A stretch of 64,000 nt of DNA, taken from contig OX442314.1 of the NCBI GenBank assembly GCA_949358305.1, positions 50,784,581-50,848,580 on the forward strand. The letters run 5' to 3'. A program made the position numbers and the translations under genes. Of this stretch, positions 1 to 64,000 are shown piece by piece. The notes beneath the pieces are model-generated. The model was not told where the DNA came from, searched no databases, and saw only the letters and a list, made by a program, of their open reading frames with translations. This stretch comes from Strigamia acuminata (Eukaryota; Arthropoda; Chilopoda; Geophilomorpha; Linotaeniidae). Within the stretch, counting starts at the first letter, position 1; every line of letters starts with the position of its first letter.

Positions 1-1460
1 TCGATGTAGCACACTCCCAACGTTGACAGCTTTGGTCCAGCCATTTTCACCATCTGAACCATCAAAAATTCGGACTTGGGTGGACAGGTGGTGACTACCG
101 AGTTGTTGTGAGTAACTCCCTCGGCGGCTTCCGTAGTTTTCGGTGTGTCGCATACGTGGGTGTGGTGTGCTCCCTCACAGCTGTAGCACTTTATTCGAGT
201 TCTACACTCCTCAGTCTTGTGGGGCACTTTCCCCAAGCATCTCATGCAAATTCCCTTCTTTTGCAGCTCTTTGCGTCTCTCCTCCATCGTGAGTGGACAT
301 CTTTTCCGATTATGTTCTGCAGAATCACAAAATTGGCATGTCATAATTATTACCGACAATTGTGATGCTGATCCAGATCGTGGCTCCTTTTCCTTTCGGT
401 TAAATCGCCCTTTATTGGTGTAATCGCTGTCCTTCTCCGCGACTTTGTTGTGGGTCGTATCTGGCTTCGACTGAGTTTTCAGCATGTCATATTTGGCGTG
501 TTTGGCGAGATAGTTGCTCAGCCATTCCATCAACTTCGTTATTGACCTCTCTCCGTCGCAGTCCTTGTCGTACTCCATGATGATGTTGCGAGGAATGGCA
601 GATGACAGCACGGGAAAGATGGTCCGTTGTATCTCCGCCAAGGGCACGTCAATGTTCGCTAAATTTTCAATGTTAACTTCTACATGCCTGTGTAGCTTTT
701 GCAGGCTCATCCGGTCTCGATCGCTGTTGACAGAGGGCAAGTTTAATAAATTCGACAGATACTTATTCTCGAGAACGATTTTATCGCCATATTTTTTTTG
801 CAGGCGTGTAATTGCAATCTCGTAGTTTCCTGTGGTGATTTCCAGTGCCTTGATATCGTCTAACGCGTCGCCGACCAAATAGTTTCTCAAATATAGCAAT
901 TTGTTGGTTCCATCCAGTTGTTCGTCGTCGCCAACTAGAATGGAAAATGTCTTCCAAAAACCTCCCCATTCCTCCGGTTTACGTCCGTCAAACTTCGGTA
1001 TTTCGAGTGGTTTACGTTTGATGAACGATTGACCATTCGTCGGGGTCGCGCGTGGTGTTGCCGCCGTCACTGCTGCGGTAATGGCCGCCGCTAGCGCGTC
1101 GATGTCCGCCGGTTGCGCGTCCGCGTTCGGTCGTATGTTCTGGGGTAGATTAGGGGTGTAATTTAGTTGAATGTACCTGCCTAAATCAGCTCTTGATGCG
1201 GCCAAACGGTCTTCCAGTGCGTCGAGTGCTTGTACGGTGTCGTCGATCTCTTGGTCGCTTTTCGCTAGGTCCAGAGTGGCGTCGAACGTCAATTGCACTC
1301 GTTTCTGCTTCTGTTCGAGTTGTTGCAGCCATAATTCGATTGTGGCTTGCGGAATTGCAGCTCGTCCATTCAGTGCAGTGGTTACCGTGGTCAAAAGTGT
1401 TTCTGTGACCACCATGGCCGCTCGGAATGCTTTGTTCTTCAGGTCAAAACTTCTTACCAT
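1..1460 (-). CDS. BEL/Pao retrotransposon gag, 3' part beyond window edge
   Basis: An uninterrupted frame of about 486 codons starts at the ATG at 1460 and runs off the window start. After an N-terminal coiled region (LEQKQKRVQL...), residues about 145-290 resemble the DUF1759 gag region of BEL/Pao elements (IPKFDGRKPEEWGGFW). Residues about 375-427 hold three cysteine clusters: CQFC-x4-H-x4-C, CMRC...H...C and CYSC-x3-H-x4-C, the nucleic-acid-binding knuckles of this family. A primer-binding site and LTR lie just upstream at 1500-1517 and from 1519. The protein would form the particle and package RNA; pol lies outside the window. The frame looks intact, so the element may be young. Direct reading gives the frame and motifs; the family name comes from known BEL/Pao organisation. 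Confidence 0.85.
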   Translation of the reverse strand, partial: MVRSFDLKNKAFRAAMVVTETLLTTVTTALNGRAAIPQATIELWLQQLEQKQKRVQLTFDATLDLAKSDQEIDDTVQALDALEDRLAASRADLGRYIQLNYTPNLPQNIRPNADAQPADIDALAAAITAAVTAATPRATPTNGQSFIKRKPLEIPKFDGRKPEEWGGFWKTFSILVGDDEQLDGTNKLLYLRNYLVGDALDDIKALEITTGNYEIAITRLQKKYGDKIVLENKYLSNLLNLPSVNSDRDRMSLQKLHRHVEVNIENLANIDVPLAEIQRTIFPVLSSAIPRNIIMEYDKDCDGERSITKLMEWLSNYLAKHAKYDMLKTQSKPDTTHNKVAEKDSDYTNKGRFNRKEKEPRSGSASQLSVIIMTCQFCDSAEHNRKRCPLTMEERRKELQKKGICMRCLGKVPHKTEECRTRIKCYSCEGAHHTHVCDTPKTTEAAEGVTHNNSVVTTCPPKSEFLMVQMVKMAGPKLSTLGVCYI

Positions 1461-1499
1461 TTTAGTAGATTATTTAGATGAATTCGGAATTTAAAATGT

Positions 1500-1517
1500 T
1501 CCCGGGTTTCGGCACCA
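1500..1517 (-). promoter_or_regulatory. Primer-binding site of the BEL/Pao element
   Basis: On the minus strand this reads TGGTGCCGAAACCCGGGA, an 18-nt tRNA 3'-end complement that starts with the usual TGG. It sits one base inside the LTR end and 40 nt before the gag ATG. I do not assign the tRNA. Confidence 0.7.
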
Positions 1518-1518
1518 A

Positions 1519-2000
1519 TGTTAAACTTGAAGTAAATAAAAGATATTTCAAATTTACCAATCAATTTCTAAAGTCCTTGACTACAAGTAGATGTAACAGT
1601 TGAAAATCGCGTTGAAGTCCAAGATGGCGTTGGAGTATAAAAGAAGCACGACCACACAGTTTAAGTTGAAAAAGTACACTGATTTTATTCTATTCATAAA
1701 GGGAAAAGGAAATGCAAATCCCGAGTTCGGAGAACCAATCACAAGCGTCCGCAAGGTAGGGGAATGACGTGTTCAGGTGGAGGAATGCAAACGGATTAAA
1801 AAGGATTAACAATTTAGGATTCCAATAAAATGAACAGGTCAAAACATACAAATGAGAATAAAAGACATATTATAACAAATTGGCAAAATCACAAATTCAA
1901 ATATCAAAATCTTAAATAAAAAATGGAAATACAAAGTAACAATATAAATTCAACAATACAAATTAAACTCGAATAATAATTCACGCGTAAAATCATCCGA
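1519..2000 (-). mobile_element. LTR of the BEL/Pao element, outer end not resolved
   Basis: In element orientation the LTR ends ...TTTAACA directly before the primer site. Its plus-strand face begins TGTTAAAC at 1519. A minus-strand AATAAA-type signal lies near 1680-1690. The outer TG boundary cannot be fixed because the region to about 2000 is AT-rich and then runs into a tandem array. Confidence 0.45.
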
Positions 2001-2008
2001 TTTTCACA

Positions 2009-2738
2009 AATATGACGTTTTGAGAAATTAATATGACGTTTTGAGAAATTAATATGACGTTTTGAGAAATTAATATGACGTTTTGAGAAATTAATATGAC
2101 GTTTTGAGAAATTAATATGACGTTTTGAGAAATTAATATGACGTTTTGAGAAATTAATATGACGTTTTGAGAAATTAATATGACGTTTTGAGAAATTAAT
2201 ATGACGTTTTGAGAAATTAATATGACGTTTTGAGAAATTAATATGACGTTTTGAGAAATTAATATGACGTTTTGAGAAATTAATATGACGTTTTGAGAAA
2301 TTAATATGACGTTTTGAGAAATTAATATGACGTTTTGAGAAATTAATATGACGTTTTGAGAAATTAATATGACGTTTTGAGAAATTAATATGACGTTTTG
2401 AGAAATTAATATGACGTTTTGAGAAATTATATGGCGTTTTGAGAAATTAATATGACGTTTTGAGAAATTAATATGACGTTTTGAGAAATTAATATGACGT
2501 TTTGAGAAATTAATATGACGTTTTGAGAAATTAATATGACGTTTTGAGAAATTAATATGACGTTTTGAGAAATTAATATGACGTTTTGAGAAATTAATAT
2601 GACGTTTTGAGAAATTAATATGACGTTTTGAGAAATTATATGGCGTTTTGAGAAATTAATATGACGTTTTGAGAAATTAATATGACGTTTTGAGAAATTA
2701 ATATGACGTTTGGAGAAATTAATATGACGTTATTTCTG
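2009..2738 (+). repeat. 21-bp minisatellite, about 35 copies, TGACGT in each unit
   Basis: The unit TATGACGTTTTGAGAAATTAA is repeated head to tail with almost no divergence. Two 20-bp variant units, with ATGGCG in place of ATGACG, start at about 2431 and 2640. They are 209 bp apart, which equals nine 21-bp units plus one 20-bp unit, so a block of ten units has itself been duplicated. The last full unit has one further change (GTTTGG). Every unit has a TGACGT (CRE/ATF-type half site), so sites recur every two helical turns. The array ends about 165 bp before the H15 gene. Confidence 0.95.
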
Positions 2739-2901
2739 TTTATTTTCATCACTCGCATTCAGAAACAAACAAACAAACATCAACAATCATGCAGCACACC
2801 GAAGCGACACTGCTGAGCGACAGAACGACGTCATTGCATGACAGACACCAAATTCGGGAAATAAGCCTAGGAAATAAAGCAAAAAATTACAGAATGCATA
2901 A

Positions 2902-3393
2902 ATGAGTAACTACGAAGGGCTATTTGTCTCTGAGCAAATGGCCAGCAGCTTGTCTAGGAGAAATAAATTTCAAGTGGTTTTAGTGAACGGGCGAAATGAT
3001 CACCAGGATTTCTTCACTCGAGTGCTAACCAGTCTTGTGCGGATCAGTTTCAAAACCGAAGACGGCTCAGTCTCGCCCACGAGCATCATGAGCTACATGG
3101 CACGAATCTCCCAGCGCAGTATCAACGACAAGGACTTGCGCAAGAGAGTCGGCAGTGCCCTGGTGCGTGGCATGCAGAACAAGCTGGTGACGTTGAAGGA
3201 CGGGCAGTTTAAATTGACGAAACGTGCGCGAGTGGTGGTCGACAAAAACTGCAGGCTCTGGCTCAAAATCCCCAATTTTCTGCCCAAGCAGTACGGCGAC
3301 GAGAGAGTTTGCCCATCGACGTCGCCGATGGGAAACAAGAAGAAAAACACGAAGCTTGCGAAGATTAAGCAGACGATGCGCAAAAGGAGTTGA
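2902..3393 (+). CDS. Small basic protein with linker-histone (H15) winged-helix-like domain
   Basis: This is an intronless 163-residue ORF. Residues about 37-107 match the pattern of the H15 winged helix: a hydrophobic first helix (VLTSLVRISF), GS plus a second helix (TSIMSYMARI), a basic third helix (DLRKRVGSALVRGMQNK), then a wing ending GQFKLTKRAR, which parallels the GSFKL end of histone H1/H5. The tail (residues 108-163) is basic (KKKNTKLAKIKQTMRKRS) but lacks the long Lys/Ala/Pro tail of normal H1. The likely role is binding linker DNA or another nuclear DNA-binding job. The 21-bp TGACGT array lies just upstream and could act as a promoter element; that is inference. Assignment rests on pattern only and other winged-helix proteins are possible. 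Confidence 0.55.
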   Translation: MSNYEGLFVSEQMASSLSRRNKFQVVLVNGRNDHQDFFTRVLTSLVRISFKTEDGSVSPTSIMSYMARISQRSINDKDLRKRVGSALVRGMQNKLVTLKDGQFKLTKRARVVVDKNCRLWLKIPNFLPKQYGDERVCPSTSPMGNKKKNTKLAKIKQTMRKRS

Positions 3394-3840
3394 AATTTAA
3401 TGTTTTCAATGAAAAATATCGCAAGTTTTGGTGTGTTTATGTGAACAAAAAAAGAATTTGCTGCTTAAAATGGATGGAAAGTCACGGTGTCTGCTGGTTT
3501 CGAACAGAAATTTACAGTTTTAATTTTGTGCTTTTTCTATTTCATTTGATATTTATTTTGTTAATCAGACCTGGGCAAATAAAAAAAAATGCAAATATCG
3601 GAAAAACGCGAAGAATTGTTTAATTAATTTAATTAAAAATTTAAGAAAAAATGGTCACGACATTAAATGACGTTTCTGCGTGACTGCGGCCCTGCTTTCT
3701 CGACCAATCAGGGGACTCCTTGACCGGTGGCCGGTATTACTAAGGTATTACCATAGAGTAAAGTAGCACGGAAATTCAAACTACGATTAGCAGTCAGTGC
3801 GAAACAAATTGCCATCCGATTTAGACGATTTTCGAGCACG

Positions 3841-4154
3841 ATGGAATCCGTACCGATGACCGAAGAAGACTTCGACGTCTACGCCAAAGAACTGAAAGAG
3901 AAAAATAAACAGAATGCGCCCGCAGTCGACGATGATGAGAGAATTGGGTTCGGCACGACAGGCTTTTTCGACCAAGACATTTATGCGGCCGGGAAACCGA
4001 AAAACGAATACGTCACTTCGATCGCGCCAAACGAAGAAAGATTTACAACGCGTTGTATATCGGTGGACAGGACGCGTTGGTGGCGGGGTATCCGAGGTTG
4101 GAGAACGAGGCGAAGAATCAGTACCGCAGATATGAATTAGATTACATTTTGTAA
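3841..4154 (+). pseudogene. SF3B1: Miniature SF3B1-derived locus: N-terminal segment joined to C-terminal segment
   Basis: The ORF starting at 3841 encodes the N-terminus of splicing factor 3B subunit 1: after a divergent start it has [14 protein letters not shown], then [11 protein letters not shown], which parallels the VGLDSTGYYDQEIY...GYVTSIA stretch of animal SF3B1. From 4038, in the -1 frame relative to this start, the DNA encodes the extreme C-terminus of the same protein: [19 protein letters not shown], then [11 protein letters not shown] and a stop at 4152-4154. The roughly 1,200 residues between are missing. The joint falls at AAAGATTTAC with no GT-AG signal. In the starting frame translation leaves SF3B1 at the joint and stops at 4140 after a basic tail ([18 protein letters not shown]). 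AATAAA follows near 4180; no poly(A) tract is seen. This looks like an internally deleted (retro)copy. Confidence 0.85.
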
Positions 4155-4324
4155 TTTTTTCTAATTTGTTTGTTTTGAATAAAATTTTAATAATTGGCAT
4201 GGTTTGTTTGTTGTGTTGTTGGTGCATTAATTGTCAAGTTAATGGCTGGTTTTGATTTTTTGAAGCCTTGGGTCGAAATAAATTCTCGTTCGTGTTATTA
4301 ATGTCCATTTTGTGAATATTAGTT

Positions 4325-4726
4325 ATGTCTTATTCGTCCAGGGATGAAGACCCTGAACCTTTTTTGATATATTGCGTGACGTGCAAGCAAAAGACTGAGA
4401 GTAGGAATATTAAGATGGCCAAGACTCGCAATTCTAGAATACTCATCAAAGCTATTTGCTGCCATTGTAACAAGCGTAAAGCCACGTTCATTCGATATGG
4501 GTTTGATTTGTTACACCACATTGGTTGTTTGTTTATTTTTTTAATATTTAAAATCTTGACAGATCGTGTCCGTTTTCGAGCAAAAATAATTAGTTGGGCG
4601 AAAGAACGGCTACTTATTCAAACAAGGTACAAAATGGCGACTTTAAAATTGCTACACAAACTAATTAAATTATTAAATTATTATATTTCAGCGTTAGAAA
4701 TATTATGTACATTAATTTCTATGTAA
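4325..4726 (+). CDS. Zinc-ribbon ORF of DUF5679-like pattern
   Basis: The N-terminal 60 residues carry YCVTCKQKT...KAICCHCNKRKATFI: two CxxC pairs about 30 residues apart, the second followed by a basic KRKATF end. This is the layout of the short single-ribbon proteins grouped as DUF5679, known from DNA viruses and scattered animal loci; I assign it by pattern only. The ORF can run on to 4726 (133 codons) through a hydrophobic stretch (CLFIFLIFKIL), which may instead be intronic. A candidate 3' splice site (TTTTTATTTCAG) lies at about 4853, followed by two competing open frames to about 4965 or 4990, so the 3' structure is unresolved. Function unknown. Confidence 0.45.
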   Translation: MSYSSRDEDPEPFLIYCVTCKQKTESRNIKMAKTRNSRILIKAICCHCNKRKATFIRYGFDLLHHIGCLFIFLIFKILTDRVRFRAKIISWAKERLLIQTRYKMATLKLLHKLIKLLNYYISALEILCTLISM

Positions 4727-5058
4727 AATTGTAAAAAGAAAATAGCACAAAGTGTTGAACTGATGTATTGTCTTGCAACAATAAACCATTGCAACATTTC
4801 CAATTGTTTTTACATGTTGATGTCGTCTTATTTAAATCTCACGTTTTTATTTCAGAATGTTTATTTTCGGACTGGTGTGTGGAAAGATTTGAAGATTTAT
4901 GTGAAAAATTTGACTGGAATTTACGACGATATTTACGTGTTAAGTCGGTGTTTAAACGCTCGTAAAGTCATTTTTATAATAAACGGATAAGTGGTTAAAA
5001 CTGGAACAAAATCAATCAAATTTTATTTATGTTTTTCTTATTTATGTGAAATACATTT

Positions 5059-5469
5059 TCAGTTTCGTGTGACTTTGATCTGATGTCCAACACCGGGCAA
5101 GCTGCGGTCAATCAATTGGGAAATGAGTAATCGTGGCTCCACCTTGGAACGCAAAATTGGATTTAAAAGCGGTCGAAGATCTTCGCGGTCTTGCGGCGAT
5201 TGGTCAGACTGATGTGATAAGAAGAGAAAAAAAAAATATTAAAATAAATTTTTTGGTTTGAAAAACATAAAAATCGGTTTTACAGTATTAGGTTTGGGGT
5301 CCTTTCGTGCAAGAACACCGCCACCGAGATTGGTCATTTTATCCACCTGAAAAAAAAAAACATTAAATTTGTAAACCAAACATATCTACCCGGTAGTTAA
5401 TTTTTCGTACCACCGAAGGCGTAGTGAGAACGTTGCCACTCGTTAGTTCCGCCACGATTGTGTGTAAAT
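5059..5469 (-). CDS. Three C-terminal exons of an unrecognised minus-strand gene
   Basis: Three short exons fit together on the minus strand with GT-AG signals and matching phases. Exon c is 5469-5411 (needs one base from upstream; ...LHTIVAELTSGNVLTTPSV; donor GTACGA). Exon b is 5346-5284 (21 codons, VDKMTNLGGGVLARKDPKPNT split by its neighbours; acceptor T10CAG). Exon a is 5208-5059 (49 codons and a TGA; SDQSPQDREDLRPLLNPIL...). The joined frame is open and ends KVTRN. The acceptor of exon c shows that at least one exon lies further upstream, between 5470 and about 6900, which I could not find. No family is recognised. Part of the flanking intron (CTATACATTCC...AAAAAAAATTT) recurs at about 18,965, so the upstream part may have been disrupted. 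Confidence 0.5.
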
Positions 5470-5489
5470 CTATACATTCCTTTATGGAA

Positions 5490-6950
5490 AAAAAATTTGA
5501 CCAATTAAAAATAAATTAATGTAACCTAGAGTAATTGAAACGGTGGTGCCATCTGTGTTTCCTAGTTGGCACGAACTAGGAGTTACAAATCATCTTAAAA
5601 GTAATAAACTTTAACATTTCAACTAATATTATATTATTATTATATAAAATTGTTTTCAATTTTCAATTATTGTTGCCATAGTTATTTCGATCCAGTTACT
5701 TGACAAGAACAAAGGAACAATCGACTAAAAGTAACATCAATATTGCTTTCACAGTCCTCTGCGTCTCTGATGAGGTAAGTGTTCTCAATTTTAGTCCTCA
5801 TTTCCTAAGATTTTGCCCGTTTGAATTAAAGAACTTGTTTTTTTTTATCACGAAAGGAAACAACAACAAAATCTATATTCATTTGAGCTTTTTAAAGATT
5901 ATGTTCGAGATTTGATTAATCTGGTTAAAATTTAATTGTGGGATTTGAGTCTAGTGGTTTGGCTAGAATAGAAGTGAATATGCGTGCAAAATGTGCTACG
6001 ATCACATTAATCGGATGTTAAGAGTGAGCTTTCCAGCCGTGATTTTGAATTTGACCTTAATGGTCACGTCATTGCATTTAAAACTAAACTGATGTTGGAT
6101 TGTCCTCCTAGGAGTAGAGCTACGGAAAAAATGAAACAATTACTGACAGCTGACACACTGTGGCAACCAAAATCCGCCGCTAATAAATAACTACTAACAC
6201 GTTGACATGTGTTGTATAATTAAACCAAACATTGTGATAAATTATCAATTCATGTTGCCGTAGTTATGTCGATTGTCAGTGAAGTAAACAAAAAAGAAAA
6301 AAAAAACAAATTCTGTATTGAATTTCACTTAAACAAAAAATTTCCATCAATAATTCGTTTTATAAAAAATAGACTCCACGTGTTTGACCCGTTCTATTTT
6401 TGCGATATCGGTAACTTGAATCATTATACATCAAGAGAATGGTCTCGTGCATTTATGGTGGATTTGTAATTTGTATTGCATGTATTGAATTTCGTTTTGT
6501 ACGGGAATCTGGGCCGCCATTATCCCCATTCTGTTTCGGGTGCTTCTAGCTATTGTCAGACGATAATTGTGTAACATCCAAGCCATTATCACTTGGTAAC
6601 CAATTGATGGATAGACCTTACATGGTACTGTCGACGGGTCGGTTACTAGTTTTTGCATCCTCACTTGCCCATTGAAAAAATATCAATGCACTGAGGGAAG
6701 GGGAAGCAGCCCCACTCTCCCACAAAGGAGAAAGTAGGTCATGTGGCGACTGCTCTAGGCTGACCTGTCCTAGTGGGTCTCTACATGTTATACCAAATAC
6801 CAACTGAAAATGCATCCCTTGTCATTTACTGCTTCACCAACAATAAAAACAATTGAAAACTAGTACGGATCAGAGTATTTTTTATTTAAATTGTGCTTAC
6901 TAATAAATATTTTAAAATAATTTAAATAAAAATTTTTCTTCTTGAATTCT
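5490..6950. other. Non-genic AT-rich interval
   Basis: I see no convincing gene. The longest frames (5700-5915, 6266-6469) are AT-rich with no motif. Short phrases recur inside it (GTTGCC[AG]TAGTTAT..TCGAT near 5670 and 6250), and some recur near 18.97-19.1 kb, which suggests old dispersed repeats. The upstream exon of the minus-strand gene may be hidden here. Confidence 0.5.
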
Positions 6951-7012
6951 AGAACAACAGCAAGTTTTCAACCTTTTTAAAACGAAAAATTCATACTTCT
7001 TGAGTTTGCAAA

Positions 7013-10000
7013 ATGAGGATTGTGATGCGAAGGAATGCAGTTGGAGCTGCGGTAAAGTCTAAAATTCGTAAAATTGTACAACAACAAATGCCACAACTTT
7101 GGATGTTTGAGAAATCATTTCCCGAATTACAAACGTTAATTGATCCCATGAAAAGCGCTAAAATCAAATTTCTTTGGAGTTTACTTCTAATGAGCTGCCT
7201 CGCAGTCTGTTGCTATCAAACTGGGCAGAAAATCAAGTATTTCTTTTCAAACCCCATCGCTACTGACGCTTATACGAGAGACGCAACCAAGATGTCATTC
7301 CCACCTCTGAAAGTATGCACGCAAGAAAACACATACACACGACATGCGTGGAAACATTTTCTACACTCAACACCAAAAACTGTGCCCCAGTGTAGAGATA
7401 TTCTTTTGGATTTATTTGAAAATGAGAAAGTCAACATATCTGCATTATGGGATATTGATCAACCTGTATTAAACAAAACGGAATTTATTTCGGTAAGGAA
7501 ATCCTGATTTATTTTGCCAACTGAAATGTAAAACACTACCAGAGACTTCTTACAGAAATCTACGAACAAACCAAATATTCAAATAGGCAATGAATTGTCC
7601 ACATATGGAACCTGCGCTGTGATAACGGTTGGTAAGTTATGATCGACCATTAACTGCAATAAACTCCTACCATAGAGTCATTTGGTGTTTTCTAGAAAAT
7701 ATTACGGGTCGAAATTTATATGGCAAATTGAAAATGTGGTTCAATCGACCACAATTCTGTCCCCCAGGCATACTTTCAGTAAATATATTGACTACAATAA
7801 CAAAAGCAACATTCAAAAATTAAAATTTATTAAAACTATAGGTGTCAAGCCCTATTTCAGGTAGATCTGATATAGCACTCAGTGTGACTTCAAATCAAGT
7901 AATAAGAAGTAAATTTAGTTTAAAAGAGGTATTTATTATCACCATTTGATTAATTCCCCTACCATCTTCCCCAAGGTGTTACATTTGTTAAAAGAAACAA
8001 CCAAAAAAGCTAAAAATTTAGGAAAAATAGTCAATGTGCTGGAAAAAAAACTGATTTAGGGTCCTGACAAACAATGTTATATCTCCCCTCCCATCCAGAC
8101 AACTTCCTGGGACCCATCCTATGTCTTGGCTACAGAGTACAGCCATGAACTAAAGATAACATGTTCAGAGTGTTTTGCCACCAATGGCGCAACATATAGT
8201 CACACTGTATTCTGAGATACAAGTAACAAACATCCTTAGTTAGCAAGAAAGGCATGACATGTGATTGCGGTCATCCAATCACAATCAGCACACAAAACCA
8301 CGAATCAAAAGGAAATAACACACAGATAGGTATTCATGTAATCCTTGGTTCGTGGTACAGTGTATAAGGTACATTGCAAAAATTGATTATTTTTTTATGT
8401 GTAATTATAGTTTATATTTCTGAATACATCATCTAATCCATGCATTCACGAAAAGGATTTTATCAAATGTCACGAGAAATGCCTTCAAGATTTTTACAGT
8501 CAACAACCTTGCAGGTGAGAGATCACTTTACACACCGTAATAACCATTTAAAATGAATTTGAGAACGAGCACAATACTAATATGTAATTAAATATTATTG
8601 TTTATTCAGATTGCCATTTATGAGTGGAAAGACGGCCGACAACACATGCAATAATTCCCTCGGTACACTTAAGCTGTACGAAAGCATTCGGACTAAACTA
8701 CGGAAAATAAACTCAGAATTAAAGTGCTTGTGCAACCGAATGTGCACTCAAATAGAAGAGATAAAATTCTACACATCTAGTACAACGGATGCCCTGCTGA
8801 CAGAACGCGAAAACGAAGCAGCATCAAATGTTATTGAAGTCATCGAAGAAAGATTTGCTTATGGATTTGTCAATCTACTCATTGATGCAGCTGGAAATAT
8901 TGGCCTTTACCTCGGGATGTCGATACTTTCAGTTTTGGATTTGATCACATTAATCGTCAATTATCGAAAACGTAATGCAACGTCACGAAACAGTAGTACA
9001 ATTTGCCTCAAAGTATGGCATTATCTGCACAAAACAAAAAGCCATTTTTCATCCCTGCTGAAAGACAAAGAGCCAATTCCTTGCAGCAGTATTCAAAACA
9101 TATTGGAAAAGGTTGTTTATCTCGTCTGCACCTTTCTATTTCTGGTCATGATCTATTTCAAATTGATGACATACATGGCATATCCCATACGAGTAAACAT
9201 TGCAGTCGCGGACGAAGCAAATGTAACCTTTCCTAACATAACAGCTTGTGTAATGACGAATCCAACGACCATGGAATTGGAGAAGATGTATGCTGATGAA
9301 AATAATCTGAGTCAGAGTGATTGTCCCATTCACATGTTAAACCTACTAGATCTAAAAGAACAAAACCTCACAATAGAAGAACTATGGGAGCAATCTTCCT
9401 CTTCAGAAGCTATGATATTTCATAATTTCGTAAGTAGGATTATGCAACTTATCAGATAGTCATCTTATGAATGTTACCTTTTGGCAGGTACCGTTTTCAG
9501 ATGTTGAAATAAATACCCCAAAAGGAAAATGTACACATTACTTAATAGGTGTGTCATTAATTTCATTCTGCAGTAAATGATTGCCAAAATAACTTATTAT
9601 CCACCTTCCCATTGAGTGTTACAGTATTGGATGCAAACTTATTATTACAAGCGATACCTCCATACAAATAATTCCTTGTATTGAAAATTGTAGACAAAAT
9701 GCTATCGACATTTTTCAAAGATGAGTGAATAACAATTTAATTACAACTTTTCTTTTTGTCTAGATGAAACTCAGTACAATGGCCAAGCCACAATGCTTAT
9801 GAAATTTTACGAGGCTCCTACATCGATGTTATGTGACCAATACTACGAGGTAAAAAAAAAGCACATCAATCAGGCATTTAATTTCGTATGTTAATTGATT
9901 GTCATGTATCACTAAGTTTTTCATAACAACAAGAGAAGACCAAGATTTGGATTTGACTTCAAATGGATTGTTACCATTCGGAGGTGGCGTCTCAGTAGTT

Positions 10001-13000
10001 ATTGGGTATCGCATAATAAAGGTGAGAAACCTTGAACACGTCATACTTTAATCGAACACATCAAATGCTTCCAAACTCAAAAAGCCATTTTCCAGACTGC
10101 TTTTATACCGTTTTCCAAGCAAATAGTTTTTATGGGTCTAAAGTGTGAAAACTGGCGTTTTGGAAAGGGTTCACATTCCCTTTAATGCACCACTTTTATT
10201 ATCAGATTTTTTTGTAATATTTACATTTCACATTTGTTTACCTTTGATTAATTATATAGTATTTAGCGTTATCAACCCTTATTTTATATCTGATTAATAA
10301 ATTTAATGGGTTAAATTTCGTTTGTCATTTTGGTTTGGCTTCCGCTTCCCAACTATGGAATGTAGTTGAAGCAATTAAAGAATTAGTGTTTGCTCCAATG
10401 CCATGTTTAATGCCATGTTCACACTTGAACCACTCATCTACATAAGTACTCAACTTTTAGAAACTCTTGTATTCAAATTGTTCTAGTTTTCAACAAATCA
10501 GAACAAAATGGCGACTCTTCTACAACTTTAAATTGTAGAAGCAAATTCTATACTTCGTTCCGGTACAAGGTGGTCTTAATTCACTGGTGTAGTGGCACAA
10601 AAAAGTAGCGCTTAACACATTGTTTAATTGATTAAAAGGGGAAAAAGCTTATTTTTAGCAAATAAAATAAATATTTTATTACCAATTAAATAAAATCCAT
10701 ACCTTCTAATCACTTTTTACAGTTAAATTCATTGAAAATAAACAGAACTACTTTTCCGCGTAGACTTAACCCACCAGTGATAAGGCTGGAATTAAGACCA
10801 CCTTGTACTGGAACGGAGTATACAACTTTACTTCACAACTCTTAAGTCCCGCCGCCATTCTGTCATGTGACTAACCTTCGGAAAATTCAAAATAAAAGGA
10901 TGCCAATCTGACTTTCAGCATTAGAATAAAGTACTTTTAAATGCGTGAAAAAATTTATATAATACATCAAAAGACAGAGAATGAAACCAGCTTTATTTTT
11001 TAAAAAAGCACAAGTTTCTACCTCTAACAGTTGTTGAAATGCAAGCATGAATGCGTTTCAGTCGCATCAGTTGGAGTGGACCTTTGTTTCGGCCTCAAAA
11101 TCATCTGCTTTTAATGCAGAAAAAAATTACAAAATGTTGTTTTACTGAACTGGCATCTGTCTTTCTTTTTAAAAAAAAGAAGAGGTTTCTATCTTTAATG
11201 GTTCATTATCTACAAGTGGAAAAGCAAAACCCTACCTTTCAGTGGACAACATTTTGCCAGACATAAACAATCTCACTAGAGGTGCATTAGTTACTCCTAG
11301 TAAAAAAGTCATTGATTTCTACAAAACTATATTCTTATTAACTCCAAGATTAGCCTTTCTCCCATTGGCCTAGTCTCATTACTACTAACTGTAGACTGTA
11401 GTTTTATATTTTTTAAATTTCTGTGAGTGTTGTAATGATTAAAATGACATACTTTTAATTGTATTTTAGAATAAAATTATTAAATACAGTTTTATGCTGT
11501 TTTTAATTCAATTCACTTGACTGTTCAGTGTATTGATTGCTTTGTCTGGAAAGCAAACAATTTTGAATTTTTTGCTGTTACCTATAGGCAATCGATTACA
11601 ATGTAGGTACATCGATTGCAATTATGGTGTTTGGGTCCTATTTTGGTATCACTACACAAGTGAAATGGCTCGGCCAATAGAGGAAAAGCTAATCTTAAAG
11701 TTAACAAAAGTATAATCGCTAAGTGTGAATAGTCTTAAAATAGATCGTTCACACTTGGAGAAATTAAACTTTCTAAAAGTCACAACTTCCATAAAAGTGG
11801 TTCAAGGGTGAACTAGGCATTAGACAAAATAAAACTTCAACCCCAGTGAATACACAATCTTCATCGTGGACACTTGTTTAACCTTTTCTTCAACTTACAT
11901 TCCAACTTCGTAGACATGCGGTTGTCTTTCAATGACTGGCATTCCTGTCGTGCTTGCACGGGGATCTGTGTTGCCCCGTTAGGTCTGGTGTGTGGCTCTG
12001 TGCATCCCGGTTTTTCGGGGGGGGGAGATGTGACCGTTTGCCCACCCTAGTGGCCTACGTCACTCCACACACTGCCTAACGGCCCCAAGCCGTCCCCCTC
12101 TTGGAAGAGTGGACCAGCCTAGCAGGGGAGTTACAGAGCAGAGTGGTGTAGTGAGAGAGAAGACGTTGCTAAGGAAGCCGAGAGTGAAGACGTGCTAAGT
12201 TGCGCTGCCACGGTCCTAACAATGGTAGAGACAACTACCGACTCTGCTTTTCTCACCACTCACCACTGTGACGCTCAGTGGCAGATAAGGATGACTGCGG
12301 CAGTACCATGAGTGGCTGCATGGGTCGTACGGGTAAGTACGGCAGTGTTCGTCTGACGTGACCGACACGTCACCTATGGGGTTCCCACTCTGTGTGTGAC
12401 GGGTCGGTTGCCAATGTAGCGTGCTCAACGGCACTGCCACACAGTGAGATAGGTGACCCAACCCCTAGACAACGATTAAAGGCCATAACCTCACAATCTG
12501 AGTCCCTGTCTCGTTGTTACGTGAGAGATATGTGTCCTATCCCGTGTACTGAGTCCCCACAATACGAGGATAAGACCATACCCAGTCACAAGACTATTAG
12601 GAGCGTGATTAACCACAAGACTCAACATGAAAGAAACCTCAATCTCGACTATATTGTAAAGCAGGACCGTGCCGACCTACTTACCAAGGCATGGCCACCT
12701 GGCGGCTGCACCTTCGCCTCATAGGTCGGCACAACCCTGTTGTAAAACATAAGTTGTTAGGTCAAGAGAAATTTTCTTTTCAACAATTTGGGTTGGCATA
12801 AAAAAAACATTGTGTTATATGGAATAGCCTAGGTCCCAAAAAATGTGCCCAGTCCACACTCCACAAAATCCAGTTGGAGTAGTAAGAGCTTTGTTATCTG
12901 AACGAAGATTGATTGATTGAATCCTGGTCACTGTGTAATTGATACAAAAATATAAACTGAAATTTTTTTTTAATTTATTAATAGTTTGAGCGCATAAATA

Positions 13001-15856
13001 CACCAATACGAAAATGTATGCCACCAAACGATTTCTATCAGTGCAAAAAGCAATGTTACCGCAAAAAACTGAATGAAAAATTAACATGCCGGTATGTTTG
13101 TATTGACATACAGTATTATGCACCCAGTCATGAAAATATCAAAGTTCCTAAACCAAACATAAGAAAAAATATTTATTCACTTCTTTCACACAAATTCTAG
13201 TTATTGTTTTGGCAACAAATTATTCTCTCCCCATCTTTGATTGATTTTACCTCAAACTAAAAATATTGTTCTCCCCTGATATTTATTCTCCCGAATAATA
13301 GGTTTTACACCTCAACATTTTCCCCCCAATTATTGCCAAAGTACCCCAATTTTTATTTTTAGTTTAATTGTGAACACAATGCTTACTTAGCATTCGATGG
13401 GCATCCTCGATGGTGTTTCTGACCGATGGTACAGTTTTTGCCTCTGGTAGTAAGACAATTATATCTTGCAAATGCAAGATCTTGTACAATACATCCTTGC
13501 AAACGAGGAGCATGTCATTGTTTTCAATTTAGTCATGTCACAAATAATTTCTTGAATAGATATTGCTGCGATCCGGGAATATAACTAAAATCGGGGACTG
13601 ACGGCTGACGGCTGACGATTAGTCCATCCCCTTAAATCACTAAAATAAGCAGTTAACTCGCAGTTGAATGCCGTTGATAGGACTTACAATCAAATTTGGC
13701 TAAGTGTTGTCTAGGGGTTTTAATAAATGTGAAGTAAAGTTAAAATCAAATGAACAATACTTTAATCGATTGTAATTATACAATGGATAATAAATTACAA
13801 TAATGAAAAGCGACTATGTCGCGGAAATAATGAAATGTGAAAAGATGGCAAAAGCGCATAACAACAATTACGGGCAACACGCGAATGGCGTGTGCAACAA
13901 CGGCTTGTTGTTAAGATGGCGGCGACGTCTTCTCCTCTTCATTACTCACATGTATGATGGCGGTGACGGGAATTCCGGGCACGGTCAACGGTGGCTCCAG
14001 CGACAGCGATGGTTCACGACTCTTCTCCTCGACGGTAATGCGCGCAACAGCAGCGGCTGATACACGGGAACGCAAACAGGTGCTTGCTTTGCACAATTGG
14101 CGCAAAGCAAACGATGTCTTGAAACACACAAATAACGCTAACACTATCAATACTCCCTTTTTGGTAAGACAGAGCAGTGACGGGTGTGTTGTTGGTTTAG
14201 ATGTGTATTCAAGAATGTGCCAAATTCGTTGAGTTAAGTTTGGCACACTTCGGAGTTGCATAGTAAATCTGCGCAATTAGCTCAGTTTGGTGCAACAAAG
14301 GATTTTGTTGCACCAAAACGGTTAATTAGCCGTTCACCCCAGCCAATTTGGGGTGAAATGTGCTTGGGGAGTTTTCACCCCCCAGTCACATGACTGAGTC
14401 TGGCACAGGCCAGACTATTGTGAAATAAACCAAAACACAATCTTCTTTTAAGTGGTGATTTTTATTTAAACAAAACATCAAAATAAAGTGAGATCACCAC
14501 AATTGGGCATCCTGTTGAACATTGTGTATTTTAGCCGCCAATATGTCACCAACGAAAAGATAAACAAATGAGTGATAATGCGGCGGCAATACAGGCGGAC
14601 GTAGACATACAAGCGGTAAAAAGATCTATGGAAGTTGTGAACAACCAAGAAGTTCGATTCAGTTCGATTCATTTCAACCATGGAACACGCAAATGTCCAG
14701 TGTTTGCACAGATGTAGTACATTTGCAAGCTATTGTTGTCATACCACCAAAGGCAAAAACTGTACCTACCGATCAGAAACATCATTAAAAGCTATGAAAA
14801 CATTATATTTATAATAAAAATAAAAATTGGGGCACATTTAGCAATGTCTTTGGGTAAATATGTTGGGATGTGAAACTTTTAACCGGAGAAATAAACATTA
14901 GAAGAGCCGCCAATATGTCACCAACGAAAAGATAAACAAGCAAGTGCTAATGCGACGGCGATACACGCGGACGTAGACATAGAACCGGTAAAACTATATA
15001 TGGAAGTTGTCTACAACCAAGAAGTTCGATTCGAGCAAGAAATATTCAATTCAACCATGGAACACGCAAATGCCAAGCGTTTGCACAGATGTCATACCAC
15101 CAAAGGCAAAAACTGTACCCACCGGTCAGAAACATCACCAAAAGTTATGAAAACGTTATGTTTTACAATAAAAATAAAAATTGGGGTACATTTGACAATA
15201 ATTAAGGTGAATATGTTGGAATGTGAAATTTTTATTCGGAGAAATAAACATTAGAAGAGAACTATAGTTTTCTTGAGAGTTTTTTGAGTTGGGAGATTTT
15301 AAGTCGTTCTTGGGTGGAAAGTAAGTCAAAGATAGGAGGTTATTAGACTGTAACTTTCGGATCAATTTAATAGTGTTTAACAGAGCACACACATTTCACT
15401 TTGAATACCAAAGACAGATTTGTAAAATGCACAAATAAATCACTATGTAGATCATACTGTAGCTAACAAAATTTTTCTCTCTCCAGATTACCGTACATAG
15501 ACCAACTGCAATATCCCATGTGCAACACTTCTCAATCAGCGAAAACAACTGATTCTATCTACAAAAAAGCTTTTCTTGACACAAATGTTAAAGATGAATG
15601 TGAATGTCACATTCCCTGCAAAGAATCTAAGTACTCCAGCTTGGCACAACCTACACGTTCTGGTGTTACTCTAATGACCGCAATATTCCATTTTTTCGAA
15701 ACAAACAAAATTCAAATTTTTATTGACCGGCTTGAATATGACATTATCTCGTTCATATGCGACATCGGAAATATTTTAAGTTTATCGCTAGGTCTGTCAA
15801 TATTGAGTGTTGCTAGAAAAATGCAAAAACTAAATTTTCAACATCACCAACAATAA
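7013..15856 (+). CDS. Two-module (fused tandem) DEG/ENaC channel subunit, copy 1
   Basis: Eleven GT-AG exons join to an uninterrupted 792-residue protein: 7013-7492, 7556-7631, 7696-7778, 7842-7928, 8411-8514, 8610-9429, 9488-9548, 9764-9849, 9917-10021, 12985-13091, 15487-15856. Module 1: TM1 about residues 51-70 (IKFLWSLLLMSCLAVCCYQT), the post-TM1 MSFPPLKVC motif (FPAxTxC in the family), Cys-rich exon (PCIHEKDFIKCHEKC), TM2 about 362-394 with GNIGLYLGMSILS, whose G-x-S (GMS, 379-381) is the family selectivity filter. A cytosolic linker of about 50 residues leads to module 2: TM1 about 445-465, NVTFPNITAC, a matching Cys exon (FYQCKKQCYRKK), and TM2 with GNILSLSLGLSILS (GLS, 772-774). End phases of exons 1-5 (0,1,0,0,2) equal those of exons 6-10, so exon 6 fuses two ancestral genes. 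Module 2 TM2 is short: basic residues (ARKMQK) follow the filter at once. No HG motif is seen before TM1. Ion selectivity and gating are unknown. Confidence 0.9.
10549..10823. mobile_element. MITE-like foldback element with 33-bp inverted arms
   Basis: The left arm begins TATACTTCGTTCCGGTACAA and ends GGTGGTCTTAATT. The right arm, reversed, begins TATACTCCGTTCCAGTACAA and ends with the same GGTGGTCTTAATT. The arms differ at two positions in 33 bp, and TCACTGGTG continues the match inward after a short insertion. The central 200 bp is AT-rich and non-coding. Superfamily is not assigned because a target duplication is not clear. Confidence 0.7.
11935..12722 (+). mobile_element. LTR-retrotransposon remnant, possibly Copia-like
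   Basis: A purine run (CGGGGGGGGGAGA, about 12016-12028) directly precedes TGTGACCG. A block of about 190 bp from there ends CGGTCCTAACA near 12220, which has the look of a polypurine tract and a short LTR. Near 12600-12722 a frame reads HKTQHERNLNLDYI...ADLLTKA and then stops, recalling the H-x-T-x-H...ADxLTK end of Copia RNase H, though shortened. Stops interrupt the rest. GC content is clearly higher than in the surrounding intron. Confidence 0.35.
13564..14501 (-). mobile_element. Solo LTR of the 43-kb Ty3/gypsy family (copy A)
   Basis: A 938-bp unit from TGCTGCGATCC to GAGATCACCACA has the same termini (TG...CA) as the LTR at 43181-44140, in the same orientation, so it belongs to a minus-strand element. 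No internal gag-pol flanks it and I see no target duplication, so it is a solo LTR or deletion remnant. It sits in the last intron of channel copy 1. Between about 14289 and 14416 it has a run of stem-loops: GGTGCAACAAA/TTTGTTGCACC, TTCACCCCA/TGGGGTGAA and AGTCTGG/CCAGACT. Confidence 0.85.
14532..15262 (+). repeat. Tandem duplication of a ~375-bp intronic unit
   Basis: GCCGCCAATATGTCACCAAC starts at 14532 and again at about 14907. Each copy continues through GGAAGTTGT..ACAACCAAGAAGTT, ACCATGGAACACGCAAATG, CACCAAAGGCAAAAACTGTAC and GGAGAAATAAACATTAGAAGA. A single related copy lies in the matching intron of channel copy 2 (46370-46660). The second unit can encode MEVVYNQEVRFEQEIFNS..., but the frame is broken in the first unit, so I do not call a gene. 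Confidence 0.8.
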
Positions 15857-16508
15857 TATCATTCAGATGGGTTTTCACATTAATGTCAATACTTTAAGTT
15901 TATCACTAAATCTGTCAAAGTGTCAATATTGAGTGTGGCAAAAATACACCAAATAAATTGTTTTAATGTTCAGAAAAATATCATAATCTGCTCATAATCT
16001 GCTCAGATTTACTTACGTTTTTAAATATTATCTATTTGTACACATCAATATGTTATAGCAATCGCTGTAATTGCACTAAAAATTGAGTGATGCAACTTAA
16101 TTCATACAATTCTAACCAAATAATAATGTATGTTACTTCAATTCTCAAGCACCAAAATTTGGTACCAGTATACCATTTTTTTGTAGTAATTATCTAATTA
16201 ATCTCAAATCTGAGTGATCTAAGTATCCAACGAATTTCATACAATTGTATCTCCAATTTACTCATGCACAATGGCAATTATATGTCATCTTAGCAATAAA
16301 TGTTGTTACCTTAAGGCTAGTCCAATTTAATTAAAGTAAACTAGTAATTCAAAGAAAAAATATTAGGGAGAGGGCTTGACCCCTACGCCCGGTCTAGTCC
16401 GAGACCTGATCTCCAGTCCAATTTTACTAGTACAAGTGGACACACGTGTTTTTTTACTTCTAATTTTTAAAGTAAATTTTTCACACTTTTAACCAAAAAA
16501 CACTCGCG

Positions 16509-16694
16509 ATGGACAATATTCAGACGGAATCTACTGGAAGAAAAAATCCAAAACGAGTTAAGAGCGTTTCCAAATCCAAAAACGCTCGCCCAGCACGTCC
16601 CAGGAGAAAAAGGTTCTGCAGAATTCTGCTTGTTGTGCAGAAAAATTTTCTTCAGAAAAGGACAGGCGATCCTCTTTGCCCAGGATATTTTTGA
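16509..16694 (+). pseudogene. Truncated copy of the unknown ORF found at 47,908
   Basis: The first 30 codons (MDNIQTESTGRKNPKRVKSV, then SKSKNARPAR) match the ORF at 47908 nearly residue for residue, as does the 170 bp upstream. After the CAGCACGT at about 16596 the two sequences part: the frame here ends after a different basic stretch (FLQKRTGDPLCPGYF). The breakpoint marks the right edge of the segment shared by the two channel loci. Function unknown. Confidence 0.5.
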
Positions 16695-16899
16695 AGTGAG
16701 AGATTGCCAAACATGCTGGCACGTTCTTTTGAAGCAGAAGGCATTGTGGTTGTCACAAAAAACCTGGAAAACCTTAATATCACTCATGTTTACAGTTAAT
16801 AGAGATCGCATCAACAATGCCCTGAATTGGCTAATTGCCAACAATACGCTGTATGTTGATGTTACCAATGTCACTCACTTGTCAGTCAGCAGGTATTAG

Positions 16900-19390
16900 A
16901 TTAGCGCAGGTATGCCATCATCACAATATAATGTAATTGTGTTTATTTAATTTATTTTTTTTAGATGTAATATTTGCCATAATGTCATTGTTGTAACACG
17001 AGCACTTACGCCATGATTTTCATTGGTGTCAGAAGCTCAACCATCATGAACGCATATTTATTATCGTCTCGTAGTCACATGGCTTGTCACATGTCCTTTC
17101 ACATGTGATTACATCATTTTTAAATGGCCTTAAAATAAAAAAAAATTTTCAGTTTGATTAATGACAACCATGGCTTCTTCAGACCAAAAAAGACAAACAA
17201 TTTATGGCTGGATATGTGACCACAACAACATGGGATACTTTGAGGAATCTCCAACTTAAGAGCAAGCCTTCAAACAGAAAATTCCATTTCAAGTAACTTA
17301 TATTAAAATTTATAATAATAATTTCATAATAATTATTATTTAAACTTTATTCACAGGTTGCCTAGAACTACCTCTCAAGGAACAAAATTGCAAATGCAAT
17401 AAGCTTTTTGCATGCAATCTGCCATGGAACAGAAATTACTGGAGATGCAAGACCAACAAATTTGAAGATTGCAGTAACAAAACTTTGACAATTGCAACTG
17501 GATTTCCCAATGTTTGGAGAGTTGCATTTCCAATTGCGAATTCATGTTAGTACCAGTATTCAAATTGTTTCTTGGAATGCATGAATTTCGGTAATAAAAA
17601 ATTTTGGGATTGAAATTGAGGATAAATGAAGATGACTTATTATTAAAATTTCACCCAAATTTCCTTGATGATCATGGTGAATATGGAAATTCAATCAAGG
17701 TAGTAATAAAGCCTGAAAACCCGAGTATTCTAGATGTTACATAGACATCCAGTCTATTACTGGCGAGGTATCAAAGGCGAGATAGTCAGATTTATGTGCA
17801 AAAAAAAGTGAGGACATTGCTCATTTCCTCCATGAAATCAGCAAGGAATAGTGTTGTGTATTCGTGCAACCCTCCATTTTTTATTCTAAACAATAGTATA
17901 TCATCCTAAGAATCGACTCAGACATTAAAAAAATAACTTGTTCATAGCAAATATAAGGTTGAAACTTTTGTAAATGCTACATTCATGCAGGAATGCGGGC
18001 TTACAATACAAAACAAGTAAATGCCGCATTCATGAGGAATGCGGGCTTACAATACAAACAATTCCGGTATTTTAGCAATTTTACCAGAGCTCTCTTCTGG
18101 TTTCACTGGCAGACTAATCGAGTCATCAGTTTATCCAGGGGTGACCACGTGGAGGTAGAGAGTTGGATTTTACACTCCCAAAAAAAACACTAAACGTGCT
18201 TGATTGCATTTAATTTCGGCAAACAAAGCCTGCGTCATTAAATCGAAATGTGCCACATTAATTGGAAAAATTAAAAATAAGCAAATTTAGATTTAAAAAA
18301 AAATGAAAAAATTCGCTGAAATATTTTATATGCTTATTGGACTTCAAAATTATTTGATAAATGTAATGAAAATCGTTTGGACAAATTTCAATTCGGTAGA
18401 ACACAATTTACCAGAATTTGAAAAATTACCTCATTTTTAACCAAAACGCAATTACGGAAAAGCATGAATTTCGGTAATAAATAATGCTCGCATTGAAATT
18501 GAGGATAAATGAAAAAATAAAAGCCAATTAAAAAAGCATCGGGAATACAACCAGATTCAATATGTCCGCCGTCTCTGTCTCCATTGTGCAACGACACAAT
18601 TCACCGCAACTTGGACATTTCTCCAGGTGGTGACCAAAACGCAGCTTTGAGCATTGATTACACAAATACGTGAAACAAATTACAGCAGATTAATGAGAAA
18701 AAGAGCATCGAAATACCCATCTGATCTGATCAAACCTTAACGAGCCAGTGTGCCTCCGACGTGCAACGTTCCATCGTGAAATTTGTCTGCGGGGTTTACA
18801 ATTTGAAAAACACGAATTCATTGTAAAGACAGAACCAATCTTCAAAATTAATTAATTCTTAATAGATTTAGTTCTTTCGAGTTTCGTCGTTTATGAATCC
18901 GTTCCAAACGATTGAAATTTGTTTTCAACTTTTATTTCATTTTTTTTGCACATTATCCATAGTATAAATCTATACATTCCATTAGAAAAAAAATTTAACC
19001 AATTTAAAAATAAGTTACCGTAATACATGAAGTGAACAAATAGATTCAATGTTACCGGTATATTAAAATATTTAAAAAAAATTAAATAAGTGTTCTCAAT
19101 TTTTCAACAAAACCACCACAAAAGCAAGTCCCTTACCACAATTTTTGTAGCGACCCTCAAAGAGTGTTATAACGTGGTACAATAAATAAGAGACTCCATG
19201 TGGTTACAAGTAGATTGAATCGGGCTTAAAAACTGAAACTCTTCATTTTAATACACCCACGCCACCACTGGTCGCAGCACCTGTTACAAGTGTAGTCACC
19301 CCTTTATAGGACCCCCACTACGCCATCTTTGAAACACTCATTTAATTTCGTCATCTTTACTAATTCCATTCTTCATATATTCCACTACGA
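16900..19390. other. Decayed non-genic interval
   Basis: No gene of convincing length is seen. There is a local direct repeat of AGGAATGCGGGCTTACAATA (about 17990-18056). A dispersed phrase CATGAATTTCGGTAATAA...GAAATTGAGGATAAATGAA occurs at about 17580 and 18463. A block near 18965-19020 matches intron sequence at 5466-5520. One Cys-rich minus-strand reading frame is listed separately. Confidence 0.5.
18528..18677 (-). pseudogene. Cys-rich zinc-binding-like C-terminal fragment
   Basis: On the minus strand a 49-codon frame reads YLCNQCSKLRFGHHLEKCPS, then CGELCRC and a hydrophobic end before a TAA at 18528-18530. The spacing CxxC...H..KCPSCGELCRC looks like a treble-clef or ribbon motif. A possible upstream exon frame (KFHDGTLHVGGTLA) lies at about 18735-18785 but no acceptable splice pair links them, so this is probably a gene fossil. 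No family is assigned. Confidence 0.35.
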
Positions 19391-19491
19391 CATCAGTTTT
19401 GATTGAAATTCCCTCCGTTTTATCACTAAGCTTTCATTTTTACGATTCTTATTTTCTGGTCGCTGATTGCTTTGAAACGCACACACCAAAC

Positions 19492-22400
19492 ATGGCCGCA
19501 CCTTGGAGATTGCTCCCAATCTCGTTTGATCAGACAATAGAGATCATCGACCTGACCGACGACGACGACATAATACAAAATTTACCGGTAATTGTAACGT
19601 CGCAATTACCGTTGGACAATTCGATGCCCAACAGATTATTCGGATTAGCCTCGATTTGTTTCCTTTTATTTCCCACGTGACTTTTCTTTGTTCTTTTAAT
19701 CATTTGTTCCTTTGTTTGGATATAATCAGACTTTGGCCCGCTTCAGAATGGGTGCAAAATGTGGTTACTTACCAAATAAAGCCTCCCGAGTCTGAAAATG
19801 ACCCTCAAAAGTGTCGGAATTTAACCTAACCTTAAGATAACTTAACATGGCCTAGCCTATCCTTAACCTAACCTAACCTACGCTAGACCTGGTTGAGGCT
19901 AGGTTAATTTCCGACAGTTTTGAGTGTCATTTTCAGACTCAGCAGGGTTTGTTTGATAAGTAACCAAATTTTGGGCTCATTCTGAAGTGGATCCAATTCT
20001 AAAGTACACCCTTTAATTCCTTCCAGGTCACGTCTGACGTAACGGGAACAGGAAAGCCCATGAAAAACGAAGAGATGGCGATTACGGTTGGAGCGACGGT
20101 GACAGTAAGTGAAAGATTTATTTGATTCTCGTGTTTTCGAAAGGATGGATATACACATCACGCGGGAGAGAACGCGTGAGAACGCGGGTGTCATGTGTCT
20201 TTCCATTCACGCTTGACGCGGGTCCTCATACACCCACTCGTCTCGTTTGTTCCGTTTCATTTCACATGCTTTTTCTTTTTTCTTTTTTTCGTTTGTTTAC
20301 CATACGTATGCGTGTATAGCGCGCAACGGGAGCGCTTCCGTGTACAGCTCGCACCCGGCGCGCCCGCGTGTACAGCGCGCACCCGGCGCGCCCCGTGTAC
20401 AGCGCGCACCCGGCGCGCCCGCATGTACAGTGCGCACCCGGCGCGCCCCGTGTACGGCGCGCACTCGGCGCGCCCGTGTACGGCAAGCACCCGGCGCGCC
20501 CCGTGTACGGCTAGCACCCGGCGCGCCCCGTGTACGGCAAGCACTCGGCGCCCCCGTGTACGGCAAGCACCCGGCCGCCCCGTGTACGGCAAGCACCCGG
20601 CGCGCCCCGTGTACGGCGCGCACTCGGCGCGCCCGTGTACGGCAAGCACCCGGCGCGCCCCGTGTACGGCAAGCACCCGGCGCGCCCCGTGTACGGCGCG
20701 CACTCGGCGCCCCGTGTACGGCAAGCACCCGGCGCGCCCCGTGTACGGCAAGCACCCGGCGCGCCCCGTGTACGGCAAGCACCCGGCGCCTCCCGTGTAC
20801 GGCTAGCACCCGGCGCGCCCCGTGTACGGCGCGCACTCGGCGCCCCCGTGTACGGCAAGCACCCGGCGCGCCCCGTGTACGGCGCGCACCCGGCGCCTCC
20901 CGTGTACGGCAAGCACCCGGCGCGCCCCGTGTACGGCGCGCACTCGGCGCGCCCGTGTACGGCAAGCACCCGGCGCGCCCCGTGTACGGCAAGCACCCGG
21001 CGCGCCCCGTGTACGGCGCGCACTCGGCGCGCCCGTGTACGGCAAGCACCCGGCGCGCCCCGTGTACGGCAAGCACCCGGCGCCTCCCGTGTACGGCAAG
21101 CACCCGGCGCGCCCCGTGTACGGCAAGCACCCGGCGCGCCCCGTGTACGGCGCGCACTCGGCGCGCCCGTGTACGGCAAGCACCCGGCGCGCCCCGTGTA
21201 CGGCAAGCACCCGGCGCCTCCCGTGTACGGCAAGCACCCGGCGCGCCCCGTGTACGGCAAGCACCCGGCGCCCCCCGTGTACAGCGCGCACCTCCCACTT
21301 TTAGACTGAAAATTTGATCCCAAATATTGTATGCACGTATAATGCTAGGTTCCGACTTGTCTGAATTGTGTCAGCAGAAAATTTTCAGAGCAGAAAATTT
21401 AACTTTTCTGCTGTTGGTTCCCATCTGGCAGAAAAGTGGGCAGAAATTTCTATTAATTTGTTTCAAAAAATCGTTTACCACGTGCTACTGATCGAATGCA
21501 GGTAAAAAGTGCGCAGATTCGCTTGAAAACTATGCACTAGCAATCGTCAGACTACGGGCCGCATCGAAATGATCGAATGCGGCCGATTGCCAGTGCATAG
21601 TTTTCACGCGAATCTGCACACTTTTTCTGGAAATCGATGATGTCGATCAAACGCACGTGGGTTTTTGAAACAAAATTATTTAAAACAATTTCTTATTGAC
21701 TTTAGATTGGGAAGCCATTTTTTATAAATTTTGCACAAAGGTCAATAAGACGTTACTGGGCAGAAAATCATCTGATTGACTTGTGGGGTTTTCTGCAGCA
21801 GAAAAAATAGGAATTTAGTATCTGGCAGCGTCAGTGAGTGAAAGAATCATTCCACGATTGAAATCGAATTCACGAGGGTGCTTCACTATCGATTTACGTG
21901 TTTTTGCCCGTACCACCGTACACCCGCAGTTCGTCTCAATTTGTTTTGTTACATTGCACCCGTTACTTTTCCTTTTTTTATTATTTTATTTTTTATATTT
22001 GTTTGTTTCTTTCCAGGTCGCGTCCGACAATGTACAACACCTAGACGGGATGCAAGACACCTTGTCGCCAACGAGCGAGTCGCAGTCCGCGGGACTCGAG
22101 ACAGCGCCGGCGACGACAGTAAGTGAAAGAATTATCCCACGATTGAAATCGAGTTCACGAGGGTGCGTTTTCGCTCTAGACTCTCGTGTTTTTGACACGG
22201 TCGACGCGTAATGAACGTTTTCCCGCGTTTATGAGCTCGACAACACGTGCTGCGTGTTGTTCGATTCGCGTGTGACGCGTGTCACCGTAAACTGCTCGTC
22301 TCGGTTTTTTTCGTTACAATGCACACGCTACCTTATCTTTTTCTTTTATTTATATTTGTTTGTTTCCTTCCAGGTCGCGCCCACGTCGCCATCACAACCG

Positions 22401-24232
22401 TCGTTGCCAAGGACACCGACATTGCCACAGTCGCCGTTGCGACAAAATGTGCCGCCGCTGGTGTTGCAGCTACCCCGCGCTTACGTGTCTTTGTCGCGAA
22501 TACCACGCGCTTACCTGCAGTCGAAGCATCTTTGGCCGATACCGTCTCCTAGGCAGATACCGCGCAGAAACGTATTGTGTCTATCCACTACCGCCGCCGC
22601 CACCACCACCACCACATCATCCGCGTTTGCCGAATCAACGCGGACCAGGCGGGGACCAAAGCGGAAGCCACCCGAGGGTCGCGCGCCTGGACCCGCGAAA
22701 GCGACGAAAACGGTAATTTGTTTGATACTCGTACTCTGTTCATTGGACTTTTTTTGATTGTTTGCTTAATTGTTCGTTTCGCTTCTTTCAGACGCAAGAA
22801 ACTCTCCCGCCAACACAAGCTGGACCGTCCACTGCGCCCACGATGGAGGACGTGGTAGGATTGGTAAAGGCGATGGAGGCGAGGATGCTCCGCGCGATGA
22901 AAAGAACGGACAGTAGGGGAGGAGAGAAGACGGGAGGAAAGGCGAAAGAGATGGCGGAGAAAGAGATGCTGGAGAAGGAGGGCAACAAGTCATTTTATTG
23001 CGCCCCGTGCGCTTTCCGCCCGGACAGTAAGAAACAAACACCGATTTTATTTATTCATCCAATTGAATAATTAAATTCAAATTTTCTCTAGAAGTGACTA
23101 AGTACGGGTCTTTTTATAAGGACGCCTACAGGCATTGGGGACAGCAACACGGCATCTGCAAAGACGCAGCCAAGCCCGTCCGCGGGTTGCTGCGACTGCA
23201 CTCGCGCGCGCCCAATTGCCTGTTGTCGGTGAATATCAAACTGATTAACTAATTCATTTTATTTTTATTTTTATTTATTGTTGTTGTTGTTGTTTTTTTC
23301 CCTTCTTAGGCCTTGAAACGGATGCACGCATCCGATGGTCGCTGTCCTCTTTGCGCGGAGACGCCGTCTGCCGACGAGCTGAACGCTCACTGGCGGGACG
23401 ATCATTGCTTTCACACCGTCCCCCCGGTGTGGATGGAGAAAAGACGGGCGGAGGAGGAGGAGGAGCGAGTCGGGGACGAAGACGACAATGAAAGCTCATC
23501 GTCGTATTCCCCTTCCCCCCCTTCTTCCTCGCCCCGAAGCGACGTGCCAGAGAAACGAGCGCTGCGGTCGTCGACGGTGGTTTCGGCCACGAGTGGCAGC
23601 GGTACCATACGAATTCCCGACGATTTCCGGTCGCCACCGCACGAGGACGACCACCACATCTGGGACGAACGGTTCGTGGCGAAGATCTATCCGGACGGGA
23701 GCATAAGGCAAACGCGACGGCTCTTCGACTCGACTCAGGGTTTGACCGAACATGTAACCTGTCCTTTATTATTTATTAATTTTTTTTATTTCTACTTTTT
23801 AATTTTAATTTTTTTGTCTTTGCCCTTATTCATCCCATTTTTTCTCGTTCCACAGACGGACGACGGCGATTTGGCGGGGTTGGCCAGCCTGTTAGAACAA
23901 TGGGACAGCCTGCCGGTGAGCATGTCTGCGGGCGTGTCTTTGTCCGTGCGTTCTAAGTATTCGTTTTCTCTTTTTTTTTTCAGACGGAAGAACGACCGTT
24001 CAGAGAGTTGTATTTGAGGCGGGACTCGCCAGTGCCCGCGGAAGAGCACGAAGATGATGGAGGAAGCAGGCACGGAGAAGACGAGGACTTTATAGAGGGC
24101 GACGAAGAAGAAGAAGAAGACGTAGACGACTACAACTTCGAAAAGAAACAGAAGCGAGGAAAGAAAAAAAGGTGGAAGGGAAAGGGGATTGGGAAGTCGA
24201 GTGGCGGGAAGAAAAGGAGAGAACAGCAGTAG
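19492..24232 (+). CDS. Nine-exon nuclear zinc-finger protein with SUMO-interaction motif (novel)
   Basis: Nine exons with GT-AG borders and consistent phases give 579 residues: 19492-19587, 20027-20104, 22017-22118, 22374-22712, 22792-23026, 23092-23228, 23310-23753, 23856-23915, 23984-24232. Residues 16-26 (IEIIDLTDDDD) form a textbook SUMO-interaction motif. Exon 4 is Pro/Ser/Thr-rich and ends in basic RRGPKRKP. Two C2H2-like fingers follow: C275-x2-C278...H298-x4-H303 across exons 5-6, and C341-x2-C344-x11-H356-x4-H361 in exon 7, both with aromatic residues near the first His (YRHW, NAHW). Exon 7 also has Ser and acidic runs. The last exon has an acidic block (GDEEEEEDVDD), then a Lys/Arg tail (KKQKRGKKKRWK), a likely nuclear signal. 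Chromatin or transcription work is inferred. Exons 2-4 and their introns are related duplicates. No ortholog recognised; the exon 1 link is the weakest. Confidence 0.75.
19730..20005. mobile_element. Foldback element in intron 1 of the zinc-finger gene
   Basis: Two arms of about 110 bp face each other. Left: CTTCAGAATG at 19741, GTGGTTACTTACCAAATAAA, then GAGTCTGAAAATGACCCTCA. Reversed right arm: CTTCAGAATG, TTGGTTACTTATCAAACAAA, GAGTCTGAAAATGACACTCA. The loop has a few CCTAA repeats. It ends 22 bp before the acceptor of exon 2. Confidence 0.8.
20330..21290. repeat. GC-rich 27-bp minisatellite, about 35 copies, inside intron 2
   Basis: The unit is CGGCGCGCCCCGTGTACGGC plus AAGCACC, with variants (GCGCGCACTCGG, CTAGCACC, GGCGCCTCC) arranged in recurring blocks. 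The repeat has no stop codon in most frames, which produces long open frames on both strands (APRVRQ, ARPVYGKHP and similar); these are by-products of a period divisible by three. It lies between exons 2 and 3 of the zinc-finger gene. Confidence 0.95.
21504..21626. repeat. Long near-perfect hairpin in intron 2
   Basis: A 43-bp arm (21504-21546, starting AAAAAGTGCGCAGATTCGC) pairs with 21584-21626 with three mismatches. The loop is itself self-complementary (GGCCGCAT...ATGCGGCC). Transcription of the host gene would place this hairpin in its pre-mRNA. It may be a small foldback element. Confidence 0.75.
21834..22373 (+). repeat. Duplicated exon-intron segments in the zinc-finger gene
   Basis: Intron starts at 20105, 21834 and 22119 share GT[AG]AGTGAAAGA; the last two continue ATcATTCCACGATTGAAATC and TCACGAGGGTGC. 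Intron ends before exons 3 and 4 share TTTGTTTGTTTC.TTCCAG followed by GTCGCG. So exons 2, 3 and 4 with flanks come from one ancestral unit. The donor-like site at 21834 now follows only a remnant exon (GCAGCGTCA). Confidence 0.75.
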
Positions 24233-24546
24233 GAGAGAAACTCCCCCTTTTTAATTTTTTTTTTCTTACACCTATATACTGTATAGGGTTTTTTTGTTTT
24301 GCTTTTTTGTGTTGTTTTTCCATGGTGGTGATGATGCTGAGGAAAAAATTAATATTATTATTATAGTTATAATTCATTCAATATTATTGTTGTCGATTAT
24401 TATTGTTATTGATCATTGTGGCTGCAAGCGAGCGAGCGGGCACGTTTACTCGCCATTCATTTCCCCCACTGGAGCGTTTGTTCGTTTATTAAACAATCCC
24501 GTTTTACTTTGCTTCGCTTTACTTTATTATTTCATTTTATTTCGTT

Positions 24547-25086
24547 TCATTTTATTTTTATTTTTATTTTTACTGTTATTTTTATTTTTATTTTTACTGT
24601 TATTTTTATTTTTATTTTGTGTTTTTCACTGGACGCTTTGTGTTGTTTTACGGGCTCTCTTGTTGATGTTTCGTGCGTGCACGTGTGTGTGTGTGTGTGG
24701 CATTTTACAACAGGGTGGCGCCGACGTGTCCACTGGTTGGCTCGAATTCCAACCGTCTCCAACGCCTCGTAAAAATCGACACCGATTATACTACTCGAAT
24801 TTATGGCTTTAAACGACTCTACAGCGAACCTTTTCATCTGGTTGCTCACGAGATTTGCGAGACACGCGAGCGTTTGTTTTTCCCACATTGACGTTTTGAC
24901 CATTAGCCCCCACACACAATGATAAACAATCTTGAGTGTAACAGTGTCGCTCGATTCTGCGTTTCGGCTATCCGATGCAAGTGGGCACAGCAGATGACAA
25001 AAAGAATATATTAATCCATCAGCCTCACTAGCAAGGTTTTCCAGCGATGGCACTTCCTCCGCCGCCATTCCGCCTGTAGTACCCAC
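24547..25086 (-). CDS. Possible small minus-strand gene, 3' end in simple repeats
   Basis: An open frame of 179 codons begins near 25086; a second ATG opens MAAEEVPSLENLASEADGLI. The first 125 residues have balanced composition with no repeats (FCHLLCPLASDSRNAESSD, LACLANLVSNQMKRFAVESF). From about 24700 the translation is only simple sequence: HTHTHT from a GT run and KIKIKITV from TTTTTA repeats. Either an intron intervenes or the frame is accidental. It would be tail-to-tail with the zinc-finger gene. No family recognised. Confidence 0.35.
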   Translation of the reverse strand: MGTTGGMAAEEVPSLENLASEADGLIYSFCHLLCPLASDSRNAESSDTVTLKIVYHCVWGLMVKTSMWEKQTLACLANLVSNQMKRFAVESFKAINSSSIIGVDFYEALETVGIRANQWTRRRHPVVKCHTHTHTCTHETSTREPVKQHKASSEKHKIKIKITVKIKIKITVKIKIKIK

Positions 25087-26160
25087 AGCATTTCTTAAAA
25101 TCTGCTGAAAAATTCTGAAAAAATGCTGAAAAAATGCTGAAATTTGCCAAACATAAAAATTTCCTCAAACATTTGTTGAAATTTCTAAAAAAAATTCTAA
25201 AATTAATTGAAATCTGTCTGAAATTTGTCTGAAATTTGCCTGAAATTTCTCAAATATTCGCAAAAATGTTCGAATATTTGTCAAAAATTGCCAAAAATGT
25301 GCGGAAATTTGTCAAATCTGCGGAAATTTCTTGAAATTTGTAAAAATGGAAAATTTTCAAATATTACCAAAAATCTATAGAAATTTATCAAATATTGCCG
25401 AAATTCGGTGCAAGTTTTACGCACGTCAAATCATGTGCGCTCATGATGGCACACGACCCGTACTTTTGCACGAGTGCAATGACGCGCGATGAAGCAGTGT
25501 ACGGTTCTTGAGCGTCGTGTGCACATCCAACGCGCACTCACGCGAGTACTTCGCGCGCGCACATGCGTGGACTCTCGTGTGATTTTAAATTTCTCAATGT
25601 TATGTATGATTTTATTTTGCTAATTGTAACATATATTATCACTTGTTTTATGCTTTATTTATTGTATTTGTAACTTTCAAAACGTTATTGATGCTTACCC
25701 GCAATGTACCGCGGGATAAGTACGCGGTACAGGGCGCTTGGCAATAATGTACCGCGGTCCCGATACTGTACCTGTACACGCGAAAACACGAGTTTTCCAC
25801 TTTAAGAGGTTGTTTTGTGGTGTTGTTTGCAATATTTGTTTGGTGTTTTTTGTTGATTTTTCTGTTTGAAATTGTTTTTTCCGGTGTAATTTGAGTGGTG
25901 GAATATTGCCGGGGTGTAGTTGAGGGTATTTTTGGTATTTTCTGCTATTTTTGGAGGAGTTTTGGAGTTGGACGGCATTCGGGGTTTGATGCGGCGGATA
26001 ACGCACGCGCTTCGGCCGGTCGATCGAATCACCGTCGACCGTAGCAAGTGTTGCTAAAGTGATTGATTTCGTTTATTCGTTATTTTGAGGAAAAATACCG
26101 GTAGGTCCTTTTTATGATTTTAATGGGATGTTTTATGATATGACTTTTATTTTGCAATTT
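25087..26160. other. Degenerate AT-rich simple sequence, then GC palindromes
   Basis: From 25095 to 25420 the DNA is a degenerate mix of CTGAAAAAATG and GAAATTTGCC-like phrases. At 25690-25780 there are short palindromic GTACCGCGG/CGCGGTAC motifs. No gene is supported. Confidence 0.6.
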
Positions 26161-26669
26161 TTTTTTTGCAATGTCCGAACGGCTGAATCCTCGTTGCGAC
26201 TGCTGAGACGCGACTCGGCGGCGACTATCGATCCGCCCGTTCACCTACCCCTGCCGCGACCTCTTCTCCTCGCCCGAGTCCCCCTTGCGGGTTCCCGAAA
26301 CGTCGCCACCTTGACCCCGTCGCCGTTTTCCGACACCACCGAGTCCGGCGCTCGGAGTGACTGAAACTTCTTGCAGCGTGTCGTTCAAGGGGTTGGTGGG
26401 TCCGTTAAGGTTCGACCAGAGACGAAAAGGATTATGGGAAAAATTCTCAATGCAGGCTATTTTTGTGTCGAGCAAATTCCGCAAAGAGAAAGGCGTGAGA
26501 GAATTGGTGAAATGTCAAAAGGCAAAACGAAGCTAAACAAGAAAAATTCAAGTGAAAATCAATATTTCTGGCCTGATCGGGAAATTTTACAGGTGAAATT
26601 TACTCATTCGGAACACGGAAAAGTGTCCCCTCCATTCCCATTGCCGCGATCCGGGTTTTATCACACTTA
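26160..26669 (+). pseudogene. Possible exon remnants cut by a solo LTR
   Basis: After an acceptor-like T9GCA stretch a Pro/Ser-rich frame runs to about 26364. A second acceptor (CTTCTTGCAG, about 26376) is followed by a frame with GSVKVRPETKRIMGKILNAG and NSSENQYFWPDREILQ, ending at a donor-like CAG-GTGAAA. The solo LTR begins about 50 bp later. No family is recognised and the two frames are not proven to join. Confidence 0.25.
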
Positions 26670-27555
26670 ATTCTAATAATAAAGCGTGAAACTGCAGGTG
26701 AATGCTACAAGAGACTTATATCGCGGCCTTAAATTATCTAGGGTTAATTTTAGTAGGAAATAAAAGCACAGTTTTTCGATAAAAATCACACAATGTTTTA
26801 TTTGGTTTAATACAATGACTAGTAATAATAAATGAGAATAATATACGAAATAGAGGTAGAACAATGGAAAATCTCGCAACGACTGTTGCGAGTAGAAAAG
26901 CGCGGCAATGGCGCTGAAACAACGGTTTTTGTTTAGAAGACGGCTGTCTTCTGTTAAACTCACAAACGATGGTCTACGACGATGGTTCTCGCGAGTCTTC
27001 CACTCGGCGTACGACGGCACAAGGCGGTGGTTCACGTCGGGCGGGCGTCCGTTCGGCGTACGATGGCGAAGGCAACAGTTCGCGCTGTTGCGATGGCGAT
27101 GGTACACGTCGGCCGGGAACTTCTCTTCTCGATGCGGGAAATTAGCTGCGGCTAATTCTCGCGGATAGCTAACTTTGCACGTTGGTACAAAGCAAGCTGG
27201 TGAAACTTAACGATAATTACATGGTCCACTGTCAATACTTTTCGGAGCGAATAAGCAGTGATGTTGTGGGTTGTGTATTTTAGTCAAGAGTCCCGATTGA
27301 AGCTTGGGCGCGAGCCCGGCACGCTTCAATATTGCGCAGATAATCTGCGCAATTAGCTAAAACTGGTGCAACAAAGGATTATTGCACCATAACGGCTAAT
27401 TGCCGTTTTCACCCCAGCCAACCTGGGGTGATATGTGCCTAGGGAAGTTTCCTCCCCTTGGTCACATGATCTGACTTAGCGTGTGCCAAGTCAAATTAAT
27501 TAGAAAATAATTAATATTTATCTTCTAAGTGGTGAAACAATTCGAGATCACCACA
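26642..27555 (-). mobile_element. Solo LTR of the 43-kb Ty3/gypsy family (copy B)
   Basis: A 914-bp unit from TGCCGCGATCCGGG to GAGATCACCACA shows the same ends and internal order as 43181-44140 (CTAGGGTTAATTTTAGTAGG, AATACAATGACTAGTAAT, then the stem-loop cluster at about 27365-27495). No flanking element interior and no clear target duplication are seen. Confidence 0.85.
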
Positions 27556-27740
27556 CCAGGCGTCGGCGCGCGCGTCAACGCTGGCGATGCTCGAAAATCC
27601 AAATCCAGGTTTTCACACAACCCCACGTTATTTTCGAGTGGAGAGTTTGAAACGTGTTGCCGCGCAATCGCCAGGTTAATAAATCTCATGTCATACCGTG
27701 GCAAAATAGACACATGTAATAAACTGGCCTTTGGCTTTAT

Positions 27741-29040
27741 CTAAAAAAAAAGCAAGTCTCTATCTTGAACAGTTATTGAGCACATATTCAGAACTATATT
27801 TTCACAGAAAAAGGACATGAAGTGTACCGAGGTGATTTGCAGCACGTCGTACTTGCCCGGCAGGTCGCGCAACGTGTGGAGCAACAATCGATGTAAATAG
27901 TGCTCATGGATGCGCCCGTGTACATTGGGTGACATATTATCGCGAGCGCGCGCGTTTTTGATGCGGTACACGCATCAAAACTAGCAAAAGCGGGAATTTT
28001 TTGTTTTTATTGGTGGCCTTGTACCAGTGTTGTGCATTGGCGTAAAAACCGTACCCGTTACCCGCCCGTTACCCGTCTCCAAAAAAATTCTCTACCTATA
28101 CCCGCCCGTACCCGACCCTACCCTACCCGACCCGTACCCGCCCCGTACCCGAACGCAAACGCGATCACAACATCACGTGTGTTATTTTAATCGTAACATA
28201 GTTTAAAAGTGGTCGGGGCGCGAACAATGCACAATGTATATACACACAACACACGTGCAACGTGCATCGCATAACGTACACATTTAATTTACGATGCTAG
28301 CACCACAGCGTTAACGTCGTAAATTAAATATGTACAACACGAGAACGCGTACCCGCGCGTACCCGGGAGACCTGTACGGGTACGGGTACGGGTACCCAAT
28401 GCACAACACTGCCCTGTACCACTCACAGGTGATCTTTGAGGGGTTACTGCTTTATCTCCTCATGGCCCTTTCCCACCGAGGTTTCCACCACCTCGATATC
28501 CACTCCTGCCAAAATTTTCACCACCTTCGCATCCTTTTCTATCGAGGTTTCAATCACCTCGTCGTCGTTTTCTTTCTGGGTTCCCATCTCTTTGAAGTCA
28601 TCTCCTTGTACGCGACATCGGAACTTCCTTCGGTTTTAATCCCGTTCTGTGTTTCACGTGCTCTCAACATTTTTCGTGCTTCTTGCTACGTCAGCACTTT
28701 GTTCGCTCTAATCCCTTCGTCTGTGGCATCGAATTCGTCTCGCAATCCTTGTAACACAGCATGTTTAGCTTGGGCCTTCGGTATTTCCGCTCCATACAAT
28801 GCGCTTCTGGTTCTAAAGGCTTCAACTCGGAGGAAGTATTGGCCGATCGTTTCGCTCGTGGTCATTTTGAAGTATGACAACTCGTCTAAGCATTTATATT
28901 GCAAATCCGTCGTAGTCATTGCCATATTCTTTTTAATCAAGTCCCAAAGGTCTTTCGTGTTTATCTCGTCGTCGTAATGAAACACTTTGTTCATCAGTCC
29001 CAATTAGCACTCTTGGGGCATTGTCGTCTTTCCGCCATGG
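27741..29040 (-). pseudogene. Copia-type gag remnant split by a hAT-type MITE
   Basis: From 29003 down to about 28686 a minus-strand frame has KDLWDLIKKNM, LDELSYFKMTTSETIGQYFL and LQGLRDEFDATDEG, the pattern of the Copia gag (UBN2) region: W..L, L..KM.....I..Y, L.GL. The start is near MAERRQCPKSANW, and stop codons interrupt both ends. A further fragment at 27971-27790 (LHTLRDLPGKYDVLQITS) lies beyond the MITE and may belong to the same decayed gene. Confidence 0.55.
28025..28411. mobile_element. hAT-type MITE with perfect 16-bp TIRs and 8-bp target duplication
   Basis: The ends are CAGTGTTGTGCATTGG at 28025-28040 and its exact reverse complement at 28396-28411. The flanking octamers are CCTTGTAC (28017-28024) and CCCTGTAC (28412-28419), seven of eight identical. 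CAGTG-type termini with 8-bp duplications are the hallmark of the hAT superfamily. The 387-bp interior has no transposase. Its subterminal regions are degenerate (GTACCCG)n, inverted between the two ends. Confidence 0.9.
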
Positions 29041-29690
29041 AAATACACTGGTTTAATTAAATACTACAACACTTAGCCATGATTGGCTGTTTCACCTGAA
29101 ACGTCTAATGAACATATCATCATCACGCACGTTACTTCCAAGCGCCTCCTGGTGACAAATTGGCGGTCAAAGAACACAATTTCCAACAGAAAGAACCTAA
29201 CAAAACCCTATCGGTTTTGGTTGCGTTATACATCGCAGCTGCCTTTATCCCCATTGAGGAAAATAGAAAAATGACCAAATTTTTATTTTCCCTTTTTTGG
29301 ACAATTTTTTATTAAAAATAATTTTTTTTTTTTTTTTAGCAAATTTCCTTTTTTTTAAGAGAAAATAAAAATTGTAAACCATTTTACTAGCTCGGTACAC
29401 AGATTCAGTTAGCTCCTAAAAATCGTTAGCTCAAAGAAGTCAACACATTAAAAATTAAAATGGAAAAAAACCAATATTTCCTTCTTTGACAATATAATTA
29501 CAACCACCTTTTCATTATTTTGACATATAATTTGCAAATAATATGCTCAAAACAAGATTCAACCGACAAATTGCTAGCTAGCCATGTCAACATCTACACT
29601 GTATAATTTTCTAACTACTTTTTCCTTTTAGTCGTCTCATATGCACGAAATTTTCAAACTTCCATACAAAAGAAGTGGAAACACCCGTGG
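29041..29690. other. Intergenic AT-rich spacer
   Basis: Nothing is recognised here. A long T tract lies at about 29320-29340. Sequence similar to the channel copy 1 upstream region begins at about 29690 (CAGCAAGTTTTCAAC). Confidence 0.5.
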
Positions 29691-29757
29691 CAACTAGAAC
29701 AGCAGCAAGTTTTCAACGTTTTTAAAACGAAAAATTCATACTTTTTGTGTTTGCAAG

Positions 29758-32700
29758 ATGAGGATTGTGATGAGAAGGAATGCAGTTGCAGCTGCGGTAA
29801 AGTATAAAATCCGTAAAATTGTACAACAACAAATGACACGACTTTGGATGTTTGAGAAATCATTTCCCGAATTACAAACGTTAATTGATCCCATGAAAAG
29901 CGCTAAAATCAAATTTTTTTGGGGCTTACTTCTAATGAGCTGCCTAGCTCTCTGTTGCTATCAAACTGGGCAGAAAATCAAGTATTTCTTTTCAAACCCC
30001 ATCGCTACTGACGCGTATACGAGAGACGCAACCGAGATGTCATTCCCAGCTCTGAAAGTGTGCACGCACGAAAACACATACACACGACATGCATGGAAAA
30101 ATATTTTACACTCAACACCAAGAAATGTGCACGAGTGTAGAAATATTCTTAGAAATTTATTTGAAAATGAGAATGTCAACATATCTGCATTATGGGATAT
30201 TGATCAACCTGTATTAAACAAAACTGAATTTATTTCGGTAAGGAAATCTCGACTTCTTTTGAAAACTCAAATGTAAAACACAACCAGACTTCTTACAGAA
30301 ATCTTCGGACAAACCAAATATCAAAGTAAAGAATGAATTGTCCAGTGATGGAACCTGCGCTGTGATAACGGTTGGTAAGTTATGATCAACCATTAACTGC
30401 AATAAACTTCTATCACGGAGTCATTTGGTGTTTTCTAGAAAATATTACGGGGCGAAATTTATACGGCAAATTGAAAATGTGGTTCAATCGACCACAATTC
30501 TGTCCCCCAGGCATACTTTTAGTAAATAAATTGACTACAATGACAAAACAACTTTCAAACATTAAAATTTATTAAAATATAGGTGTCAAGCCCTATTCCA
30601 GGTAGATCTGATGTAGCACTCAGTGAAAATTCAAATGAAGAAATAAGAAGTAAATTTAGTTTACAAGAGGTATTTACCATCACCATTTGTTTAATTCCCC
30701 TACCGTTTTCCCCAAGGTGTTATATTACACACACTTTAGGGGCCTGACAAGCAATGTCACATCCCCTTTCCCATCCAGACAACTTCCTGGGACCCGTCCT
30801 ATGACCGGGCTACAGAGTGCAGTCATGAACTAAGGATGACATGTTCGGAGTGTTTTGCTTTGCCACCAATGGCGCGACATAATATATATATAGCCAAACT
30901 GTATTCTGGGATGCAAGTAACAAACATCCTTAGTTAGTACGAATGCACGACTGTACATCCAATCATCCAATCATCCAATCAGCACACAAAACCATGAATC
31001 AAAAGGAATTAACGCGTGGATACATGTCCATGTAATTCTTGGTTCATGGTACAATTTATAGGGTACATTGCAATCTTGATTATTTTTTTACGGATGTAAT
31101 TATAGTTTATATTTCTGAATACATCATCTAATCCATGCATTCACGAAAAGGATTTTATCAAATGTCACAAGAAATGCCTTCAAGATTTTTACAGTCAACA
31201 ACCTTGCAGGTGAAAGATCACTTTACACACAGGAATAACCATTTAAAATGAATTTGAGAACAAACACAATACTGATGTAATTAAATATTATTGTTTATTC
31301 AGATTTCCATTCATGAGTGGAAAGACGAGCGACACATGCAATGCTTCCTTTGATACACATGAGCTGTTCAATAGAATTCGTAAAATACTACAGAAAATAA
31401 ACTCAGAATTAAAGTGCTCGTGCAACCGAATGTGCACTCAAATAGAAGAGATAAAATTCTACACATCTACTACAACAGATGCCCCGTTGACAGAACGCGA
31501 GAACGAAGCAGCATCAACTGTTATTGAAGTCATCGAAGAAAGATTTGCTTATGGATTTGTCAATCTACTCATTGATGCAGCCGGAAACATTGGCCTTTAC
31601 CTCGGGATGTCGATACTCTCAGTTTTGGATTTGATCACATTAATCATCAATTATCGAAAACGAAATACAACGACACGGAACAGTAGTAGAATTTGCCTCA
31701 AAGTATGGGATTATCTACAAAAGACTAAAGGCCATTTTTCATCCCTACTGAAAGAAAACGAGCCAATTCCTCGCAGCTGTGTTCAAAAAATGGAAAAAGT
31801 TGTTTATCTCGGCTGCACCTCTCTGTTTCTGGTCATGATCTATTACAAACTGATGACTTACATGGCATATCCCATACGAGTAAACATTGCGGTCGTGGTT
31901 GAAGCAAATGTAACCTTTCCTAACATAACAGCTTGTGTAATAACGAAGCCGACGACCATTGAATTGGAGAATATGTATGCTGATGAAAATAATCTGAGTC
32001 AGAGTGATTGTCCCATTCACATGTTAAGCCTACTAGATCTAAAAGGAGAAAACCTCACAATAGAAGAACTATGGGAGCAATCTTCTTCTTCAGAAGCTAT
32101 AATCATGAATGATTTCGTAAGTATGATTATGCAACTTACCAGATAGTCATCTTACAAATGTTACCTTTTGGCAGGTAAAGTTTTCAGAAGTTGAAATAAA
32201 TACCCCAAGAGGAATATGTATACATTACTTAATTGGTGTGTCATTAATTTCGTGCTGCAGTAAATCATTGCCAAAATCATTTTCATTCATCTTCCCATTG
32301 AGTGTCACAGTATTGGAAGCAAACTTATTACAAGCGATTCCTCAATACAAATAAATCATAAATCATAAATCATAAATCATAAATCAGGAATGAATTCAGG
32401 ATTCAGGATTCAGAAATGAATTCAGGATTTAGAATTTATGATTCAGGAATGAATTCAGGATTCAGGATTCAGAAATGAATTCAGGATTCAGGATTCAGAA
32501 ATGAATTCAGGATTTAGAATTTATGATTCAGGAATGAATTCAGGATTCAGGATTCAGTATTCACAATTCAGAAATGGATTCAGGATTCAGAAACAAATTC
32601 AGGATTCAGTATTCACAATTCAGAAATGGATTCAGGATTCTGTATTCAGGATTCAGGATTCAGAAACAAATTCAGGATTCTGTATTCAGGATTCAGGATT

Positions 32701-35700
32701 CAGAAACAAATTCAGGATAATGATTTCTGGATTCAGGATTCAGGAGTGAATCCTCTGCATATTTTCAGGATGTATTGAATTTTTATGGAAATTTCTAGAG
32801 ATTTATTTTGAGATTTAACTAATGTAGAATTTTTATTAAAAAAGAAATATGAAATTTTATATTTGGAAAGTTGTTATTTACTGATAAGAAACTCATATTT
32901 TACATTTGGAAATCTTAACTTTACTGGTTGAGAAATATGTGTTTAGCTGTTTGGAAATTTAATATATCATGCTATGAAAAGTAGTTTGGAAACGGTTGCA
33001 TTCAGTGTTGGAAAGTCATTGGAAGTTTGATGTTTGTACAATTTGGAATATATAACTTTCGGGTTTGGAAATATCGCATTTCAGTTAAATTTCCAAAATA
33101 TTTTATTTTTTTTGCAGTGATATGGCAATCCCATAAAATTTATTCGATCATCCCCATGAAAATAATTAGAGCAATTATGAAAATAATTCGGGCAATTATG
33201 AAAATAATTCGGGCAATTATGAAAATAATTCGGGCAATTATGAAAATAATTCGGGCAATTATGAAAATAATTCGGGCAATTATGAAAATAATTCGGGCAA
33301 TTATGAAAATAATTCGGGCAATTATGAAAATAATTCGGGCAATTATGAAAATAATTCGGGCCATTATGAAAATAATTCGGGCAATTGTGAAAATAATTCG
33401 GGCAATTGTGAAAATAATTCGGGCAATTGTGAAAATAATTCGGGCAATTGTGAAAATAATTCGGGCAATTATGAAAATAATTCGGGCAATTATGAAAATA
33501 ATTCGGGCAATTATGAAAATAATTCGGACAATTATAAAAATAATTCGGGCAATTGTGAAAATAATTCGGGCAATTGTGAAAATAATTCGGGCAATTGTGA
33601 AAATAATTCGGGCAATTATGAAAATAATTCGGGTAATTATGAAAATAATTCGGGCAATTATGAAAATAATTCGGGCAATTATGAAAATAATTCGGGCAAT
33701 TATAAAAATAATTCGGGCAATTATGAAAATAATTCGGGCAATTATGAAAATAATTCGGGCAATTATAAAAATAATTCGGGCAATTATGAAAATAATTCGG
33801 GCAATTGTGAAAATAATTCGGGCAATTATGAAAATAATTCAGGGAATTATGTAAATAATAAAAAATTAAATTTTAAACTTTGTATTTTAAAATTTTAAAT
33901 ATTTTGATCCCATGCACCTTATCACTCAAAAGTTTTTTTTCTAAGATTTGACAGATAAATTTGGGGTACATCTTATTGTGTAACTCATTTTATCGTCCAC
34001 TTCTTGCTGCGCTCTAATGGGCTGCTGCTCGTAGCAAGTCCATTGTGGTCCAAATGACTCACTGAAAAATGGCCGGAGCTGTAGGCTACTAACTCCAGCC
34101 GGCAAGCGAGGAACATATCCATGTGCGGGCAAGCGGCTAGCGTGTCCAGGCACGAGCACGCTAAAGTCGGGAGAGATATCACTGACAACACGACGCATTG
34201 CGTATGGAGTGGCGGGGTTGTCCACTTTGTAAGTGGACGCCGTTCGGCCACTGCGTGCGGACGTGAAGGTCGCGTCCGATTCAACGCTCTGGGAGGACGA
34301 GGAATAAGACGATTCCGGAGTTCGTCCTCTTCGCGACGGTGGACGATTTGGCGGTACGTCCGTGGTGTAGGGGCGCGATCGCTTCTGCCGTTCCTCTCGA
34401 TCGCGGCTGGATTCTCGTCGCTGTGGTCCAGTGCTTGATCCAGCGGGAGGGAGTCGTCCCACCCTCAAATCCTCGTCTTGCGGCGCTGGATTGATCGGCG
34501 TTGGGGCCGGAATTTCGTCTGCTGGGTAGAACGGAAGAGCAAGACGCGCTTGCTCGTCTGCCTCGAGTTGACGAGTCAGTTGTTGATTTTCATCGACCAG
34601 GAGCTGCGCGGCGGCAGCTCGGAGCGCTTTTGACGGGAAAAACCCCGGAAAGTCATTAAAGCACCGGGCGAGCGCCAATTGATGGAGTTAGGTTTGTGTG
34701 GCGGGAAATTGCGGCTTCCCGTCACGAACGGACTTTCGGTACCGTTGTATGACCTCGCGTTGAGTCGTCTTGAGGTTTTTCCTCAACTGGGTAAGGGCGC
34801 CGTAATTAATGCGGCCGCCCTTGATCACCTTTCGGCGATCGTAACGCTCTCGCGGCGTTACTGGCCACTGGTTGTGCAGCAAGTCGGAAGCGACTTGTCC
34901 TGGAGCGCTGTCTTCTAAGGTCCAGGTGACTTCATCGACTCCCGGGACGCGAAGTCGGTCGATAAATCGGCCCTTGGCTCCGAGGCCTTGGAGGGAGGCC
35001 CCTGAAAACTCGTGACGCAATTTCCACCACGTTATCCGGTCCGTCTTAAGTCTTCGGATCTTTTCGGGCAGCGCCGCCCGAAATATCAGCGGATGCTGTG
35101 TCGGTACGTGATCCGTGAGCGCGTGAGGCGTCTCCCGATCTCTCTCAATCTAGAGGGAAAAAATAAATAAAAGAGATTAATTTATTTAATAATTTGCAAA
35201 CAATTTCTCGTTTGTAATTATTTAAGCTCGACGCTTGTGGCTGTGAACCACTAAGGGATGTCGGTTGCTATGGCAACTCCCTTCGCACATGCTTGAAGCA
35301 CGTGACTTTTATAGCCGCCATTTTTAACTTGTAGCGGCTCGTGTTTGATGTCACAAAACTTGACTTTGCTCAAATTTCGTGACTGAAACACTTGATAAAA
35401 ATATTTTTAATAAATTACCCGTTGTTGGAGCGTTAACTGGACGGCTCCGTTTGCCTCGTCCATCGGCATTTCATCATCTGGATGAAGATTGACTTCGTCG
35501 TCCGCCATTCGCTTGCGTTTCCTCGATAGATCGGGAATTCTTTCGTCTTGAAAGAAATATTATTGCAATTAAATGCCAATAAATTAATTTTTCATTGAGA
35601 AAAATTACTTACAGTTTGAGAAATCGCTGAAAACTGTGGTTCGATATACTATCCGACGCATCCACTTTGAAAACTCTAGAAAAAGTGGCTAAGTTCGTTG

Positions 35701-38700
35701 ATTGGAGAAACGAACTTGTCTTAGAGACGCTGTATGACGTCATTCATTATAACGCCTTATAGACGTCGTCATCGAATAGCGGACTATTGATGACGTCACG
35801 AGTTCGCTCCCGTGATCCTTTTGGGAACTTTCAAAAGGTGAAATCAAAGTTATTTCTCGCCTCGCGGAACGCGGGGTCGCAAATTGTACTTTGATTTCTT
35901 CGAAGAACAATCCAGTTTGTTTAGATTGTCATCTGAGTCGTCTTGAGTGTCAGATGAGTTTTCTTTATTCTTTCTTGAAGTTACATCTTCTAAAAATATT
36001 TCTTTTTCTAGATTTTCATCGAGAGAAACATTTTCAAGTCGTTTATCGATTACAGCGACTTCGTCATTTTTTGGTTTCGATATTTCAATCGATTTCGATT
36101 CCGTGTCAATAGGAATTTTGGACAACTCTGTGTCATCCAAAGTATTTACGATGTTTTTCGTTTTTTGACCTACTTCTTCCCCTTCCAACCAAATTTCTTG
36201 GTTGAATTTAGGAAAATACGGCTGTAGTTCGGTGCCGTGGACTGCTGGATAATTTTTATTATCAGCTAGTCGATGAAATTGAAAGGCGCCACCTTGCAAT
36301 CTTTTTACGATTACGTATGGCCCTGTTCTCTTCGGAGAAATACCTGCAGAAATTCCTTTTGCGGCATTTGAGAGAATATGTGACTCTCTCCAGACTAAAT
36401 CATTTTGTCTGAAATTATCGAATTTTTTGTCTGATTTTTCAGCATCGACTCGACGCCTTAAATCCAAAACATGAGACATCATATGTTGATATGTCTCCGC
36501 GATAATTGCTTCTAATTTCTGCACATACAAGTGCGGATTTTTTGGGTCAATAACCAAAATTCCGTCGGGAATCCTTGGATCCCACGGAATACGTAATTCT
36601 CGGAAAAAATTCAAGAAAGCAGGAGAGTAATCTCTGCCCCTTGTTACAGTCATTCGGAGACTGAATGCAAATTCGCGTAGATATTCATCCCATTGGTCGT
36701 GAATATCTAAATAAATCGAAACCATATATTTAATATCCCTATTTGTTCTTTCCACAGGGTTCGCCTGCGGATGGTATATTGATGTCGTTTTTGGTGACAT
36801 TCCGAATTTTTTGCAAAATTCTTTATAGACCAGTGATCGAAATTGTGGTCCATTATCACTTATAATTTGTCTTGGAAAACCAAAAGTTATTGATAAGTGA
36901 TATATGCAATTAGCAACTTTAATTGCGGTCGGATTACACATTGGAAATAATTCCGGCCAATGTGTAGCTATATCAAGTATTACACAAATATGCGTGTTAT
37001 TCTTTCTAGTCCTTGGCTTTGGACCAGACAAGTCAACGCTGAGGCAGTCAAAAGGTCCGTAAGGTCCCATTTGAGCAGCCTCCATTTCTGTTTTCGATCT
37101 AGGCTTGCATGCTTGACATCCTTGGCAATGCTGAATAAAGCGAGTTATGTCGCGTTTCATGCCTTTCCACGTGTACACTCTTCGAGTTCGGTACATAGTT
37201 CGTGCTATACCTGGGTGACCAGATAAGGGATGTCCGTGCATCAACCAAATGATTTTATAAATCAATTTCTTGGGTACTACAACTTTGAGTGCCCTACCAT
37301 CCTCTCCTAATTCATCGGTGGAGGTAGGATGATAATGAAGTAACATATCGTCTTCAATAAGGTAAGTACTTGCTACTCTTTTGAAATGATTTTTGTTTGG
37401 AGCATTGTACAGATACTCTGGGTATATTTTATTTACAATAAAATTACGAATTATTTGACAGAATTTATCTTGTTTTTGTGCCTCAATAATGTCGTTCCTC
37501 GTTGGAGGATCGCAGTCCAATTGCTTAGCAACTTTGGCTGCAAATGCTTTGATTAAAACATTAGTTGTTGGCAACTCGAATTGTTTAGCCATCATAGTTC
37601 TTAACTCGATATCAGGTGTCCCTGATGGATCATGAATTTTGTGACAAAAAGCGACAATATTATTGTCTTCTTCATTTACTATGATCGACTTGGGCAACTC
37701 GTTCAGTTTTCCCATTTGCCAACTTCGGCAAGGAGATGGACAATACGACAATAAGTCATCGTTATCACCATCATCTTCTGGGTCGTCAGGTGCACTTACT
37801 GGTGCACGAGACAATGCGTCTGCGACAACATTTAATGGCCCTTTCACGTACTGAATTTCGAATGAATACGCCATCAGCTCCATTTGCCAACGAGCTAATC
37901 TGCCAGACGGGTCGGCTAACGACATCAACCATTTCAAGGCTTGGTGATCCGTTTGTACAGTAAATGTTGTGTACTCTAAGTATGGGCGAAATTTGCGTAA
38001 TCCCCATACTACTGCGAGACATTCTAACTCTGTCACAGTATAATTCTTTTCAGCGGGTTGCAAGCTTCTGCTTGCATACACGCATGGCATCTCTACATCT
38101 TCGCCATCCACAATCTTCTTTTGTGTGAGGGCTGCGCCCAAACCTTGCCTGCTGGCATCAGTGTGAACAATGAAGGGCGAATATAAATCCGGCATCTTCA
38201 TTGTTTCAGCGTTCGTAAGCAGATCTTTGATTGCATCAAACGCTGCCTGATGGTGCAATTCCCAGTCGAAATCTGCATCCTTTTTCAAGAGTGGCCGTAG
38301 TGGTTCTGCCACTGTGGCCAAATTCTTGATTAGGCGATGGAAGAAATTTACCATGCCTAGAAATCTCTGCAGCTCCTTCAAATTTGTAGGAGCGGGAAAT
38401 TCAGTGATGGCGGCGACTTTTTTAGGGTCGACGCTGAGTCCATTGACTCCTACTTTGTATCCCAGGAAGATTAATTCCTTTCTACACAAATGAGTTTTTC
38501 CAGGGTGGGCATGCAAATTTGCTTCTTGCAGCTTGGCAAAAACTATATCCAAATGTTTGACGTGTTCCTCAAACGATTTGGACACGACGATTATATCGTC
38601 CAGGTAAGCCCAGGCGAACTTACGGTAAGCGTCACCTAAAACTTTTTCCATCAACTCTTGGAAAGTGGTAGGCGCGTTTACAAGTCCGAAAGGCATTACT

Positions 38701-41700
38701 TTAAACATAAGCCTTCCCATTGGACTCCAAAAAGCCGTTTTGACTTTGTCTTCCTCACGAAGCTCTATCTGCCAATATCCCTTGGTCAGATCTATCGTAC
38801 TAACCCACTCGAATTCACCGATTTCTCGCATGATTTCCTCAATAGTTGGCATTTGAGGGGGGTTGTACTTAGTATGTGTATTGATTGGTCGAAAATCGAT
38901 ACACAGACGCGGGTCATTGCCTGGTCGCATGACTAAGACAGGCCGCATCCCGTAATCACCTTCAGCTTTGACGACTATGTCTTTGTCAATCATATCTTGA
39001 CAAAGCTGTCTGATAATTTCTCTTTTTTGAGGGTTTATGCTCTTGAAGGGGACGCGGATGGGTTTGTCCGTGTCTAACTCAATCTTGTGTTGAACTAAAT
39101 GAGTTTTGCCTGGCTTTTTAGAAATGATCTTTTTATGTTTGATCAACATTTTTTCTAATAATTTAGATTGCTCCAAATTTAAGTTAGCTTCTTCCACTAA
39201 CTTCTGGATGAAATTCTCTTCATCAATTTTAGTTTGAGTTACACTTGCAGCATAAGCTTTTGCGAAAGTCACAAATGAGGAATCTGGTTTCTCTAATTTT
39301 TCAATATATCGGTCTAACAACGCTTGCGGAATGTAAGGTAAATCTGCATCCACAGGTTGCAAGAAATTCCACGACATCGTCTGTGGATTAGGTTGGATTC
39401 CTAGTTTATTCATGAAATCGCAACCCAAAAGTACCATTGGATACTTGTTTGGTATCACGATGAACGGATGACGTAATGTGCCATGAGTCCACCGAAATGA
39501 AAGATGGATCGTCCCATCTGGAGTGACTTCTTCACTTGCTGTCCTAACTCGAACTCCTGGTCCGATAGGTCGCATGTACTTTTCAAGACCTAATTGATTG
39601 ATAACGGAAGTCGCAAGGAAGCTCTTATTTGCTCCCGAGTCTAACATTCCAGTTATAACTCCTTTCAACGTTTCTAATTTTAACGTTGGGAGATCTTGGC
39701 TGTTGGGAATACCAGCCACTTTGCACTCAAACTTGCGCAATTTAGAAGGCATTGCAATTGGAGGTTCCAATGGCAATTCATCTAATAACTCATTGCTTTC
39801 AAGAGTTGTAGCTGCAAATAACTTTATGCATTCCTCAATTCCAGGTGTTTCCGGAACTGAGCTTGGTCTATCGACTTCTGTCTGCATATTGGAATCATCT
39901 TTTGTCAGATTTTCACTGACAACCTCCTTTTTTAATTCTGGAGATTCGATATTTTTTATATCTTCTGGAAGAAATGCTTCATCCAGAATAGTTTCAACTT
40001 TTTCCAATAATTTCAGAACTTCATTTTCCGATTCCGATTTCGGGGGGGACGCAGGATCCACTAGACCTGATGGATCTGCGTCTACAAGTTTTTTGCGAAT
40101 AAATCCATCAAAACTTTTACTGCTTTCTCAAACTCAGCTGGCGTTACTGGTTTGTCTTTCTTTGTAGCAGTGGGGCGATCTCTTTGCCAATGTCCCAACT
40201 TTTTACATAAGTTGCAGGGATCAGTAGAAGGTGACTTCTTTTTCGTACCTGCTGGTGAAGCAGAACGAGAACGGGTGTCTGAGCGACGCTCAGGTGATGC
40301 TGCAGGTGATTTTGAATTTCTATCTTTATTCACCTTGTCAGTATTGAATGAAACTGTTTTGGGCTTCATTCGTGGCTTCCATTTGCCAGCAACTGTATTA
40401 TTTTTAGCTAATAATGCAGCTGTTTTGGCCAATAAAGCCAATGTTTCATCTTCTCCTTCTCCCTCTTCTTCAGCTTCTTCAGCGTCAGAGGTCGGACTTT
40501 CAGCTCCTGCTACATTTGCACGTAACTTCGGAACGGAATGAGGATTGTTTACCTCTTTTTTAGAAGAATCTTTTTTCGACTTCTTCTCTTCCATTTCGTC
40601 TAGTATATCTTCGTAACTAGGGGGAAGCATCAATTGCAAACCATTGCAGGTTTCGTGATTTTTCTCAGCCAGCTTTTTCTCTCGCTGTAGGAAAGCTGAC
40701 CTTTCAGCGTCAGTCAAGTATGCTTTATACTTTTCTTCAATACGAAGTTGATTGACTTCCATAAATTCATTTAATTCTGAGAATTTCCCAGGGTCTGGTG
40801 CGTTAGACATCATTAGAATATTTTTTGAATATTCGTTGAGACCAGCACGAAACTGATCGTCGGCAGTTGCATCGGTTACTTCATGAGGCACCCTGCCAAG
40901 CAGATTCTCTGCCCTAAGCATGTACGAATGTAAGCTTTCGCCTTTTCGTTGCTTTAAGCTTCTCCAAAGCATTTTGATGTCTTCGCTTGATTTGCCAAAC
41001 TTAAACATAAATTTAGTAACGAAGTCATCCCACTTCGTGAAGTTTCGACGACGAAACCATTCTTTGACGTCTCCGACTAGCATTTTTGGTACTAGATGGT
41101 CTAGAGCGCTTTCACAACCGAAATTGTGCTCTTTGCCTAATTCAAATACTTCTAGTAAGAAATTGGACCCTGCTCGCCAGGATCCATTATAGGCACGAGG
41201 GATTACTCGATCCCATCGAATAAATCTATCCTCAGTCGCTCTATGAGTCCACTTGTCGGATGTGAACTCGCTGATTTTTTGCAAAATGACTTTATCTCTT
41301 CTGTCCTTTTGCTGATAACCGACATTCTGTCGTAGAAGTTGGTCAATCTCAGCTTTCGTGTAAAAAGCTTGGTTCGGGCTTCTGCCACGCGTTCTATGAC
41401 GCGAGCGCCCTCTCACACTTGGGTGTGAGGAGTCAGTATCAGACGCTGACTCGTGATTCGCAAAATTTGGCGGTGGATCGGGGTCAGGAGGATCGTTATC
41501 ATTTGGTGGACGTCGATCTCCATCTGGTGGTCCCCTTCTACCATGATTGCCATTCGAATTGTGGCCACCTGAGTGGCCACCGCCATGCCCATGTGGGTCG
41601 TCCCCTCCAGGCGGATCTCCGTCTGGTGGACCTCCACGATATCTTGGTCCGTCACGAATGTCTTCGGGACATCCACGTTTGGACGAGCCATCTCGCGGAT

Positions 41701-44700
41701 TATCATGTGCTCGGCCATGATCACGTGATTCCTCACGCTGTTTGTTCTTGTTAGCCAACATTCCGATTAATCGGTCACTGTTGCTAAAGAATTGGTCCGT
41801 ATTCTGTGAGGCCTTCGGCGGGTGATATTCGGTCGGGTCCGGTTGTCGTTTTCGCTTCTTGCGACCATGACGGCTGCCACGGCTGCTACGACTACTTCGC
41901 GAGTCATCACTATCGGTCCAACTGGACTGGCGACTGAGCTTCGACTCAGTTGAATTCAAATTAATCAACGAAGGTGATTTTGGAGCACCTTTTTGCAAAA
42001 CTGGGTTTGGTTTCGCAAACATCGAATCACTTGAGGTAGCTTGCACACGTTGCACAACTTCCTCGAATTCTTCCTGTGCTTTTAATAAATCGGCACGAAG
42101 AATTTCGTTTTCCCGAGCTTGGGCTGCTAAGTCGGCACGCAATAACTGCTCTGCAGTGCTCAGACTTCTAGCATTTTGACCAGCGTCAATTACTGACCGC
42201 TGTTGAGCGAGAAATAATTCATTTTCTCGCTGAGCTAATCTCTTAGCTCTGGCTGCCTGTTCTACCGAACATTGATCTAGCTGTGGAGAAGAAGGGTTAA
42301 CTTGCTTCTGTTTAGCTTGCGAATTTAATTCGGCAGTCATGAGATTGGAATTTGCAATTCTCAAATTCTCATTAGCAGTTTCTAAATCTTTTTTAGCTTG
42401 ATTTAGCTGCTGTTGCATCTTTTGATGCTCTTCGTCAGTTATTAGCCATGAAGCCTTTTCCTGCTCGAAGTTTAGCAACTGCACATGATCGTGTGCGCGT
42501 TGTCGCTTGAGTTCTGCATTTTGCTGTTGTAACTCAGCATGTTGCCTCTCGAACTCTATTTGTAAGCTAGTCTTGAGCGTTTCGACTGCTTTTTGGCTAT
42601 GTTTTTCAACCATTGCCACGTGGAGTTCTTCCACTGTCATCTCATCGATGACTTCCACTCCGGCAAGCCTAGCTTGCTCGCGAAGTGCGTCCATCATTGT
42701 GACACGCACCGGAGAAGAAGAAACCTCCGAGTCGGGCGGTTCTCTACCTTGCAGCGGCAAAGGTGAGGAGTGCATCGAATGTTCGGCACTTGATGATTGA
42801 ATTTGCGTTGATGCATTCAAATCATCTTTGTGTTGCTTGGAATAGCCGCTTCCAGTCGGAATATTCAAATTCGACTGGCCGTTAAACGGTTGCGACGTTT
42901 GTTCTTCCAAACACGGCGTGCCGTCGTTCACGCTCACAGTTTGATCCATGGCTTCAAACTGTTCTTCAATCGCTGGAACTTCAGGATCCACGACTTGTAA
43001 TTCGATCGCCAATCGTTTCTTCGCTGGCCTCCCTCTTGGTCTCTTTTCGCTTGGAGTCGCCATTTTTCAATGAAGACAGAGAAAGGAAAGATAAGAAAGA
43101 CAAGCAAGATAAAAATGGCGGGTAAATTTTAACTGACAAAATTTTATACAATTGAAATATATCCCGGACGGGCCCCCACGTGCTGCGATCCGGGTTTTTT
43201 CACACTTAATTTCTATTAAATCAAGTGGAAACCGCAGGTGAATGCTTATAAAGACTTACAATCGGCGGCCGTAAATTATCTAGGGTTAATTTAATTAGAA
43301 AGAAATAAAGAGACAGTTTTATTAGTTAAAAATCACACTTTATATTCTTTATTCGGTTTTATACAATGACTAGTAATGAAAGAAAGTAATACGAAGCGAC
43401 AATGTCGCGAAATGAATGTAAGAACAATGGAAATGCTTGCAACGACTGTTGCAAGCTAAAAGCGTCAGAAATGGCGCTTAACAACACGAATGTTGTTACG
43501 AAGGCAAATGTCCTCGTTAAACGACTCACGAACGATGGTCCTGGCGACGATGGGTCTCGTAAGTCCTTCCGTAACTCGTACGACGGCTCGCTGGCGGTGG
43601 TTCACGGTCACGGGCGTCCGACTGGCGTTCGATGGCGGTGGCAACAGTTCGCGCTGCTGCGACGGCGATGGTTCACGTCACTTCGGGAAACTTCTTCTCG
43701 ATAGCTTAATTTAGCAACGGCTAAATCAAGCTGAATTGCTGGCTTTGTACGTTTCTTGTACAAAGATAGCAGGTGAAACTAATCGTGTCACGGTCCACTG
43801 TCAATACGTATTGTCGGAGCAAATATCGCAGTGATGTTGTGGGTTGTGATGTTGTGATTAGAGTCCCGATTGAAGCTAGGGCGCGAGCCCGGCACGCTTC
43901 AATATTGCGCAGATAATCTGCGCAATTAGCTGAAACTGGTGCAACAAAGGATTATTGCCCAATATTGCACCATAACGGTTAATTACCGTCTTTCACCCCA
44001 GCCAACCTGAGGTGATATGTGCCTAGGGAAGTTTCCTCCCCTTCGTCACATGATTCGACTTGGCGTGTGCCACAGTCAAATTAATTAGAAGACACAATTA
44101 ATTTATCTTCTAAGTTGGTGAAATATTTGAGATCACCACAAACAATTTCATCACAACTCCTCTTTTTGTCTAGATGAAACTCAGTACAACAGCCAAGCCT
44201 CAATGCTTATGAAATTTTACGAGGTTCCTACATCGATGTTATGTGACCTACACTACGAGGTAAAAAAAGCACATCAATCAGACATTTAATTTCGTATGTT
44301 AATTGATTGTCATGTATCACTAAGTTTTTCATAACAACAAGAGAAGACCAAGATTTGGATTTAACTTTAAATGGATTGTTACCATTCGGAGGTGGCGTCT
44401 TAGTAACTGTTGGGTATCGCATAATAAAGGTAAGAAAACTTGAAGACGTCATACTCTTGGTTGGCATAAAAAAAACATTGTTATATGGGATAGCCTAGGC
44501 CCCAAAAAATGTGCCCAGTCCACACTCCAACAAAGTCCAGTCGGAGTAGTAAGAGCTTTGTTATCTGAACTAAGATTGATTGATTGAATCCTGGTCAGAG
44601 TGTAATTATTACAAAAATATAAACTAACAAATATTTTTTTAAATTTATTAATAGTTTGACCGCATAAATACACCAATACGAAAATGTAGGCCACCAAACG

Positions 44701-47261
44701 ATTTCTATCAGTGCAAAAAGCAATGTTACCGCAAAAAACTGAATAAAAAATTAACATGCCGGTATGTTTCTCTTGGCATACAGTACATGCACCCAGTTCC
44801 TAAACCATATATCAGAAATAATATTTATTCACTTCTTTCGCACAAATTCTAGTTATTGTTTTGGCAACAAATTATTCTCTCCCCATGTTTGACTTATTTT
44901 ATCTCCAACTAAAAATATTGTTCTCTCCTGATACCGGGTGGCCCACATGAAACCGGCCCGACAATACAGGGAGGGTTACGAAAGGGTGACTCAAAAAAAT
45001 GTATACACACAAAATTAAATATACATGAATTATTAGCTGTGGCTAGTGTTGTTTAATTAATGTGTCTAGTGCAGTTTTTTCCGCTCTTTCGTTTGGTGTT
45101 TAGTTTTTGACGATCCGAGCTTTCTTTCTCGACATATTTGCATTTTCCATCAATTTTTTCCGAATATTCCAAGTTTGATGGCACTAGTCAGCTTGAATTT
45201 TAGATTTTGTGGTAATTTTGTGGATTTCTTCAGCAGTACTGGTACAGGTAAAGGTATACAGTATTTTTCAAAAAATACCGCAATTTGTGGGAATGGTACG
45301 ATACCTGTAACACTTTTTTGGTAACATACGACTTTACTTTAGCAAAATCTGAAAAATGTAGCAAAATCTCACAAAATCAAGTACAATCTCACAAAATCAA
45401 GCACAATCTCACAAAATCAAGCACAATCTTACAAAATCTCACAAAATCAAGCACAATATCACAAAATCAAGCACAATCTTACAAAATCTCACAAAATCAA
45501 GCACAATCTTACAAAATCTCACAAAATCAAGCACAATCTTACAAAATCCCACAAAATCAAGCACAATCTTACAAAATCTCACAAAATCAAGCACAATCTT
45601 ACAAAATCTCACAAAATCAAGCACAATCTTACAAAATCTCACAAAATCAAGCACAATCTTACAAAATCTCACAAAATCAAGCACAATCTTGTACTGGTAC
45701 ATCTGAAGAAATCCACAAAAGTATCATTGATGAGATTCAAAAAGTAGCACAAAATTCAGGAATGACTGAGCTTTTTCAGTGAGAGTAGCAATGAATCTCT
45801 GCTCACAAAACATTAACAATATCAATACCTGGTCTTATTCGAAGTAGTGATGCTTGTGTTTGTGATGATGTTGAGACTGAATCAAAACGCCAAAATTTGG
45901 GCTTTTATGCAGTCTATGGTCCTGCGCATTAAATGTGCGCAGAAAGCTAGTTTTAGTGTAACAAAAGAATTTGTTGCACCAAAACCGTTTAATTTTGCAA
46001 ATTACCCTGGCCAAAAAGAGGGTGGAGTGCGCCTGGGCACACTTGAGTTCTGCCCACTCACTGTGCGCCGTGAGCTCAATTTGGTGCAGAAGTGTGGCAA
46101 TCCTGCACTTGCAGGCCTGGCACACTTCGGATCTACGCAGCAATTAGCTTAGTTTGGTGCAACAAAGGACTTGTTGCATCAAAACAGTTAATTAACGGCT
46201 TCACCCCAGCCAAATTTGGGGTGAAATATGCTAGGGGAGTTCTCCTCCCCTAATTATGTAACTTGGTTTGGTGTGTGCCAAACCAAAATAAAATAAAAAT
46301 ATACAATTTCTGAAGTGGTGACTTTTTTATTTATTAAAAACACATAAAAAGCACTTCAGGGTCACCACAACATACAAGCAGTAAAAAGATATATGGAAGT
46401 TGTGAATAACCAAGTAGTTCGATTCGAGCAAGAAATGTTCAATTCAACCATGGAACACGCAAATGCCCAGCATTTGCACAGATGTCATACTACCAAAGAC
46501 AAAAACTGTACCCACCGATCAGAAACATCATCAAAAGCTATGAAAACATTATGTTTACAATAAAAATAAAAATAAAAATTAGGGTACATTTGGCAATACT
46601 TAGGGTAAATATGTTGGAATGAGAAACTTTTATTCGGAGAAATTAACATTAGAAGAGAACTATAGTTTTCTTGAGGGTTTTTTGAGTTGGGAGATTTTAA
46701 GTCGTTCTTGGGTGGAAAATGAGTCAAAGATAGGGGGTTATTACATCGAGTCCTATTGTTTTAGACTGAAACTTTCAGATCAATTTAATAGTGTTTAACA
46801 GAGCACACACATTTCACTTTGAATACCAAAGACAAATTTTTAAAACGCACAAACCACTAGATCATAGCTAACAAAATTGTTCTCTCCCCAGATTACCGTA
46901 CATAGACCAACTGCAATATCCCATGTGCAACACTTCTCAATCGGCGAAAACGACTGATTTTATTTACAAAAAGGCTTTTCTTGAAACAAATGTTAAAGAT
47001 GAATGTCAATGTCACATTCCCTGCAAAGAATCTAAGTACTCTAGCTTGGCACAAACTACAGGACAAATAAATCCTCTAAGGAATACAATATTCCATTTTT
47101 TCGAAACAAACAAAATTCAAATTTTTATTGACCGGCTTGAATATGACATTATCTCGTTCATATGTGACATCGGAAATATTTTAAGTTTATCGCTAGGTGT
47201 GTCAATATTGAGTGCGGCTAGAAAAATGGAAAAACTAATTTTTCAACATCACCAACAATAA
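29758..47261 (+). CDS. Two-module (fused tandem) DEG/ENaC channel subunit, copy 2
   Basis: Eleven exons match copy 1 one for one and join to an uninterrupted 790-residue protein: 29758-30237, 30299-30374, 30439-30521, 30583-30669, 31106-31209, 31303-32116, 32175-32235, 44174-44259, 44325-44429, 44655-44761, 46892-47261. Ten have the same length as in copy 1; exon 6 is 6 bp shorter. All splice sites and phases are kept. The motifs are preserved: MSFPALKVC after TM1, GMS filter in module 1, NVTFPNITAC in the second module, GVS filter in module 2 (GNILSLSLGVSILS). As in copy 1, a basic run (ARKMEK) follows the second filter. Intron 7 has grown to nearly 12 kb through minisatellites and a Ty3/gypsy element lying antisense to the gene. 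An intact frame despite visible divergence from copy 1 suggests both genes are under selection; that is inference. Confidence 0.9.
32340..32755 (+). repeat. Degenerate ATTCAGGATTCAG minisatellite in intron 7
   Basis: It starts with five AAATCAT units and continues with GAATTCAGGATTCAGGATTC-type units interleaved with GAAATG and GAAACAAATT. Copy 1 has no such sequence at this point (homology stops at ACAAATA, 32,353). Confidence 0.9.
33160..33853 (+). repeat. 21-bp minisatellite, about 33 copies (GAAAATAATTCGGGCAATTAT)
   Basis: Units are almost identical. Variants GGGCAATTGTG, ATTATAAAAA, GGACAATT and GGTAATT come in runs, for example four GTG units, four ATG-type units, then three GTG units, which shows block duplication. 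The period of 21 leaves a frame reading (IMKIIRA)n; I regard this as a by-product. Confidence 0.95.
33941..35508 (-). pseudogene. Element 1 third ORF (spliced, one in-frame stop)
   Basis: The leader exon is 35508-35419: 30 codons, MADDEVNLHPDDEMPMDEAN..., donor GTAATT. After an intron with acceptor CCCTCTAG, exon 2 begins at 35149 in phase 0 (IERDRETPHALTDHVPTQHP, then LIFRAALPEKIRRLKTDRIT). A TAA at 34688-34690 interrupts it, but the same frame continues (LARCFNDFPGFFPSKALRAA) to a stop at 33941. The second half is Pro/Ser/Arg-rich (PPNRPPSRRGRTPESSYSSS). There is no signal peptide or membrane segment, so it is not an envelope gene. The early part recalls element 2 ORF3 (IFRAALP versus IFRGALP, WWKLRHEFS versus WRLRILHS). 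Function unknown. Confidence 0.6.
35850..40061 (-). CDS. pol: Element 1 pol: protease, reverse transcriptase, RNase H, integrase
   Basis: An open frame of 1,403 codons. Residue 141 is the catalytic Asp of the aspartic protease (MLDSGANKSF). RT has LCIDFRPIN, STIDLTKGYWQI, FGLVNAPTTFQ and the YLDD box at 486-489. RNase H starts near 630 (VHTDAS, ELECLAVVWGLRKFRPY, TDHQAL). Integrase begins with an HHCC finger (HGHPLSGH...CQGCQACK, about 943-986) and a DDE core D1010 (SVDLSGP), D1069 (SDNGPQF), E1104 (NPVERTN). The C-terminal tail has an LRPR end and no chromodomain. The annotated first codon is GTG; no ATG is needed because the frame is open back to the gag slippery site and is entered by -1 frameshifting. 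All catalytic residues appear intact. Confidence 0.92.
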   Translation of the reverse strand: MDPASPPKSESENEVLKLLEKVETILDEAFLPEDIKNIESPELKKEVVSENLTKDDSNMQTEVDRPSSVPETPGIEECIKLFAATTLESNELLDELPLEPPIAMPSKLRKFECKVAGIPNSQDLPTLKLETLKGVITGMLDSGANKSFLATSVINQLGLEKYMRPIGPGVRVRTASEEVTPDGTIHLSFRWTHGTLRHPFIVIPNKYPMVLLGCDFMNKLGIQPNPQTMSWNFLQPVDADLPYIPQALLDRYIEKLEKPDSSFVTFAKAYAASVTQTKIDEENFIQKLVEEANLNLEQSKLLEKMLIKHKKIISKKPGKTHLVQHKIELDTDKPIRVPFKSINPQKREIIRQLCQDMIDKDIVVKAEGDYGMRPVLVMRPGNDPRLCIDFRPINTHTKYNPPQMPTIEEIMREIGEFEWVSTIDLTKGYWQIELREEDKVKTAFWSPMGRLMFKVMPFGLVNAPTTFQELMEKVLGDAYRKFAWAYLDDIIVVSKSFEEHVKHLDIVFAKLQEANLHAHPGKTHLCRKELIFLGYKVGVNGLSVDPKKVAAITEFPAPTNLKELQRFLGMVNFFHRLIKNLATVAEPLRPLLKKDADFDWELHHQAAFDAIKDLLTNAETMKMPDLYSPFIVHTDASRQGLGAALTQKKIVDGEDVEMPCVYASRSLQPAEKNYTVTELECLAVVWGLRKFRPYLEYTTFTVQTDHQALKWLMSLADPSGRLARWQMELMAYSFEIQYVKGPLNVVADALSRAPVSAPDDPEDDGDNDDLLSYCPSPCRSWQMGKLNELPKSIIVNEEDNNIVAFCHKIHDPSGTPDIELRTMMAKQFELPTTNVLIKAFAAKVAKQLDCDPPTRNDIIEAQKQDKFCQIIRNFIVNKIYPEYLYNAPNKNHFKRVASTYLIEDDMLLHYHPTSTDELGEDGRALKVVVPKKLIYKIIWLMHGHPLSGHPGIARTMYRTRRVYTWKGMKRDITRFIQHCQGCQACKPRSKTEMEAAQMGPYGPFDCLSVDLSGPKPRTRKNNTHICVILDIATHWPELFPMCNPTAIKVANCIYHLSITFGFPRQIISDNGPQFRSLVYKEFCKKFGMSPKTTSIYHPQANPVERTNRDIKYMVSIYLDIHDQWDEYLREFAFSLRMTVTRGRDYSPAFLNFFRELRIPWDPRIPDGILVIDPKNPHLYVQKLEAIIAETYQHMMSHVLDLRRRVDAEKSDKKFDNFRQNDLVWRESHILSNAAKGISAGISPKRTGPYVIVKRLQGGAFQFHRLADNKNYPAVHGTELQPYFPKFNQEIWLEGEEVGQKTKNIVNTLDDTELSKIPIDTESKSIEISKPKNDEVAVIDKRLENVSLDENLEKEIFLEDVTSRKNKENSSDTQDDSDDNLNKLDCSSKKSKYNLRPRVPRGEK
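40048..40094 (-). promoter_or_regulatory. Programmed -1 frameshift signal at the gag-pol junction of element 1
   Basis: On the minus strand gag reads GCA AAA AAC TTG TAG: an in-frame A-AAA-AAC heptamer (40094-40088) just before the stop. A 5-nt spacer is followed by GACGCAGATCC (40082-40072), which pairs with GGATCCTGCGTC (40059-40048) as a stem of 11 bp with one bulge. Reading on in the -1 frame (CTT GTA GAC...) enters pol without a stop. This is the classic retroviral arrangement. Confidence 0.85.
40082..43063 (-). CDS. gag: Element 1 gag (long form, 993 aa)
   Basis: The ATG start at 43063 gives MATPSEKRPRGRPAKKRLAI, an AT-hook-like basic opening. A long region (about 120-330) is Glu/Gln/Lys-rich and probably coiled coil. 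A basic Ser/Arg and Gly/Asp/Pro-rich linker follows. The capsid-like region (about 600-790) has YNGSWRAGSNFL, VKEWFRRRNFTKWDDFVTKF and KMLWRSLKQRKGESLHSYML, the Retrotrans_gag pattern. A zinc knuckle near the C-terminus reads CNLCKKLGHWQRDRP: the fourth ligand of CX2CX4HX4C is Arg, so it is probably disabled. It is much longer than usual Ty3/gypsy gag (about 300-450 residues) because of the N-terminal extension, which element 2 also has. Confidence 0.88.
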   Translation of the reverse strand: MATPSEKRPRGRPAKKRLAIELQVVDPEVPAIEEQFEAMDQTVSVNDGTPCLEEQTSQPFNGQSNLNIPTGSGYSKQHKDDLNASTQIQSSSAEHSMHSSPLPLQGREPPDSEVSSSPVRVTMMDALREQARLAGVEVIDEMTVEELHVAMVEKHSQKAVETLKTSLQIEFERQHAELQQQNAELKRQRAHDHVQLLNFEQEKASWLITDEEHQKMQQQLNQAKKDLETANENLRIANSNLMTAELNSQAKQKQVNPSSPQLDQCSVEQAARAKRLAQRENELFLAQQRSVIDAGQNARSLSTAEQLLRADLAAQARENEILRADLLKAQEEFEEVVQRVQATSSDSMFAKPNPVLQKGAPKSPSLINLNSTESKLSRQSSWTDSDDSRSSRSSRGSRHGRKKRKRQPDPTEYHPPKASQNTDQFFSNSDRLIGMLANKNKQREESRDHGRAHDNPRDGSSKRGCPEDIRDGPRYRGGPPDGDPPGGDDPHGHGGGHSGGHNSNGNHGRRGPPDGDRRPPNDNDPPDPDPPPNFANHESASDTDSSHPSVRGRSRHRTRGRSPNQAFYTKAEIDQLLRQNVGYQQKDRRDKVILQKISEFTSDKWTHRATEDRFIRWDRVIPRAYNGSWRAGSNFLLEVFELGKEHNFGCESALDHLVPKMLVGDVKEWFRRRNFTKWDDFVTKFMFKFGKSSEDIKMLWRSLKQRKGESLHSYMLRAENLLGRVPHEVTDATADDQFRAGLNEYSKNILMMSNAPDPGKFSELNEFMEVNQLRIEEKYKAYLTDAERSAFLQREKKLAEKNHETCNGLQLMLPPSYEDILDEMEEKKSKKDSSKKEVNNPHSVPKLRANVAGAESPTSDAEEAEEEGEGEDETLALLAKTAALLAKNNTVAGKWKPRMKPKTVSFNTDKVNKDRNSKSPAASPERRSDTRSRSASPAGTKKKSPSTDPCNLCKKLGHWQRDRPTATKKDKPVTPAEFEKAVKVLMDLFAKNL
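43161..43178 (-). promoter_or_regulatory. tRNA-Pro-type primer-binding site, element 1
   Basis: It reads TGGGGGCCCGTCCGGGAT on the minus strand. This differs at one position from the tRNA-Pro primer site of gammaretroviruses (TGGGGGCTCGTCCGGGAT) and lies 2 nt from the LTR end. Confidence 0.85.
43181..44140 (-). mobile_element. 5' LTR of Ty3/gypsy element 1 (960 bp)
   Basis: In element orientation it runs TGTGGTGATCTC...GGATCGCAGCA. Related copies: 13564-14501, 26642-27555 and the fragment 45845-46369. A stem-loop cluster (plus-strand coordinates about 43936-44085) lies near the LTR start: GGTGCAA/TTGCACC, ACGGTTAATTACCGT, CACC-CCAG/CTGAGGTG and GGGGAAGTTTCCTCCCC. Confidence 0.9.
45357..45692 (+). 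repeat. 30-bp minisatellite built from 10-bp subunits
   Basis: Unit ACAAAATCTCACAAAATCAA plus GCACAATCTT, about ten copies after a less regular start. It lies in intron 10 of channel copy 2. The period of 30 produces an (SYKISQNQAQ)n frame, which I do not regard as a gene. Confidence 0.95.
45845..46369 (-). mobile_element. Truncated, divergent LTR of the element 1 family (copy D)
   Basis: It aligns with the part of the LTR from GTGATG.TTGTG (43,832) to GGTCACCACA. It keeps the stem-loop series at 46150-46290, including TTGGTTTGG/CCAAACCAA (46263-46286), and adds a second pair of the TGTTGCACCAAAAC motif upstream. The side carrying the LTR 3' end in element orientation is missing. Confidence 0.7.
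46370..46660 (+). repeat. Single copy of the 14.5-15.3 kb intronic unit
   Basis: It directly follows the LTR fragment and shows the same order of phrases as the units at 14532 and 14907 (ATGGAAGTTGTGAATAACCA, ACCATGGAACACGCAAATGC). This supports one unit in the ancestor and tandem duplication in copy 1. Confidence 0.7.
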
Positions 47262-47907
47262 TATCAATCAGAAGGGTTTTCACATTCTTATGAATACTTT
47301 AAGTTTATCACTAGATCTGTCAATATTGAGTGTGGCAAAAAAAAACACCAAATAAATTGTTTCAATGTTCAGAAAAATATCATAATCTGCACAGATTTAC
47401 TTACGTTTTTAAATATTATCTATTTGTACACATCAATATTTTATAGCAATCGCTGTAATTGCACTCAAAATTGAGTGATGCAACTTAATTCATACAATTC
47501 TAACCAAATAATGTACGGAGTATGTTACTTCAATTCTCAAGCACCAAAAAGTGGTACCAGTATACCATTTTTTTTGTAGTAATTATCTAATTAAACTCGA
47601 ATTTGAATGATCTAAGTATCTAACAAATTTCCTACAATTGTATCTCCAATTTACTCATGCACAATGGCAATTATATGTCATCTTGGCAATAAATATTTTT
47701 AACTTAAGGCTTAATTAATTAATTAATTTTATTAAAATAAACTAGTACTTCAAAGAAAAAAATACCAGGGAGATGGCTTGACTCCTACGCCCGGTCTAGT
47801 CCGAGACCTGATCCCCAGTCCAATTTTCCTCGTACAAGTGGACACGTGTTTTTTTACTTCTAATTTTTTAAGTAAGTTTTTCAATCTTTCAACCAAAAAC
47901 ACTCACG

Positions 47908-48339
47908 ATGGACGATATACAGACCATATCAACTGGAAGAAGAAATCCAAAACGAGTTAAGAGCGTTTCCAAATCCAAAAACGCTCGCTCAGCACGTGTA
48001 CAACCATCAACCAGTAAGCCTACTCGTAATTCTCATGCGACGATTGCCGAGATCCATCACTCCAACGATTCCGAACCAAACGATTGCTTAAATCCAACAA
48101 ATCCAGCTGGTATTCCACCTATTATTCCGGAGATATCGCATGCCAGTGGCCGAGAAAATACACGTGAAGTGAACGGCCAAGAGCTGCAAGGGACCGACCA
48201 AATTGCTACGCAAGGTGCGAACGGTCTGAATCACGCACCCGAGCCGAATTTATCCTCACAAGCGATTGAACAGTTGATCTTCATGGCCTTCCAACACAAG
48301 CAGACAGGTAAGGCTCTTCATATGCAGGAAGAGTCTTAG
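47908..48339 (+). CDS. Unknown 143-residue ORF downstream of channel copy 2
   Basis: The ATG starts MDDIQTISTGRRNPKRVKSV, a basic N-terminus. Next comes a polar region rich in Ser, Asn and Pro (STSKPTRNSH, NDCLNPTNPAGIPPIIPE) and a short hydrophobic helix (SSQAIEQLIFMAFQHKQTG). A truncated paralogous start lies at 16509. A stop at 48337 may be followed by an exon at about 48500-48636 (EESREFYSDHFYDETDESLS) after a CAC-TAG acceptor, but I cannot prove a join. The style (basic N-terminus, polar linker) would suit a gag-like protein of a decayed element. No family recognised. Confidence 0.4.
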   Translation: MDDIQTISTGRRNPKRVKSVSKSKNARSARVQPSTSKPTRNSHATIAEIHHSNDSEPNDCLNPTNPAGIPPIIPEISHASGRENTREVNGQELQGTDQIATQGANGLNHAPEPNLSSQAIEQLIFMAFQHKQTGKALHMQEES

Positions 48340-50150
48340 TCTACCGAGCAAACCCACGATTCTCGATCTCGTAGAGACGATGAGGGCTATACTCAGTCTT
48401 GTTATCAGGTAAGTTGTGCATTATTATTGCAGTCGTTATTGCAACCATTGTTGAATATGCAGATTTTGCCTCTTATCCATTTTGCCTCTTATCGTCACTA
48501 GGAGGAGTCACGAGAATTTTATTCTGATCATTTTTATGACGAGACTGATGAATCATTGTCTGATTCGACCTCTGAACCAAGGAGCTTCAAGACTTATGTT
48601 GCTGTCATGATGGTTGAGCGATGGCTGATCGTATAGTGGTGAAAAATTACGAGTGGCTTGGGATCCAAAATCGAGACAACATCCAGCTGGGCCAACAACG
48701 CACCGGTGGGAAAGCGAGTTGTTTTACTCCTCGAGCATAATAAAAGCAGCAGCGATATAAAAAAGGTGTTTAATCATCCATTTTCTTTGTAACAAGCAGA
48801 GAGCACACTCACAACAATCTTGTGTGCTCCTGAACAATCAACTAAATAGAGAAGAATTCAGAAAAGCTCTCATGAACTTCCATACATCAGTATTTTTAAC
48901 CAAACAGATAGACACTATAGGCTACCGTATAAGGTGCACAGAAATTCCAAAGAGAATTACACAAGAGAAACTACAGATAACTTAAAATGAAGTGATTCAT
49001 AATGACCACAAAAGGTATTTTAAATTAACAGTTAACTCAACAGATAACAGGAATGTTTTAATCCTTTTAAAACATCCTCAAAGCATTTGGAAATGAAGCC
49101 AGCCAATAGGAAAGCATCACTCCATTACAACCGATACTAATTAGACAAATGAATAGTTAAAAACTCCAATCCAAGTAAAAACTTTTGTAATATGTTCTAA
49201 TATTTTCTTATTAATAACAAATCAATTATCAAATACTAAAACCCTTGGTATTTGTCTTATTTCAAATGTAAACAATCATCAGGACTGTATCACACCAAAA
49301 TGGCTTCCTCAATTAATACAAATTAATTGGTTAGTTAATTATAAAATTAACTCATGAGGAAAACCTGAGAGACTTAAAGAATCACTGGGATTGCAACTGG
49401 ACTGTGTCAGATAAGAGCCCTTTTTAATCTAATTTAAGATTGTAAATTAAAAACAATGAATTTTATTTTCTAGGAACTAATGATTTAACGTCCAGACAAG
49501 TGACTGGCTCATGACACTCCATGTTGCTGGAAACACTTATGCTGAAGACCTTGAGATCGCACGCTGAAAACATAAACTGGCTAAGCAAGAGAAGACCAAA
49601 TCAGAAGCTAACCGTAAACGCGCCCCTACTAGATCATAGCTAATAAAATGACCACGACGAAGAAGAGGACTCTGACGACATATCTAATTCGGACAGCAAT
49701 GAAGACAAAGACGCTACATTCCTACAGTACTCTGTAGCTCCTGATTCTGCGAAGGAGATCGTTAAGATTTTATCAAAAAACAGGTCAACCAGCAAAGCGA
49801 CTAAATTTCGCATTGATTTTCCAAGCCCCACACGCCAAGTTCCTTTTCTTAACAGGAAGAAAATGGACGACAATGTAGAGGCATACGTTGGAGAGCCCAA
49901 TACCAGCTATTCCATGCCAAAGTAAAAATTTCTTAGACGACTGAGTGGAATGTTTCTGCGAGCAGGTGCTATTACAGCTAACGTTTTTGACAAAATCTTT
50001 CTTAATCTTCCTTTGTCCAAGCCGGAGATCTTACATGCCAACAGGGCTGTTTTTCACCAAGTTAGGAATGCCATTCAAGCTATTAGCGATGAAAGAAGAT
50101 TCAATGTAATACAGGGCCTAGGGAATCGGTAATCCGACATGGCTAAACAG
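48340..50150 (+). pseudogene. Decayed protein-coding remnant next to element 2
   Basis: Between 49640 and 50132 a plus-strand frame reads EEDSDDISNSDSNEDKDATF, IVKILSKNRSTSKATKFRID and, after one stop near 49923, LRAGAITANVFDKIFLNLPL and HQVRNAIQAISDERRFNVIQ. The helical second part recalls gag-like segments of non-LTR or tyrosine-recombinase elements, but I cannot name the family. 48,650-49,600 holds nothing I recognise. The element 2 LTR begins 140 bp further on. Confidence 0.35.
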
Positions 50151-50957
50151 TAAACACTTTCGTAATTCAAACGGCAACACCTCGTTTCAAGGCCAATTTT
50201 TCGAGCGGTTCAGTAAGATATCGTCAATATATTAAAGTGAAATTTTTTAAAAATATTTTGTTTTTTTCTTTGTCACGGTCCGGGTTTTCACGCGTACAAT
50301 TGTACGCATTGTTTCCCGTGTGTTCTGTTATTAAACCCAACTTATGTTTCTACCTTTTTGTTGTGTTGTTTTGTATCATTTTAGCGGATATTTTGTTATG
50401 TTTTTCTCTTACATTTACCTAACTTTCCCTCATTTTCACCTTCTTTTCTCTTGCCTTGTCCTGTTTTTCCTATCTTCAGTTTATGATTTTGATGCAATCT
50501 CTTTTGCATATTCTTTCCAGTCGGTACGCGTTGTTGTGAGTCATACTCATAAGTATGCATCGACAGTTCCGATTGGTTTCTGGCTTTTCTGTGATTGGTT
50601 GAGCTTGGCCCAGTTCATTCTGGACCAAGTTTACCTCTCACCCCTTTTTTCCTTTTCTCAAGTCAGTTGTGCTTGATATGCCGACCGCGTAAGAGCTTTA
50701 ATTAGCCAGTGCTCATCACCTTTCACAATTCACTTTGCGAGCTCACTTGCAGCATTTCCTTTGCCCAATGGTTCTGAAACACGGCCACAGTGGTTTTCAT
50801 CATCGTATGTGATTAAATTCACACTTTTAACCGCTCGTTTCCGCTTTGTTTTTTCCCCTTTTTTCTGTGTTTTAGAGGTGTGACGCGTCATTGTAAGCCA
50901 GGCAAAATTAACTGGCCATTAATTTGAAGTCTTGAGTCTATTTATTTCACGTCGCTT

Positions 50958-51344
50958 GTGTTGCATTTCTGCTTTGTCTCGCCGTCTCGCGCTTGGGACT
51001 TTAGCTTGATTAAGCATCGGCTGAGGTTTTGCATGTGTTTGGGTGACCGTATGAGCCACCTAGAATGCGTTAGCACCCAAATTTCTGCAAGATTCAACGA
51101 TTCTGTCTCTATTTTTAAGGCTCGGAAAAACCCGGCAAATAAATTTGTGTTTTTGTCAGTATCTGGAGTGTGTGCTACGCATTACCGGTGCGCATTCAAG
51201 GCTGGGCAGGTACTAATTACCAGGCTCCCTGAGATTACTGTATTGCGGCGTCTTTCAAACGCGTCCATTAACTCCTTTGGAAACGCGATTCATTACACGT
51301 GGTGCCGAAACCCAAGAACAATTTTCGAGTTTTTCGATTGCTAG
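50958..51344 (+). CDS. Unexplained 128-codon ORF inside the element 2 LTR
   Basis: The frame from MLHFCFVSPSRAWDFSLIKH to the stop at 51344 has a balanced, non-repetitive composition, for example NKFVFLSVSGVCATHYRCAF and QVLITRLPEITVLRRLSNAS. It has no recognised domain. An inner ATG (MSHLECVSTQIS) may be the start. LTRs do not normally encode protein, although a few retroviral LTRs do. Confidence 0.3.
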   Translation: MLHFCFVSPSRAWDFSLIKHRLRFCMCLGDRMSHLECVSTQISARFNDSVSIFKARKNPANKFVFLSVSGVCATHYRCAFKAGQVLITRLPEITVLRRLSNASINSFGNAIHYTWCRNPRTIFEFFDC

Positions 51345-51473
51345 CCATTATAAACTGGTAACAGTGGGCTTAGTAGTCACCTTTGGATATTAAGGATTCG
51401 AGTGGCGTTTTTACTCGACAATTTTTAGCGGTTTGATTGTTCATTTGAGTTTCCTTTTCTAAACCTGTTTGCG

Positions 51474-51608
51474 ATGGCGAAAGGGGGTCATCGTAAGGAT
51501 GAGTACAAGAGTGTGTGGCCAGATTGGTTGCAAGCGGCAAAGGGTGTTGTGACCCGACTGGACCGGGGTCAACGAAGAGTTTCTCTCGTGACCTCGTTTC
51601 GGGTGTAA
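51474..51608 (+). CDS. Small ORF in the element 2 LTR
   Basis: A 44-residue frame (MAKGGHRKDEYKSVWPDWLQ...) starts at a GCGATGG context. It may be an upstream ORF in the leader of the genomic RNA. No domain is seen. Confidence 0.25.
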   Translation: MAKGGHRKDEYKSVWPDWLQAAKGVVTRLDRGQRRVSLVTSFRV

Positions 51609-52567
51609 GGGGAGCCGCAAGCGCGTCTCCCTTCCCTCAGTGCATTGACATCTAGTCAATGGACAGGCGTCTGCCCTGAGGGAGTGGGGATGGTTCGTCC
51701 ACCCCACCATTGGGTGATTCCGGTCACCTGTCAACCCCGCTTTGTGCAAAGGAATGTGCCTTGCACTGAGCGGGCAGAACCAACACAACCACCAAACAAG
51801 AAACACACGTAAACCCGTCGTCCTACAAGATCAGGCCCAAGTAAATATACTGGGATTGACCAAGGACAAAGGACAATTTACCGTGAGTACGTTTGGTCAG
51901 TGTCAAACTCCGCAGAGTAACCTGCGAGATAAGATTACCACACTATTTTAGCACACCAGCTAGAAATAGTAAAAACCACTCCAGTTTAGCGAGTTGTGCA
52001 GACAAACGGTCGCACAAGCCTAAACTGCAGTAAAACCACGACGAGTGTTCCCGCCGCTGTGTGACCGCCGGGAGCCAGAAGAGTCCGCCGCTGTGTGATC
52101 GCCGGACACCACACAAAAACCTAGACAACAGACCGAAGTAAGACCCTTTAGGCATTCACTCGCGCCCGACCAGCGTGAGCCCGAAGGACCGAACGAGAAA
52201 CGCGAGACGAGGACGCCATTCATTGCCACGCCGGCCCAAGACAACACCACGTTGCCACGCGGACGCCATCTTGGATCCAGTGCACCAACAAAGGACGACC
52301 TCGACCAGTTTCCCGCCAACTTCACACACCTTACCTTTACCTTTCCATTTCCCATCACCCATTCCGATTTACCTTTTCCTTACCTTTTATATATATATAT
52401 AAGATATATCTGTACATTGCCCCGCAGAATAAATCTATATTATATTTTACCTTTTATATCTGTGTAATCATTTCTTTGGGTAAACCGCTTGAGCAAAGCG
52501 GTAGTGAGTTAGTCGAATTAAGTAATCAACCCACGAGTTAGCGACGGTTAGAGTTGAGCGCGACACG

Positions 52568-52585
52568 TGGGGGCCTGTCCGGGAT
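52568..52585 (+). promoter_or_regulatory. tRNA-Pro-type primer-binding site, element 2
   Basis: TGGGGGCCTGTCCGGGAT lies 2 nt after the LTR end, two mismatches from the gammaretroviral tRNA-Pro site and one from the element 1 site. Confidence 0.85.
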
Positions 52586-52637
52586 CAAGTTGAATAACTG
52601 ATTCTAACCTGTGATTACATCATACCCAAAGCAAGAA

Positions 52638-55600
52638 ATGGCAGACAATATCCGAGTAACGGATTCCGACTCCGACGCAAACAAGAGAGCCGGCAGTCGT
52701 AAAGGCGCCGACTATCATTTGCGATCTGGAGGTCCCTTACCCAAAGCCTCAGCGCACGAAGCGAGGCAAAAAAGGCGCAAGCCTAAACCCGATCGCAGAA
52801 GCGCGTCAGAGGCATCGCACCCGTCTCACGCCGAGACGAGGCAGCGATTGGACGAGACAGAGCGGGGTGAAGAGCAATCTCACTCCAAACTGCCGCGTTC
52901 TAACCGTGACGGCGAGACGAGCGGAAACGAGGTTTTATCCCGTAACCCATCGCCTCGTCTAACGCACGACACCGAGGTGGGCAGTCCGAAAGCGGCGTCT
53001 CCGATACAAAAGACGGCCTCAAATACGACAGCTAATTCGGCATTAAACACGCCAATTACGCAAAGCCGCCCAGCTTCGGTCAGGTCTGAAGGACACAAGT
53101 CCAATGCGTCAAAAACTGAGCGTGTTCCGAGCCAGCCTTACAGCGTCTCGGCCACATTGGTTGACACGATGCAGTTGGCACAGGCAGAAGGTGTACGATA
53201 CACTCTGCCAACGGGGAAAATAACTGTGTACGAAACATTACAAATCGTACGTGCAGCTTTAAGAGCGCACAGGTTATCCCCAGAAATCACCGTTGTTGAA
53301 GACGCATACGCTCAACAAATGGTAGACTCCGCTCAATTCGAAGCGGATGCCGAGAATGAGGCCCGACAAGCCATCCGCGAGAGAAAGCGGAAGCTGGCAG
53401 AAAGAGAAGCGAGAGCTCTCGAGTACGGCAAATCCCAGCGCGTTCCAACTACTCCAGAAGAAGTCGAAATAGTTGATCGAGCCTTACAAGCACATCGTTA
53501 TGCATTCCATTCTCAACAAGAAGCTGAACAAGCTTTCATGGCTAGGCTGCAACGAGACAAACCAAAATCCGTTCGCAAGCCAGAAGTTAGCTCGTCCGAA
53601 TTGTCCGACGAGAGCGTCGAAGGCGACCCGAAGCGCACGCCGAAGGTCAGCCCCGAACCCGAGCGAAAAAAGGAAGTGCCAGTCACTCCACGCAAACGGG
53701 AAGTTTCGACCGGACAACGCGTTCGACCTCGCATGATGGCGTTAGACGATAACACTAACAACGCTATCAACCGATTAATAAATGCGAACAACGCGCGTCG
53801 TAACGAGGAACAGACTCATACGAGCCGACAACGCGACGACCCGCGGGGTAGCGACTGGCCACAACCGGTGCCCATCCTCAAAGACGACGGACCTTCGAGA
53901 AAACATTCCGAAGACCGCACCTCATCACGAGAGGAACGTCAACGCGAGAGAGGACAGCAACAGTATCACTACGGAAACAGTGATTCGTCGTCGGATGAAC
54001 TGGAGTCGAATGCACCCAGTCATCACGATTCGGAGAGAGGTTCCGGAGAGAGACGGAGGGAAAGAGAACGCGATGAACGCAGGGAAAGGGAACGTGACGA
54101 CCGTCGTAGGGGCCGGAAAGAGTCAAACTCTTCACGGCGCAACCCGCCACGCCGCTCACCGTCTCCCGACCCCAGCTCCGACCCCTCATCCAACGACGAC
54201 AGACGAAAGGAAAAATCAAGTAATCGCCGGAAGAGATCCAACTCTCCGCGCGATAGAGAGAAACGACGTCGATCGGAAAATAGCGACCACCGACGGGAGG
54301 AGTTTCAGGACCTTCCCCGACAAAGCGCGTTTACCGATTCGACGGGTCGACAGTATACGATGGGAGAGCTTGGAAGAGCCCTGCTTGGCTCGTTAAAAGC
54401 CGAGGGAATCGATCTAAGCAAACGAAATGATCGTAATCGTAACACTGGTGACCGCGTAAAGAAAAAATACGCTGTCTCCCGACGTGACACCATGAGTGTT
54501 ACCGGGAATATTAGGTGGCAATTTTATATTCAGAACCGTTTCGACGGGTCATGGAAAGCGGGAGATCGCTTCCTTGACGAAGTAATTCGAATTAAGACTG
54601 CCACTAAAGCCACCGTAGGAGACATGCTCACCCACGGTATTGTCGAGCTGATGACAGGCTCGGCACGTGAGTGGTACCAAGGATTGAAAGGCGTCAATTG
54701 GGACGACTTTTTAATGAGATTCGACCTGCGCTACGGCGAGACACCCGAAGAGGTGAGCCGAAAGATGCGAGGTCTTCGCCAGATGCCTGGTGAAACCATA
54801 ATGGATTACGACATTCGCGCCAGATTGTTGTTCGAAAAGGCCCCGATGGAATTTCATGCCACGGGATTCAACCTTTTCTTTCTCGGCGGTTTGTTGGAAT
54901 ACTCGCAACGGGTGCTACTTGAAGAAAGGGCACCGACAGGAGGTAGCTACGAGGAGATGAGCGCCTTCCTGTTCGAGAACACGATAGATATCGAGAAGAG
55001 ATATTATTCCGCTTTACCAGAAGCGGAGAAAGCAGCAACCGCTAAACGTCTCAAGTTGAGTGCGGAAAGATATGGGGCGACAGACAAAATCATGCGCCCT
55101 ACTGAATATCTTAGCGGTATAATGGAGCTGGCAGAAGCTAGCGTTGGTTTACAAATAAAAAATAAACTGACATCCACGCTGCCTTCCAACCCTTTGGCCG
55201 CCCCTAAAAAGGCACCGACAGCGTCAGCCATGCAAGCGACACTGGAGGAGGTCAAGGAGGGGGAGGAAGCCGGACAAGATGCCGGAAAATTAGACGAAAA
55301 AGAAGAAAAAGACGATTATTCAACGGACGAAGAAATACGAAGCTATCGCGATACCTTATCAACGGGTTGCGATGAGGAAGGACCGCTAGTACATCTCATC
55401 CATCGAGATAGAGCGGTAGAAGAATTTCGCGCCAGGTTAAAACCAAATGCCGGCCGAATTCCGAAGTATTTTCGAAAAAATTACACGCCACCGTCGAAAG
55501 CAGACCCTGAAAAGAAAAAATCGACTGAAGCCCCAAGAGACAAATCAAATATTCGTTGTTTCAAGTGTAACCAACCGGGTCACTATTCCAATGAGTGCCC

Positions 55601-55718
55601 AAGAACAGCGAAAGAAGACGCTAAGTTTGACGCGATAATGAAGCAGATGGCAGAGATTAAACTCGCCATGGCAAAAAACGAGTCAAAAAACGAGTCAGCG
55701 CAGGCGGCGAAGAAATAA
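52638..55718 (+). CDS. gag: Element 2 gag (long form, about 1,026 aa)
   Basis: I chose the ATG at 52638 (MADNIRVTDSDSDANKRAGS); the frame is open to 52611 but without an earlier ATG. The N-terminal half is charged and probably disordered, with a Glu/Arg helix (REARALEYGK, QQEAEQAFMARL) and an RERERDERRERERDDRRRG-type basic block. The capsid-like region (about 630-800) has QNRFDGSWKAGDRFLDEV, SAREWYQGLKGVNWDDFLMR and RKMRGLRQMPGETIMDYDIR. A complete zinc knuckle CFKCNQPGHYSNEC lies near the C-terminus. It ends AAKK at a stop located in the apex of a hairpin. Confidence 0.88.
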   Translation: MADNIRVTDSDSDANKRAGSRKGADYHLRSGGPLPKASAHEARQKRRKPKPDRRSASEASHPSHAETRQRLDETERGEEQSHSKLPRSNRDGETSGNEVLSRNPSPRLTHDTEVGSPKAASPIQKTASNTTANSALNTPITQSRPASVRSEGHKSNASKTERVPSQPYSVSATLVDTMQLAQAEGVRYTLPTGKITVYETLQIVRAALRAHRLSPEITVVEDAYAQQMVDSAQFEADAENEARQAIRERKRKLAEREARALEYGKSQRVPTTPEEVEIVDRALQAHRYAFHSQQEAEQAFMARLQRDKPKSVRKPEVSSSELSDESVEGDPKRTPKVSPEPERKKEVPVTPRKREVSTGQRVRPRMMALDDNTNNAINRLINANNARRNEEQTHTSRQRDDPRGSDWPQPVPILKDDGPSRKHSEDRTSSREERQRERGQQQYHYGNSDSSSDELESNAPSHHDSERGSGERRRERERDERRERERDDRRRGRKESNSSRRNPPRRSPSPDPSSDPSSNDDRRKEKSSNRRKRSNSPRDREKRRRSENSDHRREEFQDLPRQSAFTDSTGRQYTMGELGRALLGSLKAEGIDLSKRNDRNRNTGDRVKKKYAVSRRDTMSVTGNIRWQFYIQNRFDGSWKAGDRFLDEVIRIKTATKATVGDMLTHGIVELMTGSAREWYQGLKGVNWDDFLMRFDLRYGETPEEVSRKMRGLRQMPGETIMDYDIRARLLFEKAPMEFHATGFNLFFLGGLLEYSQRVLLEERAPTGGSYEEMSAFLFENTIDIEKRYYSALPEAEKAATAKRLKLSAERYGATDKIMRPTEYLSGIMELAEASVGLQIKNKLTSTLPSNPLAAPKKAPTASAMQATLEEVKEGEEAGQDAGKLDEKEEKDDYSTDEEIRSYRDTLSTGCDEEGPLVHLIHRDRAVEEFRARLKPNAGRIPKYFRKNYTPPSKADPEKKKSTEAPRDKSNIRCFKCNQPGHYSNECPRTAKEDAKFDAIMKQMAEIKLAMAKNESKNESAQAAKK

Positions 55719-55736
55719 TTTCTCGACCGTCTGCGC
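55673..55736 (+). promoter_or_regulatory. Programmed -1 frameshift signal with doubled slippery heptamer, element 2
   Basis: Gag codons read GCA AAA AAC GAG TCA AAA AAC: two in-frame A-AAA-AAC heptamers at 55673-55679 and 55685-55691. A 6-nt spacer (GAGTCA) is followed by a hairpin. Stem GCGCAGGCGG (55698-55707) pairs with CCGTCTGCGC (55727-55736) with one G-U; then a CGA/CGA internal loop; then AGAA/TTCT. The gag stop TAA (55716-55718) sits in the apical loop. From either heptamer the -1 frame is open into the protease ORF. Confidence 0.85.
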
Positions 55737-55741
55737 CATTC

Positions 55742-56599
55742 ATGAAGAAAAAGGGGTTTAACAAAGGGTTCGATAAGCCGCCACCAGTCAAAGAAATGGG
55801 TAGTGACATAGCTAACGCCCAAATTCAAGACAGGGCCAACAACGCTTTGCAGGTAATTACCGCAAACGCTGAGGCTGAGGCGGAAGAACCGAACCTACTG
55901 CTTGAAGAATTACCTCAAGTAGTCGAAGACACAGAAGAATTTCGTGTTTTCATGTGCAACGTGGCGGTCGAATACACCAACCGCCTATGCATGTTGCCCA
56001 TGACAATAGAACGTGAAAAAATTATGGGACTATTAGACTCGGGAGCAGATCGCTCGTTCGTTTCCGAAGACATAGTAGCATCATTGGGTCTCACCGATAA
56101 GATAAAAGGCGTTAATAAAAATATACGTCTAAAAACCGCCAACGGAATGGCGCGTCCAAAAGGAGTTATATTATTGACCATGGAGTGGCTCGGAGGGGTA
56201 GAACAGCACCCTTTCCTGGTCCTGCCCACGTGCGACAGAATTTTTCTGTTGGGTTTGGACCTCATGGCGTCAATGGAAATACAACCAAATCCAATAACGA
56301 AATCTTGGAATTATATCAGAAATGATAAAGAAAGACCCGCAATTGTCGTGCCACCAGCTCTTGTAAAAGAAGCGGCCGACAAGACACAGTGGGAGAAAGG
56401 CCTAAAGAAATTCGTTCAAGACTACGATTTTAAAGCATTCGTAACAGAATTGCAACGGGACAATGTAGTGGAAACGCTTGTCGCCGACGCCGCTTTAGAA
56501 TTAAACGAAGCAGCAGCCCTACGAAGGGTCCTACTTAAATATGAGGGGATCCTGTCGAAAAAACCGGGCCGAACGAATAGGGTTTATTCACGAAATTAA
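55742..56599 (+). CDS. Element 2 protease and start of pol
   Basis: A 285-codon frame, -1 relative to gag. It holds the aspartic protease motif LLDSGADRSFVSEDI at about residues 97-111 and a later FLLGLDLM (the hydrophobic-G element of the fold). It ends SKKPGRTNRVYSRN, where element 1 continues directly into RT. So the frame closes at the protease-RT border through a single frameshift near 56,590. The in-frame ATG at 55742 may not be used if entry is by frameshifting. Confidence 0.85.
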   Translation: MKKKGFNKGFDKPPPVKEMGSDIANAQIQDRANNALQVITANAEAEAEEPNLLLEELPQVVEDTEEFRVFMCNVAVEYTNRLCMLPMTIEREKIMGLLDSGADRSFVSEDIVASLGLTDKIKGVNKNIRLKTANGMARPKGVILLTMEWLGGVEQHPFLVLPTCDRIFLLGLDLMASMEIQPNPITKSWNYIRNDKERPAIVVPPALVKEAADKTQWEKGLKKFVQDYDFKAFVTELQRDNVVETLVADAALELNEAAALRRVLLKYEGILSKKPGRTNRVYSRN

Positions 56600-59500
56600 A
56601 TTGACGGATAATAAACCTATACGAGTTGCGTATAAGGGAATGAACCCGCAAAAACGTGAAATAGTGCAAAAAATGTGCCAAGAAATGCTAGACAGTGGCA
56701 TTGTCTCCGAGGCCCAGGGAGAATACGCTACGCGAGTTGTGCTCGTGATGCGCCCGGGCTCGGACCCACGCCTATGCATTGATTACCGCCCATTAAACGC
56801 GGTGACAGAGATAGATCCCATACAGATGCCGTCTATCGAATCCATTTTGAGAGAGCTTAGCCCCTTTTCTTGGGTTACGACGATGGATCTGTCGAAGGGA
56901 TACTGGCAAGTTGAGATGAGGCCAGAGGATAAGCTAAAAACAGCATTTTACTCGCCAATTGGACGGTTGATGTTCAACGTCATGCCATTTGGTTTAGTGA
57001 ACGCTCCCAGTACCTTTCAGAGACTAATCGAAAGCGTATTGGGTGATATCCTGCATCAGTTTGTGTGGGCATACCTAGATGACATAGTTATTGCCTCCAA
57101 AACATTCGAAGAGCACATTGAGCACATCGACCAAGTGCTCACCCGGCTGGCAAAAGCTGGGTTACACGTTCACCCGGGCAAGAGCAAGTTCTGTCGAAAG
57201 GAGCTTGCCTTCCTAGGTTATCGCATTGGAGTCAATGGTTTAGCTATTGGCCCCGAAAAAATAGATGCGATTAATCGTTTCCCACCACCCGAGGACGTTA
57301 AAGGTGTCCAACGGTTTATGGGAATGATAAACTTCTTCGGCAGATTGCTACCGGGTCTAGCTGAAGTGGCAGCCCCGGTTACCGACCTCCTGAAGAATGA
57401 AAACGAATTTGTATGGTCAAATGAGTGCAACATCGCATTTAATGCGATAAAGAGGATGCTGACGGAAGTCGGCGTAATGCCTCTACCCGACCTAAACCGG
57501 CCGTTCATATTACATACGGACGCCAGCAGAGTTGGGTTGGGAGCCGCGTTGCTTCAAACACACGTGCGCGACGGAGTCGAACAAGACCTGCCGTGCATGT
57601 TTATAAGTCGCAAACTCCAAGGCGCTGAAAAAAATTACAACGCCACAGAGTTGGAGTGTTTGGCAGTTGTGTGGGCTATAAGGAAATTCAGAGATTATCT
57701 CGAATATACCAAATTTGTAGTCCACACAGATCATCAAGCGTTACAATGGCTGATGAAATTAAAGGAGCCAGCCGGTCGACTAGCCAGATGGCAGTTAGAA
57801 CTGATGGCATGCGACTTGACCATTCAATACAAGCCCGGCAAATATAACGTCGTGGCTGATGCTCTGTCACGGGCACCAGTGTCAGATCCTATCGACGCTG
57901 ACGATGATGGCGAGGATGACTCCCGCATCATTTATTGCCCTACGAGTTGTCATCGTTGGGATTTAAGGAAAATGAATGAAATTCCTACCGCGTCTCCGGC
58001 AGATGTAAAATTCTGCGGATTCTGGACGCGGTTATACCAACCAGCTGCTGACAATTACCCAGATGCAAAGAAGGAATTCAAGCTAGAGCGGAGAATAAAT
58101 GACCCGCTTCTAAGCGCCTTCCACGCTCATGTCGGCAAGCAGATGCAAAGCAATCCCCCAACAAGGGAGGAAATAATTATGCAACAAAAATTAGACAAAA
58201 AATGTCAGGACAGAGCTAGATTCGTACTGACAGGAAAGTATCCGCCCAACTTAACCAGAAGGCAGAAGCGTCGTTACGCACAAGAATCCATAGATTACCT
58301 ATTGGATGACGGCCTTTTGGTGAAACATCACCCAAATCACCAAGATGACTTGAGTGAATCAGACACCGCAGTAAAGGTAGTAATACCTGCTTCCTTAATC
58401 GGTCGCGTGCTGTGGTTGTTACACGGGCACCCGCTTGCGAGCCATGCGGGAGTAAGCAGAACACTCTATCGGGCTACACAGCTTTTTCACTGGACAGGGA
58501 TGAAAAAAGATATTGCTCTTTTTGTCCACCAATGTCAGCGATGTCAAGCGTGTAAGCCGAGGAGAAAATCACCATTCGAAACTATCTTCTTAGGGCCTTA
58601 CGCGCCTTTTGATTGTTTAAGTGTCGATGTGATGGGCCCAAAACCCGTTACGGGAAATAAAAATGCGTACATTATCGTAATAATGGACGTGGCGACTCGT
58701 TGGCCCGAGTTGTACGCCGTCGCCAGACCTTCAGCAGAAAAAATCGTTGAATGTATCTACGACATGGCGTTACGTTACGGATTTCCACGTAAAATAATAT
58801 CCGATAACGGACCCCAATTTATCTCGAAAATTTGGGGTAATTTTTGTAAGAAGTTCGGAATTGTAGCGTCACACACATCGACCTACAATCCCAGAACAAA
58901 TCCCGTTGAGCGGCTCAACAGGGATATCAAATATGCATTAAGTATATTCACTGACATCCACAATAGGTGGGATGAATACTTGAGGGAGATCGCGTTCAGC
59001 ATACGAACAACAGTCTCGAGGACGAGAGATTTTTCTCCGGCCTACCTCAACTTCGCCCGAGAGCTACGAGTGCCTTGGGACCCACGAGTGGCAGAGTCGG
59101 TAAATGTGGTGGACCCAGAGAAACCACATGAGTATGTGTATAAATTGGAGCAAACAATTTCAAACACATACAAGCATATGATGGCGCACATTTTTAACAT
59201 GCGCGACCGCATTTTACAAGATAAAAGCGGTGGAAAATTTGTGAATTTCGAAATCAATGATTTGGTGTGGAAAGATGCACACACCCTCTCAAATGCAGCG
59301 AGAGGAATCACCGCCAGCTTGGCCGACAAGAGAGATGGTCCGTATGTGATCATCGGCAAGCATGGCGGTAACGCGTATAAAATACGTAAGCTCGAGGACA
59401 ATACCGAGCATAAGTCGATACAAGTACGAGAGTTAACTCCGTACATTCCGGAATTCCCGCAAGAAATGTGGGCCAAGGGCCAAGTCAAGTCAAAAACTGA

Positions 59501-59813
59501 CGGCCAAATCGTCGATATGTTCGCTGGCGAGTCGGAAAAAGCACCGCCAAGTGACAACGAGGAGTATGTCGACGCCCCTTCACCTCCGGTAAACGAGATA
59601 GTTGAATCCGTTCCGGATCCAATTTTGGTCGAGGGGGAAACAGGAGAAACTCCTGAAACAAACACAAAAAACACGGATAAAAAAGAAAACAATAATGAGG
59701 AGGTACAGACACAAAAAACAACAAAAAACGTCGTACCTGTCTCGACTCATCACCTGCGGCCTCGTAGAAGTAATCCATTTATAAAAGATGGAAAGGTCGT
59801 AGGAAAAGAGTAG
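56541..59813 (+). CDS. pol: Element 2 reverse transcriptase, RNase H and integrase
   Basis: This frame is +1 relative to the protease frame and is effectively coding from IHEIKLTDNKPIRVAYKGMN. RT: LCIDYRPLNAV, TTMDLSKGYWQVEM, FGLVNAPSTFQ and YLDD. RNase H: LHTDASRVGLGAAL, ELECLAVVWAIRKFRDYLEY, HTDHQALQWL. Integrase: HGHPLASH...CQRCQACK finger, then SVDVMGP, SDNGPQF and NPVERLN as the D, D and E positions. All catalytic residues are present. The first ATG at 56541 lies in the overlap and is probably not a true start. Whether the break is a mutation or recoding cannot be told from one copy; element 1, which needs none, favours mutation. Confidence 0.9.
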   Translation: MRGSCRKNRAERIGFIHEIKLTDNKPIRVAYKGMNPQKREIVQKMCQEMLDSGIVSEAQGEYATRVVLVMRPGSDPRLCIDYRPLNAVTEIDPIQMPSIESILRELSPFSWVTTMDLSKGYWQVEMRPEDKLKTAFYSPIGRLMFNVMPFGLVNAPSTFQRLIESVLGDILHQFVWAYLDDIVIASKTFEEHIEHIDQVLTRLAKAGLHVHPGKSKFCRKELAFLGYRIGVNGLAIGPEKIDAINRFPPPEDVKGVQRFMGMINFFGRLLPGLAEVAAPVTDLLKNENEFVWSNECNIAFNAIKRMLTEVGVMPLPDLNRPFILHTDASRVGLGAALLQTHVRDGVEQDLPCMFISRKLQGAEKNYNATELECLAVVWAIRKFRDYLEYTKFVVHTDHQALQWLMKLKEPAGRLARWQLELMACDLTIQYKPGKYNVVADALSRAPVSDPIDADDDGEDDSRIIYCPTSCHRWDLRKMNEIPTASPADVKFCGFWTRLYQPAADNYPDAKKEFKLERRINDPLLSAFHAHVGKQMQSNPPTREEIIMQQKLDKKCQDRARFVLTGKYPPNLTRRQKRRYAQESIDYLLDDGLLVKHHPNHQDDLSESDTAVKVVIPASLIGRVLWLLHGHPLASHAGVSRTLYRATQLFHWTGMKKDIALFVHQCQRCQACKPRRKSPFETIFLGPYAPFDCLSVDVMGPKPVTGNKNAYIIVIMDVATRWPELYAVARPSAEKIVECIYDMALRYGFPRKIISDNGPQFISKIWGNFCKKFGIVASHTSTYNPRTNPVERLNRDIKYALSIFTDIHNRWDEYLREIAFSIRTTVSRTRDFSPAYLNFARELRVPWDPRVAESVNVVDPEKPHEYVYKLEQTISNTYKHMMAHIFNMRDRILQDKSGGKFVNFEINDLVWKDAHTLSNAARGITASLADKRDGPYVIIGKHGGNAYKIRKLEDNTEHKSIQVRELTPYIPEFPQEMWAKGQVKSKTDGQIVDMFAGESEKAPPSDNEEYVDAPSPPVNEIVESVPDPILVEGETGETPETNTKNTDKKENNNEEVQTQKTTKNVVPVSTHHLRPRRSNPFIKDGKVVGKE

Positions 59814-60293
59814 AAAACGTTACGAGTCGATGGCGACGCTGAAAAACAAAAAAATTGATCGATCGACAGCGCTAGCCATCAAAATCCGAGACTCTAAAAA
59901 ATTTCGCTAAGTCCAACAAAGCGGATATCGGTCGAATTCGCGTCACGAGATGGCGTGGAAACGCGGGACCCGTAGCAAAATTATCGGCACGGGTCGGATA
60001 CCGCGTGCAAAAGACCCCGTAGCAGCAATCGCGCACGGGAGTGAGAACAAAGGAGACCCGTAGCGTAACATGCGCACGGGTAGGTGCGCACTAGTCTCAA
60101 ACACCCGGGTTCTGGAGTATATTACCCAGAATCCATCGCGATTACCTCGTGTTCACACGGACTTCCGCTTTTCACAGCTGATCGCTGCATTCGTGCGTGA
60201 TCCTCGTTTTTAACGTTTTTACCGAGTTTTTTGAGATAGTTTTATCATCCTTTTTTTCAATCGTGATTGAGCTTCTTGTGCGCGCTCCTCGCC
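59814..60293 (+). other. Spacer between pol and ORF3 of element 2
   Basis: No ORF. It contains repeated ACCCGTAGC/GCACGGG phrases at about 59,965-60,085 that are partly complementary to one another. Signals for a separate ORF3 transcript, such as a splice acceptor, would be expected here; I cannot assign one. Confidence 0.4.
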
Positions 60294-63200
60294 ATGGACG
60301 AGGAAGAGAAGGACGTGCTGGCCATCGAGCACGAGGACGAGAATTGGGACCACGATGTAAACCAAGTCCCACCCGATCAGGTAGAAGTCGGCGTCGGCAC
60401 ATGAGAATTATTTCCATGCTGCTGAAGGAGGAATTTTGTTGACTAATACCTGACATGAGTGCTTTGCACTCGAAATAGCGTATAATTAATTATTAACCGC
60501 GATCGCTCACACGATCGTATTTTTTCCTTGTTAATTTGTTTTCGGGATGCGATCGTAGACTTCACGTCGCCTCGCGTCTCGAAAATTCCTCATGACATGA
60601 GTCACGAGCGAGACAATGGGCTCGAGCCATAAATAATTTTATGACAAGGGGAGAATATTCTGTAAAAGAATATTTTTCTCCACAAGTAATTTGACGCATC
60701 GAATTGATGCAACTTAACATTCGTACGATGAATTTTTCGGTGTGTTGGATAAAATTAATTTGACTTTAACTTTTTTAAAAAATTAGACAAAGTCCGACTT
60801 CGGAATAATTCTTTATTAGATTTATTTATTTAATACAATTTCGACAAGCACATTTATTGTGCATTTTTAGTAATAATTTACACCCGACGAATTCTTTTTA
60901 CGAATGACTGATAAATATTAATTTAATTATTAGTAATGTTCTAATTAATGTTAGAATTAATTTGAAGTAAAATCTGATGATAAAAATCCGGATTAAAGGC
61001 TCGATTCCGCCTCGCTGTGCGTTTTGGACATGAGACAGATTTTTACGTGATGACTTCTCTTTTTCTATCCGACGAGGGACAATTCGTCCTACGTTTGCAC
61101 CGATAGACAGGAATCGGTCTCGACGGACGGCTGCACGTATCGGCAACGTCCCTCGAAACCAACCATTTATCTACGCATTTAACATTGACTTTTTATTAAT
61201 TGTTTATTTCTCCACCCTTCCAGATGGCATTACGTAGAACATGGGGACCATTAGACCCCGCTTGCATCACTCGTGGCGGGATATTTCGAGGCGCGCTGCC
61301 CGATTTTTACCGACGATGTTTCGGCGAAGACGCCGACCCTTGGCGCCTGCGAATACTGCATTCCCGATGCATCGCCCGACGTTGGGTACGAGACTGTACG
61401 CTCCTGGACACGTTCCCGGAAGGAATGCGCGAAGGCATCGCCACAGAGTTAGCTCGTGACGATGACCCGAAATCGCCAATTTTCCACCCCGGATTGTCAA
61501 GTCAGTACACTGGCAACCCGGCGGAGGAACACGTGCTGCATGCGTGGCGAGCAGCCGAGACAGAAGAGGCCCGTGAGGCCATCTATCAGCATTATAGACA
61601 ACAGCTGGTGGATACCGCTGCGGCAGTGGCCGAGCGCATCCTCCAAAACGAGGGGATGACCGCGGATGATATTCATCTGTGGTTTGAGAGGCTGCGATTG
61701 GGAGAGAGTACGCCCCAGTGGAGACCTCGGATGGGAATTTTAACGTCCCAAGCCGAGATGTGGCAGCTCCACTACCTGGGGATTTTGGGGCCCAAGAGCA
61801 GCTACCCGCGGAAGCGCAAGCGCTCCAAAGGCGCCGGGGACAGCCAGTCGCGTTCCCCGGCGACGACCAAGAAGCAGCGTGTCGCTCAAAACACGACTGA
61901 AAGCAACGAAGCTGGGCCATCCACCAGTACGGTGCGTGACCCTTCGCAGTATTCCCGACCGCGAATTTTCGTAAACCGTCAGATTAAAGACGGTAAGGAG
62001 TGCAAGGAGGTTTGGATGTCTGGTGACGAAGAGCGAGTCTCTCGTCCCAGCAATTCTAGACGTCCGCTGACTCATCGCGAGCAGCGGAAAAAAGATCGCA
62101 AGGAGCGATACTTCGCGAGGTGCGAAGCTCGGGGCCGCCCCATCCCCGAACCCGCCTACGTCTCCAAGAGAGCGGGTCGACGAAGTGGTAGCCAGTCAGG
62201 TGAGCGAAACGTCCCAGCGGCAGATACGCGGGACCTTCGCGAGATTCTGACTCAGATGAAGCGGACGAAACTGACACGTTTCGATCCCGCGATGAAACAC
62301 GCCAGGAAGATGGGTGTTGTCACCGACGGGAAGGTGACCCCACACGAGGTGGCAAGGTGGCTCGCAGACTATATAAATTCGCGACCACGACCCGATGGCA
62401 TGCCAACCGCCATCGTGCAGCCTTCGGGCTCCGAACAACATCTCCCGGCACCCCAAGTCGCAATGACTGGAGTGCAGACGACGGAGACGCCACCACCGCC
62501 GACGCAGCCGCCACCACCGCTGCCGACGCCAACGCTGCCGACCAAGACGCAGCCGCCTCCGGACCTGCCGCCACCGTCGTTGTTAAATTCGAGCGATCCG
62601 CCGGATTTACCCACCGACCGCTCAGTCCCTCTCCCCGTTGGACAGAGCATTATGCAGGAATGTCGAGCCAATTTGACCGGCATTTACAGGCCGAGCCAAC
62701 CCCGACCCGGTTCCTCGGCCCTGTTTTTCGAGAGGCGAGACGAAGAAGCGCGACTCGCGAGAGAAGCCGCCAACCCGACTATCTCCGAGCTCTCAGCGTT
62801 TCGCTTCGTGATGGAAGACCCAAGAGTCTCCGCACCCGCCTTGCGAGGTGTGGACCAGGCCCAGCGATATTTCATCGAATGGGCAACGGCGATGATGAGT
62901 AAGCTCTCGTGTGCCTTCACTGCGGATTCGGAACGATCGAATCCAGTGAATCGTCGCAGCCTACAGCTATCATTGACCAAGGTCATGATGCAGCTGCTAA
63001 CCCCAGCACTCTTCGGAGAAGGGCGTCAGGCGATGGCCGCATGGTCTGTCGTGGACAGAGAGGGTGTACAGGTTCCCCGTGCACTCCTCGCAGAGTGGAG
63101 CTCCATTCTGCCCGACCCTGTGTTGACTCGCTACGAGCTAACCAGGGATGTGGTAAACCCAGAATTTGAAGGGTACAAGTTGCGAAGCACGGCGTTTCGT

Positions 63201-63989
63201 TACACCTCCGCCACCTGGACAGCGGCGCCTACCCAACAACTGCGCGCCTTGACCATCCAGACGGAAGAATCGGCAGAAGATGTAGACATGGTGATCTCGC
63301 CGACGAGCGGAGTTCCGATTCCGCCACCGATGCCTGCGGAGATATCCCCGCAAGGACCCGCCCTGTTCGAAGTGGCGGGTAAGCCAAAGCGCTTACTGTG
63401 CCGAACGCCGCCCGTCAGGTCCGTCGAGCAAACGAAGCCGACACCGCCCGGGACCTCACCGGCCCGAGCGGCGACAACGACGCAAGCAGTGATTCCCGCG
63501 GCCACCCAGAAGCCGAAGCCGGCACCGCCTCCACCAGACTATTATGGGCGAATCATCGACGAGTTTCCCCATCTTTCGATGACGACGGCGACCAGGAGGT
63601 TTATCCTCGCGCAGCGGGACAAAGGCAAATCGGTCTTCATCTGGCTTCACAACCAGATCCGGAAGACTAAGGACCTCATCTTCCACCAGAGGTTGCTGAG
63701 AGCCCACCGTGCACCAGTGACGCCAGCGGAAGCCAATGCCATCCGGCATACGAACACCGGCTTCTCCGCCTACATCCCGAGCGTTTGGTTGCACGAAAGG
63801 ACGCGTGCCCCGCATGAGCCAGTTGACGGCCATGCATTATGCTTCATTACGGAGCATGAGGACCCCCGAGATCGGTCCTCGGCGTTAGTAGGCGATCTAC
63901 CCGCGCCACCCGGCACTCAACCGCCTGTCCCTGGAGTGAGTTACGCCCAGGTGACGGACTCAGTGTCGGGTCCCCCAGGAAAGAAGTGA
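60294..63989 (+). CDS. Element 2 third ORF: spliced, 950 aa, not env-like
   Basis: Leader exon 60294-60380 (29 codons, MDEEEKDVLAIEHEDENWDH..., donor CAG-GTAGAA). Exon 2 from 61224 (acceptor CCACCCTTCCAG) to a TGA at 63987-63989; both phase 0. Exon 2 alone also opens with ATG. N-terminal part: IFRGALPDFYRRCFGEDADP, WRLRILHSRCIARRWVRD and a helical region to about residue 230. Then a basic segment (YPRKRKRSKG), a Pro-rich centre (PPPPTQPPPPLPTPTLPT) and a C-terminal globular-looking part (EFPHLSMTTATRRFILAQRD). There is no signal peptide, fusion-peptide-like segment or membrane anchor. Acidic leader, splice and early exon 2 motifs match element 1 ORF3, so it is a conserved accessory gene in the env position. 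Function unknown. Confidence 0.75.
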
Positions 63990-64000
63990 TCGCTCAGCCC

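What the first reader, a model, noticed from the sequence alone, without database searches (positions are those of the whole stretch)
7013..15856. A single gene encodes two complete DEG/ENaC modules in one chain
Eleven GT-AG exons give 792 residues with four membrane segments, two post-TM1 FP..xxC motifs, two Cys exons and two G-x-S filter motifs (379-381 and 772-774). Known DEG/ENaC subunits have one such module and assemble as trimers. A natural two-module chain poses a stoichiometry problem: three modules per pore must come from 1.5 chains, from pairing with a one-module subunit, or from a six-module assembly.
Basis: partly seen in the sequence, partly recalled or inferred. Interest (0 to 1): 0.9.

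Follow-up and report, generated by a model that had tools for sequence, protein, structure and literature searches.

The report
Natural two-in-one sodium-channel subunit gene
An animal genome carries, in two neighbouring intact copies, a gene that fuses two complete sodium-channel building blocks into one protein, although channels of this family are known to be built from separate blocks, so how the fused chain fits into a pore is an open, testable question.

Summary
Eleven GT-AG exons (7013-15856, +) give 792 residues with GxS motifs at 379-381 and 772-774. Each half alone scores above the Pfam cut-off for PF00858 (54.3 and 52.2 bits, cut-off 23.6), and each aligns nearly end to end with the 421-residue centipede channel PDPNaC1, a homotrimer of one-module subunits. 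Both halves have five introns at matching places with the same phases, 0,1,0,0,2. The fusion lies inside one uninterrupted exon.

At the non-coding indel rate about 33 coding indels were expected; two isolated ones were seen, both of 3 bases. This makes an assembly error or decayed pseudogene very unlikely and says the fusion predates the gene duplication.

The modules differ at pore positions, so the chain is a pre-linked heterodimer. Most likely it fills two places of a three-module pore, the third coming from another subunit or chain. Transcripts, relatives and assembly could not be tested: protein search was off, genome search unreachable.

The parts
7013..7492 (+). Gene A exon 1: start codon, N-terminus, TM1 of module 1, FPPLKVC
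   Evidence: aligned exon in copy B
7556..7631 (+). Gene A exon 2 (module 1 ectodomain)
   Evidence: GT-AG, phases 0 in / 1 out
7696..7778 (+). Gene A exon 3 (module 1 ectodomain)
7842..7928 (+). Gene A exon 4 (module 1 ectodomain)
8411..8514 (+). Gene A exon 5 (module 1 Cys exon)
8610..9429 (+). Gene A exon 6, the fusion exon: end of module 1 ectodomain, TM2 of module 1 with GMS, 51-residue basic linker (residues 394-444), TM1 of module 2, FPNITAC
   Evidence: one open frame of 820 nt; other frames 14 and 23 stops
9488..9548 (+). Gene A exon 7 (module 2 ectodomain)
9764..9849 (+). Gene A exon 8 (module 2 ectodomain)
9917..10021 (+). Gene A exon 9 (module 2 ectodomain)
12985..13091 (+). Gene A exon 10 (module 2 Cys exon)
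15487..15856 (+). Gene A exon 11: end of module 2, TM2 with GLS, stop
29758..32235 (+). Gene B exons 1-7 (29758-30237, 30299-30374, 30439-30521, 30583-30669, 31106-31209, 31303-32116 fusion exon, 32175-32235)
32236..44173 (+). Gene B intron 7 (11,938 bases), enlarged by a retroelement with reverse transcriptase, RNase H and integrase domains on the minus strand and by tandem arrays
44174..47261 (+). Gene B exons 8-11 (44174-44259, 44325-44429, 44655-44761, 46892-47261)

Best explanation
SHOWN: a gene with two DEG/ENaC modules joined in frame inside one exon, present as two diverged intact paralogs. INFERRED, very likely: it makes one chain with four membrane segments, both ectodomains outside and a basic cytosolic linker of about 50 residues. 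INFERRED, most likely mechanism: the chain is a built-in heterodimer of two unlike modules. Module 1 has the more ordinary pore residues; module 2 is a divergent, modulatory one. The chain fills two neighbouring places of a three-module pore, and the third place is taken by a separate one-module subunit or by one module of a second chain. The fusion then fixes the pairing and the order of unlike subunits, as engineered ASIC dimers do.
For: Two independent PF00858 matches. Each half aligns nearly end to end with PDPNaC1 (47-393 vs 35-396; module 2 query numbering 35-381 vs 40-395), which is a homotrimer. Five introns per module with phases 0,1,0,0,2 at alignment columns 168/163, 193/193, 223/225, 260/260, 295/295. 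Copy B: 790 aa, 674 of 792 columns identical, 10 of 10 introns GT-AG, no stop or frameshift. Coding indels between copies: 2 isolated ones, both of 3 bases, plus one compensating +8/-8 pair, in 2365 aligned bases, against 37 in 2633 non-coding bases of which 33 are not multiples of 3; about 33 expected, Poisson P 2e-10. dN/dS 0.62, bootstrap 0.45-0.87; Fisher P 0.006 on rounded counts. Linker residues 395-444: substitutions by codon position 8, 1, 11, binomial P 0.003 for one or fewer of 20 at position two. In copy A no Met lies between Met380 and Met457, which is inside TM1 of module 2, so module 2 has no start of its own in exon 6. Linker 10 K/R against 3 D/E, fitting a cytosolic side. Pore map against PDPNaC1: module 1 D369, G372, N373, G375, G379-M-S, D387; module 2 D762, N765, I766, S768, G772-L-S, R780 (residues checked; matched by my reading and the paper's numbering). 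Engineered ASIC1a dimers give currents (PMC4529235, passages) and a cASIC1 dimer assembles with labelled monomers (PMC8341984, passages).
Against: No transcript or protein evidence. No one-module partner was found in the window (tblastn), and the rest of the genome could not be searched. Selection is moderate: dN/dS 0.62 overall and 0.81 and 0.76 in the two ectodomains. Splice-like sites lie inside exon 6: a donor-like site at 9012 (3.9 bits; true donors 3.6-9.3 leave-one-out) and an acceptor-like site at 8933 (6.3 bits in A, 4.3 in B; true acceptors -8.0 to 9.3), which an alternative first exon could use to make module 2 alone. The choice of a mixed three-module pore over a six-module assembly rests on pore-residue reasoning and analogy, not on a model.
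Confidence: 0.6

Rival explanations
1. Six-module twin pore: three chains assemble, the three first modules form one pore and the three second modules a second pore, tied by three cytosolic linkers.
For: Stoichiometry is whole (three chains, six modules). The linker of about 50 residues could span neighbouring trimers (inference). The two modules differ enough (75 of 363 residues identical, 21%) that each might prefer its own kind.
Against: A ring of three module-2 helices would put Arg780 where PDPNaC1 has Glu390, and Asn765, Ile766 and Ser768 in place of Gly375, Ser376 and Gly378, a poor cation pore by analogy. No family member known to me does this (recalled).
Confidence: 0.13
2. The two modules work as separate proteins: alternative transcripts or proteolysis in the linker split the product.
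For: No RNA data. A donor-like site at 9012 and an acceptor-like site at 8933 are both present in copy B too, and copy B has a Met at 440 just before TM1 of module 2. Engineered ASIC1a concatemers show lower bands read as cleavage or incomplete synthesis (PMC4529235).
Against: No stop in the linker of either copy and no Met for module 2 in copy A. The one linker indel keeps frame, and linker substitutions spare second codon positions (8,1,11). The AATAAA and ATTAAA found in exon 6 of gene A (8706, 8718) lie at residues 309-313, before TM2 of module 1.
Confidence: 0.15
3. Two chains form a four-module pore, so that the even module number is no problem.
For: One study of crosslinked ASIC1a argued for tetramers at the cell surface (PMC4529235, passages).
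Against: The nearest solved relative, PDPNaC1, is a trimer by cryo-EM, and the same study cites trimeric ASIC crystal structures.
Confidence: 0.04
4. Chance read-through of two tandem genes: a recent loss of stop and intergenic DNA, or an assembly artefact, without function.
For: Tandem duplication happens here: gene B lies on the same strand about 14 kb downstream of gene A.
Against: The same fusion is in two copies that differ at 7.3% of coding and 8.4% of non-coding aligned bases and have different insertions, and the reading frame is kept throughout.
Confidence: 0.04

Closest known systems
PDPNaC1, proton-gated DEG/ENaC channel of the centipede Scolopendra (PDB 9jf7; PMC12714832: outline with abstract, and sections 9, 10 and 13)
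   Same: Each module aligns with it nearly end to end (27-28% identity for the gene A modules). 11 Cys columns, one of them in TM1, are shared by it and all four modules. It also lacks the His-Gly motif.
   Different: One module per chain, homotrimer. The modules here share two further Cys columns that it lacks (C127/C207, C515/C594). Module 2 departs at Gly375, Ser376, Gly378 and Glu390.
BRTNaC1, broad-range thermal receptor 1 of myriapods (PDB 8ymr; PMC12804983: outline, abstract and opening lines only)
   Same: Short DEG/ENaC subunit (431 residues), next-best solved match, there by the second half of the chain.
   Different: One module per chain; its strong match covers only about the last 150 residues.
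Engineered ASIC concatemers (PMC4529235 and PMC8341984, passages)
   Same: Two DEG/ENaC subunits head to tail in one chain, functional or able to assemble with monomers.
   Different: Made in the laboratory from copies of one subunit (in PMC4529235 with a short artificial linker); here it is natural, with two unlike modules and a linker conserved in two paralogs.
Two-module channels of even symmetry, such as two-pore-domain K+ channels and two-pore channels (recalled, no call)
   Same: An ancestral one-module subunit doubled in one chain.
   Different: There two chains complete a four-fold pore; three-fold DEG/ENaC pores do not divide by two.

Membership tests
DEG/ENaC (Pfam PF00858, ASC) | Profile match above curated cut-off | tested here: met
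   Whole 96.5 bits, module 1 alone 54.3, module 2 alone 52.2, cut-off 23.6
DEG/ENaC (Pfam PF00858, ASC) | Two membrane segments flanking a Cys-rich ectodomain, per module | tested here: met
   Hydrophobic segments and Cys columns in both modules
DEG/ENaC (Pfam PF00858, ASC) | FP....C after TM1 and GxS in TM2 (first motif recalled) | tested here: met
   96 and 484; 379-381 and 772-774
DEG/ENaC (Pfam PF00858, ASC) | His-Gly motif before TM1 | tested here: not met
   No HG in either chain; PDPNaC1 lacks it too and is still counted as a member, so it is not decisive
DEG/ENaC (Pfam PF00858, ASC) | One module per chain | tested here: not met
   Two modules in one frame in genes A and B; this is the finding, hence 'variant' and not 'plain member'
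DEG/ENaC (Pfam PF00858, ASC) | Trimeric cation channel | not testable with these tools
   No multimer prediction or expression possible
Short myriapod-type DEG/ENaC (PDPNaC1, BRTNaC1) | About 420 residues, near end-to-end alignment, shared cysteines | tested here: met
   Met against PDPNaC1; against BRTNaC1 only the last part aligns strongly
Short myriapod-type DEG/ENaC (PDPNaC1, BRTNaC1) | No knuckle domain | tested here: inconclusive
   Length fits, but the only structure model made (exon 6 piece) has mean pLDDT 40.5 and is unusable

The most novel reading that the evidence does not exclude
Three chains build a six-module, twin-pore channel: a conducting pore of first modules covalently tied through three cytosolic linkers to a second, modified or non-conducting trimer of second modules. 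This would be a quaternary architecture unknown, to my knowledge, for DEG/ENaC.
Probability: 0.12. Interest if true: 0.9.

Novelty: new variant of a known kind. Interest (0 to 1): 0.66.

Why it matters
DEG/ENaC stoichiometry and subunit order have been argued partly from artificial concatemers. A natural concatemer, kept in two paralogs, would show that evolution uses the same trick and lets stoichiometry be read from a native protein. If the chain fits a three-fold pore, it must use a partner, a spare module or a double trimer; each is a testable answer to how an even module number is reconciled with an odd symmetry.

Tried and rejected
Rejected readings: (1) missing exons in short modules: both align nearly end to end with a 421-residue solved channel. 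(2) Exon boundaries with mismatched phases for exons 3-4 and 8-9: solved by acceptors at 7842 and 9917, which give phase 0 in both modules. (3) Pseudogene or assembly error: made very unlikely by copy B. (4) A recent internal duplication: the gene A modules share 21% with each other and 27-28% each with PDPNaC1, so the duplication is old, or two old paralogs were fused. The shared introns and two shared extra Cys columns favour a common ancestor with this layout, but I could not tell which.

Led nowhere: AlphaFold2 of the exon-6 piece (two sequences) gave mean pLDDT 40.5 and was not used. Viral contigs held no relative, nor did genome contigs (bacteria and archaea). Pfam on nine neighbouring ORFs gave one match above cut-off (DUF6570 at 16471-16899), four ORFs with matches below cut-off only and four with none. 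Paper searches listed no natural two-module DEG/ENaC; I judged this from listings, which showed 20 of 33 and 20 of 497 papers, so it is weak evidence of absence. Passages of PMC7738191 and PMC3866589 were seen and gave nothing used here. Reference databases may hold automatically annotated proteins with two ASC domains; I could not look.

Full report
What is there. The + strand of the window from 7013 to 15856 holds an 11-exon gene (gene A). Ten of ten introns are GT-AG and the spliced frame is 792 codons plus stop. My first attempt at exons 4 and 9 had wrong acceptors; the corrected acceptors at 7842 and 9917 give phase 0.

Two modules. Pfam-A finds PF00858 in the whole chain (96.5 bits) and in each half alone (54.3 and 52.2; cut-off 23.6). 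The best solved relative is PDPNaC1 from a centipede, 421 residues. Module 1 covers its residues 35-396 and module 2 its residues 40-395. The next-best solved relative is BRTNaC1, described as a myriapod channel; its strong match covers only about the last 150 residues. So the modules are short but full-length for this kind. PDPNaC1 is a homotrimer that lacks the knuckle domain and the His-Gly motif (sections 9 and 10 of PMC12714832). No HG pair occurs in either chain here.

The modules are homologous by gene structure as well. Each has five introns, at alignment columns 168/163, 193/193, 223/225, 260/260 and 295/295, with phases 0,1,0,0,2 in both. Residue identity is low: 75 of 363. In a five-sequence comparison module 1 and module 2 of gene A share 71 of 333 aligned residues, against 91 of 328 and 91 of 337 with PDPNaC1. 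Eleven Cys columns, one of them in TM1, are common to PDPNaC1 and all four modules; two more (C127 and C207; C515 and C594) are in all four modules but not in PDPNaC1. The duplication is therefore old; whether a gene doubled and fused at once, or two long-separate paralogs fused, is not settled.

The joint. Exon 6 (8610-9429) carries the end of module 1, its TM2, a linker (residues 394-444, 10 K/R and 3 D/E) and TM1 of module 2. Its frame has no stop, while the other two frames have 14 and 23. Gene A has no Met between 380 and 457, and 457 lies within TM1 of module 2. Gene B has one at 440.

A second copy. Its intron 7 is 11,938 bases and holds tandem arrays and, on the minus strand, an ORF with reverse transcriptase, RNase H and integrase domains in the order of Gypsy elements (the order rule is recalled). 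Gene A instead has a 2.7-kb insert in intron 9 that B lacks. Over the aligned blocks non-coding bases differ at 8.4% and coding bases at 7.3%.

Frame is guarded. Over 2365 aligned coding bases there are two isolated indels, both of 3 bases and both in exon 6 (one in the linker, at residue 440), and one compensating +8/-8 pair in exon 11 that I read as an alignment artefact. Over 2633 non-coding bases there are 37, of which 33 are not multiples of three. About 33 were expected in coding sequence. dN/dS is 0.62, bootstrap 0.45-0.87, with more synonymous than non-synonymous change per site (Fisher P 0.006 on rounded counts). For linker residues 395-444 the substitutions fall 8, 1, 11 on the three codon positions; one or fewer of 20 at the second position has probability 0.003, with the caveat that I chose the stretch. 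By module dN/dS is 0.60 and 0.64; the two ectodomains are at 0.81 and 0.76, close to neutral; the linker alone is 0.51 with a wide bootstrap range, 0.17 to 1.9. Selection on residues is moderate; the frame evidence is the stronger part.

Pore residues. PDPNaC1 has gates at Asp372 and Gly375, a proton-block site at Ser376, a selectivity site at Gly378 and GAS at 382-384. By the alignments, module 1 has Asp369, Gly372, Asn373, Gly375 and Gly379-Met-Ser, with Asp387 where PDPNaC1 has Glu390. Module 2 has Asp762, Asn765, Ile766, Ser768 and Gly772-Leu-Ser, with Arg780 at the Glu390 place. In PDPNaC1, Gly378Ser altered ion selectivity, and module 2 has Ser there naturally. These residues are the same in copy B (alignment), apart from the middle residue of GxS in module 2 (Val for Leu). 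Module 2 thus looks like a divergent, modulatory subunit; that is inference.

How it may work. One chain with unlike modules is a covalent heterodimer. Engineered ASIC1a dimers, trimers and tetramers gave currents (passages of PMC4529235; that paper argues for a tetramer, so a four-module pore of two chains is kept as a minor rival). A cASIC1 dimer assembled with labelled monomers (passages of PMC8341984). By analogy the natural chain most likely gives two modules to a three-module pore and takes the third from elsewhere. A six-module twin pore and a split product are the main rivals. None of these was tested.

Limits. The nearest solved relatives are myriapod channels, which suggests an arthropod but does not prove it. 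AlphaFold2 on the exon-6 piece was unusable (mean pLDDT 40.5). Splice-like sites inside exon 6 leave alternative transcripts open: a donor-like one at 9012 and an acceptor-like one at 8933, both present in B; the score matrices were trained on only ten sites each, and true acceptors score from -8.0 to 9.3, so these scores separate poorly.

Novelty. Paper searches listed no natural two-module DEG/ENaC; these were listings, partly capped, of open-licence papers only. I rate it a new variant of a known kind.

Noticed in passing
29758-47261: A second intact copy of the two-module gene, 85% identical, with its intron 7 enlarged to 11,938 bases.
   Followed up: yes
15888-15936 and 47293-47333: A degenerate repeat of up to 41 bases of the TM2-coding end lies in the 3' flank of both copies.
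   Followed up: partly
10048-12790: A 2.7-kb insert in intron 9 of gene A that is absent at the matching place in gene B; it holds short inverted repeats.
   Followed up: partly
35850-43066 (-) and 52608-59813 (+): Two retroelements of Gypsy type: reverse transcriptase, RNase H and integrase matches in the ORFs 35850-40127 (-) and 56505-59813 (+), each with a long gag-like ORF beside it (read; 40082-43066 matched no Pfam family).
   Followed up: partly
16471-16899: A 142-aa ORF with a DUF6570 match above cut-off; an ORF at 47872-48339 lies in the matching stretch downstream of gene B.
   Followed up: no
20338-21282, 33156-33859, 45362-45690: Long tandem arrays of 27, 21 and 30 bases.
   Followed up: no
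residues 127/207 and 515/594 of gene A: Two extra Cys positions shared by all four modules but not by PDPNaC1, a possible extra disulphide.
   Followed up: no
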